Positions 1 through 64,000 of a stretch of DNA of 64,000 nt are shown here, one piece after another; the stretch's first letter is position 1; every line of letters starts with the position of its first letter. The translations under genes and the position numbers were made by a program. The notes beneath the pieces are model-generated. The model ran no database searches and was not told where the DNA came from. It saw only the letters and a program-made list of their open reading frames with translations. The stretch covers positions 62,001-126,000 of the forward strand of contig NW_024881843.1 in the NCBI RefSeq assembly GCF_019059575.1, given 5' to 3'. The DNA is from Amphibalanus amphitrite (Eukaryota; Arthropoda; Thecostraca; Balanomorpha; Balanidae).

Positions 1-59
1 CTATACCTCAAGCACATGAAATCGTGACTTCATACATTCTTGGCAAGGTCTTATGCTTC

Positions 60-760
60 ACTTTTGCATTGTTCACCTTGCGTGACGTCATTTATGACGT
101 CACTAGGGTCATAGTAGTGCTTCGTCAATAACTCCCGATCAAAATGAGCTAGCCAGTCGGGACAGCCATCAATGGACTTTGCAAGACTTGCCGAATCAAA
201 TGTTATGCAACATGTCCTCCTTTCAACAGCTGCGTGACCTGCGTTGCCCTAACATGACATTGACCTGAGGTAAACATCCTAAATTGCTTCACCTAAACAA
301 AAAAGCATATAAATCGACGCGTCTGAGAACGGAAAACACGATTGTATCGAAATGACGATAATGCGTTTATTATTTACCAAAAACCGATCAAATGCCTTGG
401 GGCCCTTGAACTGCCCTAAAGAGGTCACTGATAGGTATTTTAAAATGGGGTACTAGTCGCTGCGTTACGTAACGACGCAAGCGCTCGATTTTTTTCCGCG
501 AGGCTCTAGCAGCTAGCTCAATTATAGGAGCTAAACATGGGGTCGGGAAATCGCTCCCTTCTCACTCACTATTTGGCCGGGATAGTGTTTGCAATTATTG
601 TTAAAATCTAGCATTTTAAGATTTCAAATGACCCATTTTCCCGCCCAAGTCTTTCAATTCAGGGTCATAACACCAGGTCACGTCACGTCAAGTGACCTTA
701 CCTCAAGGAAAGTTCCTGTGCTCATCATATCTAAATACACCGACTAACCGATCGCTTCAG
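60..760. repeat. AGGTCA/TGACCT-rich dispersed repeat segment
   Basis: No coding potential is evident. The stretch carries many TGACCT, AGGTCA and TGACGTCA-type hexamers (for example around 70-115, 245-275 and 661-710). It resembles 26150-26600 in order of motifs (GGTCATA, CGTTAATAACT-like, TATGCAAC, CTGCGT...CGTAACG). I read it as one member of a dispersed repeat family also seen within copies A and B further right. No termini or TSD could be defined here. Confidence 0.5.
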
Positions 761-1530
761 AACTTTCAGCGATTTTAATGGGCAACAGTATATGTATTTG
801 AAACGTTTACTTTGCAATTTTGACATTGTTGACAGAAAGGCCGGGTCAATTTTGAGATCACTCAAGTCAATGGGAGAAAATTGAACTGCGCTTTTTTGGA
901 CGGAACGCATAATAAACACTCTGAAAACATGTGGTGCTTGATGAGATACGATACCGAATGAGAAAATTGTTTGTTTTGTTGGGGGCCATCTTTTTTTGGT
1001 CTGAAAAGGCCCTTGCAGAGCTATGACATAACTATGCTCTGGTGTAGTAATTGGGTTGTGCGAGCCAGCGACAGTGATCTGCGGAAGCGAGACTGTTCCC
1101 GTGGGACGATTGCCCTGTCGGGACGGTCCATCCGTCTCCCAAACGGTCACCCGAAGAGGATTATGTGTCCTGGAATGGATCCGACATCAACTGCAGGTTG
1201 GCTGGTGAGGTGACCTCCAGTCCAGAGAGGGAAGCATGAAGACTAGGGGCGATGCGGATTGGTTTTTCCTGAGGATAGCGAGGACGGAAGGAATCTAGCA
1301 CCCTTGAACCTTCCTTATACTGAATGTATCTCAGGCTGTTAAATCTCCTAAGCGTTTTTTCTCGACATCGTCAAGGTGTCATTAACAAAAATATGAAATC
1401 CGGGAGGACAAATTAAATATAGAAATTGTGGCCAACAGAACATTATCAGTTGCCTTCAACATACTCATAAGCATGTTCACACACCCAGCTTACATATGAG
1501 CCATGTAATAATTATTTTTGATAGACATGC
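761..1530. other. Intronic/intergenic sequence, nothing recognised
   Basis: Short open frames exist on both strands, but none has recognisable domains or plausible splice context. No repeat boundary was identified. Whether this lies upstream of or within the RALBP1 gene cannot be told from the window. Confidence 0.4.
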
Positions 1531-1534
1531 TTAA

Positions 1535-2082
1535 AGGAAATAGTTCACTTTTTAACATGGGTTTTGAACTGGAATAGCAGTTCCGTAGCTTGGGCTGAGA
1601 CGAGCATAAATCAGGAGCTTTTACAGCCCAACGATCACCCTAGGCAAAGATATTCTATTTCTCGTCCCGAAAAAGGTGTCTTGCGTTGAGGATGTGTGCC
1701 TTGCATATATTTCCATCCAGTATGAAAAGAGCATGGGTCCCGAAAATTCTTCAGAAAGTAGAGAAATTATCTACGAGAACTCTAGAGAAATTCTCGTACT
1801 GATCAATTAGGACATTCAGGGGAACATTATCAGATCGAGCAGATCGCCCAAATGCCGGTGGCTGCGATAATTTCTCTGTTTCTGAAGAATTTTCGGGACC
1901 CATGCTCTTTTCATACTGGATCGCGTGTGCCTTACAGAAACTGAAAAGTTCTTCCTATATCAAAATATAGAAAATAATCTTTTGTTATAAAAAGGTTTTA
2001 TTTTCTTTGCTGATTATTTTGAACATAAAAAATCATAAATCCGTTGCAAAAAAAATAATTTCGTGAAAGTGAACTATTTCCT
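1535..2082. mobile_element. TTAA-flanked MITE (piggyBac/Kolobok-like), 548 bp
   Basis: Inverted termini AGGAAATAGTTCACTTT (left) and its reverse complement (right, ending 2082) are flanked by TTAA on both sides (1531-1534 and 2083-2086). TTAA duplication is typical of the piggyBac and Kolobok superfamilies, and an AGG-starting terminus fits Kolobok better. There is no transposase, so it is non-autonomous. It is interrupted by a hairpin at 1715-1921. Confidence 0.75.
1715..1921. mobile_element. 207-bp hairpin MITE nested in the TTAA element
   Basis: The two ends are near-perfect inverted copies over at least 43 bp, beginning ATCCAGTATGAAAAGAGC and continuing through a GGGTCCCGAAAATTCTTC core. 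The transcript or single strand would fold into a long stem. It sits inside the TTAA MITE, so it is the younger insertion or a secondary palindrome. No clear TSD was found. Confidence 0.7.
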
Positions 2083-3329
2083 TTAAGTTATGAAATCATC
2101 TGAGGTGTTTGTAAAGTTCCACGATACGGATCTAATATCCTGCTATGCATTATGACCATTTCTGGTCAGGTCATGTCTTTGAACATAGGCCAAATTTTTC
2201 AAATGAACTTTAAAGATCAACTTTTGATTCATTCGAAGCGTTTTGATAAGAGGAACACGAGGCTGGTAAAATTAATTTCATGCAAGTCTTAAGCTAAAAA
2301 CTTTGAAGTGTTTGTGGAAAAGCAATTGGTTTTCTCATAATACCGATGGTGGCAGTTGTTGTTATTTACATGCTAGGCCGTTGACCTTAATTAAATCTGG
2401 CAATATTATTCAGACATAGCGGTAAACGAGCTGATTGTTGTGTTAGGTTAGGCTCTTTCGGTCGATTTCAGAGTGGGAAGGATGATAGGAATTAGGGGGA
2501 GACAGGGGGCCTGGGCGGGAGTCCTGGACCTCATGCTCCGCTGGGGCCGAGCCCATCACGTGGGTTGGATTGCCCTGACACATGGATAGCCCTGGGCGGT
2601 GTTTCACGGCCCCACTCTGCAGCACGCTGCGCTGCACTGCTGCATTGTTGCGGCGGTTGATATGAATTCGGCTCCACACTAGCGTTGCGAGCTTCCGAGT
2701 CTGTTGATGTTCCCATGGAAATTGGAAACCTAATGCACCGGTGCGCGCAACGCACCCTGTCTAAGCAAAATTTTATCATCGATGACCTCTAGTGACATGA
2801 CCTCTGGCTATGACCCGATCCAAAATTGGCTGATCTTTTTGCTTCTTTTGACGCTACTTCGAATACCAATTAAATGCCCAAAGCTGAGTTATGAGAATGA
2901 TGCTCAGTCCCCAATTCCCCTCCAACAGGGCGTAAGAGTCTAGGCATTCCTGTGGGGCACGGGCTAACAATGACTATCTCATAATCATTGTGGCCATGAA
3001 CATCTACTGCCATTCTTTAACACCGGTTTCGCTGCGCTGAGCGGTGGCCGTCCCGTTTGTTGGATTCTACAGCTGGCTGGCGGAAAGCGTTACCGGCCGC
3101 CCGTCCACCGCCCGCGGGCCGGACCGAGCGGACCCGCTGACCCTACCTGACCTGAACGCGGCGCGATATGGGACAGGCAGACGGGGGTTCGGCTCAGCGA
3201 AGGCAGCGCCCACTGGTGCTGGGGACTTTTTTAATAGACCTACTGTACCGCGCGGCACCTGTAGGTGGTCGGGTGGCACGTGTGCTGAGCAGTCTACGTA
3301 TATCGGTGACGACCGTCTGTGCTCGACAG
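2083..3329. other. Non-coding, probable RALBP1 intron or upstream sequence
   Basis: No gene is supported. 2440-2790 is GC-richer with short overlapping frames that look like chance. The C+G-rich stretch from 3040 leads into the first host exon candidate at 3330. It could be part of that exon or its upstream intron, since the frame is open from 3168. Confidence 0.35.
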
Positions 3330-3909
3330 CGGCGGCAGCGCTTCGTCACCAAGCGGACCGAGGCCGAGCCGGCGACGAGGAGCGGCGAGCCAGACACGGC
3401 GCCAGACGACGGGGCGCCCACGGCCGCCGCCGCCGCCCCCGCCCAGCGACTGGAGCGCACCGTGCAAATCATCAACGAGGACAACGTCACTGTGATCCAG
3501 ATCGGTGAGAAGTCGGCGGCGGTCGGTGGCGACGAGCGGCCGACGGCCGGCTCCGATTCAGACCCGCACCCGGCTCCCGCCGGCACTCAGCCGCAGCCGG
3601 AGCCGGAACCGGAGCCGGAGCGGGAACCGGAGCCGGAGGGGAGCAGGAGAGCCAGCTGCGCCTCGCTGCCGGCCCAGTCGAGACAAAGGCCCGAGCCAGC
3701 GCCGCAGCCGGAGCCGGACGAGCCGGCGCCGGCCGGCAACTGCCTGCCGGAGCCCGACGAGCCGGCGCCGCCCGGCACCTGCCTGCCGCCGCCCGGCACC
3801 TGCCTGCCGCCGCCCGGCGAGCAGAGCCAAGCCAGCTTCAGCGACCTGCACCGGCGCGTGGCGGCCTCGGCGGCCGGCCCGCCGGAGTCGCTGACCGCCG
3901 TCAGCGCCG
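3330..3909 (+). CDS. RALBP1: Internal exon candidate of RALBP1, proline/glutamate-rich linker
   Basis: The open frame is very GC-rich and begins after a possible acceptor (CTCGACAG, ending 3329). It ends at a good donor (GCCG|GTGAGC, GT at 3910-3911). It encodes about 193 residues: a basic start (RRQRFVTKR), an alanine-rich run, the segment RTVQIINEDNVTVIQIG, then low-complexity Pro/Glu repeats (PEPEPEPEREPEPE; PPGTCLPPPGTC). The donor interrupts a codon after base 1. The next exon at 15239 starts at codon position 2, giving Glu across the junction. Assignment to RALBP1 rests on this phase match and on strand, because the exon itself lacks a domain I can name. The acceptor could also lie elsewhere, as the frame is open back to 3168. 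Confidence 0.45.
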
Positions 3910-4388
3910 GTGAGCCGCCGCCAGCCGACCGCCGCCGACCTGTGACCTGTGCTCGGCCGTCACTGATCTGTGCCCTGTCTCCGCATGGCACAAACATTTC
4001 ATATCGACACCTTTTCTTAACCCCACATCTGCTCTCCCGTGAATTTCCGGGAGGCACGAAAGATCTCCTTTTAAAAGTGTCCAATCGTCCGATCCTGATC
4101 AAATATGTGTGTTCGTAGGCCTGTTCTGTTATTGCTTTATCTGCCAAGACAGACAAACTTGAGAAAAATCGAGTGATTGTACCTTTTTTGAAGGTCTCTA
4201 ACCAACTTGTCTGAAATTCACCGGAGAACAAATGTGGGGTTTAAAAAAAGGTGTAGGTATGCTGACACGCTTCTTATCACAAAAGTCTTCAAATGCACGA
4301 ATCATGTGCGCCGACATACGCCGAATCACGATTCAGGCCTGATGTGGTCTGGGGAAAGAGATCCCAGGTCGAAGGTCATTTGGGTCAG
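3910..4388. other. Start of the 11.3-kb intron after the first exon candidate
   Basis: The sequence begins with the GTGAGC donor. The open frame continues for about 200 bases past the donor by chance. Nothing else is recognised before the SINE fragment at about 4389. Confidence 0.4.
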
Positions 4389-4487
4389 GATTTTTTTAAG
4401 AAATAGATTTAGTCCGAACCTTTTGAATGGAAGGATTCACAAGGACAGAGCCCCCGCTAAGCGAAGCTTGTTGCGTTGACCCCTGCC
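4389..4487 (-). repeat. 3' fragment of a tRNA-derived SINE
   Basis: The reverse complement matches the 3' end of the full SINE at 32762-33103. Shared blocks are CGCAACAAGCTNCGCTTAGCG, the GGCTC...CTCTGT block, and CCNTCCATTCAAA followed by an A-rich tail (the T-run near 4391). The 5' half is missing, as expected of truncated SINE copies. It abuts a CACTGGCGGATCC hAT-like terminus at about 4491. Confidence 0.6.
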
Positions 4488-4788
4488 CTCCACTGGCGGA
4501 TCCAGGGGGGCACGGGGGTCATGCCCCCCCCCCCCTCCATGGCCTAAATTGGCCTGTTTGGCCCCCCAAAAACTCAGAAAAATTGCTAAGAAAATATACC
4601 TTGATAGAGGTTTTTAGCCACTTGGTGAAGTAAAGCTTTCCACAGCATAATATAGAAGCAATATGGTAGCAGTGAGGGTCAGTCAAAAGTTGCGCGAGCG
4701 GAGTCGACCTTCAAAAAAAAAGACTGTTGTTGGCACGTGTTTATGGCGCGGCAGCTGGTAGTTGGCGGTGTTTCGCGTGGTGTGGCAT

Positions 4789-5566
4789 CACTGGCGGATC
4801 CGGGGGGGAGGGCACGGGAGCCTGAGGTGCCCCTGACAGGCCCGTGGTGCCCTTCCTAGGCCTGTGGTGCCCCTGGACCCTGGCAGGCCTGTGGTGCCTC
4901 TGGCGGGCCTAGGGTGCCCCTGCTAGGCTGCTGATGCCCCTGGGACCTGACAGGACTGTGGTGCCTCTGACAAGCCTAAAGTGCCCCCAACAGGCCCGTG
5001 ATGCCCCCGACAGGCCCAAGGTGCCCCGGCGTGATGCCGTGATGCCTGCGAGGCCGGTGGTGCCCCTGCGAGGCCGGTGGGGCCCCTGACAGGCCTATTG
5101 TGCCCCTGCGAGGCCGGTGGTGCCCCTGCGAGGCCGGTGGTGCCCCTGCTAGACCGGTGGTGCCCCTGGCAGGCCTGTGGTGCCCCTGCTAGGCCGCTGG
5201 TGCCCCTGGGCCCTGACAGGACTGTGGTGCCCCTGACAGGCCCAAGGTGCCCCTGCAAGGCCGGTGGTGCCCCTGTAAGGCCTGTGGTACCCCTGCTAGG
5301 CCTCTGGTGCCCCTGACTGGCCCATGGTGCCCCTGCGAGGCCGGCGGCGCCCCTGGCAGGTCTCTGGTGTCTCTGACAGACCTGGGGTGCCCCTGACAAG
5401 TCTGTGGGCCCCTCACAGGCCCGTGGTGCCCTTGCTAGGCCTGTGGTGCCCCTGGCGGGCTGGTGGTGCCCCTGCTAGGCCGGTGGTGCCCCTGACAGGC
5501 CTGTGGTTCCCCCGGGCGTACCAAGGGGGGTCATGACCCATGTGGCCCCCCTTGGATCTGCCACTG
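4789..5566. mobile_element. Non-autonomous TIR element (CACTGGCGGATCC ends) filled by a minisatellite
   Basis: The left end CACTGGCGGATCCGGGGGG faces a right end CCCCCCTTGGATCTGCCACTG. The same terminal motif recurs at 4491, 5836 and (inverted) 6261-6274, so a family is present. The ends resemble hAT termini (CAGTG-type), but I found no convincing 8-bp TSD. There is no transposase. Confidence 0.5.
4825..5515. repeat. Minisatellite, unit about 20 bp (GGTGGTGCCCCTGCNAGGCC)
   Basis: About 690 bp of degenerate tandem units around GTGGTGCCCCTG(A/C)(C/G)AGGCC. The open frames seen in all six phases here (Pro/Leu/Arg- or Gly/His-rich) are products of the repeat and are not genes. The array fills the interior of the TIR element. 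Confidence 0.85.
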
Positions 5567-5835
5567 ATACATAATATATATTGATTTGTAAAGGCGTTAT
5601 GGCCTATGCAATATGCAATTGCAGGCACTTGGTATTCCTCACTTATCCTTCATTGGGGGCTCTGGCGGGCTCCTAGTCCTGAGGGCCCACGTCTATCTCC
5701 GGGAGCCCTAGACAGGCTCCTTTGGGTCCTTTCAGTCCACTACATATAGCATAAGAGGTCTCCATGCGAGTCCTATACATCTGAGGGCGTACCCTGACGT
5801 CTGAGGTACCCAACTGCAGCTCCAATGGTCTCTTA

Positions 5836-6274
5836 CACTGGCGGATCCAGGGAGGGGGCATTTAGGGCCATGCCCCCTTCCCAGAGGCCTAAAGTGGCCC
5901 GTTTGCCCCCTCCCCAAACGATAATGAAACATAGTTCAATCAGTGCGTGGCCCAGGACTCAGGAGCCGAGTTAGACAGGGGGTGTTTTACCACCTCGCGG
6001 CCCGCAAAGGGACCCAAGCACTGACTCGAAGCGGGTTAACTGGTCGACAAAAGCAATGGTAAGTGTTTACAAAGTAATATAAAGGCATGGGTCGGGTGGG
6101 CTACCATTTATATATTTTTTTTAGTTAAAAAAAAAAATCATAGTGTCAGGGCTGTGACGAAAAATAAGTGGCCTAAATCCGATAAGAAAACAGGATTTGG
6201 GGGTACGCTAGGTTTGGCTCCTGCATGAGTTGCCCCCCCCCCCCCTCCAAAACGCAAGCCTGGATTCGCCAGTG
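5836..6274. mobile_element. hAT-like MITE, 439 bp
   Basis: Termini are CACTGGCGGATCCAGG (left) and, on the reverse strand, CACTGGCGAATCCAGG (right): 15 of 16 match. The interior around 6160-6240 (AATAAGTGGCCTAAA ... GATTTGGGGGTAC, then a C-run) is related to 31990-32075 inside another hAT-like MITE. No clear TSD was found. Confidence 0.6.
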
Positions 6275-6418
6275 CTGCCTTCTACCCCCCGATCTTGCAA
6301 TTCTGATTCCGTTCTGCGCCAGGCGCGGCCATAGCGCGAGACGCGCCGCCAGCGCCGCCTATCGGCAACGCCAGAGATCAAAGGTCGGCGGGAGCACGGA
6401 CTTTGGTGGGTACTAGGC

Positions 6419-6795
6419 TAGTGGTGTCAATCGGAACTTGAATCTTCGGAATTCCGATTTTGTCCAATGTCCAATCCGGAATTCGGTTGGACAATGGCAG
6501 CAGGCTTTGGACAACTTTGGACAATCGCTTGCTACACCTCAACATTTTTAAAAAGTAGTCGTGTTTAACATTGATTGGCTATTAGAAATCTCAGCTTTCG
6601 ATATGATTAACACTTTTGAGCTCGTAACGGTACATGAAAAGCAAATTAAATAACAGTGTTGAGTGTAAACTATTGCATAGGTGTCGGACATCTTTGGACA
6701 AATGGCTGGCTTGGACATTTTTGGACGGACAATCGACGTAAGCATTGGACATTGGACGGACTTTGGACATGCGTTTTCTGAAATTGACACCACTA
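6419..6795. mobile_element. hAT-like MITE with TTGGACA subterminal repeats
   Basis: Termini are TAGTGGTGTCAAT and its reverse complement ATTGACACCACTA. The interior carries many copies of TTGGACA/TTGGACAT on both arms (6463-6530, 6690-6770). Flanks read GTACTAGG before (6411-6417 plus C) and GTACTAGC after (6796-6803), consistent with an imperfect 8-bp TSD. TAGNG ends with an 8-bp TSD fit hAT. Confidence 0.6.
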
Positions 6796-7534
6796 GTACT
6801 AGCGCAGTATGAAAAAATGGCAAGTAACATGAAAATGCCGCTATACGACGGTGTAGTTCACCATCAAAACAACATAGTTATTACGAAGCGAGCGAAGTCT
6901 GTCGTTACCGAGCGAGAGAAGTGAGCGTAGTCTTTCGTAGATTAACGGAAATTTCTGAGTATGAGCGGCTGGCTGGCCGGCCGGCCGTGCGGACGCTTTT
7001 GCGAAGCTTATATCTTAGCAACCACTTGTCCGATTTACATGCAGTACTTTTTGTAGGGTAGCTTCGTTCCTTCTACCAAGTATTGGACTATTCCCTATGC
7101 ATGTGGGTGACCCCTTATGCACGTGCCACATGCAAAACGAAGAGACGTCAGTTTTGTAACAATAACAAAGATCCATTAATCGCTTTATATTTGTATTGAG
7201 TTATTAATAAAACAAGGTCTCTATACTACGGCAAACAGCATGATGTCTCGCATATATTTAGATATATTTGGTCATGTAATGTAGGCATAATTTGTGATGT
7301 GATTTGTGATTTGTGATCATTTTATCTTCTGCTGCCAAATCCCGGTGCCAATTCTTCCCCAACGTTACGGTACAAACTCCATATAGCAGCGGACATTGGG
7401 GTTCAGATTGTTCTTGTGTGTAAAATATGTCATTTTCTTCAGTAAACAGCTGCTTCTCTATGCGGCAATCATTTATGATGCACGCCACACATAATTACCA
7501 ACAAGCGATATCATAATAGCTCCATTTTTGCCAG
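6796..7534. other. Intronic sequence, nothing recognised
   Basis: There is a short GGCC-rich block (6969-6990) and AT-rich sequence. No supported gene or element boundary was found. Confidence 0.4.
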
Positions 7535-7536
7535 TA

Positions 7537-9311
7537 CCGTAAACGGGGGTGACTTTGCCATGTTTTCAACTTTAGACGCTTGTATTATTTAAACTTGTTA
7601 AAGGGACCCTCCCACCTTAACATTAGATTTGAGTTGAGATAGCCAAAATGGGGTCTCTGGCTCACAATTACCGGTTTCGGCACTCACAACATCGAGAAAT
7701 GCCTTAAATCGGAAATATTGAATTTCAAAATTGCAGCATTTTGATTCAGAGGGGCTCATGCATGGGAATACCCCTCTGAATGTGTGACGTCAGCGCAGAT
7801 ATCTAACGATTTTTAAATGTTTGACTAAAACGTTTTGTAGCACGCGGTGGTATATGCTGCTTTGCGCGCAACAAGTGCCGCACTTTCAGCTGCCAAACTA
7901 TTGCTTCCAAATAAAGTCGCTAGGAATACAGCGAAGATCCCAAAAAGTAAACAAAAGTAAAAGTCTAATATCTTGAAAACCGGTGAATATTTTTCGGTGA
8001 AATTTGGTAGATATTCGTTTTCGCTCTTTCTGAACCGAGCGACATCACTTTCATGCCAATTCATTAACTTTTTTGAAGGTGGGAGGGCCCCTTTAACGTA
8101 TTGGGATGACTATGTTCAAAACACGGATGAAGATTAGCTCTTTGGGTTTTGCTATTACGTTTTTATATCTTGCCTGAAAATATAAGTTTTTAAAGAAAAT
8201 GAGTTGTGGCAAAGTTAAACTGAAAAATGGGTGACTTTGCCACTATGCCAAATAATGTTTTTTTAACGCTAACAAATATTTCTCAAATATTTTTTTTCAG
8301 TTGTATGGGGAAGGGCAACCATCCTTAATTGTTTAATTGGAAAAATATAAAGCAATTCGAGTTTTTTTTTTGCTCTTAAATGATGTACAAAAAGGAGAGA
8401 TGCATTGCTTTTTATAATACATTTTACTTGTTGAAAATAATTGACATTTTATAGTAAATAGAAACTGAAAAATGGTTCAGAATAGATAAATAAGTAGAAA
8501 CATGATTGTATCGGTACTCTAGGACCTTGCCGCTTTCTTCCAGCGCCATTCAGAGGAACAGAAAGTGGACGTCATTGCGGCAACTTTCCGGTACTCTTAT
8601 TATCAGCGTTTTGATATATAAAATGGTACAGATTTCTTCAGCCAGTCATACTAGCCAACTCAGGAAATGTAGCTGATCTTGGCTGTGCTGAAAAAAATGG
8701 GTCCAGCTTCATCCATTTTTTTATTTTGGCAATTTTTGCTATTCTATACTACCACTGTGCATTCCTGTGTTAATTTTCAATATATATAAACTATAACTTT
8801 CTAAAAGCCAATTTTGAGATCAAAATGATGCTACCTTAAAAAAATATTTTGAATTGCATCGGATAAGTATTTCATTTTTGCATTTATAACATGGTGGCGA
8901 AGTCACCCCATGTGGCCTGCGATTCACTTGGAAAAATCTTCACCAAAATTTTTAGCTAAATGAAGTGACAAATGCCAGTTTTGTTGGATATGCTAACTAA
9001 ACAGCATTGTCATGATCAACCATACCAAGTTTCAGCATCGCAGTTCGTCTGAAACATGGTTAGATAATAAAAAGTTCTGACCTCTTCAAATTCGACTATT
9101 TCAATGACTCCAATAAAATGGAGCCCAGTTAGGCATTTAGTGGTAACTTATCTCTCAGTGTTGGTTATATTGGAAGGCCCATGAAGTATCTTTCATTTGT
9201 GCATAAAAAAGTATTACATTCTTCGTAAAATATCACTGGAGATCTCCCTAAAGGCTTTTTCGAGAAGCATGGCAAAGTCACCCCGCAAGGCAAAGTCATC
9301 CCCGTTTACGG
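7537..9311. mobile_element. TA-flanked TIR element (Tc1/mariner-type insertion), 1775 bp
   Basis: Left end CCGTAAACGGGGGTGACTTT and right end (reversed) CCGTAAACGGGGATGACTTT are bounded by TA at 7535-7536 and 9312-9313. Near both ends the motif GTGACTTTGCC recurs (8222, 8893, 9278), giving a subterminal repeat. No transposase frame remains. The left arm is interrupted by the TTAA MITE at 7602-8092. Confidence 0.75.
7602..8092. mobile_element. TTAA-flanked MITE, 491 bp
   Basis: Termini AGGGACCCTCCCACCTT and (reversed) AGGGGCCCTCCCACCTT are flanked by TTAA at 7598-7601 and 8093-8096. The interior (GAGTTGAGATAGCCAAAATGGGG, CTCACAACATCGAGAAA, GAAATTTGGTAGATATTC) is homologous to 35463-36560 and 40072-41370 within copies A and B, so those carry older copies of this MITE. 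Confidence 0.75.
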
Positions 9312-10865
9312 TATACTGGTTGCGGCCGAGTGCGACGGTGGCGCCGACTATCGGCTACTCGTGCAACTCGGTCTCGCGGTTGCTCCGGCGGCCAAACTTC
9401 AGATTAAAACGTCTCTGTGGGCTGTGGCCGGCCTGTGTGGAGACTTAACCCGCGAGTTGCTTGGGGGGGGGGGGGGGCATTAACCCTCGCCCGCACATGC
9501 CATTTTCCCATCCTAGAACGCACATGGGGGGGGGGGGTGGTTGCCACCCCCCCCCCGCGCCATTTCGTTCCTGTTGGAGATAGAGCTTAGCAGTAAAGAC
9601 CAAAAAGATTCTTTGGGAAGAGACGAATCCAATGATACCCAGTTTTACCTTCTCAGGTCAGTCATTGACCTTCCAGGTCAGGTCAAACTAAAAAATGTTG
9701 CTGTTTTGGGTCACCGTTGGATATCAAGTGCGCTGCTTATCAAATACCGATGACGATGCTGTTTTCTGGTGCCAAGCCAGCTAGAACCTCTTTGTCACAC
9801 TATCCGACCAGAATTTTGCTGCTGAGGTCATTTCAGGTCAAGTTAGGTCAAGGTCAATTATATGTGTTTGTATGTCTGTGTGTGTCTGTGTGTATACTGA
9901 TGTGTGCACCGATTGTTTTTGGGTCCATATCACATGAAATCATGATCTGAGAAGCTTTTACCAAAAATGCAGTCAAAAAACTTCACAAAAAGTAAATTCA
10001 GCTTGCCTAAAACGCAATTATCTTAGATGACCTAGGTTGACCTTGACCCTGACTTGACCCCTGTACATCGTCGAACAACATGTTCCATGATAGGTTGGAG
10101 GTAAGACTGGCAAAAACGGCCGAAATCAGGGTGTCAAAAGCTCACAAGGCCCATGGCAAACGCAAGATGTTGAGAATTGGCCATTTGGGTCATGACCTGA
10201 AAAACAAGGTCATATCTCCGAAACCAAAAATCACAGAAACTTGAAATTTTCAGTGGACATCAAGAAAGGATAGACGAGCAGCTATACGAAAAATCAGCCT
10301 TCTAGCTCTAAAAATGTTGAGTGCAGAGCAGAAAGACTGCCTGGGGGGGTGGCAACCACCCCCCCCCCCCCCCATGTGCGGGTGAGGGTTAAACGCCCCC
10401 ACTTTTTTTCGCCCAGCTATAGCATAAAAGCGGCGCGCCGCAATTTTGGGTACCTGTAGGGAATTGATTGAAGTTTATTGTGACAAAGTTTCAAAAAATC
10501 GGTCGGAAAATTTTTGAGATAGGTATCGAGGGTTTAGTGACGTCATGATTTCTGAGTTTTCGACCAAAAACGGCATATGTTTAAAAAATCATATAAAATC
10601 ACAGAATAGAGATACCTACAGACATGCGGTAAACGCCATTAGACTGCCAATATCATGAGCAATCAAGTGTCTATCTTCGATTTTTGATTATCGCTCCGCA
10701 TTTTCCAAAATCTTGAACTGAATCTTGGCAATTTCGCGTGACTACTTTACGACCATGATACATGCATTTCTTGAATTGGACTTTTTGATCCAAACACGTA
10801 CACATATGATAAAATGAATGTCATCATCGTGTTCTACGCCCCAAATTACCCATAGGTAAAACAAG

Positions 10866-12982
10866 CAGGCACGTACCCAGGATTTCGCCCAGGAGGGGGC
10901 CACCTGCTTTCGAAGGGGCCCCCCACAGTGTTTAGGGCCCCCCAGGTTCCCTGGGGGCCCCCGGGAGTCATGAGGAACCTTTCGATGGTGGGGGGGGGGG
11001 GGGGGCATAGTGGGTCCGGTCTCTCCTGCAGACGTAGGTGAGAAAACGCCACGTGTGTGGGAAAACGCAATTCAATTCTTTACAACCTAATGTAGCATTT
11101 GGTTGTGATTTATTGTGTTCAACTTCATCAAAGTCAATTAAAACGGTCTCTGTAACGGTCTAAGCCTTGAGAAAATGTGGAAAATTGGAAAGTAAAAATA
11201 TTTTTGCTTGAGGAGTGTGCATGAAACGCACGGCATTTTATGAGCGAGCGCCTCAATTACTGAACATCCTCCAATTCCGGATATGTAGGTATATAATATA
11301 ATAGTGGGGAATAAATGTCTCGTTATCGGAATTCCACTATCTGGCAACTAGCCCTATGTAAACGCGGCTATTATATGTTTCACTAGGAATCGAGCGCAAT
11401 TGTACTTTTAGCCAGAAAATAAATGCTTGGGTAATTCTGGGACACTCTGTATTAATTGGAGAAATAGGACTTAGGAGGAAATGCGATTGCAAATCGACCC
11501 ACATCCCTGTGTTAGCCAATGACGCCTTTGGGGCCAAGGTTGGGGGGTATTCAGTTTAGCCTTTTTGTTTTTCTGTGATATCTCCGGCACCGTGAAAGAT
11601 ATTGGCTCCTTCAGATGAGTGCCTACTCCAGTCACTACTTATATCCAGTAGCCAGTAGCCACTCAGATGATTTGGGATCAATCAGGTGATAAGCGTACTT
11701 TCAGACGACCCGGGGCCCCCAGTCGACCAGGGGTTCCCAGACGACCAGGTTCTCCAGATGACTAGGGGCCCCACTGCCCCAGGCGACCAGGGCCCTCCAG
11801 GCGACCAAGGGCCAATGCGATCAGGTCCCCAAAGCGATCAGGGGCCCCCAGGCGACCAGGGGGCCCCATGCGACCAGACCCCCGACTACCAGGGGCCCCC
11901 AGGCGACCAGGGGCCCCCTAGGTGACCAGCGGCCCTCAGGCGATCAGGGGCCCCCAGGCGACCAGGGGATCCCAGGCTACCAGGGGCCCAAGGCGACCAG
12001 GGTCCCCCAGGCGACTAGGGGCGACCGGGGGCCCCAGGCAACCAGGGGCCCATGCGACCAGGCCCCCCGGCTACCAGGGGCCCCCTGGGCGACTAGGTAC
12101 CCCCAGTCGACCAGGGGTTCCCAGGCGACCAGGTCCTCCAGATGACTAGGGGCCCCACTGCCCCAGGCGACCAGGGCCCTCCAGGCGACCAAGGGCCAAT
12201 GCGATCAAGTCCCCAAAGCGATCAGGGGCCCCCATGCGACCAGGGGCCCCATGCGACCAGACCCCCGGCTACCAGGGGCCCCCAGGCGACCAGGGGCCCT
12301 CTAGGTGACCAGCGGCCCTCAGGCGATCAGGGGCCCCCAGGCGACCAGGGGATCCCAGGCTACCAGGGGCCCAAGGCGACCAGGCTCCCCCAGGCGACTA
12401 GGGGCGACCGGGGGCCCCAGGCAACCAGGGGCCCCATGCGACCAGGCCCCCCGGCTACCAGGGGCCCCATGGGCGACTAGGTACCCCCAGGCGATCAGGG
12501 GCCTCAATATCATGCGACCAGAGGCCCCCCATGCGACTAGGGCCCCCTAGGCGACTAGAGGTCACAGACTATCAGGGGCCCATACGACCAGGCCCCCGGC
12601 TATCAGGGCCCCCTAGGCAACTAGGGGCCCCCAGTCGATCAGGGGCCTCATGCGACCAGAGGCCCCCCATGCGACCAGGGCCCCCTAGGCGACTAGGGGC
12701 CACAGGCTATCAGGGGCCCCATGAGACCAGGCCCCCGGCTACCAGAGGCCCCCTAGGCGACCAGGGGCCCAGGAAACTGTGGGCCCTTGGATGACTGCAG
12801 GGGCCCCTCGGGTACCCAGGGCACATACATGAAACTTTAATATCAATTTTTCTTCCGAGTAAAAGACGTTTTATCCAGTGTTTAAAAAATATCCTGGGGC
12901 CTGAGGGGCCCCCTGAGCGACTTCGGCGCTCAGGGGGGGGGCCTTGGCCCCCGTGGCCCCCCCCCCCTTGGGTACGTCACTG
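10866..12982. mobile_element. hAT-like element inserted in the fold-back arm, 2117 bp
   Basis: Termini CAGGCACGTACCCAGG and (reversed) CAGTGACGTACCCAAGG are flanked by a perfect 8-bp TSD AAAACAAG (10858-10865, 12983-12990). The intact opposite arm at about 13996-14020 (ACATGTTTTATGGG) shows the approximate empty site. CAGNG-type ends and an 8-bp TSD indicate hAT. The interior is mostly a minisatellite, with no transposase. Confidence 0.8.
11690..12790. repeat. Minisatellite, unit about 18 bp (GCGACCAGGGGCCCCCAG)
   Basis: About 1.1 kb of tandem variants of GGCGACCAGGGGCCCCCA. A higher-order duplication is visible: the block beginning near 11690 recurs beginning near 12100, with the same variant order. 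The collagen-like Gly-Pro/Asp-Gln frames on both strands are repeat artefacts. Confidence 0.85.
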
Positions 12983-14501
12983 AAAACAAGTGTCACAGGC
13001 TGCGAATATCAGTTTTGATTTTCGGGGATATGTGCCTACCTGGTTGACCTGACCTTGACCCTGACCTATGCTTGACTGACCCCTTCATGGATCTGACACT
13101 CTTTTAGGCCTTATATGAAAAATTGTGCACCGTTTTGACAGAGTTTATGACGAGAGGCGCCCATTGCGAGGTTCTGAAGTCCATGCTACTGAAAGCCCGA
13201 TTTCAGGTGTTTGACCTGACCTTGACCCGACCTGTGACCTCAAAAATCAACTTTAAAGTACTCATCTGAAGCGTTTCGTCGCGTTCTTTCGTTTGCCGCC
13301 TCGTGCGTTTCGCTGCGCCTATTAGTTCTCGAGTTATCGGCTGGGGGCGTTTAACGCCCCCCCCCCCCCCCCCAGCAAACGGCGGGTGGCGAAATACCCC
13401 AGCAACTGCCGGGTTAAAGAGGGAATTGAAAGGCAGCGGAAAATTCCTTCAAATTATGGAATGTGAATTTTCGGGCCGTAAACGTGCCTACACAATTTAT
13501 CATTTTATAGTAAACAACATTCCTTGTAAGCCTCTGATCACAGTAACACTCATAGCAGTGTTATACTCGGGGGCTATGATACCCCGGCAGTTGCTGGGGT
13601 ATTTCGCCACCCACCGTTTGCTGGGGGGGGGGGCGTTAAACGCCCCCAGCCGATAACTCGAGAACCAATAGGCGCAGCGAAACGCACGAGGCGGCAAACG
13701 AAAGAACGCGACGAGACGCTTCAGATGAGTACTTTAAAGTTGAATTTTGAGGTCACAGGTCGGGTCAAGGTCAGGTCAAACACCTGAAATCGGGCTTTCA
13801 GTGGCATTGACTTCAGGACTTCGCAATGGGCGCCTCTCGTCATATACTCTGTCAAAACGGTGCACAATCCATCATATAAGGCCTACAAGAGTGTCAGCTC
13901 CATGTAGGGGTCAGTCAAGCATAGGTCAGGGTCAAGGTCAGGTCAACCGGGAAGGCACATATCCCCGAAAATCAAAACTGACATTCGCAGCCTGTGACAC
14001 ATGTTTTATGGGTAATTTGGGGCGTAGAACACGATGGTGACATTCATTTTATCATATGTGTACGTGTTTGGCCCAAAAAGTTCAATTTAAGAAATTCATG
14101 TATCATGGTCGTGAAGTAGTCACGAGAAATTGCCAAGATTCAGTTCAAGATTTTGGAAAATGCGGAACGATAATCAATAATCGAAGATAGCCATTTGATT
14201 GTTCATGGCATTGGCAGTCTAATGGCGTTTACGGCATGTCTGTATGTCTATTCTGTGATTTTATATGATTTTTTGAACATATGCCGTTTTTGGTCGAAAA
14301 CTCAGAAATCATGACGTCACTAAAACCTCGATATCTCAAAAATTTTCCGACCGATTTTTTTGAAACTTTGTCACAATAATCTTCAATCAATTCCCTACAG
14401 GTACCCAAAATTTGGCGCGCCTGCGGCGCGCCGTTTTTATGCTATGGCCCGGCGAAAAAAGTGGGGGCGTTTAACGCCCCCCCCCCAGCAACTCGCGGGA
14501 T

Positions 14502-15238
14502 ACTTACCCTAAAATTCGATCTGGAGAAAGGGGAGAAGTAGGGGAGGATTAGGGGAACCTCCATTTAACTCCTATGTAAATACGGCTAATGTTAATTTCC
14601 ACGAGACACTGATCCAGTATCATCTCATTCATGTCTGACCTTAGGTCACTGAGATTCAAAACTCGCAGGACACGTGTCAAGTATATGCCCCGGTAGCGTT
14701 TCGTGCTACAGTGCTTACGCTATTAGCGAAAAATTGTGTGGTTCCGTTGCCGCTAAGCTAGTCCAATTTTACCCTGACATTGTACTGTTGTTTTTGTCAC
14801 ATTGTGACCTGACAATACGGGCTGACATGAAATGACTGTGAACCAAAATTTTCAGGGAAGGTGCCAGAAGGATGCCCGAGAGAGGCTATGCCAAATTTGG
14901 CGGCGCGTAGCTATTTTCGTAAAACCTGGGGGGGGGCTGATTTCCTAAAACGGAGGATCCCGCAAACTGTGTCGAAGAAAAAATGCTCAGTTCCTTGCTA
15001 TGTAGACCCCAGCCATTACGAGTTCTGGTTGCTACAGCGTTTTTGCGGTGGAGTCTAACGAACATTCTCATGAGACAGGTGACTTACCCAATACCCACCT
15101 ACTCCCCCAACGAAGCACCCTGTAGCCGAAACGTCTGCTATTTATTAAATGTTTATTTGGTCGGTCATTTTCGCTCGAATGCGTCTCGGACGACTGGTTT
15201 AGCCGATGTCAGGGTGACGGTGCGCCTGTGTGCCGCAG
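14502..15238. other. End of the 11.3-kb RALBP1 intron
   Basis: No element was recognised. The intron ends with CGCCTGTGTGCCGCAG at 15238. The open frame running through 14983-15238 is a chance upstream extension of the exon frame. Confidence 0.5.
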
Positions 15239-15422
15239 AGCCGGCCGAGCTGGTGCCCGAGCTGGTGCCCGAGCTGGTGCGCCAGCTGGTGCTGCTGCGT
15301 CTGGAGGAGGACGAGCTGGAGTCGAGCGGCCGCGAACTGCGCAGCCGGCTGGCGGCCGAGCGCACAGAGATCGGCCGGCTGCGCGACACCATCCGCGAGA
15401 TGGAGACGCTCTACAAGTACCG
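15239..15422 (+). CDS. RALBP1: RALBP1 C-terminal coiled-coil exon
   Basis: The acceptor is TGTGCCGCAG ending 15238, and the donor is CG|GTGAGC with GT at 15423. The exon encodes about 61 residues forming a charged coiled coil: ELVPELVPELVRQLV, then LLRLEEDELESSGRELRS, ERTEIGRLRDTIREMETLY. The order leucine-rich helix, acidic stretch, arginine/glutamate helix matches my knowledge of the RALBP1 (Rlip) C-terminus, which follows the RhoGAP and Ral-binding regions. RALBP1 is an effector of RalA in endocytosis and actin control. The entry phase is 1 and the exit phase is 2; the exit matches the next exon, 112 bp downstream. The N-terminal domains are not in this window. Confidence 0.7.
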
Positions 15423-15534
15423 GTGAGCTGCAGCCGTGCGGGCGCGCTGCTGGCCTGAGCTGCTGGCCGCCGGTGGCTGGGTACGTGTGCCGGCGCCGGC
15501 TGTGCGCCGAGCTGACGGGCGGCGCGTGTTGCAG

Positions 15535-15652
15535 GACGTACTCGGTGGACAGCAGCGACGACTCGTCGGCGGACGCCAGCGACGACAGCGACTCGGAGGA
15601 GGAGCTGGTCGGCCAGCTGCGGCACGTCATCGAGCTCAACCAGCAGCTGCAG
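15535..15652 (+). CDS. RALBP1: RALBP1 C-terminal exon with acidic serine linker
   Basis: The acceptor is GTGTTGCAG ending 15534, and the donor is CTGCAG|GTAGCG with GT at 15653. The first base completes the codon left by the preceding exon. The product reads TYSVDSSDDSSADAS, DDSDSEEELVGQLRHVI, ELNQQLQ: an Asp/Ser/Glu-rich linker and the start of a second coiled coil. The family has the same order (tyrosine, serine/glutamate-rich stretch, EEEL, then a helix with a conserved asparagine). The exon exits in phase 0, which fits the last exon at 29409 across a 13.8-kb intron. Confidence 0.72.
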
Positions 15653-15950
15653 GTAGCGCCCGCCCGCCGGCCGGCCGGCCCCAATTCCCACCCTCGCCGG
15701 CACACCACATACCCAGTCCGACATGCTCTTCAAATGACGCTCTTTTAACACTTATGTCCATCAAAAACTGATGTAATGATACTGGAATTTTTCGTTTGCC
15801 CCTTGTCCCTTACTAGAGCTGCCATGGAGCGTATCAGCGAAAAAGTTGGGCGATGTCCCCTTCGGGCCTTAGGCCACCCTGTCAGCTTACCCACTCTGCA
15901 GTCTGCACTGTCAAAAAAATGTTGCAACTTCGCAACGCCGCCAACGCCAG
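15653..15950. other. Start of the 13.8-kb RALBP1 intron
   Basis: The donor GTAGCG is followed by intron sequence up to the left flank of the BEL element. The left TSD copy GCCAG lies at 15946-15950. No other feature was recognised. Confidence 0.5.
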
Positions 15951-16295
15951 TGTAACGGCCATTCAAATCAATTTCTACAAATAAACCGCCATTCTACTAG
16001 GTGCCGCTATATTGTACGTAAAACCTGAAACAAACAATAGTATCAACAAAAAATAATACACATGGACACACGAACAACACAAAACCAATCATTTCAAAGC
16101 ATTGCATACATTAATCAATTATCAATGGACAATAATCTTACTTTTGTGGGATCTGACGTCCCAGTATCACAATCGTACGTGTCAATGGCCACGCTTCACC
16201 GCGTGCCACGCCCTGTTCAAGGTTCTATTAATTGGAGGCGGCAAATTGGGGAAAAGAAAACATCGCTGCCCAATGACCTCTGGGCGGCGGTTACA
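15951..16295 (-). repeat. 3' LTR of the BEL/Pao element
   Basis: 345 bp, TG...CA ends, with inverted terminal TGTAAC/GTTACA. It differs from the other LTR by a one-base shorter A-run near 16080 and by C versus T near 16270. Confidence 0.95.
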
Positions 16296-16924
16296 CTCCC
16301 ACCAATCGGTCACGATTCTATAACAAGACAGTCCACATTTGCGCAACACGACCGACGACGGTAAAGATGGTGGTAAACTGAAATCATCTTATGTCACGAG
16401 AGTTGCCCGTCGTCCATCACTAAGCGTCACTCGGCAGCCACTCACGATACGTAGCGCCAACACATACTAGTCAGCTCACTCGTCGGCTGACGTGCCACTC
16501 TCCTCAGTTCACAACGCACTAACAACCACCACACTGTCGGTGGCTGTTAACTGTTTATGTCGCAGGCTCTGAGGCACTGCATGACTGTATGTCTCAGTTA
16601 AACCTTCAACGTCTGAGCCACTGTCATCAAATGAGCCACTGTCGTCACTGGCAGAGCCACAGACAGCCCCACGCGCAACGCTCAGGGTCGCAGCAGTAGT
16701 CTAGGCTACGCAGCAGTCCAGGCTACGCAGCAGCTACACAGTTCAGCCCGACAGCTGCGCACAGTTCAGCCCCCACTGAGCGCCGTCGATGGCTGCAGCC
16801 GCCAACTCTGCTCAAGCACCGCCGAAGCCACCACCAGCGCGCGGCCCGGCCCCGCAGAGCGCCGCCGGAGCCACCAGCAGCGCGCGGAGCCACCAGCTCC
16901 GCCGAGCGCCACCGAAGTCGGCGC
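16296..16924 (-). other. BEL 3' untranslated region
   Basis: Non-coding interval between the pol stop codon and the 3' LTR. It contains short direct repeats (GCAGTCCAGGCTACGCAGCA near 16690-16735; CACCAGCAGCGCGCGG-like near 16810-16890). Frames on the plus strand here are not supported as genes. Confidence 0.6.
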
Positions 16925-19900
16925 CTACGGGAGGAGCCGCACCAGCTTCTGTATCGGTCGATCATATGTTCCGTCTTTCGTGCGTACGGCGACCCGCCGG
17001 ACGAATCCGTCGTCGGACGGATGAAGCCGCGTGACGCGCCCCAGCATCCACTTGCAGCGGGGAGAGTTGTCGTCGACAACGAGCACGACGCTGTCCAGTT
17101 CGATGTTCTCGTGCGCTGTCGCCCATTTCCTCCTTTCCTGGAGACTCGGGAGGAACTCGGAGCGCCATCGTTGCCAGAACCGGTTTGCCAGGTACTGGAC
17201 GCGTCGCCAGCGACGACGGCAGTAGACGTCAGTCCTCTGAAAGGCACCAGGCGGCGAAAGCACTACATTACATTTCTGTGTTAGTAGAGTCATGGGTGAG
17301 ATTGGGTGGGGTTCATCGGGAGTCATGTTGAAGGATGTGAGGGGCCTGCTATTAACGATAGCTTCCACTTCGCAGAGCAGCGTTCTCAGGAGCTCGTCAT
17401 CCGGCCGAGCCCCGTGACATTCCTGAACGAGACCGCCCAAGACAGCCCGAGCGGAGCGAATCATGCGCTCCCAGACGCCTCCTGCGTGGCTGGCTGTGGG
17501 GACATTCATCCGAAAGATGACCCAGTCGCAGTTCTCCTTCACCAGCTCTCTGCGTATCCTGTCGTCGTCCATCTCGTCCAAAGCCTGCTCTAAGGCTCTC
17601 TTCCCGCCCACGAAGTTTGTGCCTCTGTCACTTCGTAGCACCCTCACCGGGCCTCTTCGGCTCACAAACCGTCTGTAGGCGTTAAGAAAAGAGTCCGTCG
17701 ACAGTGAGTTTGCCGTCTCGATATGCACTGCCCGAGACGACATGCACGTGAAGAGAACGCCCCACCTTTTCACTTCACTCCGTCGCTCCTGTACCAGGAA
17801 TGGACCAAACAAGTCCACGCCTGAATAGGTGAAAGGCGCCGCAGGTTCCAGTCTGTCATGCGGCAGGTCGGCCATCTTCTGATTCAGAACGTGGCCACGG
17901 AGCTTCTTGCAGTTGACACACTTCAGAATCAGGCGTGCCACCGATCGTCTCCCTCCGACGACCCAGTAGCCAGATGACCTCAGTCGAGCGAGAGTGAGTC
18001 CTCGCCCAGCATGTCCGACTTTCTCATGGCACTCCTTGACGATCAGATACGTCACGTGGCTTCGGTTGGGGATGATAACAAGGTGCACCTCACTCTCTGG
18101 AAAACCGCTCCTGCGAAGCCTCCCACCAACACAGATCAACCCGTCTCGCACAACTGGATCGAGACGAGACAACTCCTTGGGAACCGTGGCGGTCCGCCGG
18201 CCGGCTCCCACCGTCCTTGCCTGTCCCGATCGTCCAGCGCGGTCGACTTCACCTGGCAGCTCCTGTCGCTGCAATGCTGTCAGAATGATCCTCTCTGCTT
18301 CTTCCAGTTCTTCTACTCCGACTTGCGTTTTGGGAACATCTCGTGACTGCACGGCACTCCTCTTCATCATCACGAGGTGGTGAAGTTTCCTCACGTACAG
18401 GACGCACGTCGCTACTGCTCGCTTGGCTCGCACCCAGCTAGAGAAGTACTCGAGCCTCTTCGGAATTCCAGCGAACTCCTCCCGCACTGCTGTGGCGAAG
18501 CTGAAAGCAGAGCGTGACTTCACCTCAGGATCTTCGTCTCCAACCTCCCGTGGTCCCTCGCCCTCCGGCAGGACCGCACGGGACAGGAAGGCAGGTCCGT
18601 GCCACCACAAGGCACTCTCCACCAGTTCCTCGGCTCTGATGCCTCGGGAGGCAAGATCGGCTGGATTCTCCTCACTTGTCACGTGCCTCCACTGACTTGG
18701 CTCAGTATGGTTGCGAATTTCCTGAACTCGATTCGCGACATAAACGTGAAAACGTCTCGCTTCGTTCGAAATATAGCCTAACACCACCTTACTGTCTGTC
18801 CAGTAGAACTCTTGTAGGTGCTGCAGCTTCAGTTCGTCCTGGAGGAACTTGCTCATCCTCACAGAGAGTACGGCAGCGGTCAACTCGAGCCTTGGCACCG
18901 TAACCGGCTTGGTTGGTGCCACACGAGCCTTGCTGATGATCAGTGAACAGTTGACCAGTCCATTTTGGTCAACCGTCCTCACGTAACTGCACTGCCCGTA
19001 GCCCACAGCGCTGGCGTCGGAGAAATGATGCAGCTCTACAGTCATCTTGTCCTGCAGCCCACCTTCCACATAGCATCGTGGAACACTCACGATCTTCAGA
19101 GCCAACATACTCTCCATCCACTCCTTCCATGCGTCAGCCACATCGCTGGGCACGGGATCGTCCCATCCGCAGCCCTCACGACACAGCTCCCTCAGTAGCA
19201 ATTTCCCTCTCAAAATGAAAGGAGACACCAGGCCCAGTGGATCAAAAAACGAACTTACTACTGATAGTATTCCTCTTCTGGTCACTTCTCTGACTCTTGG
19301 CGTGACGTGGATGGATAACATGTCGGTGTCCGTGTCCCAGTCGATTCCCAGAGTCCGCTCAACGGGAAGATCACCGGAACCGACATCTAGACTCCGAAGT
19401 CCAGCGCAGCGACTCTCCATCGGCACCGACTTCACGACATCAATGCTGTTCGAGAGGATCTTGTGAACAGTGAAGCCTCCACGTGCGCAGAGCTTTCTGG
19501 TCGTGTCAATCAGTTTGACCGCTGTCTCGGCGTCTGGTACAGAGATGAGACCGTCGTCAATATAGAAATCACCTTTCATAAAGTCGGCGGCCTCTCTTTC
19601 AGTGTCACCTCGCCGACAGTCAGCAGCAGCTCTGAGTGCAAACATTGCACACGCGGGTGACGAGGTGGCACCGAATAGGTGAGTCTTCATCCGGTACTCA
19701 GTTGGGTCTCTTTTCAAATCGCCATCCTCCCACCACAGGAACCTGAGCAAGTTGCGATCCCTGACGTCGACTCCCACTTGGTTGAACATCGCCTCCAAGT
19801 CGCAGGAAACCGCCACAGGCTCCTTACGGAAACGGCACAGGATTCCGGTGAGGCTGTTTGTGAGGTCCGGTCCCTGTAAGAGGTGGCTGTTTAGCACGTG

Positions 19901-21666
19901 ACCCCGAAACTCTGCACTGCAGTCAAATACGATTCTAATCTTGTTCTTTTGTGGGTGGTACACCCCGTGATGCGGAATGTACCAAACCCTGCCATCATCC
20001 AGCTCCAGTTCTTCACTGGGGACTTTCTCTGCGTAGCCCTTCTCTAACGTCGCCGCCATGAAGCCGGTGTAGTCGTGTCTGTAGGCCTCGTTTCTCACCA
20101 GCTTCGCCTTCAGTCCTTTGAGTCTTTGCATGGCGACTGTCTTGTTGTTTGGCATGGACACTTTGTCATTCTTCAGTGGCAGCGGCATCTGAAAATGGCC
20201 ATCCTCGCGGTGCTCGAGTCCCTCACTCATCTTCTTCACAAACTGTTGATCCTGGATCGATAAAGCTGTCTTATCCTCTCGGCCAGTCTCCTGGAAGTCG
20301 GATTCGAGCACCTTCAGCACCTCCAGTGGGCTCACCTCGCGCACCTGTGATCTGAAGGCGAAATGACAACGTTTGGGGTGACCATCGCTAGTGTCCACCA
20401 GATGACACGTCGCGTCCGGGTCGTTGCTCCCACCGAGACAGCCAACGATGCCCCACCCCAGGTGGGTTCGGATCGCCCAGGGCTCGTCGTCCTTACCAGA
20501 AACCACGTCCAGTGGCTTGATGGCGCGTGAACAGTTGGTCCCCAAAAGCAGAGCCACTGGTGCGTCAGGGAAGAACTCCGGCATTTTACTGGCTACTCTC
20601 TCCAGATGCTTCCACTTCATGGCTGTCTCCCTTTTAGGAACGACCTTCTTGGAGCATGGGATTTCAGGACGAGTGTAGGTTGATGGCAGTCTGATGGCTT
20701 CATCTGCTGTCAGGGGCTGGATCACCAGACCCTGTACCGCTCGGCTGCTGATGACCGACTTCCCCGTCATAGTGCTCAGCTCCAGTTTCGTGGCTCTTCC
20801 GTCGACTTTCAGGGCTTCACAAACAGGCTCTGAAGCAAAACAGGCATCAGACTGAGCGTCCAGTACAGCATACACCAGCACGCTGTGTTCCGGGTTGTCA
20901 ACATGACTCAGTAGCACTGGCACCACCAGTGAGTGACAGCAGCCTCCTCCTTCAGCATCTGACACAGAGCCCGAGCAGAATGAAGTCGCCTGCGGTGCCA
21001 CGTGGGACGTCCTCTGTTGGCCTTCAGGCTGAACCTCAGCTTTCTTGAGAAGTGACTCATCATGCAGAATCGTAGGGTGCCACCTGCCACATTCATCACA
21101 CTTGCATCTTGAGCGGCATTCCCTCCACCTGTGTCCTCTTCTTAAGCAGCCTCGACACAGTCCCAGCTCGTTGACCTTGCTGTTCCGTTCAGTTCCAGTC
21201 ATCCTTTTGAAGGTGTCGCAGTCGCTGATCTTGTGCTGGTGTTGACACAGTTCGCATGTTGAAGGCTTCCTTGTGTCAACTTGAGTTCCTCCATTGGCCC
21301 TCTTCACACCCGTTGTGGACATGAAAGTCCTGGCCTTACTCTGTGTCTTCTGTGGGACTTGCCGCGTTTCTTCACACTTGGGTACATCCACTGGTCCGCA
21401 AGCAATCCTGGCTTCGATGCCGACAAAACGGACAAACTCTGAGAACGGTGGATGTCTCCTTTTAGCAACGCCCTTTTCATCGTAGAGCCACTTGTCCACC
21501 TCCCTCTTCCATCTGTCCACCAGGTACTTGGGCAGCTTCTTCACCATCATCTGAATTTCCAGGTAGTCATCCAGGATTCCTAGGTGGCGAAGAGGACCCG
21601 CAGCTGCCGCTTGGCAGTGCTCGAGGAAATCAGCATAGTCTCTGAGAGCACGACCATCTTCATTTT
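16925..21666 (-). CDS. pol: BEL/Pao Gag C-terminus and Pol polyprotein
   Basis: The open frame continues from 21889, but about the first 74 residues are read from the inserted TIR element. The native part starts at about residue 75. In order (residues counted from 21889): the rest of the Gag DUF1759-type region to about 160; Cys/His knuckles at 202-275 (CELC; CRGCLRRGHRWREC); aspartic protease with D at 344 in LDAQSD; reverse transcriptase about 600-830 with D697 and the YIDD box at 776-779; RNase H about 950-1085 (D958, LELTAA, TDSK, NPADLASRG); integrase zinc finger about 1286-1328, core D1359, D1421, E1474; and the BEL-type C-terminal DUF5641 region to 1654. All catalytic positions I can read are present, and there is no internal stop. 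The product would copy and integrate the element. Confidence 0.93.
21659..21666. repeat. 8-bp TSD (left copy) of the insertion in gag
   Basis: TTCATTTT here and at 23891-23898 flanks the inserted element. The duplication ends on a codon boundary in both flanking reading frames, so gag and pol are in the same phase on either side. Confidence 0.9.
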
Positions 21667-23890
21667 CAAGGGCGTCGCCACGGGTCCCCAACTTGTACGG
21701 ACATATTCTGTCAGCCGTAATACTCGTCAGATGCGTTAACCCACGCGGACCCAGGGAGGGTGTTTTTCGTCCTCCCCCCCCCCCCCCCACATACACGCCT
21801 CGGACGAATAGTTGCGATAGCCCCCGAATGCCTAGTGGTTTTGGGGAAAAAATAGAAACACATTTTACATGCATTGTTTGCTTTTTCATATTTCGTCTCT
21901 TTTTGTCCTTATCCTAGTACCTAACCATTGTCAGCCCTGGGTACTCAGCGGACGTCACTAGCCATGCTATCTGTCTGCTGGGTCCCCAGGGGTAACCTTT
22001 TTACTAATACCTGTGGTGGCGGGCTGTCCATAGCTAAAAAAAAGAGCGGGGAGTGATGTGACCTAATGTGCTTGAATTCCCCTCGTTGAATGAAGTTCTA
22101 TGGTATTTAACGTAGCCAGGTCACATGGGCATGGAAGGGCACTCCTGCATACCTGTTCCACTATGTTTCACATGGTGGACAATTCAATAGGTAGGATGGG
22201 ACAAAAAAAAGAATTGATACCAACCTACATTAGGTCAAAGAGTTAGCGACATTAGGTCAAAGGTTAGGTTAGCGACCCCGAGCTGCGGCTTTTTTGCAGA
22301 TTTCTTCACCAAAAAAGGTCCTAGACCTAAAGCAGTGGTACCAACGCATTGGTCATGTCAAGACACGTCGAATGACATATAGGTTGTTTGAAAAGGTCAA
22401 GTTTTATGTTGACCTCATGTGACCTCGAATGGCCTTTGGTTGACGTTTACACATGATCAGTCTCATTTGCTGTATTTGAAGTCACTGGCTACGATTTTGT
22501 CATTCCTTTTGATCTAAGCATTCATTTAGAGCCTCAGGATGACAAAAGTGACATAATTAGGGTAATATGACTGACGTATCAGTAAAATAGCCTATAGAAG
22601 GATACGGGGTGTAACGAAATTATCCGGTCACCTTTCTTCCCGCTGTGATTAAGAAACAAGACAGCCTGAGGTTTTCCTTTTGATGAAGATATCGCCAGCT
22701 TTCATAAGATTTAGAAATGCCTGTAACATTCCAGCTACTGGGTTTTCAAGAAGTGGGTTTGATGTGGACAGACGCCGTATTAGCATGTATGTGCTCACAT
22801 ACAGTTGGGCGGTCCTGGTGCCGGGTGTCCCCTTATTCACTTCCCGCTGAACAAAAATCCTTAAGATCTCTATGAAATCAGGATGACAACTATTTCCAAG
22901 TCGGCGCCCGTTAGTCCAGAAGGATAAGAGCTTCTCCTGATGTCACTTCTGATTCTCCTACGGACTTAAATGTAGCGCTCCAGCCTGCACGAAGGCAGCG
23001 TGGCTTGAATCAAAATCAATGCGTTTTTAGAAATCGAGCCCTCCCGTGCCGTCCGGTTGAGCGGCTCCAATTATTTGTTTGCCAGGATGCTGCTTCGGTA
23101 ATACTCGTCACTGAAGGTGGTCTTCTGTGACACAATGCACAGCTGGAACATCGCACATAAGCTGAACATGTCCCAGATCTGGATCTTGGCCGGATGTTTG
23201 ACGCCGGTGACGGCCGGCACGTTTGAGTAATGAGTTACTGGCAGCCAACACAAGCCGCTTTGACGGTTCAAAGGACAATACAGCGCGAATAGCTGCCCAC
23301 TCCACCAAACGCTCATGTCTTCCCTCGACCAGTGCAGTGGATGTGTCTTGGCGTGAGGCCAAAGGTGGTGCACTAGCTATTTTCCCGTCCATTGCGTTGT
23401 CTTTTTCAGTTTGATAGGCAGAAGAACCAAGTTAAGGGGTGGATAGTGTTGGGCTGGTGGGTCATGATGTGGGCCTTCTAGTTCTTATTATCCATGCCTT
23501 GCCAAGAATACAAGTCAATCTGCAGATTGATTGTTGTCGTATGCTTGTCGTTATCTTGACAACTCTCCTAACCACTTGGCAAAGCGCGGCTTTAGCGGTC
23601 GCGGCCGGGCTGAGTTAATAGATAGATAAATAAGAAATAGATGTCCGAATAACTTCGTTACACCCTATATACCTACTCTTGCGTGACATTGACTTTGGGG
23701 CGGCCTTGGATCGTAACTTTTGACTTTAACCACAAATAGGGGCCTGATAAACTTTAACCTGCTTCAAACATGTGCGAAGACTGCATTTGCGGTCGACGAA
23801 ACTTGTACGGACATTCCGTACAAGTTTCCGGGCCTTCCAAAACTTGTACGGACACTGTCCGTAGTGTCCGTAGTGGTGGCGACGCCCATG
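21667..23890. mobile_element. 8-bp-TSD TIR element (hAT- or P-like) inside BEL gag, 2224 bp
   Basis: Left end CAAGGGCGTCGCCAC and right end (reversed) CATGGGCGTCGCCAC match at 14 of 15 positions and are flanked by TTCATTTT on both sides. Subterminal copies of ACTTGTACGGACA occur in both arms (21690-21703; 23808-23821, 23841-23855) in both orientations. CA ends plus an 8-bp TSD fit hAT or P. No transposase is visible. The interior carries AGGTCA-type motifs (22230-22460) and a nested TA element. Insert plus TSD is 2232 bp, divisible by 3. Confidence 0.85.
22605..23667. mobile_element. TA-flanked TIR element nested in the gag insertion
   Basis: Termini GGGTGTAACGAA(A/G)TTAT(C/T)CGG face each other at 22606 and 23637-23665. 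TA flanks both ends (22603-22604, 23668-23669). A TA target suggests Tc1/mariner-type mobilisation. Two minus-strand frames (22649-22840, 23071-23392) have no domain I recognise. One stretch near 23120-23230 has a faint look of a membrane segment after VPAVTGVK, which I do not interpret. Confidence 0.6.
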
Positions 23891-25132
23891 TTCATTTTTG
23901 ATTGCGGGCCAGCTCCTCAACTTCATGCGATACGTGTTGGATATGATGAAGTCGTTTCCGAACCTGTCATTCAGTCTCGCCTTCGCCTGCGAGTAAGCAT
24001 CATCTGTCCTCAGGTGGAGCAGGCCCAGGATGGCTGTCTTGGCTTCACCCGCTGTGTACTTTCCTAGAAAGTGAAGGCGTTCGATGGGAGAGGATGTCTG
24101 ATGTTCAATATAGGTTTCAAAAGACTTCAGCCACATTGGAAACTCCTCAATGTTGCCACTGAAGATGCCTGGTTCCAGCACGGGAAGCCTACTACCATTG
24201 TGTCGCTCAGTAAGCAGATCTGCCAGTCTGTGTAGTGCTGCTTGAGTGCTGGGTTCATCATCCTCCACTCGACCATTGGCTGTCTTGTCGTTTCTTCCTG
24301 TACCTTGGACATTATCCTTCACTTGGACTGCAGCATCAATGGAGACATCATTTCTTGGTACTGCTCCAGTTCCAGTGACCACTTCAGTATTCTCCTCCTT
24401 TGCACCAGGTCCAACTTCATCACTTGGGTCTTGACTTGCTCCCTCCTCCCTGTCAACATCAAACTGGTCAACCACCCTCAGCTTGGCTTCATTTATGTTC
24501 ATTTCTGTTTCTATATCCAGTTGTTCTTGCTCCAGCAGCAGCTGTTCTTGTTTTTGCTTCAGATGCTGCCTTCTTCTACTCATTGCAGCTCTTGCTTCCA
24601 GCTCTGCTCTGTCCTGCTGCATCTTGAGCTTCATGAGCACAACCTGTGCCTTTACTTCACTGCCGGCACATGACTTGCTTGAACGTGATCCACCAGCGTC
24701 AGATCTTGCAGGAGTAGCATCATCTGCGGAGACTGAAGACAGGTGAGCCTCCACCTTGCCTTTCAGCTCATTCACTTCAGTGAGGTTCTTGTCATGATCC
24801 AGGTTTTCTCTCTCTTCACCCTCCATCAGGGAGCATATCACTTCATATGTTTGCACAAAATCAACATAATCATGCTTCCAGACATCAAAGTCCTTCCTGA
24901 TCACTTGTGGCTTTTCTTCCTGCTCAACAGACTCCAACAGTAAGCTGCCACGTGATCTCAGCTTCTTCAATAACTGCTTGTACAGCTTTGACTTCTGAGC
25001 AGCCTGGTAGCATCTACCTTTCTCAGTTGTCCGCAGCTCCCTGCCCTTCGCAGACAACATCCTCTGTTCGTCACTCATTGTGGACCAGGCAAGGAATTGC
25101 TCAAGAAAAGATGGCACAGGATTTAGTTTCAC
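23891..25132 (-). CDS. gag: BEL/Pao Gag N-terminal part (interrupted)
   Basis: The native protein begins at the ATG at 25132 (MKLNPVPSFLEQFLAWS) and runs about 412 residues to the insertion point. The frame then continues another 56 codons into the inserted DNA. The N-terminal third is Lys/Glu-rich; residues about 160-230 are a Gln/Glu coiled coil (RRRQHLKQKQEQLLLEQEQL). After an acidic linker, residues about 315-412 carry the DUF1759 capsid-like domain typical of BEL/Pao (LPVLEPGIFSGNIEEFPMWL, LHFLGKYTAGEAKTAILGL). The rest of that domain is found on the far side of the insertion, in the same phase. Gag and pol therefore formed one continuous frame before the insertion. Confidence 0.9.
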
Positions 25133-25506
25133 TACTTAAATAAATGTAAGAGGTGCAAATAATAGTTTAAATACTGCAATAACAAAATAAAAATGAAGCA
25201 CAAAAAATTGTGACCCAAAACCAGTGTTAACACATCAAGGTCAGACGTCCAGGTGCTGAGGCCAAAACTCAAGGTCAAAGTGACAAATACAGGTGTGTCT
25301 AGCTACAAACACCTCTACTAGTCAACCATCATGCATGATACGACAGGGGGAATCCTACTAACAACCCTGCGTAACCACTGACTGCCCTAGAATCTACAAC
25401 CAGTTGATATTCATTCAGTGCAACTGAAACTGTTAAAAGAAGAAAATAAAGACAATCTTTCAACTACAAAGTCTCTCAAAATCAGGACTAGATCCAAAAG
25501 TTTTAC
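25133..25506 (-). other. BEL 5' leader between LTR and gag
   Basis: AT-rich leader. A tRNA primer site would be expected right next to the LTR at 25506. The only TGG start nearby (TGGATCTAGTCC on the minus strand) lies about a dozen bases in, and I could not match it to a tRNA. Confidence 0.5.
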
Positions 25507-25852
25507 TGTAACGGCCATTCAAATCAATTTCTACAAATAAACCGCCATTCTACTAGGTGCCGCTATATTGTACGTAAAACCTGAAACAAACAATAGTATC
25601 AACAAAAAATAATACACATGGACACACGAACAACACAAAAACCAATCATTTCAAAGCATTGCATACATTAATCAATTATCAATGGACAATAATCTTACTT
25701 TTGTGGGATCTGACGTCCCAGTATCACAATCGTACGTGTCAATGGCCACGCTTCACCGCGTGCCACGCCCTGTTCAAGGTTCTATTAATTGGAGGCGGCA
25801 AATTGGGGAAAAGAAAACATCGCTGCTCAATGACCTCTGGGCGGCGGTTACA
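25507..25852 (-). repeat. 5' LTR of the BEL/Pao element
   Basis: 346 bp, TG...CA ends, followed by the TSD copy GCCAG at 25853-25857. For the minus-strand element this is the promoter-bearing LTR. Confidence 0.95.
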
Positions 25853-25857
25853 GCCAG

Positions 25858-26700
25858 GCAAAGTGTCGGCGAGGATGATGACACTTTCAGAAAGTAACAA
25901 GCTCCCGGGTACTCATACTTCGTATATCTTGGGTTGTTCGTACAATTCATCTTGGGTCAGGTCAGTCACCTGACCTCCCCCATTATAAACCTATTGGGGA
26001 ACTACTGAACTTGCTCTTTTTGGAACATATAGTTGTTATAGAATCCGCCCGAAGACGCAAATAAATGTGTTTTCATACGCTCGTCAAAGGATTCCCTGCC
26101 TTATTTTGGCGTTTTGTTCTTGTATGACGCCACAGAGAACGTCACAGGGGACGTTCTTTTGGGTCATAATCGTTTTTCGTTAATAACTTTCGACCAAATT
26201 AAGCTAGAGTCGGGAAAGGCACCATTGTGATTGCAATGAGCTTCCAAATCGATTGATATGCATTATGCAACCTGACCTAGTCCGAACAGTGTCCTGAGGG
26301 GGCTTGACCTGACGACCTTTGTGTCAATCTTGATTGTGACCTTTACCGAACAAAAAGTACCCACAACATTCGACACAGCTTGAGAGGAATACGATTATAC
26401 CTAAATTTTTGCGCTATGGCCATTTGTTTGCAAAATTATTTGCCAAAAACAAAAACCCGACTTTAGGGTAATTTACCTGACCAGAGGTCACCAGTTGACC
26501 TGAGACCCTAAATTTGAATATCAATCGCTGCGTCTCGTTACGGCCGCCAAGCTCGTTTTTTTCCACTGGACTGAAACAGACCCTATAAATGCCGCCCCCT
26601 TTGGCGGAAAATGTGCCGCCCCTGTGCTTGACTGCCCCCACCCTATCGAAATCCTAGATCCGCCCCTGTTGTCTGCCAATTTTCCACATTTTCTCAGGCC
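25858..26700. repeat. AGGTCA/TGACCT-rich segment in the RALBP1 intron
   Basis: Half-site hexamers cluster at 25953-25975, 26270-26345 and 26468-26515. The segment is collinear in motifs with 60-760. No ends were defined. Confidence 0.5.
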
Positions 26701-26740
26701 TTAGACAGACAGACAGACAGTGAGACAGACAGACGGAGGG
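26701..26740. repeat. GACA tetranucleotide microsatellite
   Basis: Imperfect (GACA)n run beginning at 26704. Confidence 0.8.
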
Positions 26741-27105
26741 ACCCGTCCGCAAGGGGGACCGGACCCACTGTGCCCAATCCCCCCCCCCCATCGAAATGTT
26801 CTGGATACGTCCCTGCCTGGGTTGTCAGTGGCCCCCAGGTAACCCGGGGCCCCTTCGAGAGCAGGTTGTCCCCTTCTGGGCGAAATCCTGGGTACGTGCA
26901 TGCTTGGGTGTCCCAAGAGAAACGACCTTCAGGGCCTTATGCGAAGTACTGGCCCAAGCTTAAATAAAGTCATTACGTCATTAAGTCATTAAATGAAGTC
27001 AACTACGTCAAACTATCCGTAGTTGCGGCGCCCGCCACGGGCGGCGCTGGCCCGGCGAGCGGCGGTGACCCGACCGCTCGCCGGGTCAGTCTGGGCGCGT
27101 GTTTG
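26741..27105. other. hAT-like fragment and unassigned sequence
   Basis: 26866-26905 (AGCAGGTTGTCCCCTTCTGG ... CCTGGGTACGTGCATG) matches the reversed left end of the hAT-like element at 10866, so a fragment of that family lies here. The rest is unassigned. Confidence 0.4.
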
Positions 27106-27109
27106 CGGT

Positions 27110-27725
27110 TTGATGGCCCTCAGAGGCCGGCGTAGGGCCCTCACAGGCCGTCTGAGGGCCCTCAGAGGCTGAGGCCGAGCCCCAGAGGCTAGCGTGGAGG
27201 CCCTCAGAGGCCGCTTCGGCGGTCCTACAGAAGCTTAGACTTGGGCTTGGGACCCTTTGACGCTGGCGTGGAACCCTAAGGAGCCTGCGCGCAGCCCTCT
27301 AAGGCCAGCCGTGGAGCCCTCTAAGGCCAGCGTGGGGCCCTCTAAGTCCATTGTGGGTCTTTCTAAGGAAAGTGGGACCTTCTAAGGTCAGTGTGTGACC
27401 CTCATGTTCAGTGTGGGGCTGTCTATGTCCAGCTTGGGGTCTTCTAAGCCCAGAGGCAAGGGACCTTCTGAAGTCAGTTTGAGGCCCACTGGCCACTGAG
27501 ACCAGCTTGGGGCCCTCTGAAGACAATGTTGAGCCCTCTGAGGCCAGTGTGAGACCCTCTTGACCAGCGTGAACCCTCTGAGGCCAGCGTGGGGCCAGCT
27601 GTCATCTGACTTCAGACGCTGGTGCTGGGCCCTCAGAAGCCAGCACGGGGCCTTCATAGGCTGGCGTCGGGCCATTAGAGGCCACTTCGAGGGCCTCGGC
27701 AGCCATACTTCAGATCTTATGCATG
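27110..27725. repeat. Degenerate minisatellite, unit about 22-25 bp (GGCCCTCTGAGGCCAGCGTGG)
   Basis: Diverged tandem units around GGCCCTC(A/T)(G/A)AGGCC. A related array lies at 61385-61640. Frames here are repeat artefacts. Confidence 0.75.
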
Positions 27726-28072
27726 TTTGAGCCCTCTGAGGTAGGAGTGGCCCTTAGAAGCCGGCGCGGAACCCTCAGAGGGCAGCATGGGCTTCTAGAT
27801 ACCGACGTGGGTTCGAGAGCGGCATAGGGCCATCAGACTGACTCACAGACTCCCAAGAGCCAGCGTGGGGCCCTGGGAGGTCAGCAATAGCATGGGTCTC
27901 CTGAGGCCATTAAAGGGCCAGCTGAAGTCAGAGTCGTTCACTCTGTTACCGAATAGGGGCTTTCAGAGGCCAGATTCCCAGAATGAGCCTTCAGAGTTTT
28001 TAGATTGCCAAGTGTGCCCAAAAAGGCTCCCTCACATGGCGAAAGTGGCAAAGAACCACACCTGTGCGTTGG
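27726..28072. other. Decayed edge of the minisatellite, then unique sequence
   Basis: Scattered GGCCCTC-type units persist to about 27985. Nothing else was recognised before the TTAA element. Confidence 0.4.
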
Positions 28073-28076
28073 TTAA

Positions 28077-29156
28077 AGGTAGTGTGCCACCTTTGAAAGA
28101 TTTCCCATTTTATTTTTCCTAGGATAAGAAGCTTCTGTTTTTACCTAATATCGCAAAAAAAAAAATCAAAAATGGGCCTGGAATAGTGCCTTTTTCGCCT
28201 AAAAGTTTATCGGTTTTTCGATATGTATAACAACTGTAGTGGGCTGACCTGCAAACAGGCGTCGGCAACAATCGCGAATGCGGCGCACATGTGACAATAA
28301 GGAAAGGTCATTATAGAGTTACGACGTACGGGAATGAGTTATCAGCTGTCTAATCGTAGACAACACAATGTCGAGCCTTAGGCTTAAACTGTAAGCCTGT
28401 ATTGGTATTGTTTCTTTTATTTGGCTGTCGAACATTATTTATGGTTTGAAATATGATTTTATGTAAAATAATTGATATGAAAAAGCCGTCTCTTAAGTTA
28501 TGACCCCATCTCACCACACGCAAGTGGCAGAAATGACAATGATCAGCTGACGCATTTTTCTTGGCCGAAGTCAGAGCGCGCGGCCCGACGCACCACCACC
28601 GCACCACAAAGTATGAGCAGAAGCCGCGCCCAAAGCCAGGGCCCCGGTAACGTGAGGTAGCCGAGTCGGGGCAGCGTGCGCTGACCCAAGCCAGGGCCGC
28701 AGCTTTGGGCGCGGTCTACCGCATCCCCGCGGGCAGCCCCGGGCTATCACATGACACCGGGAGGACGCGCGGCCCCGGCTTGTGTCAGCGCACGCTGCCC
28801 CGACTCGGCTACCTCACGTTACCGGGGCCCTGGCTTTGGGCGCGGTCTACCGCACCACCTAACAGGCGTGTTCGAAACCGAAGGAGATGATGATGAACGG
28901 GTTTATCGAAACTTGATTGGATGAGCATATCGGTAATAGCGATTTCAGGGTGTGCGTTTATTGTTCATAGTGGTGTGAAATGTGGTTGGGGTACGACCGA
29001 CAACCCGTCGGGGCGAATTTCGCACTGGGGTACTCAAAATTTGAAGAATTTAAGACGTTTCCATGAGTTTTGTAGGCATGGATAAGTTCTAAAAATCCGG
29101 TTCTCCTTATCTGGGCCATTAACTCCATACGGTCCAGGAAAGCTGGCACACTACCT
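28077..29156. mobile_element. TTAA-flanked TIR element with internal palindrome, 1080 bp
   Basis: Termini AGGTAGTGTGCCA and its reverse TGGCACACTACCT are bordered by TTAA at 28073-28076 and 29157-29160. The middle holds an inverted repeat of about 64 bp (28624-28687 against 28777-28841; GCGCCCAAAGCCAGGGCCCC). GGGCGCGGTCTACCGCA is also repeated directly at about 28706 and 28838. No transposase was found. The AGG start and TTAA target match the MITEs at 1535 and 7602. Confidence 0.75.
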
Positions 29157-29160
29157 TTAA

Positions 29161-29408
29161 GTATGCTACCACTGGGGCCCCTAAGGTAAGGGTGGGGCCC
29201 CTTGAGCAGGTTTGGCCTCCCCTTTTCAAGATTCTGGATACGCCACTGGTCGCAGGCCTTGTCACTGCTTATGCGCCGCTCTGGCAGTTCCGGGGGAGGA
29301 GCTGTCGGCAGTGGCCGGCGGCAGTGGTGCTGTCGGCAGTGGTGCTGGCGGTGGCCGACGCCCGGTTTGTTTCCGTATCACCGACCCGCTACCCTCGCCT
29401 CCGGACAG
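29161..29408. other. End of the 13.8-kb RALBP1 intron
   Basis: The intron ends TCGCCTCCGGACAG at 29408. The preceding pyrimidine-rich stretch (TACCCTCGCCTCC) makes a good acceptor. Confidence 0.55.
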
Positions 29409-29516
29409 GTGAAGAACGCGCAGCTGGTGAGCGACATCCACGAGCAGCGGCGGCTGTGCCAGAGGCGGCGCGCCGAGATCCGCTACCTGGAGCTGCAGCA
29501 GTCGGCCGCCGCGTGA
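29409..29516 (+). CDS. RALBP1: RALBP1 last coding exon
   Basis: It follows the acceptor at 29407-29408 and enters in phase 0, as the donor at 15653 requires. It encodes 35 residues, VKNAQLVSDIHEQRRLCQRR then RAEIRYLELQQSAAA, and ends in TGA at 29514-29516. The KNxxLxxxIHExR pattern continues the second coiled coil and matches the RALBP1 family C-terminus as I know it. The family usually extends further after this helix, so the protein here ends early. The terminus may be short in this lineage. Confidence 0.7.
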   Translation: MKNAQLVSDIHEQRRLCQRRRAEIRYLELQQSAAA

Positions 29517-29965
29517 GAGCGGCCCGGGAGTGCCAGAGGACGGGCCGGGCAGCGGGCAGGGGCCGCGCCGTCAGTTCCACCGCGCTGCCTGTTGGTGTTA
29601 CCCAGCAGTCTGTTAGGATAGGATTGTATGGTAAAATATTGTAGCCGTCGATAGTTTGTGTAGATAGAATAGCGCCGCTACACGACCGTTACTCACGCCC
29701 AGCCGCGCCGCCCACAGACCCTGCCTCCCATAATTGCCATCGGTGTTTCTGCGATGACTGCTGAATCGTGGCGACGACTTTCTAAATTCCACTTATGGTA
29801 GAGCTTTGCCCCATATCGCCATTGGCTGACCGGGCCCGGGGGCCGGTGATTGGTCCGATATCGCCCTTAACTACTTGGCTGCGTTGACAGATGTGTGTGT
29901 ATTACGACGATGAGGGAGAACAGCGATACGCATTCAATAAACGATGTTCTGAAATGACTAAAGCG
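29517..29965 (+). other. RALBP1: RALBP1 3' UTR with polyadenylation signal
   Basis: AATAAA at 29936-29941 lies about 420 bases after the stop codon. This is a reasonable 3' end for the host transcript. The exact cleavage site is inferred. Confidence 0.6.
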
Positions 29966-30073
29966 TACAATGCGCATTTTTTTTAGTCTTAGCGTCCATA
30001 ACTTAGACAGTAAGACAGGGTTATTCAGGATGAATAAGCCTGTTCAGGATGAATTACGCCGGATTGGCAGCCG

Positions 30074-30118
30074 GTGTGTGTGTGTGTGCGTGTGCGTGTG
30101 CGTGCGTGTGCGTGTGTG
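30074..30118. repeat. GT/GC microsatellite
   Basis: (GT)n with GC variants. Confidence 0.85.
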
Positions 30119-30265
30119 GAAGGAGTGATGCTGGTGACCTCGGGGCAGCTGGGCGCCGGCTGCCGTCTTTGAAGTAGCCGCTTGGTTCACGTCTCACCGA
30201 GGCTGTTCGGACAAAGGATTTCGACAAAGGATCACTGGCCTGCGGCGTGGCGCGCCGCAGCCAGC

Positions 30266-30558
30266 TGCGGCCGTCTGTCAGACCGTCTGTCAGACCGTCT
30301 GCGGCCGTCTGTCAGACCGTCTGTCAGACCGTCTGTCAGACCGTCTGTCAGACCGTCTGTCAGACCGTCTGTCAGACCGTCTGTCAGACCGTCTGCGGCC
30401 GTCTGTCAGACCGTCTGCGGCCGTCTGTCAGACCGACTGCGGCCGTCTGTCAGACCGTCTGTCAGACCGTCTGCGGCCGTCTGTCAGACCGTCTGCGGCC
30501 GTCTGTCAGACCGACTGTCAGACCGACTGTCAGACCGTCTGTCAGACCGTCTGTCAGG
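30266..30558. repeat. 12-bp minisatellite GTCTGTCAGACC
   Basis: About 290 bp of GTCTGTCAGACC units interspersed with GTCTGCGGCC variants. The unit is a near-palindrome, and the array reads as repeated Arg-Leu-Ser-Asp or Pro-Ser-Val-Arg in different frames, which is not evidence of a gene. Confidence 0.9.
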
Positions 30559-31545
30559 CAGCTGGGGCGTTCCATGACAGATCGACCAACCTATAACACC
30601 CTACCACTCAGATTCTGATGAAATTGCGACTAGGGGGTTATCTGTACCGTAGATTCTTAATCTCCTATTTTCAGCGTTATACTGCAAACTGTTTACGAGT
30701 TATAGCCAATTGCATTTTTGAAAATGCTCAGAGTAACCCTCTTTTTGACTCGTATTATATAAAAATATGGCCAGTAACTTACATTTATATGTACATCATT
30801 GGAATCCTCATTGACTGTAGAAAGTTAATAAATCAAAATATTTTGAAAATTTTCAAAAAAAAAATTAATTGATAAAATTTTGATTTTCAAAATGTGGCCA
30901 TTAAATTTTTGACAAAAAGATTATGCCAAAAGATGCCTGTGGATATGGAAATTTAATGTAAAGGAAATTGGAGAGGTGTTTTGCCTTTAACTTTTTATTT
31001 AATTTTTTATTTACGGCAATGTTTAGGGTAAAAGGGAACATTTGGTGACACTTTCCGAAACCAATCATTCTCCCACCCTCATACCCTCGAAAAAGTTTAT
31101 GAAAATTGGAAATAAAAGCCTGGCAGTCACACTCACACAACCGGCATGCGATTATTGAATGATCTTTGCTTCACTTTCGTTTCACTTTCGGCAGGGCATT
31201 GTTCAATGTCGGCCAAGAAAGTTAATTTAAAGCCGAGCACTGATGTGTGCTGCCTTGCATGTAATTCTGACACGCTTCTATGCAGCTTGCACTGATAAAA
31301 GGCTAGGAATTCTCAAAATTGTAAATCGGACGTTGTGGCCGGACATGCAAAACATCCGTTCATAACAGCCGAGGCTGTGTTAGGGTCAAATGAGAAGGCT
31401 CAAGCTAGTAATCGCATGAAGTTCGCTCTGTCCATGTAATAATGGGCTTTAAGTGATTTTGCTTATTGAATATGCCACACACAAAATATATGCAGACAAA
31501 AATGCGGCATTTGCAAGTAATTGGTCGCAATTGCCAGGGGCGTCG
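30559..31545. other. AT-rich intergenic sequence, nothing recognised
   Basis: AT-rich with several short frames and no boundaries. It ends at the terminus of copy A. Confidence 0.4.
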
Positions 31546-31843
31546 GCCCGTATTCACGTCGACATCTTACGATCAGTTTTCATCGTACGATCGATTTGGT
31601 ATTCATGTTGATCATCTTAACTTTTTATCGTACGATCAGTCGGGATATTTAGGATACTTCTAATTCACGTCGACAATCTTAAGATAATTTGATATTCATG
31701 TCAAAAGTCCTAGGATTCATCCTACGACCCAACTTAAGATGTCCTAGCAGTTCCGAAGATTTGATTTTTAGCAGCATATTCCGGGACGACATAGAAAATG
31801 GATCCTCCGTCAAATGATACAGCAAACGAAATATATTCAAACG

Positions 31844-32099
31844 CATAGGCGCGGGAGCCGGGGGGGGGGCAGTGGGGGCAGCTTGCCCCCCAACTCTGGG
31901 GCCGTGGGGGCGGTGCCCCCACAGCTTTGAGACGGAATACCACACTTTTTTGCAAATGTTTTCTTTTTTTGTTGAAAAAGCCGAGGGGTGAAAAATAAGT
32001 GGCCTAAAACCGGTGAGAAAACTAGATTTGGGGGTACCCTAGGTTAGTCTCTATTATGGTGTCCCCCCCCCCAGTCGGAAAGTAGTTCCCGCGCCCCTG
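31844..32099. mobile_element. hAT-like MITE in copy A, 256 bp
   Basis: Ends CATAGGCGCGGGAGCC and (reversed) CAGGGGCGCGGGAAC, with perfect 8-bp TSD TTCAAACG at 31836-31843 and 32100-32107. Copy B at about 38480-38488 has a single TCAAACG followed by GTTATTAGTGAG, the empty site. The interior shares AATAAGTGGCCTAAA and GATTTGGGGGTAC with 6160-6240. Confidence 0.88.
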
Positions 32100-32496
32100 T
32101 TCAAACGGTTATTAGTGAGCTAGGTATTCCTAACATTATAAAAGTACCACAGATTTAGTATGCTTCAAAGTTATTATGGAAATTATTTTACTATTATTAT
32201 GGAAACTATATTATTATATTACAAATGATCATATGAAGACTAAATCGATAAAACATGCATTTTAAGGTGGGCTTCCTTTCCGTGTTACTTAATCCACGAC
32301 GGGCCGGGGGATGTTTAGACACCACTCTGTGGTTTTTCGCAAGTATCTCAAAAACTTTTTTCTGCACGTGTTGTGAAAATTTTAGACTAAGGTCACTTAA
32401 GGTCAGGTCACCAAGTCACGTCAAGTGGCCTCACCTCAAAAGTTAGAGTGCTTTTCAATCGTCATAGCGACACAGACTGCACGATCGCCTTGAAAC

Positions 32497-33324
32497 CAGG
32501 GGTGCAGAGCCGGAGCCGGAGCTGCAGCCGGAGCCGCCGGAGCCGGCATATTTTGCCCGGAGCCGGAGCCGGAACCGTGAAACAACATAGCCCGGAGCCG
32601 GAGGCGGAGCCGGAGCCGTCAAAAAAAGGGGGCGACTCCGGCTCTTTTCTTTTGAAGAGGAAAAAGAAATATTGACATAGTTCGGTTTGACAGTACAAGG
32701 CAATAAAATATGTGGTACCTATTCAAAAAAGCCTTGTTACGCAAACACAGAAGCAACGTGCCTGTCCCGTAGCTCAGTTGGTAGAGCATTGGACTCCCGG
32801 TAGTGAGAGCCCGGGTTCGAGACGCTCCGGCGCTCGATATTTGAGACTCCTGACGGGTATGGTCTGCGGTTGGTGGGAGCATCCGCAGCCAGTTGAAGTC
32901 AGTTGAGTGGGACAGGCCGTGTCCGGCTTTGAAGGGCACGTTAAACTTTGGCATCTAAATTCTCCCGTTACCCGGAATTGCGCGTTCGGACGGTAGGGGT
33001 CGGGGTCTACGCAACAAGCTCCGCTTAGCGTGGGCTCCGGCTCTGTCAATCCGTCCATTCAAACATTCGAGCTAAATTTATAAAAAAAAAAAAAAAAAAA
33101 AAAAACGTGCACCAATCCAATCGCCTTTTTTTCTCCCACCCGTATTTAATTAATCGCATAGGGGATGTACTGAGTAGGAACCGGAGCCGTAGCCGGAGCC
33201 GAAGCCGCCGGAGCCGGACCATTTTACTCGGAGCCGGAGCCGGAGCCGGAGCCGCCATGACATTTCACCCGGAACCGGAGCCGGAGCCGGAGCCGTCTGA
33301 AATTTCCACGGCTCCACATCCCTG
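32497..33324. mobile_element. hAT-like element with GGAGCC arrays, in copy A
   Basis: Ends CAGGGGTGCAGAGCCGGAGC and (reversed) CAGGGATGTGGAGCCG are flanked by the 8-bp TSD CTTGAAAC (32489-32496, 33325-33332). Copy B at about 38870-38880 has the uninterrupted CTTGAAACTTTCAGCG. Both arms consist of imperfect (CCGGAG)n hexamer arrays (32509-32625 and 33180-33295). The centre holds a full SINE. Confidence 0.88.
32762..33103 (+). mobile_element. tRNA-derived SINE with poly(A) tail, full length
   Basis: The RNA polymerase III A box TAGCTCAGTTGG (32770-32781) and a B-box-like GGTTCGAGACG (32814-32824) are spaced as in a tRNA. A body of about 260 bp and a run of about 22 A (33082-33104) follow. Short flanking repeats ACGTGC/AACGTGC (32755-32761, 33104-33110) suggest a TSD. 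The anticodon stem does not pair, so it is not a functional tRNA gene. A fragment of the same family lies at 4389-4487. Confidence 0.8.
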
Positions 33325-33399
33325 CTTGAAACTTTCAGCGATTGATAAGAGTAACAGTATCTTATAAGATATTTATCTCGAAAATCCCATACATGTGAC

Positions 33400-34500
33400 C
33401 TAAGGTCAGGTCATTTTTGCGCCCTCTCTATTTCAAGCCTGGAGGAGAAAATTAAAAGGCGCCTCTTTTGGACGAACGTCAAATATCGGGAAACAGCTAT
33501 ACTCGACACCCTGAATCGAAAAATTGCGCCCTGACCCATCCTCATGTCCCTGAGGTCGTCTCAGGTCGTGAAAGTTCCCCAACAGTTTTTTTTTAGCAAC
33601 GACTTTCGATAGACAGTCTAGAGCGAATGACCCTTGCCGGCACAGATTTGTTGATGCAACCCCTAAGTTGATGCAAGCCCTATTTTTTTTTTTTTCGAAA
33701 ACGCGTAAAAAGCGGCCGATCGCGACGAAACGTTCAGTACCCTTGAGTTAATCAATTTTACACCTACCCTTGAAATTTCATGACCCTGACCCAAATGACC
33801 TTTGACCTGTGACTTATTTTTCGAGACCATGTTTCACCCAAAACGCGATTCAGCGTATGAGCCCGCATTAGCCGCGCGTTTTGCAGTCTTTTCGTGGTTT
33901 CAAGCGTTAAAACATGTGATATGATGTGGGTCTCATGCATAAGGGTGGGTGTCAAGGTCACCTGAAGGTCGGGCCAGGTCATTGACCTTTGATGACCTCG
34001 GTTCACTTTTTAGAGTTTTGTATGTTTCTAGGTAGAGCGGAATTCGAATTTAGCAACTATTTGAACATTAACGAAGTAGTTTTGGTGCCTTCGTAACATG
34101 TTACGAAACTGTCCGAAGCGGTTGACACGTTACGAATACCCGGCAGGACCCCTACTGATTGACCTGACCTGACCTGGCCCGACCTGGCCTAAGTGCATGA
34201 CGACATCGTCTGTGATGAAAACTAACATGATATTCGTGATCAGCCCCCTGAAGACCCTCATAGCAGCCACACTTTACGACGTTCTAACATGAGTCCCGAT
34301 TTTCCCGACTTTTGGGTCATTGACCTGACCTGGAAGGTCAACCGATGACCTAGGACCTTAAAATTGGGTATTATCGGCTTCCTCTCTTCACGGGTAACAC
34401 GTTCGTATTTCCCGCAAAGCTCTAACTCGATCAGGGGCGAAACGGCAAAGGGGATGGTCCAACGGACCCCTCTTATACGTTCGCGGCTGGCAAAACACTA
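33400..34500. repeat. AGGTCA/TGACCT-dense segment of copy A
   Basis: Half-sites are frequent, often as adjacent direct repeats (34158-34190 TGACCTGACCTGACC-like; 33785-33805; 33948-33990; 34315-34350). The segment is near-identical in copy B (38940-40050). A diverged relative lies at 55900-56760, inside a different element, so the segment moves as or with a unit of its own. Confidence 0.65.
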
Positions 34501-34503
34501 ATA

Positions 34504-35450
34504 GGGGAAGGTGGGGTAAGACGGACCAGCTAAGGTTTGAGGCCGCATATCTTGCTACATTGCTCTCGTAATTCATATTATTATAGTCTTCGGAACGCTC
34601 AATCCTTCCTCTGTTGATATGTGTAAAGACTAAATTTCAAATTAAAGACATCTAGGTGGTGGATGCTCTTAAAGAGGGACATGTCAAAAACTCAGACAAG
34701 AAAAAACGTGGGGTAAGACGGACCACCCAGCAGTGCCTGCTATCCGTTCATGTGTGTTACACTTCTGCTCTGTACCTACTCTTGTAAGAAAAAGTAACCA
34801 AAATGGTAAAATAACAAAATGAGCCTTTATTCTTTACTCATGTGTGATTGAAGTGCAGCTAAAAGCTGGGAACATGTGTATTGATTGTCGTTTGGCATGA
34901 ATGCATGCTAACTGAGCACTTGCATGCATGGCTCACATGCAACAAAGACTCCTTCCTAAAAAATTAGCTTACTTAAACTTGTGTCAGTGTTTTGGAAAAG
35001 AACTTCCCATATGCAGGGTACAATGGACCACCACAGGGTAAGATGGACCACAGTGGTCCGTCTTGCCCCAAATCTAAATTCTGTCATCATCATGACGTAT
35101 ATGTCAAATAGCCCAACATTGCAAGACCTTGCATTTCCTAAAGTGTGACTATAACTAAGTTTATAACTTTGTTCTTCACTGTTAAGTGCAAAATAGAAAC
35201 TAATCATGCAAGAAAGGCGCCGTAATTGAATCACCCGTAGACCTCTTATATTAGATCGGTTTGACGAAACACATCATTTTTCTCAATAACTCAAAAGCTA
35301 TGCATCCTAGCAGCATGAGCTCAAGGTGGCCATTGTTACGAAGGAAAACAAACATAGTGAGTGCAGAAAGCAGTAGATACCAGCAGCGGTTCAGCCGGGA
35401 GGGCTGGTGGTCCGTCTTGCCCCCCTGGGCCGTCTTACCCCACCTTCCCC
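34504..35450. mobile_element. TA-flanked TIR element in copy A, 947 bp
   Basis: Ends GGGGAAGGTGGGGTAAGACG and the reverse complement at 35431-35450 lie between TA at 34502-34503 and 35451-35452. Copy B (40058-40070, ACTAATACGGGCGAGGG) gives the empty site with a single TA. Internal copies of GGGTAAGA(C/T)GGACCA occur in both orientations (34711-34727, 35035-35068, 35408-35420). A TA target suggests Tc1/mariner-type mobilisation. Confidence 0.88.
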
Positions 35451-36594
35451 TACGGGCGAGGGTTAACATTAGTTTTGAGTTGAGATAGCCAAAATGGGGT
35501 CCCTGGCTTGCACTTACCGGTTTTGGGCACTCACAACATCGAGAAAAGTTTTAATTCGGAGATATTTAATTTCAAAGTTGCAGCACTTTGAATTCAGAGG
35601 GGCTTATGCATTTGAAAGCCCCCTCTGAAGTTTAGGCGTCAGCGCAGATCAAGCGATTTTAAATTATTATCCTAACATCTTTGTGAAGCAGTGGTGGTAT
35701 ATGCTGTTTGTTCGTAACATCTGCCGCACTTTAAAGATACCGATTACACATCAAACAGGCTTTCTGAAGAAAAGGTTCATTTTCAGTACATCAAGCAGGC
35801 CTTTTGATGTGCTAAAAAAACAACATACTAAATTACTGCTTCCAAATGACATCATAGGAACAGCAAAGGCAACGAAAAATAAACAATAGTAATTGTTTAG
35901 CCCGCGCACCGCCGGGGGGGGGGCCGTTAGCCGCTCCCCCCCCCACCTAGGTTTTTCGTGAATAGCGGGAAAACCGCAGCGCTACGCGCCGCGAAATTTG
36001 GTATGACTATTCTCTCATCAATTTTACACATGGTGTACAAATTTCCACCTCCTAACTTTTAAGGTCAGGTCACCAGGTCACTTCGAATGACCCAACCTCA
36101 AGTCACTTTTTTGCAACTTTGTCACCATGTCAGAGCTACAGTAGATGACGGAGGCCTTTGAAAGTAGCAGGATGTTATAAGGTCATTGGTAGCTACAATT
36201 AGTATATCTCTAGTATACAATTAGTATATTGAATTTTTTGACCCCTGTGACGTCATCTTTGACCTGACCTGAAAATGACCAAGTAAAAATTGTAGACCTT
36301 GTCCGTGCGTATCCCATGCCGTTTACCGCTTGTCGCTATCTTGCTTCGTTCTCGAGATTTCAGGGGGGCGGTCATCCGCCCCCCCCCCCCCGTCGGTTGT
36401 AAGTTGGCGCAGACACCCGTCGGTGCGCAGGTTAATATCTCAAAAACCGGTTAATATTTTTCGATGAAATTTGGTAGATAGTCATTTTTCTCACTCTCCA
36501 GGTACCATGCAACACTACTTTTATGCCAATTCATTAACTTTTTTAAAGGTGGGAGGGTCCTTTTAAGCACGAACCACCCTACTAGTCGGTCCCC

Positions 36595-36769
36595 AACGGT
36601 GCACCAAATTTGGGCGCGTGTGCAATTTTGCGCGTGCCCACGTGCCAATTGGGTCACAATTGACTTTTGTACGGCACCCTCCTAAGCGATTCCTAAAGGT
36701 GTACCAAATTTAAGCGCAATCGGCCTAGCCGTTCTCGAGATCCGGAAGCGGCCTCCTGCGCGTGCGCAC
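36595..36769. repeat. Tandem repeats of about 120-135 bp (copy A, first part)
   Basis: Units contain CCTAAAGGTGTACCAAATTT, GCGCAATCGGCC, TTCTCGAGATC and GTGCGCACGTGCAA. The array continues beyond the insertion at 43223-43268 and 44543-45030. It is intact in copy B at 41375-41990. Confidence 0.7.
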
Positions 36770-36782
36770 CCCTAGCGAAAAA

Positions 36783-37240
36783 GTCCTATAGGACTGGCGA
36801 ACTGTCCTATAGGACCAATAGGATTCCTATAGGAATTTGTCCTATAGGACACTCTTCTACAGGACTCCTATAGGATTTCTATAGGATATTGTCCTATAGG
36901 ACAATTTTCTGCAGGACTTAATAGGGCACCTGTAGAACACTTTCCTATAGGACACTGTCCTATAAGAGTGCTATAGGAATCCTATATGGCAGTTTTCTAT
37001 TGGAGACTCTCCTATAGGAGTGCTGTAGGACTCTTATATGACAGTTAGCTTTAGGATACTGCCCTATACAGATAGGAGTGTTATAAGACTCATATATGAT
37101 ACTTTACTTTCCTATAAACACCCATCTGACAATGTCCCAAAGGATTCTAAAGGTAATCCTATAGGATATGCCTATTGACACTTTCCTATAGGAGTCCTAC
37201 AGGACACTGTCTATCATATATGATTCCTATAGGACTCCTT
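36783..37240. repeat. CCTATAGG palindromic subterminal array, left arm
   Basis: Irregularly spaced TCCTATAGGA and degenerate variants, densest near the terminus and decaying inward. Confidence 0.85.
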
Positions 37241-37571
37241 TCGCAAGCGTAACTTGTAGCATAGGGGTGGGTCTTCGCGCCAGATATATACATGTGTGTG
37301 AAGCATGGTATCTTTGGAAATAACGACGGATGATCACTGAGATTTTTGTTTGTGTGCGTATGTTGTAATTTGCATGTGCGTGCCCGCAATATACACTATT
37401 TCACGCTCCTGCGTGGCGCCGTTTCGGCGCAAACACCCAGATGTGGATGACACTTTTCGTTTGTTACAGACGGACCGACAACTTTTTGATAATATGTACA
37501 CTATTCTGTATTCTGTATTTGGTACAACCGTCAACAGAACAAGACCAATTAATGACGCGGAGTCATATACG
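37241..37571. other. Interior of the CCTATAGG element, nothing recognised
   Basis: Short frames on both strands (for example 37350-37586) lack recognisable domains. Confidence 0.4.
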
Positions 37572-37573
37572 TA

Positions 37574-37785
37574 CAGTCTGTCTTAAAAGTACCGCGGAAA
37601 GTGACGGTGGATCCATCATGCCTGACCGAGGAAGGGCCTACTAAATTTGAGTAACTGAAGCAATTCACATCCTCGTCCATTCCCTAGGTCAATTGGTTCG
37701 GTGACTTTCAAATTATAGCAGGCCCTACCTCAGTCAGGCTTGATGGATCCACCGTCACTTTGCGCGGTACTTTTAAGGCAGACTG
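37574..37785. mobile_element. TA-flanked fold-back MITE, 212 bp
   Basis: Ends CAGTCTGTCTTAAAAGTACC and (reversed) CAGTCTGCCTTAAAAGTACC, with inverted arms of about 75-80 bp containing GTGACGGTGGATCCATCA. TA lies at 37572-37573 and 37786-37787. This is typical of mariner-type MITEs. Confidence 0.85.
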
Positions 37786-38111
37786 TACACCACTGCTCTA
37801 CATAGGTACCATCAGGTCAACTCATGCAAACATGCTAAATGTAGCTACAGCAGCTTAAAACATTAGGAGGGTACATAGGTATTAGGCACCTACCCAGGAC
37901 AAGGTTTGTGCCCACTCCACGATTCCATCACTGCGTACACCAAATGCCATTTCAGTCGAGAACACCTAGATCTCGCATCTCGGAGACGCGCTCTAATACT
38001 AAATGGTTGATGTAATAAGCTTACATTTTCAGGCTATTGACAGGTTGGACCATTTATGCAGTCACTGTCGTTAAGAGCTATGTTATAATTCCTTTACCGT
38101 AACATAGAAAC

Positions 38112-38168
38112 CGCTAGTCCTGGTGGCGCAGTTAGTCAGGGCGTTGGTCTGCTATGCGGAGGGTCCCG
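38112..38168 (+). repeat. 5' part of a tRNA-like/SINE head, split by copy B
   Basis: An A box (TGGCGCAGTTAG, 38124-38135) is followed by an anticodon-arm-like stretch up to GGGTCCC. The matching B box GGTTCGATTCC is 4.7 kb away at 42837-42847, directly after copy B ends. Joined, the pieces have tRNA-like spacing. The stems pair poorly, so a tRNA-derived repeat is more likely than an active gene. Confidence 0.65.
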
Positions 38169-41100
38169 GGGCCGTATTCACGTCGACATCTTACGATCAG
38201 TTCTCATCGTACGACCGATTTGGTATTCATGTTGACCATCTTAACTTTTTATCGTACGATCAGTCTGGATATTTAGGATACTTCTAATTCACATCGACAA
38301 TCTTAAGATAATTTGATATTCATGTCAAAAATCCTAGGATTCATCCTACGACCCAAGCTACGACCCAACTTAAGATGTCGTAGCAGTTCCGAAGATTTGA
38401 TTTTTAGCAGCATATTCCGGGACGACATAGAAAATGGATCCTCCGTCAAATGATACAGCATATGAAGTATAATCAAACGGTTATTAGTGAGCTATTCCTA
38501 ACATTATAAAAGTACCACAGTTTAAGTATGCTTCAAATTATTATGGAAATTATTTTACTATTATTATTATGGAAACTATATTATTATATTACAAATGATC
38601 ATATGAAGACTAAATCGAAAAAACATGCATTTTAAGGTGGGCTTCCTTTCCGTGAACTACTTAATCCTCGACGGGCCGGGGGATGTTTAGGCACCACTCT
38701 GGGGTTTTTCGCAGGTATCTCAAAAACCCTTTTCTGCACGTGTTGTGAAAATTTTAGACTAAGGTCACTTAAGGTCAGGTCACCAAGTCACGTCAAGTGG
38801 CCTCACCTCAAAAGTTAGAAGAGTGCTTTTCAGTTTTCAATCGTCATAGCGACGCAGACTGCACGATCGCCTTGAAACTTTCAGCGATTGATAAGAGTAA
38901 CAGTATCTATAAGATATTTATCTCGGAAATTCCATACATGTGACCTAAGGTCAGGCCATTTTTGCGCCCTCTCTATTTAAAGCCAGGAGGAGAAAATTAA
39001 AAGGCGCCTCTTTTGGACGAACGTCATTTTAAACACTACAAATATCGGGAAACAGCTATACTCGACACCCTGAATCGAACAATTGCGGCCGCCCATGACC
39101 CATCCTCATGTCCCTGAGGTCGTCTCAGGTCGTGAAAGTTCCCCAACAGATTTTTTTAGCAATGACTTTCGATAGACAGGCTAGAGCGATTGACCCTCGC
39201 CGGCACAGATTTGTTGATGCAACCCAGTTGATGCAACCCCTATTTTTTTTCGAAAACGCGTAAAAAGCGGCCGATCGCGACGAAACGTTCAGTACCCTTG
39301 AGTTCATCAACTTTACACCTACCCTTGAAATTTCATGACCCTGACCCAAATGACCTTTGACCTGTGACCTATTTTTTTGAGACCATGTTTCACCCGAAAC
39401 GCGATTCAGCCGCGTACGTCGGCCCGCATTAGCCGCGCGTTTTGCAGTCTTTTCGTGGTTTTAAGCATTAAAACATGTGATATGATGTGGGTCCCATGCA
39501 CAAGGGTGGGTGTCAAGGTCACCTGAAGGTCGGGCCAGGTCATTGACCTTTGATGACCTCGGTTCACTTTTTAGAGTTTTGTATGTTTCTAGGTAGAGCG
39601 GAATTCGAATTTAGCAACCATTTGAACATTAACGAAGTAGTTTTGGTGCCTTCGTAACATGTTACGAAACTGTCCGAAGCGGTTGACACGTTACGAATAC
39701 CCGGCAGGACCCCTACTGGTTGACCTGACCTGACCTGGCCCGACTTGGCCTAAGTGCATGAAGACATCGTCTGTGATGAAAACTAACATGATATTCGTGA
39801 TCAGCACCTTGAAGTCCCTCATAGCAGCCACACTTTACGACGTTCTAACAGGTCCCGATTTTCCCGACTTTTGGGTCATTGACCTGACCTGGAAGGTCAA
39901 CCGATGACCTAGGACCTTAAAATTGGGTATTATCGGCTTCCTCTCTTCACGGGTAACACGCTCGTATTTCCCGCAAAGCTCTAACTCGATCAGGGGCGAA
40001 ACGGCAAAGGGGGTGGTCCAACGGACCCCTCTTATACGTTCGCGGCTGGCAAAATACTAATACGGGCGAGGGTTAACATTAGTTTTGAGTTGAGATAGCC
40101 AAAATGGGGTCCCTGGCTTGCACTTACCGGTTTTGGGCACTCACAACATCGAGAAAAGTTTTAATTCGGAGATATTTAATTTCAAAGTTGCAGCACTTTG
40201 AATTCAGAGGGGCTTATGCATTTGAATGCCCCCTCTGAAGTTTAGGCGTCAGCGCAGATCAGGCGATTTTAAATTATAATCCTAACATCTTTGTGAAGCA
40301 GTAGTGGTATTGGTATATGCTGTTTGCTCGCAACATCTGCCGCACTTTAAAGATACCAGATTACACATTAAACAGGCTTTCTGAAGAAAAGGTTCATTTT
40401 TAGTACATCAAGCAGGCCTTTTGATGTGCTAAAAAAAAAAAACAAGATACTAAATTACTGCTTCCAAATGACATCATAGGAACAGCAAAGGCCCCAAAAA
40501 ATAAACAATAGTAATTGTTTAGCCCGCGCACCGACGGGGGGCGGTTAGCCGCCCCCCCCCCCACCGAGGTTTTTCGTGAATAGCGGGAAAACCACGGCGT
40601 TACGCGCCGCGAAATTTAGTATGACTATTTTCTCAATTTTACACATGGTGTGCAAGTTTCCACCTCCTAACTTTTAAGGTCAGGTAACGAGGTCACTTCG
40701 AATGACCCAACCTCAAGTCACTTTTTTGCAACTTTGTCACCGTGTCAGAGCTACAGTAGATGACGGAGGCCTTTGAAAGTCGCAGGATGTTATAAGGTCA
40801 TTGGTAGCTACAATTAGTATATCTCGGAATTTTGATATCGATGACCTAAGGTGACCTCGAGGTCACGTGACCTGAGGTCAACCTTTGACATTGACCTTTC
40901 GAGGTCAACATATATATGATTCGATGCGGAATGCGGATTGACGAGAAGATCACGATGATGCCCTTACTTTGTTCCTAGCTTGGCTAGTTCGAAAGTTATT
41001 CGAGAAAAACTCTCCATATCTAGCGCCGCCATTTTGAATTTTTTTGACCCCTGTGACGTCATCTTTGACCTGACCTGAAAATGACCAGAGTAAAAATTGT

Positions 41101-42834
41101 AGACCTTGTCCGTGCGTATCCCATGCCGTTTACCGCTTGTCGCTATCTTGCCTCGTTCTCGAGATTTCAGGGGGGCGGTCATCCGCCTCCCCCCCCCGTC
41201 GGTTGTAAGTTGGCGCAGACACCCGTCGGTGCGCGGGTTAATATATCAAAAACCGGTTAATATTTTTCAATGAAATTTGGTAGATATTCATTTTTGCTCA
41301 CTCTCTAGGTACCATGCAACACTACTTCTATGCCAATTCATTAACTTTTTTAAAGGTGGGCGGGTCCTTTTAAGCACGAACCACCCTACTAGTCGGTCCC
41401 CAACGGTGCACCAAATTTGGGCGCGTGTGCAATTTTGCGCGTGCGCACGTGCCAATTGGGTCACAATTGACTTATGTTCGGCACCCTCCTAAGCGGTTCC
41501 TAAAGGTGTACCAAATTTGAGCGCAATCGGCCCAGCGGTTCTCGAGATCCGGAAGCGGCCTCCTGCGCGTGCGCACGTGCAAACAGGGTCACAATTGACT
41601 TTTGCTTGACAACCTCCTAAGCGATTCCTAAAGGCGTAACAAATTTAAGCGCAATCGGCCTAGCCGTCCTCGAGATCTGGAAGCGGCCTGCTGCGCGCAC
41701 GCACGTGCAACCGGGGTCACAAATGACATTTGCTCGGCACTCTCCTAAGCGGTTCCTAAAGGTGTACCAAATTTGGGCGCAATCGGCCTCACCGTTCTCT
41801 GTGTATGGAAGCGGCCTCCTGCACGTGCGCAGTGCAAACGGGTTCCAAACGACTTTTGCCCGGCACGCTACTAAGCGGTCCCTACCGGTGTGCCAATTTT
41901 TAGCGCAATTGGTCCAGCCGTTCTCGAGATCTAGGAGCGACCACTGCACGTGCGCACGTGCAGTAGTACCCCAAACGTGACACATGGAAATGCATTGCCC
42001 GGTAAGTGCCTACTTACATGCCAAGTTTCAGCGCAATGGGCATGATAATTACAGAGTTATTGTAATTGCTACAAACATGACATCTCTTCATTATGCACGT
42101 GGCACGTGCAGCCATGGTCAACCACATGCATCGAGAAAAGTCCTGTTCTCGGCAGAATGGATGAATATACCCTACAAACATATTTCCTAGTAAATCGATC
42201 ATGTGCTTACTCCGACATAATCCTCTCAAAAACGTCAATTCAGCAAGAACGACTTTGGGTTCTGACGCCCTTGACTTCGCAAGAGCCACATGACACGGCG
42301 ATCACCCAGGTGCATCAAGAGTAGTCAATTACGGGGTAGGTAGGAGGGATGGGGCTACCCAACAAAAAGGACCGCGGTTCAATCGACCCAGCGGTGGTCG
42401 AGATAAAAGCTTCTCAAAAGCGTTTTAGGGCGGGCCGGTCCGAGCTGTACTGCTCATACTGATATTTTCCCGTTACCGTTACACTGAAAACTCTTTTTCG
42501 AGCTCGCTCGCAAGAAAAAAAATCAAATAACAATTTCAATACCAAAATATACAATTCATAAGCTTAGGTGACGTCTTACGACAGCTCAGTGAGTAGTCGT
42601 ATCTTCCCAATACCTTCATCATTAAGGTCTTACGATCATCTTAAGATTAGACTTAAGATGTCCCGACGTGAATCGCACTTACGATCGATCGTACGACAAA
42701 TGTCTGCGACCAAAATTTTGATCGTAAGATAAATCTTAACTGTCTGCGATGCCAACGTGAATACCAAATTATCGTACGACAAAGAGCGATCGTAAGATAA
42801 ATCTTACGAAAAATTCCGACGTGAATACGGGCCC
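38169..42834. mobile_element. Copy B: uninterrupted reference copy of the copy A family
   Basis: Left end GGGCCGTATTCACGTCGACA and right end (reversed) GGGCCCGTATTCACGTCGG, about 4.67 kb. Subterminal palindromes TCGTACGATC, ATCTTACGATC and CGTAAGATAAATCTTACG are at both ends. The order inside is: TCGTACGA region, AGGTCA segment (38750-40050), TTAA-MITE-like segment (40072-41370) with a G/C-tract insertion, about-130-bp tandem repeats (41375-41990), and the CACGTG-rich tail. No coding frame above about 120 residues has any recognisable domain. TSD is unclear. Confidence 0.8.
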
Positions 42835-42875
42835 TGGGTTCGATTCCCGTGTATGACCCGACCGCTGTTATTTAC
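42835..42875 (+). repeat. 3' part of the split tRNA-like head
   Basis: A perfect B box consensus GGTTCGATTCC at 42837-42847 completes the sequence broken at 38168. Confidence 0.65.
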
Positions 42876-43214
42876 GTTTCCTATAGGATTCCTATAGGAC
42901 TCCTATATAAAATTCCTATAGGACACCGAAAAATACTATAGGACAGCCACTACGTTCTATAGGATGCCTAAAGGACTATGTAGGTAAAGGTCCTATAGGA
43001 TTCCTATCACACGTCCTATCGAACAACACGTCCTATAGGAATCCTATAGGTATCCTATAGGTATCCTATAGGTATCCTATAGGTATCCTATAGGTATCCT
43101 ATATGTATCCTTTAGGTATCCTATAGGTATCCTATAGGTATCCTATAGGTATCCTATTGATAAGTCCTACACAATTTCTATAGGACTGTCCTATAGGACT
43201 CAATAGGACTTTTT
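42876..43214. repeat. CCTATAGG palindromic subterminal array, right arm
   Basis: It includes a regular run of about ten TATCCTATAGG units of 11 bp (about 43030-43155). Confidence 0.88.
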
Positions 43215-43268
43215 TGCTAGGGACGTGCAAACAGGGTCACCATTGACTTCTGCTCGGCACCCTCCTAA

Positions 43269-44542
43269 AGCCCGGTTCTGACTGCCGTTTTTCGATCGTT
43301 TGGTGGATCGTATGGTGATCGTATCGTGATCGTATGGTGATGGGATGGGGATCGGCACGCCCGTTTCCCCATCGCCGCGATGGTAATCGTATGTGTGCAG
43401 TGAGAACCGGGAAAAAACGTGACTGTGCGCGTCGTTCGGTAGCGGCAGATCGTACCTCGTAGTGCGTTCCGTCGAAAGATGGATTGAGTTTATCTTTTGT
43501 CTTGATCGTATCGTACAGTTGACATCGTCGGTGGAGAACTAGCTGTGCTGCTGCTTTTCTTGCTGCTGTCTTGTGGAAGGTTTGTGCTATCATATTTGAT
43601 ATAACTTATCTTATCAGTAGCATACCTACTCTAAATAAATAAGCTTGATTGACACAATACTTATAATCAAAGTAGGTACTTCCACTTAGAAGATACCATA
43701 CGAAAAATCATTGTTTCGCTCAGATGCGTCAATTACATCAAAGTATTAATTTTATTGCACGAAAAAGCCTCACCCGATAATGTTAATTTGATACTTAAAT
43801 TAAAGAAATGTTTTAACTACATTTAACCTCTTTTTAAGCCTGAAAAGTATTAATTACCCTCTTTATAGATCTCGTCCCGTTCACGGCGGCCAATCAACGC
43901 GATTCCCCCAGATGACGTCATCTGTGCGCCTGCGCTCTGCCGAGCCGGCAAGCCTCGTGGTGACCGGCGATTTACCGGCGACACCGGAGCTGAGGTGGCA
44001 GGAGGTGGTACATAGATATCTTACTAATGAATTTCTGTCAATTTCAACGAACCGATTTTCAAGAAAACCGATGCACAGCATTCACAATGCTCACTTTTAG
44101 GTTGTAGGTTACTTTCCAGGATAATTTGACATGATTTTCTATTTTTCCACGCATTTTCAAAATCGCGTACCTTCCACGGCCGAGAATGGTTTCCGCCGCC
44201 ATGCTGCTCCAATCAAGCCGAAATGTTGATTAACTTCACGGAACAGTCACTAGTCAGACCCGACTATTCAAACTAAATCATTGAATTAGAGAGATGTTTT
44301 AAACTACATTTAACGTCTCTTCAAGCGTAAAAAGTATTTATTTCGTTCTTATCTATCACCGCCGGCAGTAATGGCGGACGCAGACTCCCACACGATCCGC
44401 ACGATCCGCACGATACGATCTACCAGTTACCAGATCGTATCGGGCCTAGAGATTTTTATCTTTTTCCGCCAGCCACGCTCACCATACGATCACCATACGC
44501 TTACCATCCGATCCGATCGATTTCGGCAGTCAGAACCGGGCT
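43269..44542. mobile_element. PIF/Harbinger-like non-autonomous element, 1274 bp
   Basis: Ends AGCCCGGTTCTGACTGCCG and its reverse complement are perfect over 19 bp. The TSD TAA lies at 43266-43268 and 44543-44545. Copy B (41609-41624, CTCCTAAGCGATTCC) is the empty site. A 3-bp TWA target is typical of PIF/Harbinger. Subterminal repeats GATCGTATGGTGA occur in both arms. Confidence 0.88.
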
Positions 44543-45454
44543 TAAGCGATTCCTAAAGGTGTACCAAATATGAGCGCAATCGGCCCAGCCGTTCTCGAGA
44601 TCCGGAAGCGGCCTCCTGCGCGTGCGCACGTGCAAACAGGGTCACAATTGACTTTTGCTCGACAACCTCCTGAGCGATTCCTAAAGGCGTACCAAATTTA
44701 AGCGCAATCGGCCTAGCCGTCCTCGAGATCTGGAAGCGGCCTGCTGCGCGCGCGCACGTGCAACCAGGGTCACAAATGACATTTGCTCGGCACTCTCCTA
44801 AGCGGTTCCTAAAGGTGTACCAAATTTGGGCGCAATCGGCCTCGCCGTTCTCTGTGTATGGAAGCGGCCTCCTGCACGTGCGCACGTGCAAACGGGTCCC
44901 AAACGACTTTTGCCCGGCACGCTACTAAGCGGTCCCTACCGGTGTGCCAATTTTTATCGCAATTGGTCCATCCGTTCTCGAGATCTAGGAGCGACCACTG
45001 CACGTGCGCACGTGCAGTAGTACCCCAAACATGACACAAGGAAATGCATTGCCCGGTGAGTGCCTACCCACATGCCAAGTTTCAGCGCAATGGGCACGGT
45101 AATTACAGAGTTAGTGTAATTGCTACGAACATGACATCTCTTTATTATGCACGTGGCACGTGCAGCCATGGTCACCCACATGCATCGAGAAAAGTCCTGT
45201 CCTCGGCAGAATGGATGAATATACCCTACAAACATATTTCCTAGTGAATCGATCCTGTGCCTACTCAGACATAATCCTCTCAAAAACGTAAATTCAGCAA
45301 GAACTACTTTGGGTTCTGACACGACACCCTTGAGTTCGCAAGAGCCACATGACACGGCGATCACCCAGGGCCAGGTGCATCAAGAGTAGTCAATTACGAG
45401 GTAGGAGGAATGGGGCTACCCAACAAAAAAGACCGCGGTTCAATCGACCCAGTG

Positions 45455-45947
45455 CACGATAGGACCGCGGCCGGAATTAGCGCGACATTGGTGGATTTGG
45501 CGACCTTTCCCAAATTGAGTTAAACTGTGTCACGTAGTTCAGAAATGTCCATGGACCACGAATCTGCAAATATTTTTCGTCCATATTATCCCATGGCGAA
45601 AGGATGTGTTACACATTGGTTCACGTGTTATCTTGAAAAGTTTATCACTCGATGGATAACTGAGTTGTTAAACATGCGGGAGGGGTTTAACAAATTGTTA
45701 AACCCCTTGTTGTGACGTCACATTTCATACAGGGTTGGGGTATTGAAATTAAATGTGTTAATTCATTTGAATAACCGAAACAAACATCGGTGATCCATCA
45801 TATGACGATATGTATTTCAATCACATCGCATCACATTCAAAACATTCGAGTTGCAGGCTGAACAAGCATAACGTTTTAATGGTGACAGTTTTCAAAATCA
45901 CTATTGAAATCACTCCACTCCTTGTTGTCTAGCGCCCTCGTAACTTA
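45455..45947. other. Left arm of the Transib-like insertion and gene 3' flank
   Basis: It contains a palindrome GGGGTTTAACAAATTGTTAAACCCC near 45685-45712. ATTAAA on the minus strand at 45875-45880 is a possible polyadenylation signal for the recombinase gene. Confidence 0.5.
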
Positions 45948-47198
45948 TCAGTTACGACTGTACACATAGAATGTACAGCCATTGAAGTTCCCACTGAATC
46001 CGCTCGCACCAGTCGACATGCTCTGCGCGTGAACATCTTGCCCCCCATCCGCGCGAGACACAACTTCTGTCCTCTTGACTGGCCCAGCAGGATGGCTCTC
46101 TCCTGCGACCACAGCCGACATTCTCTTCTGCATTTTTTCATCGGCTTCGGCGTAGCTCGATAGAGAACTAACACTCTTATGTCCCGTAAGCTGCGCAATG
46201 AAATGCGGCGCCACTTGAGCGTCAAGAAGTCGTTTAACGCCGGTCTTGCGGCCGCTGTGGTTGGTAAACCTGTTTCCTTCTAAGCCCGCGTCAATCGCTG
46301 TCTCTTTCATCATCTTGCTGAGGCTGCCGTTGCCGAGCGGCTGGTTTTTATACCAGTCTTCTTTGCTCTGGTAGTTGATGGCTAGGTAGAACGCTGGGTG
46401 TTCTTTGTTGTGTCTCTTTTCTTCATATAGCTTGAAAAGAGCCACCGCACAGCTTTCGGAACACTGACCCTCACAAGTACAGTATATCTTGGGGGTGAAT
46501 GGGCGTCCCGGGCATGCACCTTTTCTCGTCTTAGTAGCTCGCTCCTGAAACTCGATGAAGGTCCCTTCAGACGATTCACCGAGCTTCACATCGCCCCATT
46601 GCATGTCACGGTGTTGTTGAACACCACGAAGACCGAAGCCAGTGGTAAACTTCCACCAGAGTGCCCGCAAGAGACACTTAGGCGAGTGTTTCCCCATTGC
46701 TTCACTAGTCCAAAGTTTCTTCTCATCATCTTCGCTGAGGGGCATTGCACGATTCGGCCGATTTCCCTTTCCTGCTCCCTTCGCAATGGTCACCTTTGCC
46801 GACAGACAAGCCCGAAACTTATCATATTCTTTCCCACTCAGATCTGGTTGCGGGTGCTTCACGGCCTTCAGATGTCTCTCCAGCGAATACCGAACGCCGT
46901 TGTAAGTAGAAATTTCAAATGGATCGCCATTGTCCTTGTTAAGTTCCATGATAAATTCGCATAGAATTATGTTCAGCTCCCTTGCCGGAATAGTCTCTAT
47001 CGGTCTAGTCTCATTCTTTCTTTGTAGAAAAGCGTCTAACTTCCGGATATCTGACTTGGTTTTCTTAGTCGTTGCCGCCGGCACCTGATTTTGAATAAAC
47101 TTGTCAATTCTTTCTTCCACATTTTCATCTGGTTCATCATCATAGTCCAGGAACCCTTGAAACATGTCAAAATTAGGCAACTCCCTTTCATGGTTCAT
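45948..47198 (-). CDS. Crypton-like tyrosine recombinase, intact 416-residue frame
   Basis: A single uninterrupted frame from ATG at 47198. It has the full tyrosine-recombinase catalytic set: R181 (GFGLRGVQQH), H314-x-x-R317 (NHSGRKT), H340 (LTGHKSV) and Y349 (SSLSSYAEAD), with a helical core-binding region at about 30-140. A cysteine cluster (YCTCEGQCSESC, about 239-250) lies between the catalytic arginine and the HxxR box. The arrangement fits the DUF3504-type recombinases of Crypton elements and the host proteins derived from them (ZMYM/QRICH1/KCTD1 group). Phage-type or DIRS reverse-transcriptase partners are absent. It would cut and join DNA through the tyrosine. Alternatives are a domesticated host gene or cargo of the large element. 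Intactness amid decayed repeats suggests recent arrival or selection. Confidence 0.85.
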   Translation of the reverse strand: MNHERELPNFDMFQGFLDYDDEPDENVEERIDKFIQNQVPAATTKKTKSDIRKLDAFLQRKNETRPIETIPARELNIILCEFIMELNKDNGDPFEISTYNGVRYSLERHLKAVKHPQPDLSGKEYDKFRACLSAKVTIAKGAGKGNRPNRAMPLSEDDEKKLWTSEAMGKHSPKCLLRALWWKFTTGFGLRGVQQHRDMQWGDVKLGESSEGTFIEFQERATKTRKGACPGRPFTPKIYCTCEGQCSESCAVALFKLYEEKRHNKEHPAFYLAINYQSKEDWYKNQPLGNGSLSKMMKETAIDAGLEGNRFTNHSGRKTGVKRLLDAQVAPHFIAQLTGHKSVSSLSSYAEADEKMQKRMSAVVAGESHPAGPVKRTEVVSRADGGQDVHAQSMSTGASGFSGNFNGCTFYVYSRN

Positions 47199-50100
47199 AT
47201 CGACCCAGAAAGTAGTTAGACCAAGAAGAAGTAGAAATTAATTAGTACAATAAAGTAATCAGACCCCTACTATCAAAAAGTAACGAGAAAGTAATCCAAG
47301 GCGGCCCCCGGTCAACAGACATAGTAGCCCAAATCTAGTCGGATATGAAAATTCTTCTAAATCCATAGACTTTAATGCTAAATTGACTATATTTGAGAGG
47401 GTTTTATGAAGATACATGACCAGATACAGAAAAAAGCGAGATGCTATCTTGTAGATTAAGTCGTCTACTATCTGCGACTTTTGAAGTGTTTTTCAATCTG
47501 AGGTACGGAAATCGTGTTCCCAAGAGACTGAAAGCAGCCATGCTTTACATTAGACCCAATGGCAAAAATTCGGAATCTGACCAAATTGGCCATTTTTACG
47601 TCTGATTTATGAACATTCTAGACAGGATATATAAAAACCCGAGATGCTATCAGGTGGGAAATTTCATTGTCTATTACCGCTTTTTGAAGTGTTTTTCGAT
47701 CTGAGACCGGCAAATCGTGTTCCCAAGAGACTGAAAGTAACCCTGTTCTACAGCAAGACAATGGCAGAATTCTAATATTTGATGGAAGATATCTTAGGTG
47801 ATAATAACCTTACTACTAATTGCAATGCTTCATTGGAAAGCTCAACACTGGCACTATCATCGGTCTTTGCATTGCTATTTCACAGAGCAACAAGAAATAA
47901 CGTTTTGAAGCCTTTGAATATTGACTTACTTTTCATCGACGGGCTCGATCCCAATCACCACCAACAATTTTCCGGGAAGTCAGGATTTTGCAGATATTTA
48001 AGCAGAATTGCAGAGCTGTGTTAATACTACGGCACTAAAATACACATTTTAAGAAAACTGTTTTTTTTTCTTAGCATGAGTTAGGTCTAAGAAACAGCAA
48101 CGATATAATGAGGAAAAATAAGTGCAAATGATCGCGCAAAAGAGTATGCTTAGCTCCCTAGCAACCACCTAGCAACGTAAGGCAAAATAGTAAACAACTT
48201 CTGTTGATATCAGGTACTCAGCCTTGGAAGCACACTAGACGGTCACCATACTGGGCTTCATACTGAATTTTGCATACCAGAATGGATGTTTCCAACTAAA
48301 ATTATTTTCAGAGGTCAAAAAAACTTATTTTGTGTCGCCTACAAAAATTTTCAACCCCCTTTGTGTCCCCTGCCCCCGGAGGCCGGATAAGTGTTGCACT
48401 AGGGTGGTAAAATCTGAAAAATTCTAGGATTCATTAGGCCAATGTTAATGTTAGTGTCGTCAATGTAAGTGTGGCCCTAAACTTGGATAATGTATTATTA
48501 TACTCATTACAGTGTCCCAAAATTTGTTGATTTGGGAAGGATATACTAAGATTCATTTGCCACTCTCACCACCAATTTCTAAGAGCAATTAACCACTCTC
48601 AGCCAAGAACACCTTGTTACTTCAAAAGGCAGTTCAGGTGTGGTGGACTTGGACAGGTGGGCAGGTGTGGTGGACTGAGTTGTGTGGATACTTGGAGTTG
48701 GTTTATGATCATAGATACTCATGGATAAAAATAAATGCTATTGATCTTTTCTCACTCTTTTTGTATCCAATCTAACCAGCAGTTTCCACCATCTACCCCT
48801 TTTTGGTGGATAATATCCCCCTCTGGCCTCTGACACCCCAGCCAAAACTCAACTTTGGGACACTGAATGCATGTGTAACTAATCTTGTGCAGATGCATTT
48901 AAGAATTGCTGACATTCTATTTTACATTTCTCCATAATACATTTAGCTTTGTGTTCTATATGGTGAGATTTCACACCTGTTATGGCAAAACAAATAATAG
49001 GTGCCTATGTATAATACAATATACCTACCTATGCAACAATATGTTGCAAAAGGTTCCTTTTCTACATCAAGGCCACTAATATTATCAAACCAAAATTATA
49101 ATCATTACATTTTTGGTATTAGTATACAATAAGCCAAAATAAAATAGGTGTAGGTGCTAGGTAGGTGGGTTGTATGCTTCGGAGCTTGTCGGTTGGCAGG
49201 TTTAAGGTAGGGAAGTTGTAACTTGTAGGTACAGGTAGGTAGAAGGTAGATAGGCTGTAGGCTGGTAGGTGAATAGGTGATAGGGTAGAAAGTAAAATTA
49301 GGTTAGGTAATGATAATGTTTTTCTTTCATTCAGACTTCTTAAATACTTTATGCAAGAGTAAAAGAGTAGAAGTCGGAATGAAGGAAAACAATTAAGCCT
49401 GAACCAAGCTTACATACCTACTAACCTACAACCTACCTACAACATACCAACACAAAACAGAAAACCTACCAGCCTACAACCTCCCAGCTTACAGCCTAGA
49501 TACCAACCTACAACATTTTTTTCGGAGTCCTTGGACTGGTAGGTTTACTTTTACCAGCTAATGAAAATTGAAATTCCTGCTCTTCTAGGGCTAAACAAAT
49601 TAAAATCAAAATGAAAGTTGCGTCAATATTAACATAAAATACCTATTCATTGACAACTTTGGCAAGTGTTTCAAAATCAGGCAACAAATCTACACAGCCT
49701 TGCTTTTGATGCCCACTGGGCTAGCGTTGTTATATCCAACTAACAAGTACATAAACCAGCAAAATTAGACAACCCAAGATTCCTTACTTCCAGTGTTATG
49801 TCCTGTCTTGCTTATAACAGAAAAAAAACATAACCACAATACAACAACTCAGCTTTCATCACGGCGCCAGTCCCTTTCTTGAAAGCATTCAAACTTGTTT
49901 GAAAATTGGACAAGCACTGAACGCTACTCGCGAGAGTCCACTCCTGTTTTGCTACGTGTTCATGATCACAGTTATACCTCTCAAAGACGTGCGCCGAAAA
50001 GGCCCGCTCAAAATCTTTGATGCGTTGGCTCCTGGGGACTACAAAATCCACAGTGAAGGCTCCCTGGCGGCTGGGGCGTCAGCTCAGCGTTGTCCCCTCG

Positions 50101-50849
50101 TGTCACCAGCATCCGATTGGTTCGCTCAGGGTTATTCTCGCCGCGGATTGGCTGGTTAGTCTGTTCGCTAGCAGTGTGCGAAAACGCCGTCAACAAATGC
50201 GATGCAGTGAGTTCACCATTTTCGTGACTTTGTCACCAAATGTCTCTGGTGCCTGTCAGCTTCTGTCGCCTACAATGTAAGCGAGTAGGAAGTTTTTTTG
50301 ACCTCTGATTATTTTTTCGCGAAATTTATCTTTGTTGCCCTACTAATTTTCGTAAAACCGAGATATACAAACTTCATGATATCAAAAATAATATTGTGAT
50401 AATGAAAACCGCCATATAAAACAAGATAATTGCTGAGATCATGCCTACTAAACTTGGTCCTACCCCCTAATTCAATATACCCTGATCCAAGGAAGTAATC
50501 ATGGAAGCTGATAAATATTTTGCAGATGGCTTTGTGAGCTTGTATATTTATTGAAGAACGCGCAACCGCCACGGGATAAAACAATTAAGCCACTCGCAGG
50601 AAAAAAAAATCATTTAAACGTCTCGCCTGCGGCTCGACGTTTAAATGATTTTTATTCCTGCTCGTGGTTTAATATATAGTGTACAACGTCCGCGCCACAT
50701 CAGCCCAAACACAAAGTTTTGTGCCAAGCATCGTAGACCCGTTTTCGTACGGAGAAAAATAGCAGCTTATGTAGGTAAAAAATATATCTTTTAGACGGCT
50801 TTATCAATATTTTCGACGTCTAACCTGATAGTTTAGACCATGGGCTACA
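47199..50849. other. Region upstream of the recombinase gene, inside the Transib-like insertion
   Basis: It includes a diverged direct duplication (GAGATGCTATC ... TTTTGAAGTGTTTTTC ... CGTGTTCCCAAGAGACTGAAAG at about 47438-47545 and 47650-47745) and a TAGGTAGG-rich stretch (49140-49500). Two minus-strand CCAAT boxes lie at about 50115 and 50146. A 79-codon minus frame (50051-49812, MDFVVPRSQRIKDFERAF...) starts just downstream of the CCAAT pair. It may be a first exon, but I recognise no domain and no clear donor. Confidence 0.4.
50594..50676. repeat. Perfect-like hairpin, about 35-bp arms
   Basis: AATCATTTAAACGTC pairs with GACGTTTAAATGATT around the loop TCGCCTGCGGCT. The pairing extends outward to CCACTCGCAGGAA/TTCCTGCTCGTGG with one or two mismatches. 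Confidence 0.8.
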
Positions 50850-51195
50850 CACTGAAAACAATTCAACCCGCGTACAGCGAGTAAAACCCGCTGCTGGCGG
50901 GTACACCTACCCACCACCTAATTTGACACTCTACCAGCGGGTGCGTTTACCCGCATATCGCAGGCTGTGAACCCGAGTATATTGTGTACCTAACCCGCAT
51001 AGGATGGGGACTCAACCCACACACAGAAGGCAACCTACCCGTTCGCAGCGGGTACACAATCCGCACATGGCGTATTACCTGCGCTGCGTGGGTTGGGAAC
51101 TCGCTTTCTGCGAGTACAAATATCCGCTGGTAGGGTGTCCAAATCAGCTGGAGGGTAAAGTACCCTCCAGTGGCGGCGTTCAAGGAGGAAAACGC

Positions 51196-51271
51196 CGCCA
51201 TCGCCGGGATTCGAACCCGATATCTTTGACATTACAACCCGATGCGCTACCAACTGCGCCACAGGCGACCT
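51196..51271 (-). repeat. tRNA-like SINE head
   Basis: On the minus strand, a perfect A box TGGCGCAGTTGG (51250-51261) and a perfect B box GGTTCGAATCC (51207-51217) are spaced as in a tRNA. The T arm pairs (CGGG/CCCG), but the anticodon stem and acceptor stem do not. A tRNA-derived repeat or a dead tRNA is therefore more likely than a functional gene. A GGCGGCGTT/AACGCCGCC hairpin follows at 51171-51199. Confidence 0.7.
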
Positions 51272-51337
51272 GACGCAAAGCGACTGAAATGTCGGTGTAT
51301 ATCAGATTAAAATGAAGAACTGACGGCGGACTCAATA

Positions 51338-53740
51338 CACTCAAAACTTTTTTACCACCTCCTGGAGGATTCATTTTTACCGAACCCGCAAGACAAGAGT
51401 ATATTTAAAGGGTACCTCGCTGCTACCATTATGTGCATGGTAACGGTACGTGGGTAAATTGAAGTTATTCGCCAGCAAAGAGTTTTATTACCATGTAAAT
51501 ATCAATATTACTCTCGCAATCCTGAACAGGACGAAAACTCTTTCCTCCTAGGTATTGTGACTCGTGTGCAGGTGGTCGTTCCATGCGTGGATCTTGTTTA
51601 CCCTCGTGAATATAATATTTGAAAGAGTATCAATCAGCCAATCAAAAACGAGATCGGCCGTTTGAAGGTTGAAGGCCGCGCGCATCTGTCAGTTTTCCGC
51701 CGTTAGTCTCCGAGAGAGGGTGTGCGCAGTGTCGGTGTGGCGCGAGGTGGCCGTTGGTGATTGTGCTTGTGTGCTGTTCATCGCCTATAGAGCCTCTGCG
51801 GACATTTTATTGTAAGTACCGATGTGATGGAGCATTACGTGCTGTTGAGTGGTGCTAGTTTGATCTGGCTTACAGATCCCGCGCATGCGGCCACGTGGCA
51901 GAGTGTTGTAAGTAGGTACATAAACTTTGTTGTGATGCATTTTGTTGGTGACTTAGAAAAAGATATATACTGTAGTGATGCAGTTTTATTATCCCACGTA
52001 GACGGGCGACCACCCAGGAACGCTGCCGTTCACTTCAAATGTTGTGGGCTGTGCCTTATCCAATTTGAGGGAGCTGAATTCTTATTCATATTCAAGCATT
52101 CATTTTGAGTATTCGTAATCAAGTTGCATTCAAGTTGTATCGTGATGTTTGTTTACCGCGTGTGCATCGCTGAACGCGTATGAATAAGTGGAGTCTCACA
52201 ATGTTCATGGCTGCAGTGAACCCCTCGTATTGTTTCTACGGAATGCCAAATATGTATTGTTGCTCTTGAAGCATGTTTTTTAGTTGATGAGCTCCGGTTA
52301 ACAGAAGCTTCGTGAAGCTTCTGAAGAGCGTCTGTGGGTCCGTTACCATCCTCTGGGGGGGTTTACACTAAAGGAAAGCGTAAACATTACCATGTCACTA
52401 AGGGTAAGCCAGAAGAATATGCTCTTTGTAAGGTGGTAAATCACAGAGTAGATGGCATGCTACTCTTTAGAGGAGGGTCACGTTAAAAAGTTACCCTTCC
52501 ACAGCGTGTAACTTCGAAAATGTTGCCCTCTAGACGAGAGTAAATCAAAAGAGTTTACCATACAGAAGATGGTAAAAAACGTCTGTGTGTCACGTTACCC
52601 CTCCCTGACGAGTTTACTCTCCATGAAAGAGTAAAATTTACCATCTGGAGGGTGGTAAAAAACGTCTGTGTGTCAAGCTATCCGTCGAGACCGTTGTGAC
52701 GCATACCGTTCTTTTGACGTTTAAAGTTTTATAGTGTTTCGAGCTAGCCTGAGCTAGGCTGAGTTGTCTCACCTTTCAAGTGATCGGCTGTGATGTATCA
52801 CATTAGTGTTGCAGTGTACTTGCGTTGTTGTTTCGACAATACAGAGCATACTTATGAAGACAGTGAATGTTGGTTGGTTGTATTATAGGACTGCGTAGAG
52901 AATAGGTGTTAGTGTCTGGTATCCGTGTCATTGATGTGTGATGTTGCGCTCACCTTATATTTTTCATTGATAATTTAAAAAATTAGTGGGGATACAAATC
53001 CACTTTTCCGCCTAAATTTTAAATTTTCATGTCAAATAAGGTGCCTCCACGGAGAACACGATACGAGTTTACTCTGTATGGTAGGGTAAACCATTACCCT
53101 TGCAATGACTCCTTGCAAGAGTGTAAAATTTACTCCGATGTGAAGGGTCAGTTGGATTTTTTACTATTCTCGTCGGGGTAAACACCCAAGGAGTACAATT
53201 ATTTTACCCTACTGACGATATTTTAGGGGACGTGTTATTCTCGGGACGAGAGTAAATTGAAGAAGTTACCACCTGGGAAGGAGTAAATACAAAGTTTTTA
53301 CCCTCTCGAGAGTGGTAAAAAACGTCTGTGGACGTCTTACTCTTTCCTGGAGGGTAAACTCCCCAGGAATGAGTATATTTACTCCATGGTGGTGGGTAAA
53401 ATCAAAGTGTTACCCTTCAGCCAAGAGTAAAACAACGGATTTACCACCTGGGAAGGAGTAAATACAAAGTTTGTACCCTCTGGAGAGTGGTAAAAAACGT
53501 CTGTGGACACCTTACCCTTTCCTGGGGGGTAAACTCCCCGGGAAGGAATATATTTACTCCGTGGTGGTGGGTAATACCAAAGTGTTACCCTTAAGTCAAG
53601 AGTAAAATAACGGATTTATCCTCTGGAAGAGAATAAATTAGAAGAGTTTACCCCGCGGTACGTGGTAAAAAACGTCTGCGTGCCTCGTACTCCCTCCCAG
53701 CGGATTTACTCTCCAGGGGAGAGTAAAAAAGTTTTCAGTG
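51338..53740. mobile_element. CACTA (EnSpm)-like element, inner, 2403 bp
   Basis: Ends CACTCAAAACTTTTTTACC and (reversed) CACTGAAAACTTTTTTACT, with 2-bp TSD TA (51336-51337, 53741-53742). Subterminal arrays of GGTAAA/TTTACC/GAGTAAA with the interspersed phrase GTGGTAAAAAACGTCTGTG occur at 52340-52690 and 53050-53720. A plus-strand 94-codon frame (51824-52108) follows a GTAAGT-type donor sequence, but no domain is recognised. Confidence 0.82.
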
Positions 53741-54633
53741 TACAGAAAGTAAAAAGGCTTATCTTAGACAAGTGACATGAATCCGCCTATAGTGTTTTAA
53801 ATATTAAGGAATAGTTTGGACAAATATTTCATTTGTATCGGGAAAGATTTATTTATCCAGGCTTATTTTTACCAATAAAATGTGCTAAGAACGGTCTGCA
53901 AACTTCACCACAATGCGCCAGATTCGCGGACTGCAGAATATTCTGCTGAGCGTTCCAGCGAAATATTCTGCCGGCCAAGACGTGACGTCATCCAAACAAT
54001 GATTCAAATGTCCCAAGCCCGTTAAGTACCCTCCTAACTCACAGAACGCAGCCCCACAGCTGTTACAGTTACGATTACAATTGCCTTGCACATCTCTACC
54101 CCTGCACAAGGCCTGCACAAGCACGCAGCCGAGCCGAAAAGCGACTATTGTGGCGCGTCACATTTCAACACTCGTTTGAGCGTCGAAGTCAAAAGTATTA
54201 ATTTCAAAACCAATGCCGTGCATCAGTGGGATATCTGCCATGACACATGCGTGATCAAGGCAACCTGCGTATAGCATGTCACCTACCTTGGCGCAGCGAG
54301 TTACACGATGCAAAACCTGCGTGATGCGCTTACTCCGTGGGCGCGAGTAACGCCTGCGGCCACAACCCGCTGCGGACGAGTGATTGACCCCGCCAGAGGA
54401 GGTTTCATGTATCCGCGCATGACGGGTTGCTGTTTTACCCGAGTATAGCGGGCGTTGACACCCGTGAAGCGGGTGAAAGCTACGATGATAACGGGATGCT
54501 CTGCGAAACGCGGGAAGCTAAACGGGTAGTCAGCCTACCCGGCAGCAAAAACTCGCGCAGAGCGGGTAATTTCTTCAAAATACCCGCGATACCCGGGCCA
54601 ACTCGCAATCCGCGGGTTGAATTGTTTTCAGTG

Positions 54634-54941
54634 CACGATGAAAGAAAAAACTCATAGCGGAATATATAAATGCGCTTCAAATGTCAAATTTTTTGGTGCT
54701 TCAAAAATTGTGAGTTAATTTTACTGTTATAGATATTCTGGAATGCCGATATAAAAAGTCCCGCTAGGTCCCGCTGTTCTTTTATCAATATGGTGTTTAC
54801 CAATCAATTGCCTTCCAGAAAATGTATAATTTAGCTGCGTCAGCCTGCGGCAGCGAAAATGAGGGGCATTGTTTTACTCCAGGTCGCCGCGGCCGGGAGC
54901 CGCGAGTAACAGAACCTCAGGAATCGAACAAGGTTGCCAAG
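54634..54941. other. Transib-like insertion interior between nested elements
   Basis: Short unique sequence between the outer CACTA element and the TA element. Nothing was recognised. Confidence 0.4.
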
Positions 54942-55698
54942 TAGGGGAGAGTGGGAAAGATGCCCAGGGTTTTGCTATGTCATATATTATTCGAAAATGA
55001 CGATCGGAAAGCAAAAACTTGGAGTTTCAACGGAAGCCGACATCATTTTTCTCCAAAAATATCACACTTCCGTGCCTGAAATATGATAATTTTGTTTGCT
55101 ATTAAGCATTTTCCCGAAGAAGTGAAAGGGGGCATCTTACCCCACAGGTAGCCTTTCTCATAAAGTTTTGTCTAGTAAAAAGTAATAGTAAAAAGCATGA
55201 TTTTACTGTTGACCAGTAAAATTTTGTTTCATAAACAGACTTGTAAACGATTCAAAAAAATTCAGTTGATTCAGTCACGACTCACTTGATGAAATGACCG
55301 ATTCAATCACAACTCAATCAAACAGTCAGATTTTCCAAGCGATTCATTCACGACTCATTGGGCTAATGAATCAACTCAATCACGACTCATCCCATTAGCA
55401 GTGATTCAGGGAATGACTCAACTCATGATTCAACTCAACTCGATTCAATCAACATGTTATATAAAATATATACCGATATGTAATGTCAATTTCAAAATTT
55501 TTGATACTGATACCAAAATGATACCAACTAAATACACTGGGAGAATACCAATAACAAACCGAGCGGAGAAAAAATATTAAAAAGTACCAAATCTATACTT
55601 AATTCAACAAAATTTTAAGCATTTACAAAAATATGGTGTAAAGATGATAATTTAAGTTCAGAATAATCAAGTTCTGTCACAAATGAAGCTACCAGAGG

Positions 55699-57131
55699 CA
55701 TGGGCGTAGGAACGGCTGGAACATTGTGGGTGCATGGGTGCAGAAATCCAGCCATGGCCGGTGAAGCGGGGGGGGGGGGGGGGGCGACACCCGAGCGAAG
55801 GCTCGTTACGAGCTTTGAGGGTGTACCATGTCGAAAAGGTACCAACCGATAAGTACATTTGGAAGCATTGACCCTCGCATGTGTAGGGGGGTCGGATGAC
55901 CCCCCCCCCCATGGTTGTTCGCAAATAACTCGCGCAAAAAGCGGCTAATCGCGACGAAACTTTTAGTACCCTCGAGTTGATCAGTTTTACACCTACTCTA
56001 AAAATTTCATGACCCTTACCCAAAAGACCTTTGACCTGTGACCTGATTCTCGAGACCATGTTCGGCCGGAATCACGATTTGGCGTACGTCAGCTCACATT
56101 ATCCGCGCGTTTCCAGTCTTTTTGTGATTGTAGACGTCCAAACATGTGAAATGATGTTCTTCCCATGCATCACGGTGGGTGTGAAGATAACCTGAAGGTC
56201 AGGTCAGGTCATTGACCTTTGATGACCTCGGTTCACTTTTTCGAGTTTTACATGTTTCTAGGGTAGTTTATAGGGCTGATTTCGAATTTAGCATCCATTT
56301 GAACGTTTACGAAGTAGTTTTAGTGCTTTCGTGACATGCTACGACGCCGTCAGTGGTAGTTGACACCTACTATGGATAGCCGGTAGGACGCCTAATGGTT
56401 GACCTGACCTGACCTGACCCGATCTGGCCTAAATGCATGAAGAAATCATCTGTGATCAAAACTAACATCAGATATTTGTGATCAGCACCCCGAAAAACCC
56501 GACAACAGCTTCACTTTACGCAGTTCTAGCAGGTCCCGATTTCCCGACTTTTGGAATATTGACCTGAACTGGAAGGTCAACCAATGAAGTAGGACCTTAA
56601 AATTGGGTATCATCGGCTTCCTCTCGTCACGGGCAACCCGCAACACCCTCGTTTTTTTTCGCGAAGCTCTAGCTCGATCAGGGGCCGAACGGCAGGGGGT
56701 CCGACCGACCCCCCTCCCCCTCCCCCTACACATTAGAAGCTGGAAAACGCTGCACACATTCGAGGGCTAATATTGTCAATATTGACTACCGCAAAAAGTA
56801 AAAGCGGCCAACTTAGCCATTTTCGAAGATATCGGGCTAAAATTTTTGACAGTGGGTCATCGGTTCGGTTTGTGTTCAATCACATGCTCCATTTCCCTTT
56901 TTCAGCACAAATGTAAGCTTTGATGACCATCACTGATCACAGTAGCAAATGCTTCGAAAGATGGATAGTAGGCAACATATCCTGAATTTGCCGTGCTGCA
57001 TGGGAAGTAGTGTTGATGAAAAAGGGGTTTTTGGTTCAGATTATTGTGGGTGCAGAATACATTGTCTGCACCCACTGGATAAATATTGTGGGTGCAGCTG
57101 CACCCTTGCACCCATGGTTCCTACGCTTATG
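55699..57131. mobile_element. 8-bp-TSD TIR element, fourth layer, 1433 bp
   Basis: Ends CATGGGCGTAGGAACGG and (reversed) CATAAGCGTAGGAACCATGG, with perfect 8-bp TSD ACCAGAGG (55691-55698, 57132-57139). Arms carry TGTGGGTGCA/TGCACCCA repeats. The termini resemble those of the gag insertion (CATGGGCGTCGCCAC), so both may belong to one hAT- or P-like group. It contains the AGGTCA-rich segment at 55900-56760. Confidence 0.85.
55900..56760. repeat. AGGTCA/TGACCT-rich segment, diverged relative of 33590-34500
   Basis: Same order as in copies A and B: AAAAAGCGG..ATCGCGACGAAAC, then TTTCATGACCC, GACCTTTGACCTGTGACC, CATTGACCTTTGATGACCTC, and TTGACCTGACCTGACC. It is flanked by long G or C runs at 55768-55785 and 55901-55911, and by a C-rich end near 56708-56730. 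Confidence 0.65.
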
Positions 57132-57139
57132 ACCAGAGG

Positions 57140-58854
57140 ACTTATAAAATTTATTCATCTTCTTACAAAAGGAAACATATGCAAAATTTCACAGAATGCT
57201 ACCACACATCATCAGCGTCATCGAAAAGGACCAAAATTTGCAAACCAATTGTGATACCCAAACTGAAATAGCTGGTGATCAGGATCAGACATATCAAAAA
57301 AGTATTGATTGGTACGTTATGAAGCAGTGGTAAAGCAAGACACAGTACTAGACATATCCGGCGCGCTACAAGTTTTCTTTTACTAACAATAATACGGAAT
57401 ATCGATACTTCGAAGCTGTTCAACAATTACATAACTTAAATTTGAATGCTCTCATGTTAAAACTACCTCAACTTTCCATAACTTCAATAACAAAATAACA
57501 ACTCCAAGCCCCACGACACCAAGAGACGCGTTTACATAGGGTTTGTTGCAAGCTTATATCTCCGTCCGTGATGCTGCAAAAGATGCCAATGGTGCTTAAC
57601 AATTTACAAAATGATCCCTCTAAATATTTGAAGACCACTGCATCGAAATTATCGCCAAATTAACGAGCTAGAGCCTCGTCAAATATGCTATGTAAACCGG
57701 GCTAATGTTACTTCATACGGCGCGGATCTGGGTTCAAATGTGCATGCGCTAAGTGGGCGGCCATCTTGAATCAAGCAGCAGAACTATATAAAATAAATAG
57801 TTTATGTTTTTTTATTAAACTATGCGTATTTTAGTAGGCGTGGAAAACAGTTTTTAGGAAAGGAATAGAAAGGAAAAATTAGGGAAAAATTATCTAACAG
57901 TAAAATGCTAATATTACAATCTGCATTTAAGCCCAGCACTACTACATAGGTAGTTACAGCGTATACTGACGCAGCTGCGACATAAAAGTGTATTCTGTGT
58001 AGCTTGCATGTGGCAAGTACCTACTGCGAGCAGTCTGGCAAATCTCTAATCAGAGTTTAGCATCGAATGCAAAAACTGTTAGCGGTTCATAGAACTAGAG
58101 GGCGAAGAACACCAAACAGCAAAAGATTGTTTGTTGAGCTATGAAAGCAATAGTTTTTGGGTGATGGTGCAGGTGAAATGGGGGTGTTTGAAAGTTTTTT
58201 TTTTAAATAGTAGGCTATGTGTCTAGTTTTCGCCATTGTATCTTTACTTTTGTGAAACTGGAAGCCACGGCAGTACCTACCTATCTGACAGATCCATCAA
58301 TGCTCATAAGCCAAGGTATTCTTTATGTTGATAGGTAAACGCTGATTCTGCTGGGAAATATGAAGCGGTTTTGACCATGGATTAGACCAAGCAATTTATG
58401 GCCCTTTGTCCAAATTATCAACTAAGGTTACCAAATTCTAATGGGAACATGCATTGTGCATGCATAAATATGTTTTGTTTGCTCACAAATGTCCTGATGA
58501 AACAGGTCATTGAAAATGTAAAGATTAACATAATATCTAAAACCCTGTGCCTGTTGAGCAATGTGCACCCGCTACTGTTAGCTTGATAGCAGTGCTTTCA
58601 TGCACTGGAAATAAATTTCACATGCATTTTTCCATGTTCATGCATCAACGTGTATGTATAATTTGTGTTTTCAGTTTGACTTAAAACCTCCAACAAAATT
58701 ATTGTGGTTTTTTAATCATGCGCATTTATAATACTGACAAAATACCTAAAAATTTTGCAGTGCATTGTGCGTGTCTGTGATGCAAATGCCACATATATTT
58801 CTACATAATATAGTAGTACATATAGGCATAGATTCAGCAATTCCCAGCACATTG
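57140..58854. other. Interior of the third-layer element, nothing recognised
   Basis: AT-rich with short frames only. Confidence 0.4.
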
Positions 58855-61379
58855 TGATTGAATCATTTTGTCGATTCAATCAACTTGAATAGATGAGTTG
58901 CCGACTCAATCACTTTAAGTTGCCATGTGTTACCGATTCAATCACAACTCGTATGGCGACAAGAGGTGATTCAACCGACTCAATCACAGTGAGTCGGCAT
59001 TTACAAGCGATTCATGAGAATCGATTCAATCAGAGTTGAATCGCTTACAAGTCTGTTCATAAAGCAAAAATTACTTTTACCTGGAGTAGCAAATTTACTA
59101 GGTTACTTTAGCGCAGTTTTATTGGTGACCAGTAGGAAGATCCTGGGTTGTGTTTCATAAAAGCACGTGCCGTAGTAAAAAAGTCGAATGACGTTTGCTT
59201 TCGTGCTGTCAATTTCACCGAATTTCACCCTTGCTCTACCTTGCAGTAAAACAGCTTAGGAGTTTTGCTTTTAGCTTTAATTGTACTTTATGTCTTAATG
59301 CATGCCCTGAGTTTTCGGCATAAGCCTTTATTGACAAATAACAAACTTCATTTTTTCTTTAAAAACATCTATTGTTGCTAAAACCTCACGATATATCATA
59401 TGAAAAGTTGGCTCTCCATCCTGGCAAACTGAACGAGGTCAAGCGTATTTCTAGCAAGCTAATGTGAAGTGGAGATATGTTCAAAACGTTCAAAATGTGA
59501 ACTGCGATGGATTTTCATTGTAGGAGAGACATTAATTGAAAAAGGACAAGACACACGGACAACGGGCTATCACTGAAACATAATAAAGGAAGACCCAGTA
59601 ACCGAAGCATTTTCGATGTCGGCATAGAATAAACCTATAGAGCCTTGGAATAAACGCAAGTCCAACATTATCCTACTACTTGAACCTGAACCTGAAGTGA
59701 AAGAAACGTAATTGGTCTTGTGAGTACAAAACAAATACGACGCTGAATACTTTGTGGGTGCTGAACACTTAGATGCAACTTGAAGCAAAATAGCGCTCAC
59801 CGCCGTGATCATTGATGGTTCGAGGGGCACGTTGGAGTATTTGTCCCCCTCTGCAGCGCCCAAAGGTACGAACTTACGCATTTTTCCTCGCATTGAGAGG
59901 GAAATCAACAACTTTTATAAGAAATTTGATTTAAACAGCACAAATAGGCATAATATATCACAATACGAGAAATTTTTGAAAAAGCAAAAATGAAGCACAT
60001 TATTGGGGAGCATGCCTCCCCCAGCATATCAAATAACTTCTGGATCTTCTTATGACTTTACCGGTTGGTCGGACGGAGTCATGCATTACATCAGTGATGC
60101 CATCCACTGGGGCTATTGTGTGCGACGTTCTCGTATGCCCACCTACAAGCAGCGTTGTAGGTAAGTGACGGTCAGCTACGAGCGGGATCTGCCGGCTATC
60201 GAAGTCATGTGCCTAACCGTGCACACTGCACAGTGTGAAGGAGAAGGCCGACGAGCAAATAGCAACTTTGACCGCGGCGCGGGAGCATCCGTACGAGCTC
60301 ATATTGGGCCGTACTGGCGGCACGTGGGAGATCTGTTTTCTCGCCAATGTGTTGTAGATACGTAAGTGTCTTGTGTGCGGTTGTGGCTTGTGCGTTTGTA
60401 ATCTTTGATATAACCATGTGAATATGTAGCTACAACAAAATACATGCAACTGAAATGTGATGGGCATTTTTTAAAGCCACGTACAGATTTGGTACGGACT
60501 AGGCTAGCCGAGGCAGGGAAATCCAACCCAGGGAAAGTCTAGTCCAATCCAGTGCCCGGGTCTGGGGGTGTTTCCCTTTCCTTTGCATTGCTCTGTAAAT
60601 GAAGCAGCTACCGAAAATGAAATTTTAGTGACCAGACGAAAGGTCGCAACAAAATAAATCTCCACATTAAAAATTGAGCTCGAGCCAATTTAGGTCAAAA
60701 TTCAAAGCCAACTTGATTGCAGGGATCCTTAACTTAATGGCAAGAAGCGCACGGAATGCTGAAATATTTTAAAAGTAGGTGTGCCGTGGGGGCCTGCTTT
60801 AAAAACTCTGACCCCCTTCCATCGAAAACAATATCTAGTTGCGTCAGCTATCTCTAAATCGCATGATTCATCAAACATTCGCCGGTTCCTTCATGGCATA
60901 AACCGATGTTATTTGATAGCTCGTTCAATTATCGATACGTGGATGCTGGTCCCGTGCCGATCATTGGTCTAGCCACAGTGTATATAAATAGGGTCTAGCT
61001 ACCAAGATATATAGCCAGAACTGCAACGGTGTCTACCGCATTTCGACGGTCAAAATAAAATTAAAAAGATATCTTCCACACGGAGGTCCCATGACTCGTT
61101 TTCAAGCGTTACTGAGCTTCGAAATCTTACTCTTTTACTAATTACTTTTCACTATTGTTTATGAGACAGAGGGCAACAGTGATTAGTAAACTTGAAATCA
61201 CTATTCTACTATACACCAGTAATAGTAAAAAATGTTTATGAGAAAGGCTAAGGGTGGGAAAGACGCCCCCTGGCGTTGGGGAAGATGCCCCCTGCACTAT
61301 AAGTGACATAAATGGGCGCGTGAATCGCCTGAACGAATCAGTAGTCTCTTCGAGCGTGCAGAAGACACCAAACGTCATC

Positions 61380-61640
61380 GTAAGGGCCCTCAAAAGTAGT
61401 CGTAAGGGGCTTCAGAGGTCATCGTTAGGGCCATCATAGTCCAGCGCGGCCAAACAAGCCTCCGTGGTGGCGTTCGAAGACCACTGTGGGACCCTTATAG
61501 GTCTTCATGATGCTTGAGGTCCCTTGAGCCCATCGTGGGGACCTCAGATGCCAGCGCGGCCCGTGGAGCCAACGTGGGAGCCCTCAAAGGATGTCGTGAG
61601 GGGCCCTGGAGCCAATAATGGGGCCCACAGAGGCCGTCGT
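61380..61640. repeat. Degenerate minisatellite related to 27110-27725
   Basis: Units of about 25 bp around GGGCCCTCA(A/G)A(A/G)GTCGTCGTAAG. It lies in the right arm of the 54944 element. Confidence 0.6.
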
Positions 61641-62817
61641 GAGGGCTCTCAGAGTCAGATGCCGCCCAAAAAGTCGCTGTGTGGGCCGAGTGACCGGCAT
61701 GGGGAGCACCCGACCGTACTGGACTCTCGATAGTCCCAGATCGGCTTTTGTCTCTCATCACAAGTATGTAATAAATGATTTGACGGGCTGCTTGAAGGAC
61801 AGCCTACGGATTTAGGGAGGCGTCTTTCCCCATCAGGACAGGGGGCATCTTACCCCAAGGTACCGAAGTAACATTATATCAGTACAATTTGTTAGCCATA
61901 AAACTACACCCTGAAACAAACTGTTTGGGACACAGTACACGCATGTTAATGTATCACGACTATAGCAAGGGACGCAAAAATTATCTACCTTCTTTGATAT
62001 TTGCAATGCTTTGACACCAAAATATTTTTTGAAAACAGCAAATAAAAAACATGCAATCACCAGCCAGCCGTTGCCCAACTGAGCTTCGCAAATTTTTGTG
62101 CAGCTAACAAGGCAGGCTTCCGCTTCACGCTAAGAACATTAATTTCAAGGTGCGATTCTTTGTTTCGTCGCTAGAGGGGGTGGGGCGTCTTTCCCACCCT
62201 GGGCATCTTACCCCACTCTCCCCTACCAACTATATTAAAGTTTTGTCCGGACATATCCGTACCTTCTATCGGAGTTTCTGATACACTTTTCTGACCCGTA
62301 ATAAATTTGTTATATAGTCATGTAGGCCATCAGACTCCCATCTTCACGGTTTTGGTGGCTACATTATTTGCTTATCGGAATTTCCGGTGCCGTCATGACC
62401 TGGCCTGACAGGTGCTGCCGTCTTATCACGTGACCGAGCGGAGTCGAGGTCAGGGCAGGTCAACCGATTAATTAATCAATTATTAATGAATTAATTAATG
62501 ATTAATCAATTGAATTAATCAGAAATTGCTTAGAAAGTACACCAATTACCATTTTTATGATTCTACCATCCTTTTCATGTGAAAAGCGGGCACGAAATAC
62601 GAAAAAGTACCGATGTCGCGCTAATTTTCGCTCCGGTCCCATTGTGCAGTGGTGGCCGAGATAAAAGCTTCTCAAAAGCGTTCTAGGGCGGGCCGGTCCG
62701 AGCTGTACCGCTCATACTGATATTATCCCGTTACATTGAAAACTCTTTCGCGCTCGCTCGCAAGGAAAAAAACATAAATAACAATTTCAATACCTAAATA
62801 TACAATTCATAGGCTTA

Positions 62818-63869
62818 AGGCCGTGTTACACTGCCGAATTTTGGCCAAGACCCTGTCGCCGAATCACATCGTGTAGGAAATCGGCGAACAGTTCGACGAC
62901 AGAGCCCGATTTGCAGAAAACGGGTGGGGGCCCCCCTAATCGTGCGCGGGTCGAAGCTGATCCATGATTCGGCGAACATCGCGAATGAATGGCGAATCTG
63001 TTGCGAATAGTCGGCGATACCTTGGCAACAAGTCGGCGCACGCAGCGACATGTCGGCGGCGACTCGGCGACTGTTTGGCGATCATGTTCGTTTATTATAA
63101 GTTCGGCGAACGGCCACGAAATTTTCATTTTTCATGAAATATTCGTGGCGGTCGTGACGAACCGTAAAGCCCTTTTTACACTGCCGAATTTTGGTACACG
63201 AATGTGCACGAATATGCAAGTCATCCTATGTCGCGGACCGATTCGGGATCTTTTTTCCAATGTCTTGGCATTTCGCAGACCAATGGCGGCTCTTGCGACG
63301 GACCGGTGCATCATGACGGAAGCCCGAGCACGTTGATTCGTTGTCCACCGCGCGACTTTTAAGCCCTTGTTACACTGCCGAATTTTGGTACACGAATGTG
63401 CACGAATATGCAAGTCATCATATGTCGCGGACCGATTCGGGATCTTTCTTCCACGGTCTTGGCATTTCGCAGACCAGTCGGTGTCCACCGCGCGACTTTT
63501 ACGGTTCGTCACGACCGCCACGAATATTTCATGAAAAATGAAAATTTCGTGGCCGTTCGCCGAACTTCTAATAAACGAACATGATCGCCAAACAGTCGCC
63601 GAGTCGCCGCCGACATGTCGCTGCGTGCGTCGACTTGTTGCCAAGGTATCGTCGACTATTCGCAACAGATTCGCCATTCATTCGCGATGGTCGCCGAATC
63701 ATGGATCAGCTTCGACCCGCGCACGATTAGGGGGGCCCCCACCCATTTTCTGCAAATCGGGCTCTGTCGGCAAACTGTTCGCCTCTGTCGGTGAACTGTT
63801 CGCCGATTTCCTACACGACGTGGTTCGGCGACAGGGTCGTGGCCAAAATTCGGCAGTGTAACACAGCCT
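62818..63869. mobile_element. PIF/Harbinger-like fold-back element, 1052 bp
   Basis: Ends AGGCCGTGTTACACTGCCG and (reversed) AGGCTGTGTTACACTGCCG, with 3-bp TSD TTA (62815-62817, 63870-63872). Copy B (about 42562-42572, GCTTAGGTGACG) is the empty site. The arms 62818-63168 and 63497-63869 are inverted copies of about 350 bp. The centre holds two direct internal copies beginning TTACACTGCCGAATTTTGGT (63177 and 63370). Frames of 100-180 codons on both strands are mirror products of the arms. Confidence 0.85.
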
Positions 63870-63950
63870 TTAGGTGACGTCTTACGACAGCTCAGTGAGT
63901 AGTCGTATCTTCCCAATACCTTCATCATTAAGGTCTTACGATCATCTTAA

Positions 63951-64000
63951 CCCGCGACCTGGTGGGGGGGGGCTATTTTTGCCCCCCCCCTCCAGACTTT
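63951..64000. other. Start of a further insertion or rearrangement, cut by the window end
   Basis: Copy B continues AAGATTAGACTTAAGATG after TCATCTTA. Here the sequence changes to CCCGCGACCTGG and G/C tracts, so copy A is interrupted or truncated again. Confidence 0.5.

What the first reader, a model, noticed from the sequence alone, without database searches (positions are those of the whole stretch)
45948..47198. Intact Crypton-like tyrosine recombinase inside a 17-kb Transib-ended insertion
The complete R..HxxR..H..Y set in one 416-codon frame is the only intact transposition-type enzyme in the right half of the window. It lies about 0.5 kb inside the left end of a structure with Transib-like TIRs and a 5-bp TSD. 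Either a Crypton landed in a Transib-like element, or the large element carries the recombinase as cargo or as its own engine. The second option would be a new combination of TIR ends with a tyrosine recombinase.
Basis: partly seen in the sequence, partly recalled or inferred. Interest (0 to 1): 0.85.

Follow-up and report, generated by a model that had tools for sequence, protein, structure and literature searches.

The report
Crypton transposon with split hairpin end
The recombinase belongs to an ordinary small Crypton transposon that landed inside a short Transib element, but this Crypton and several relatives in the same genome share a split, hairpin-shaped end, laid out much like the recombination sites of bacterial integron cassettes, which suggests how such elements may cut and paste themselves.

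Summary
The open frame, the Transib-type ends and the 5-bp repeat are real; the proposed new combination is not. Nine other loci of this Crypton have no Transib sequence in the stretches read, and of 34 paired copies of the ~1.03-kb Transib-ended element only the window's holds the recombinase. It is nesting: a Transib split by a Crypton and two other insertions, the Crypton itself split by a 3.2-kb insertion.

The unexpected part is the Crypton's ends. Its right end is a long hairpin with two same-strand CTCG/CTCG mismatches, and a short segment just inside the hairpin is the reverse complement of the opposite terminus. Such hairpins were found at 9 of 14 groups of recombinase loci examined. 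End-to-end complementarity scores >=13 in 6 of 9 families (4 of 6 tested blind) and in 0 of 72 non-cognate pairings. A natural head-to-tail joint folds into one complete hairpin. The order R' ... R''-L''-hairpin-L' matches integron cassettes. The empty site needs no target duplication. I propose that these Cryptons recombine through a circle whose joint is a folded, attC-like site. The architecture is shown; folding during recombination is inferred, and only one genome was available.

The parts
45450..45454 (.). Transib target duplication, left copy (CAGTG)
45455..45585 (+). non-autonomous Transib, piece 1 with left TIR
45586..50678 (-). Crypton (1.9 kb without its insertion), TTATCCC...TATATA; recombinase on minus strand
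   Evidence: edges shared by other copies; empty site (edges uncertain by up to 3 bp because of repeated TA)
45586..45598 (+). Crypton left terminus R' (TTATCCCATGGCG)
   Evidence: reverse complement of 50567-50579 at 12 of 13
45948..47198 (-). Crypton tyrosine recombinase, 416 codons, intact
47302..50484 (.). 3.18-kb insertion inside the Crypton, 8-bp duplication ATCCAAGG (47294-47301 / 50485-50492), family not identified
50567..50579 (+). R'' segment (CGCCACGGGATAA), complement of the left terminus
50584..50673 (.). terminal hairpin with two CTCG/CTCG mismatch pairs (outer 50593-50596/50661-50664; inner 50622-50625/50633-50636)
50674..50678 (+). spacer ATATA at right terminus / inferred crossover
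50679..50849 (+). Transib piece 2
50850..54633 (.). 3.78-kb element with CACTG TIRs and CA duplication (EnSpm-like by its ends only)
54634..54942 (+). Transib piece 3
54944..62223 (.). 7.28-kb insertion, ends GGGGAGAGTGGG..., TA duplication
62225..62646 (+). Transib piece 4 with right TIR
62647..62651 (.). Transib target duplication, right copy (CAGTG)

Best explanation
SHOWN: a small Crypton (tyrosine-recombinase DNA transposon) inserted into a ~1.03-kb Transib-ended element, its two flanks summing to the empty site. Its two ends make one split site: the left terminus (R') is complementary to a segment (R'') just inside a terminal hairpin at the right end. INFERRED: the recombinase excises the element as a circle, and the circle joint R''-spacer-L''-hairpin-L'-spacer-R' folds (as a single strand or a cruciform) into an attC-like hairpin. 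Strand exchange takes place in the TATATA/TTA spacer against a short double-stranded target that resembles R' (consensus AYACC in the best sampled family), leaving no duplication and allowing head-to-tail arrays. The G.A mismatches (CGAG/CGAG), which lie on the same strand relative to the terminus in 7 of 7 families with a located R', could select the reacting strand, as extrahelical bases do in attC.
For: Nesting. Hairpin as part of the element: same place in the 10 loci of the window family, lacking its outer 3' arm in C1347. Hairpin at 9 of 14 groups of recombinase loci. CTCG polarity relative to the terminus is the same in 7 of 7 families with a located R' (window, C338 type, C834, C67, C54, C610, L068), although in C54 and C610 the gene points the other way. 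R'/R'' complementarity: 6 of 9 families score >=13 against 0 of 72 non-cognate pairings (max 11). Three of the nine (window, C338 type, L068) had been noticed before the test; of the six blind ones, C834, C67, C54 and C610 pass and C639 and C230 fail. A natural head-to-tail joint (three 334-bp copies, L077) folds into one 176-nt hairpin with R'/R'' paired: -60.3 / -63.3 kcal/mol, z -15.4 / -16.9, 0 of 200 shuffles as good. Flanks sum to the empty site. Target consensus over 18 right flanks. 40 scored full-length copies at 99-100% of a 334-bp derivative with these ends and no gene.
Against: No direct evidence of circles, single strands or folding in vivo. A shorter conventional double-stranded core can also be read at the joint (for example CAGTA-TTATATAT-TACTG). 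In the folded natural joint the spacer is partly paired, not a clean unpaired spacer as in attC. Five of 14 groups (C267, C918, C1176, C220, C1241) showed no such hairpin in about 1.3-1.8 kb fetched on each side (less on one side of C1241, which lies at a contig start); C1727 showed none in 0.7 kb upstream, and C1541 has lost half of its hairpin. In C639 and C230 no R' was found (score 9, below the shuffle maximum). C610's score (16) barely exceeds its shuffle maximum (15), and the window's (10.5) does not exceed its own (11), though it lies at the mapped terminus. In C215 and C48 the loop is inverted, so the inner mismatch pair has the opposite polarity, yet C215 keeps an intact gene.
Confidence: 0.52

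Rival explanations
1. Conventional double-stranded site: the recombinase binds short inverted arms around the 6-8 bp TATATA spacer of the circle joint, as Cre or Flp do. The hairpin is an accessory binding array (or a cruciform) and R'' an extra binding site; nothing is single-stranded.
For: Imperfect inverted arms flank the spacer at the natural joint and can be read at the window family's ends. Tyrosine recombinases typically use 11-13 bp arms with a 6-8 bp spacer (PMC3212892, passages).
Against: R'' and R' are the longest complementary pair, yet at a joint they lie about 100-146 bp apart (99 bp from R'' to the terminus in the window, 146 in L077) and meet only if the DNA between them folds. 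Hairpin arms differ between families while their complementarity and the same-strand CTCG mismatches persist.
Confidence: 0.36
2. The hairpin is a passive or replication/RNA feature (5' UTR structure, silencing trigger, or Helitron-like rolling-circle terminator) and not the recombination site.
For: It lies upstream of the gene in 6 of the 9 groups that have it. Helitrons and Helentrons also have a terminal hairpin, no target duplication and tandem arrays (recalled; related passage in PMC8268682).
Against: In C54, C610 and C427 the hairpin lies at the other side of the gene. 334-bp copies retain it with no gene. The window's Crypton has no second frame of 150 codons that could be a helicase (no domain search for one was made). 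No Rfam match reaches its gathering score, though generic miRNA-hairpin models reach E-values down to 2e-10.
Confidence: 0.11
3. One reading: a 17-kb Transib-ended element carries the recombinase as engine or cargo.
For: The recombinase lies between real Transib ends. A comparable fusion of Mariner ends with a Crypton, MarCry-1_FO, exists (PMC3212892, passages).
Against: 33 of 34 paired Transib copies do not overlap a Crypton locus; 9 of 9 other Crypton loci lack Transib pieces in the stretches read; the empty site is seen.
Confidence: 0.01

Closest known systems
CryptonA (Kojima and Jurka 2011, PMC3212892; abstract, sections 5 and 8 and passages seen)
   Same: Single gene for a DUF3504/phage-integrase-type recombinase; few autonomous and many non-autonomous members.
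   Different: That paper reports no terminal repeats in animal Cryptons. Here one terminus is complementary to a segment just inside a terminal hairpin at the other end.
Integron gene cassette and attC site (PMC2727003, passages seen)
   Same: The linear unit begins with R' and ends with R''-L''-...-L' (cassette layout partly recalled); a joint restores R''L''..L'R'; sequence varies while complementarity is kept; strand-asymmetric interruptions of the stem; a head-to-tail array (L077).
   Different: Eukaryotic, encodes its own recombinase, longer R arms, mismatches are symmetric CGAG/CGAG and not single extrahelical bases, the spacer is partly paired in the predicted fold, single-strand use not shown, no evidence of homology beyond the tyrosine-recombinase family.
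Transib (non-autonomous)
   Same: CAC-starting inverted ends and a 5-bp duplication (superfamily features recalled).
   Different: No transposase seen; it is only the landing site.
Eulor5/Eulor6 repeats of vertebrates (PMC5753468, passages; PMC3495686, passage)
   Same: Eulor5/6 termini are similar to salmon Cryptons, and one annotated mouse pre-miRNA consists solely of Eulor5A, so Crypton relics in vertebrates may form hairpins too.
   Different: Sequences not available here; no comparison made.

Membership tests
Crypton (CryptonA-like) | Tyrosine recombinase with R, H-x-x-R, H, Y motifs and DUF3504 domain | tested here: met
Crypton (CryptonA-like) | Recombinase is the only sizeable gene of the mobile unit | tested here: met
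   homology of copies covers about 1.9 kb; no other frame of 150 codons there; no separate domain search for a DDE transposase was made
Crypton (CryptonA-like) | Constant ends in different flanks, no ordinary TIRs | tested here: met
   left end in 8 of 9 and right end in 7 of 9 other loci; the exceptions are truncated
Crypton (CryptonA-like) | Phylogenetic placement among CryptonA versus I, V, F, S | not tested
   no reference Crypton sequences in the tools
Crypton (CryptonA-like) | Circular intermediate | not testable with these tools
   only indirect: head-to-tail joint in L077
Transib | Inverted ends and 5-bp duplication | tested here: met
   5-bp duplications also around L028-L031, not clean around L032
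Transib | RAG1-like transposase | tested here: not met
   complete copies are about 1.03 kb and the window copy has no candidate frame; a non-autonomous derivative by inference
attC-type folded site | Inverted order R''L''...L'R' with complementary R arms | tested here: met
attC-type folded site | Unpaired central spacer between R and L | tested here: not met
   spacer partly paired in the fold of the L077 joint; not examined in other families
attC-type folded site | Single extrahelical bases on one arm | tested here: not met
   paired CGAG/CGAG mismatches instead
attC-type folded site | Recombination of a folded single strand | not testable with these tools
   needs biochemistry
Mariner-Crypton-type composite (TIR ends plus YR) | Several copies of the whole composite between the same TIRs | tested here: not met
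   1 of 34

The most novel reading that the evidence does not exclude
Cryptons of this kind are self-encoding, cassette-like elements whose recombinase acts on a folded, strand-specific attC-like hairpin assembled from both element ends: a eukaryotic counterpart of integron single-strand recombination. The same-strand CGAG/CGAG tandem G.A mismatches would be the strand-selection signal.
Probability: 0.35. Interest if true: 0.9.

Novelty: new variant of a known kind. Interest (0 to 1): 0.66.

Why it matters
Animal Cryptons were reported to carry no terminal repeats (PMC3212892, section 8), which leaves open how their recombinase recognises the ends. A split hairpin site gives defined boundaries (useful for annotation), fits insertion without duplication and head-to-tail arrays, and yields a direct bench test of whether a eukaryotic transposon uses folded DNA, as bacterial integrons do. 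Crypton recombinases gave rise to the vertebrate genes ZMYM2/3/4, QRICH1, KCTD1 and KIAA1958 (PMC3212892, abstract), so knowing what DNA the ancestor bound would bear on those proteins as well.

Tried and rejected
Relatives in viral contigs: none for the window protein (5 stretches matched a pattern, none confirmed) or for the second family's protein (19, none confirmed). Structure prediction of the recombinase from its single sequence was useless (mean pLDDT 35.6); no fold search was run on it. Known RNA families: 31 and 6 matches, all below the gathering score. A target duplication of TA or ATA was considered for the window copy; the copy itself cannot exclude it, but other copies have CA, TG, TC or AT before TTATCCC. 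The hairpin beside C267 (L043) was first taken as that gene's own; its sequence and orientation show a copy of the 334-bp family, so it is not counted. The 3.18-kb insertion in the Crypton stays unidentified beyond its 8-bp duplication.

Background of palindromes (score 17 or more, 301,754 bases: window plus L009-L054). It is biased, since most loci were chosen for Crypton genes. 21 palindromes had a mirrored CTCG or CGAG pair and all lie at Crypton gene copies; 15 had none, one of them the L043 copy, several simple repeats.

Rows dropped or weak: L031 lacks the probe word for the printed empty site, though its BLAST pieces abut. L028 and L030 have identical flanks (one insertion duplicated). 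L072 has only a right end. C1035 and C87 have identical flanks, so the 18 target sites are at most 17 independent ones. Groups of recombinase loci were made by eye from identity to the window and likeness of hairpins, not from a tree. The left region of L068 was chosen after its R' had been seen. In one search only one side of each hairpin was tested.

Full report
OBSERVATION. The 416-codon frame at 45948-47198 is real and lies on the minus strand. It matches DUF3504 at E 1.2e-20 and the phage integrase family at 39.7 bits, above the cut-off of 27.1. The Transib-type ends at 45455 and 62646 are the only exact matches to the stated motif in the window, and CAGTG lies outside both.

NESTING. The genome (G000: 807,550,619 bases in 2644 contigs) holds 10 loci of this recombinase at 88% identity or more in the matched pieces, the window's included. 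Four have the full-length frame without stops (C346, C25, C215, C1347); C583 is open but 39 bases shorter; the rest are broken. Aligning the surroundings of the other nine to the window shows the same unit: window 45586-47301 plus 50485-50678, with unrelated sequence outside. The left end TTATCCC is present in 8 of the 9 (C95 lacks the first 81 bp). The right end GGTTTAATATATA is present in 7 of the 9 (C1347 is cut in the hairpin, C48 lacks the last bases); C830 lacks part of the right piece. The window copy is split by a 3.18-kb insertion (47302-50484) with an 8-bp duplication. Within the 10-30 kb read per locus, none of the nine has a Transib piece of 20 bp or more. On C12 and C215 a separate Transib copy lies about 10 and 15 kb away. 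Conversely, the Transib ends belong to a ~1.03-kb element. Of 40 scored left ends, 34 pair with a right end; 28 of the 34 span 1031-1073 bp, and only the window's (17,192 bp) overlaps one of the 10 Crypton loci. The counts are lower bounds, because the search scores only the best 40. In five of five fetched Transib copies the pieces on either side of the Crypton abut; in four the junction CCATAGTGTACA was printed (L028, L029, L030, L032). The two flanks in the window sum to that site, so no duplication is needed. Two further insertions lie at 50850-54633 (CACTG ends, CA duplication) and 54944-62223 (TA duplication).

A HAIRPIN AT THE RIGHT END. The 10 loci of the window family carry a long imperfect palindrome abutting the right terminus; C1347 lacks its outer 3' arm. 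Its arms are interrupted by two mismatch pairs: CTCG stands on the same strand in both arms, so the other strand reads CGAG opposite CGAG, a tandem G.A mismatch (that this is a stable sheared motif in DNA is recalled, not tested). The same plan is present in families whose recombinases are 37-43% identical to the window's over the matched part: C338/C103/C1410/C102 (C1541 of this family has lost half of it), C639/C796, C230/C1407 and C834. With other numbers of mismatch pairs it occurs at C67/C490/C44 (27% identity; none in 0.7 kb upstream of C1727), C54, C610 and C427. In total 9 of 14 groups of loci have it. The five without it, in about 1.3-1.8 kb fetched on each side of the gene (less on one side of C1241, which lies at a contig start), are C267, C918, C1176, C220 and C1241. 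In C54, C610 and C427 the gene lies in the opposite orientation relative to the hairpin. In C54 and C610, where the R' side was located, the CTCG polarity relative to the terminus is unchanged. That fits a DNA end signal better than a 5' UTR structure.

A SPLIT SITE. In the 334-bp non-autonomous family (L071-L078) the left terminus TTACTGTATGCC is the exact reverse complement of GGCATACAGTAA, which stands just inside the hairpin; I saw the same by eye in the window family and in L068. I then asked whether this holds elsewhere. Blind cases: C834 (score 14, shuffle maximum 11.5), C67 (13, maximum 12), C54 (16, maximum 11.5) and C610 (16, maximum 15) pass; C639 (9) and C230 (9) fail. The autonomous C338 type scores 14 (maximum 12.5). 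The window family has 12 of 13 bases at its mapped terminus, but scores only 10.5 (maximum 11). As a control, the pre-hairpin segment of each of nine families (L068 added) was compared with the left region of each other family: 0 of 72 non-cognate pairings reached 13 (maximum 11), while 6 of 9 cognate ones did. The sequences differ between families; the complementarity persists.

THE JOINT. L077 holds three head-to-tail copies with period 334 and the exact joint TATATA|TTACTG. The natural joint folds as DNA into one 176-nt hairpin in which the 12-bp R''/R' pair forms the base: -60.3 kcal/mol for the strand with CTCG and -63.3 for the strand with CGAG, z -15.4 and -16.9, no shuffle of 200 as stable. 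The order R''-spacer-L''-terminal structure-L'-spacer-R' is that described for integron attC sites, whose sequence conservation is poor and whose R boxes lie at the boundaries (PMC2727003, passages). Unlike in attC, the spacer here is partly paired in the predicted fold. As in an integron cassette (layout partly recalled), the linear element starts on the R' side of the joint and ends with the rest of the site.

TARGETS. Over 18 right flanks of the 334-bp family (at most 17 independent) the first five bases are A 14, C/T 16, A 14, C 16, C/T 15 of 18. This resembles the element's own left end TTACT. In the window family and its relatives L063-L070 the second base is T in 15 of 16 right flanks.

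LOOP INVERSION. In 2 of 10 window-family copies (C215, C48) the 13-bp loop is inverted while the outer mismatch pair is not. Template switching between palindrome arms would explain it; a recombinase-mediated inversion is possible but not needed.

WHAT IS SHOWN AND WHAT IS INFERRED. Shown: nesting, element boundaries to within about 3 bp, flanks that sum to the empty site, the hairpin, its same-strand mismatches, and the R'/R'' complementarity within one genome. Inferred: circular intermediate, strand exchange at the TATATA/TTA spacer, folding as a single strand or cruciform, and strand selection by the G.A mismatches. A conventional double-stranded core cannot be excluded.

LITERATURE. Kojima and Jurka 2011 state that they found no terminal repeats in animal Cryptons (PMC3212892, section 8 read). 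Searches: 20 of 33 papers listed; Crypton + hairpin, 25 of 35; Cryptons + palindrom, 13 of 13; Crypton + integron, 5 of 5; CryptonA + non-autonomous, 4 of 4; 15 of 47; Eulor terms, 12 of 4,654 and 12 of 7,981, mostly unrelated. No listed title or abstract start describes such ends; beyond that I opened only passages of nine papers and two sections of PMC3212892. Subscription papers and Repbase reports are not in the library, so the claim of novelty is limited to these searches. Two passages are suggestive: Eulor5/6 repeats of vertebrates resemble salmon Cryptons at the termini (PMC5753468), and one mouse pre-miRNA consists solely of Eulor5A (PMC3495686). A tandem satellite of oyster is annotated as Crypton (PMC8268682, table passage).

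HOST. A BEL/Pao-type frame at 16925-21889 (Peptidase_A17, E 2.3e-46) fits an animal, since such elements are known from animals (recalled).

Noticed in passing
window 16925-21889 (-) and 23726-25132 (-): Long BEL/Pao-type frame (1654 codons, Peptidase_A17, DUF5641) with a DUF1759 (gag-like) frame upstream; observed only.
   Followed up: partly
window 41436-41962 and 44543-45016: 128-bp tandem repeat rich in GCACGTGCGCACGTGC, two separate arrays.
   Followed up: no
window 43031-43157 and 36825-37019: 11-bp palindromic tandem repeat TCCTATAGGTA and a longer related palindrome.
   Followed up: no
window 50849-51339: 491-bp outer part of the EnSpm-like element, 97-100% identical at all other scored places in the genome; a second CACT-type inverted pair at 51336-51367/53711-53742 suggests one element nested in another.
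   Followed up: no
G000 C205:615783-616438: Two 334-bp Crypton derivatives tail to tail, overlapping by 8 bp at the hairpin end: perhaps insertion into another copy's end.
   Followed up: no
L033:2842-2960 with left flank 1055-1082: The C338 Crypton sits in one arm of a separate, long palindrome; the other arm suggests an empty site GAGCA^AGAACA without duplication.
   Followed up: partly
L063:73-425, L067:552-734: Window-related non-autonomous copies with large inverted duplications containing the left-end word TTATCCCGCACCG or a near variant.
   Followed up: no
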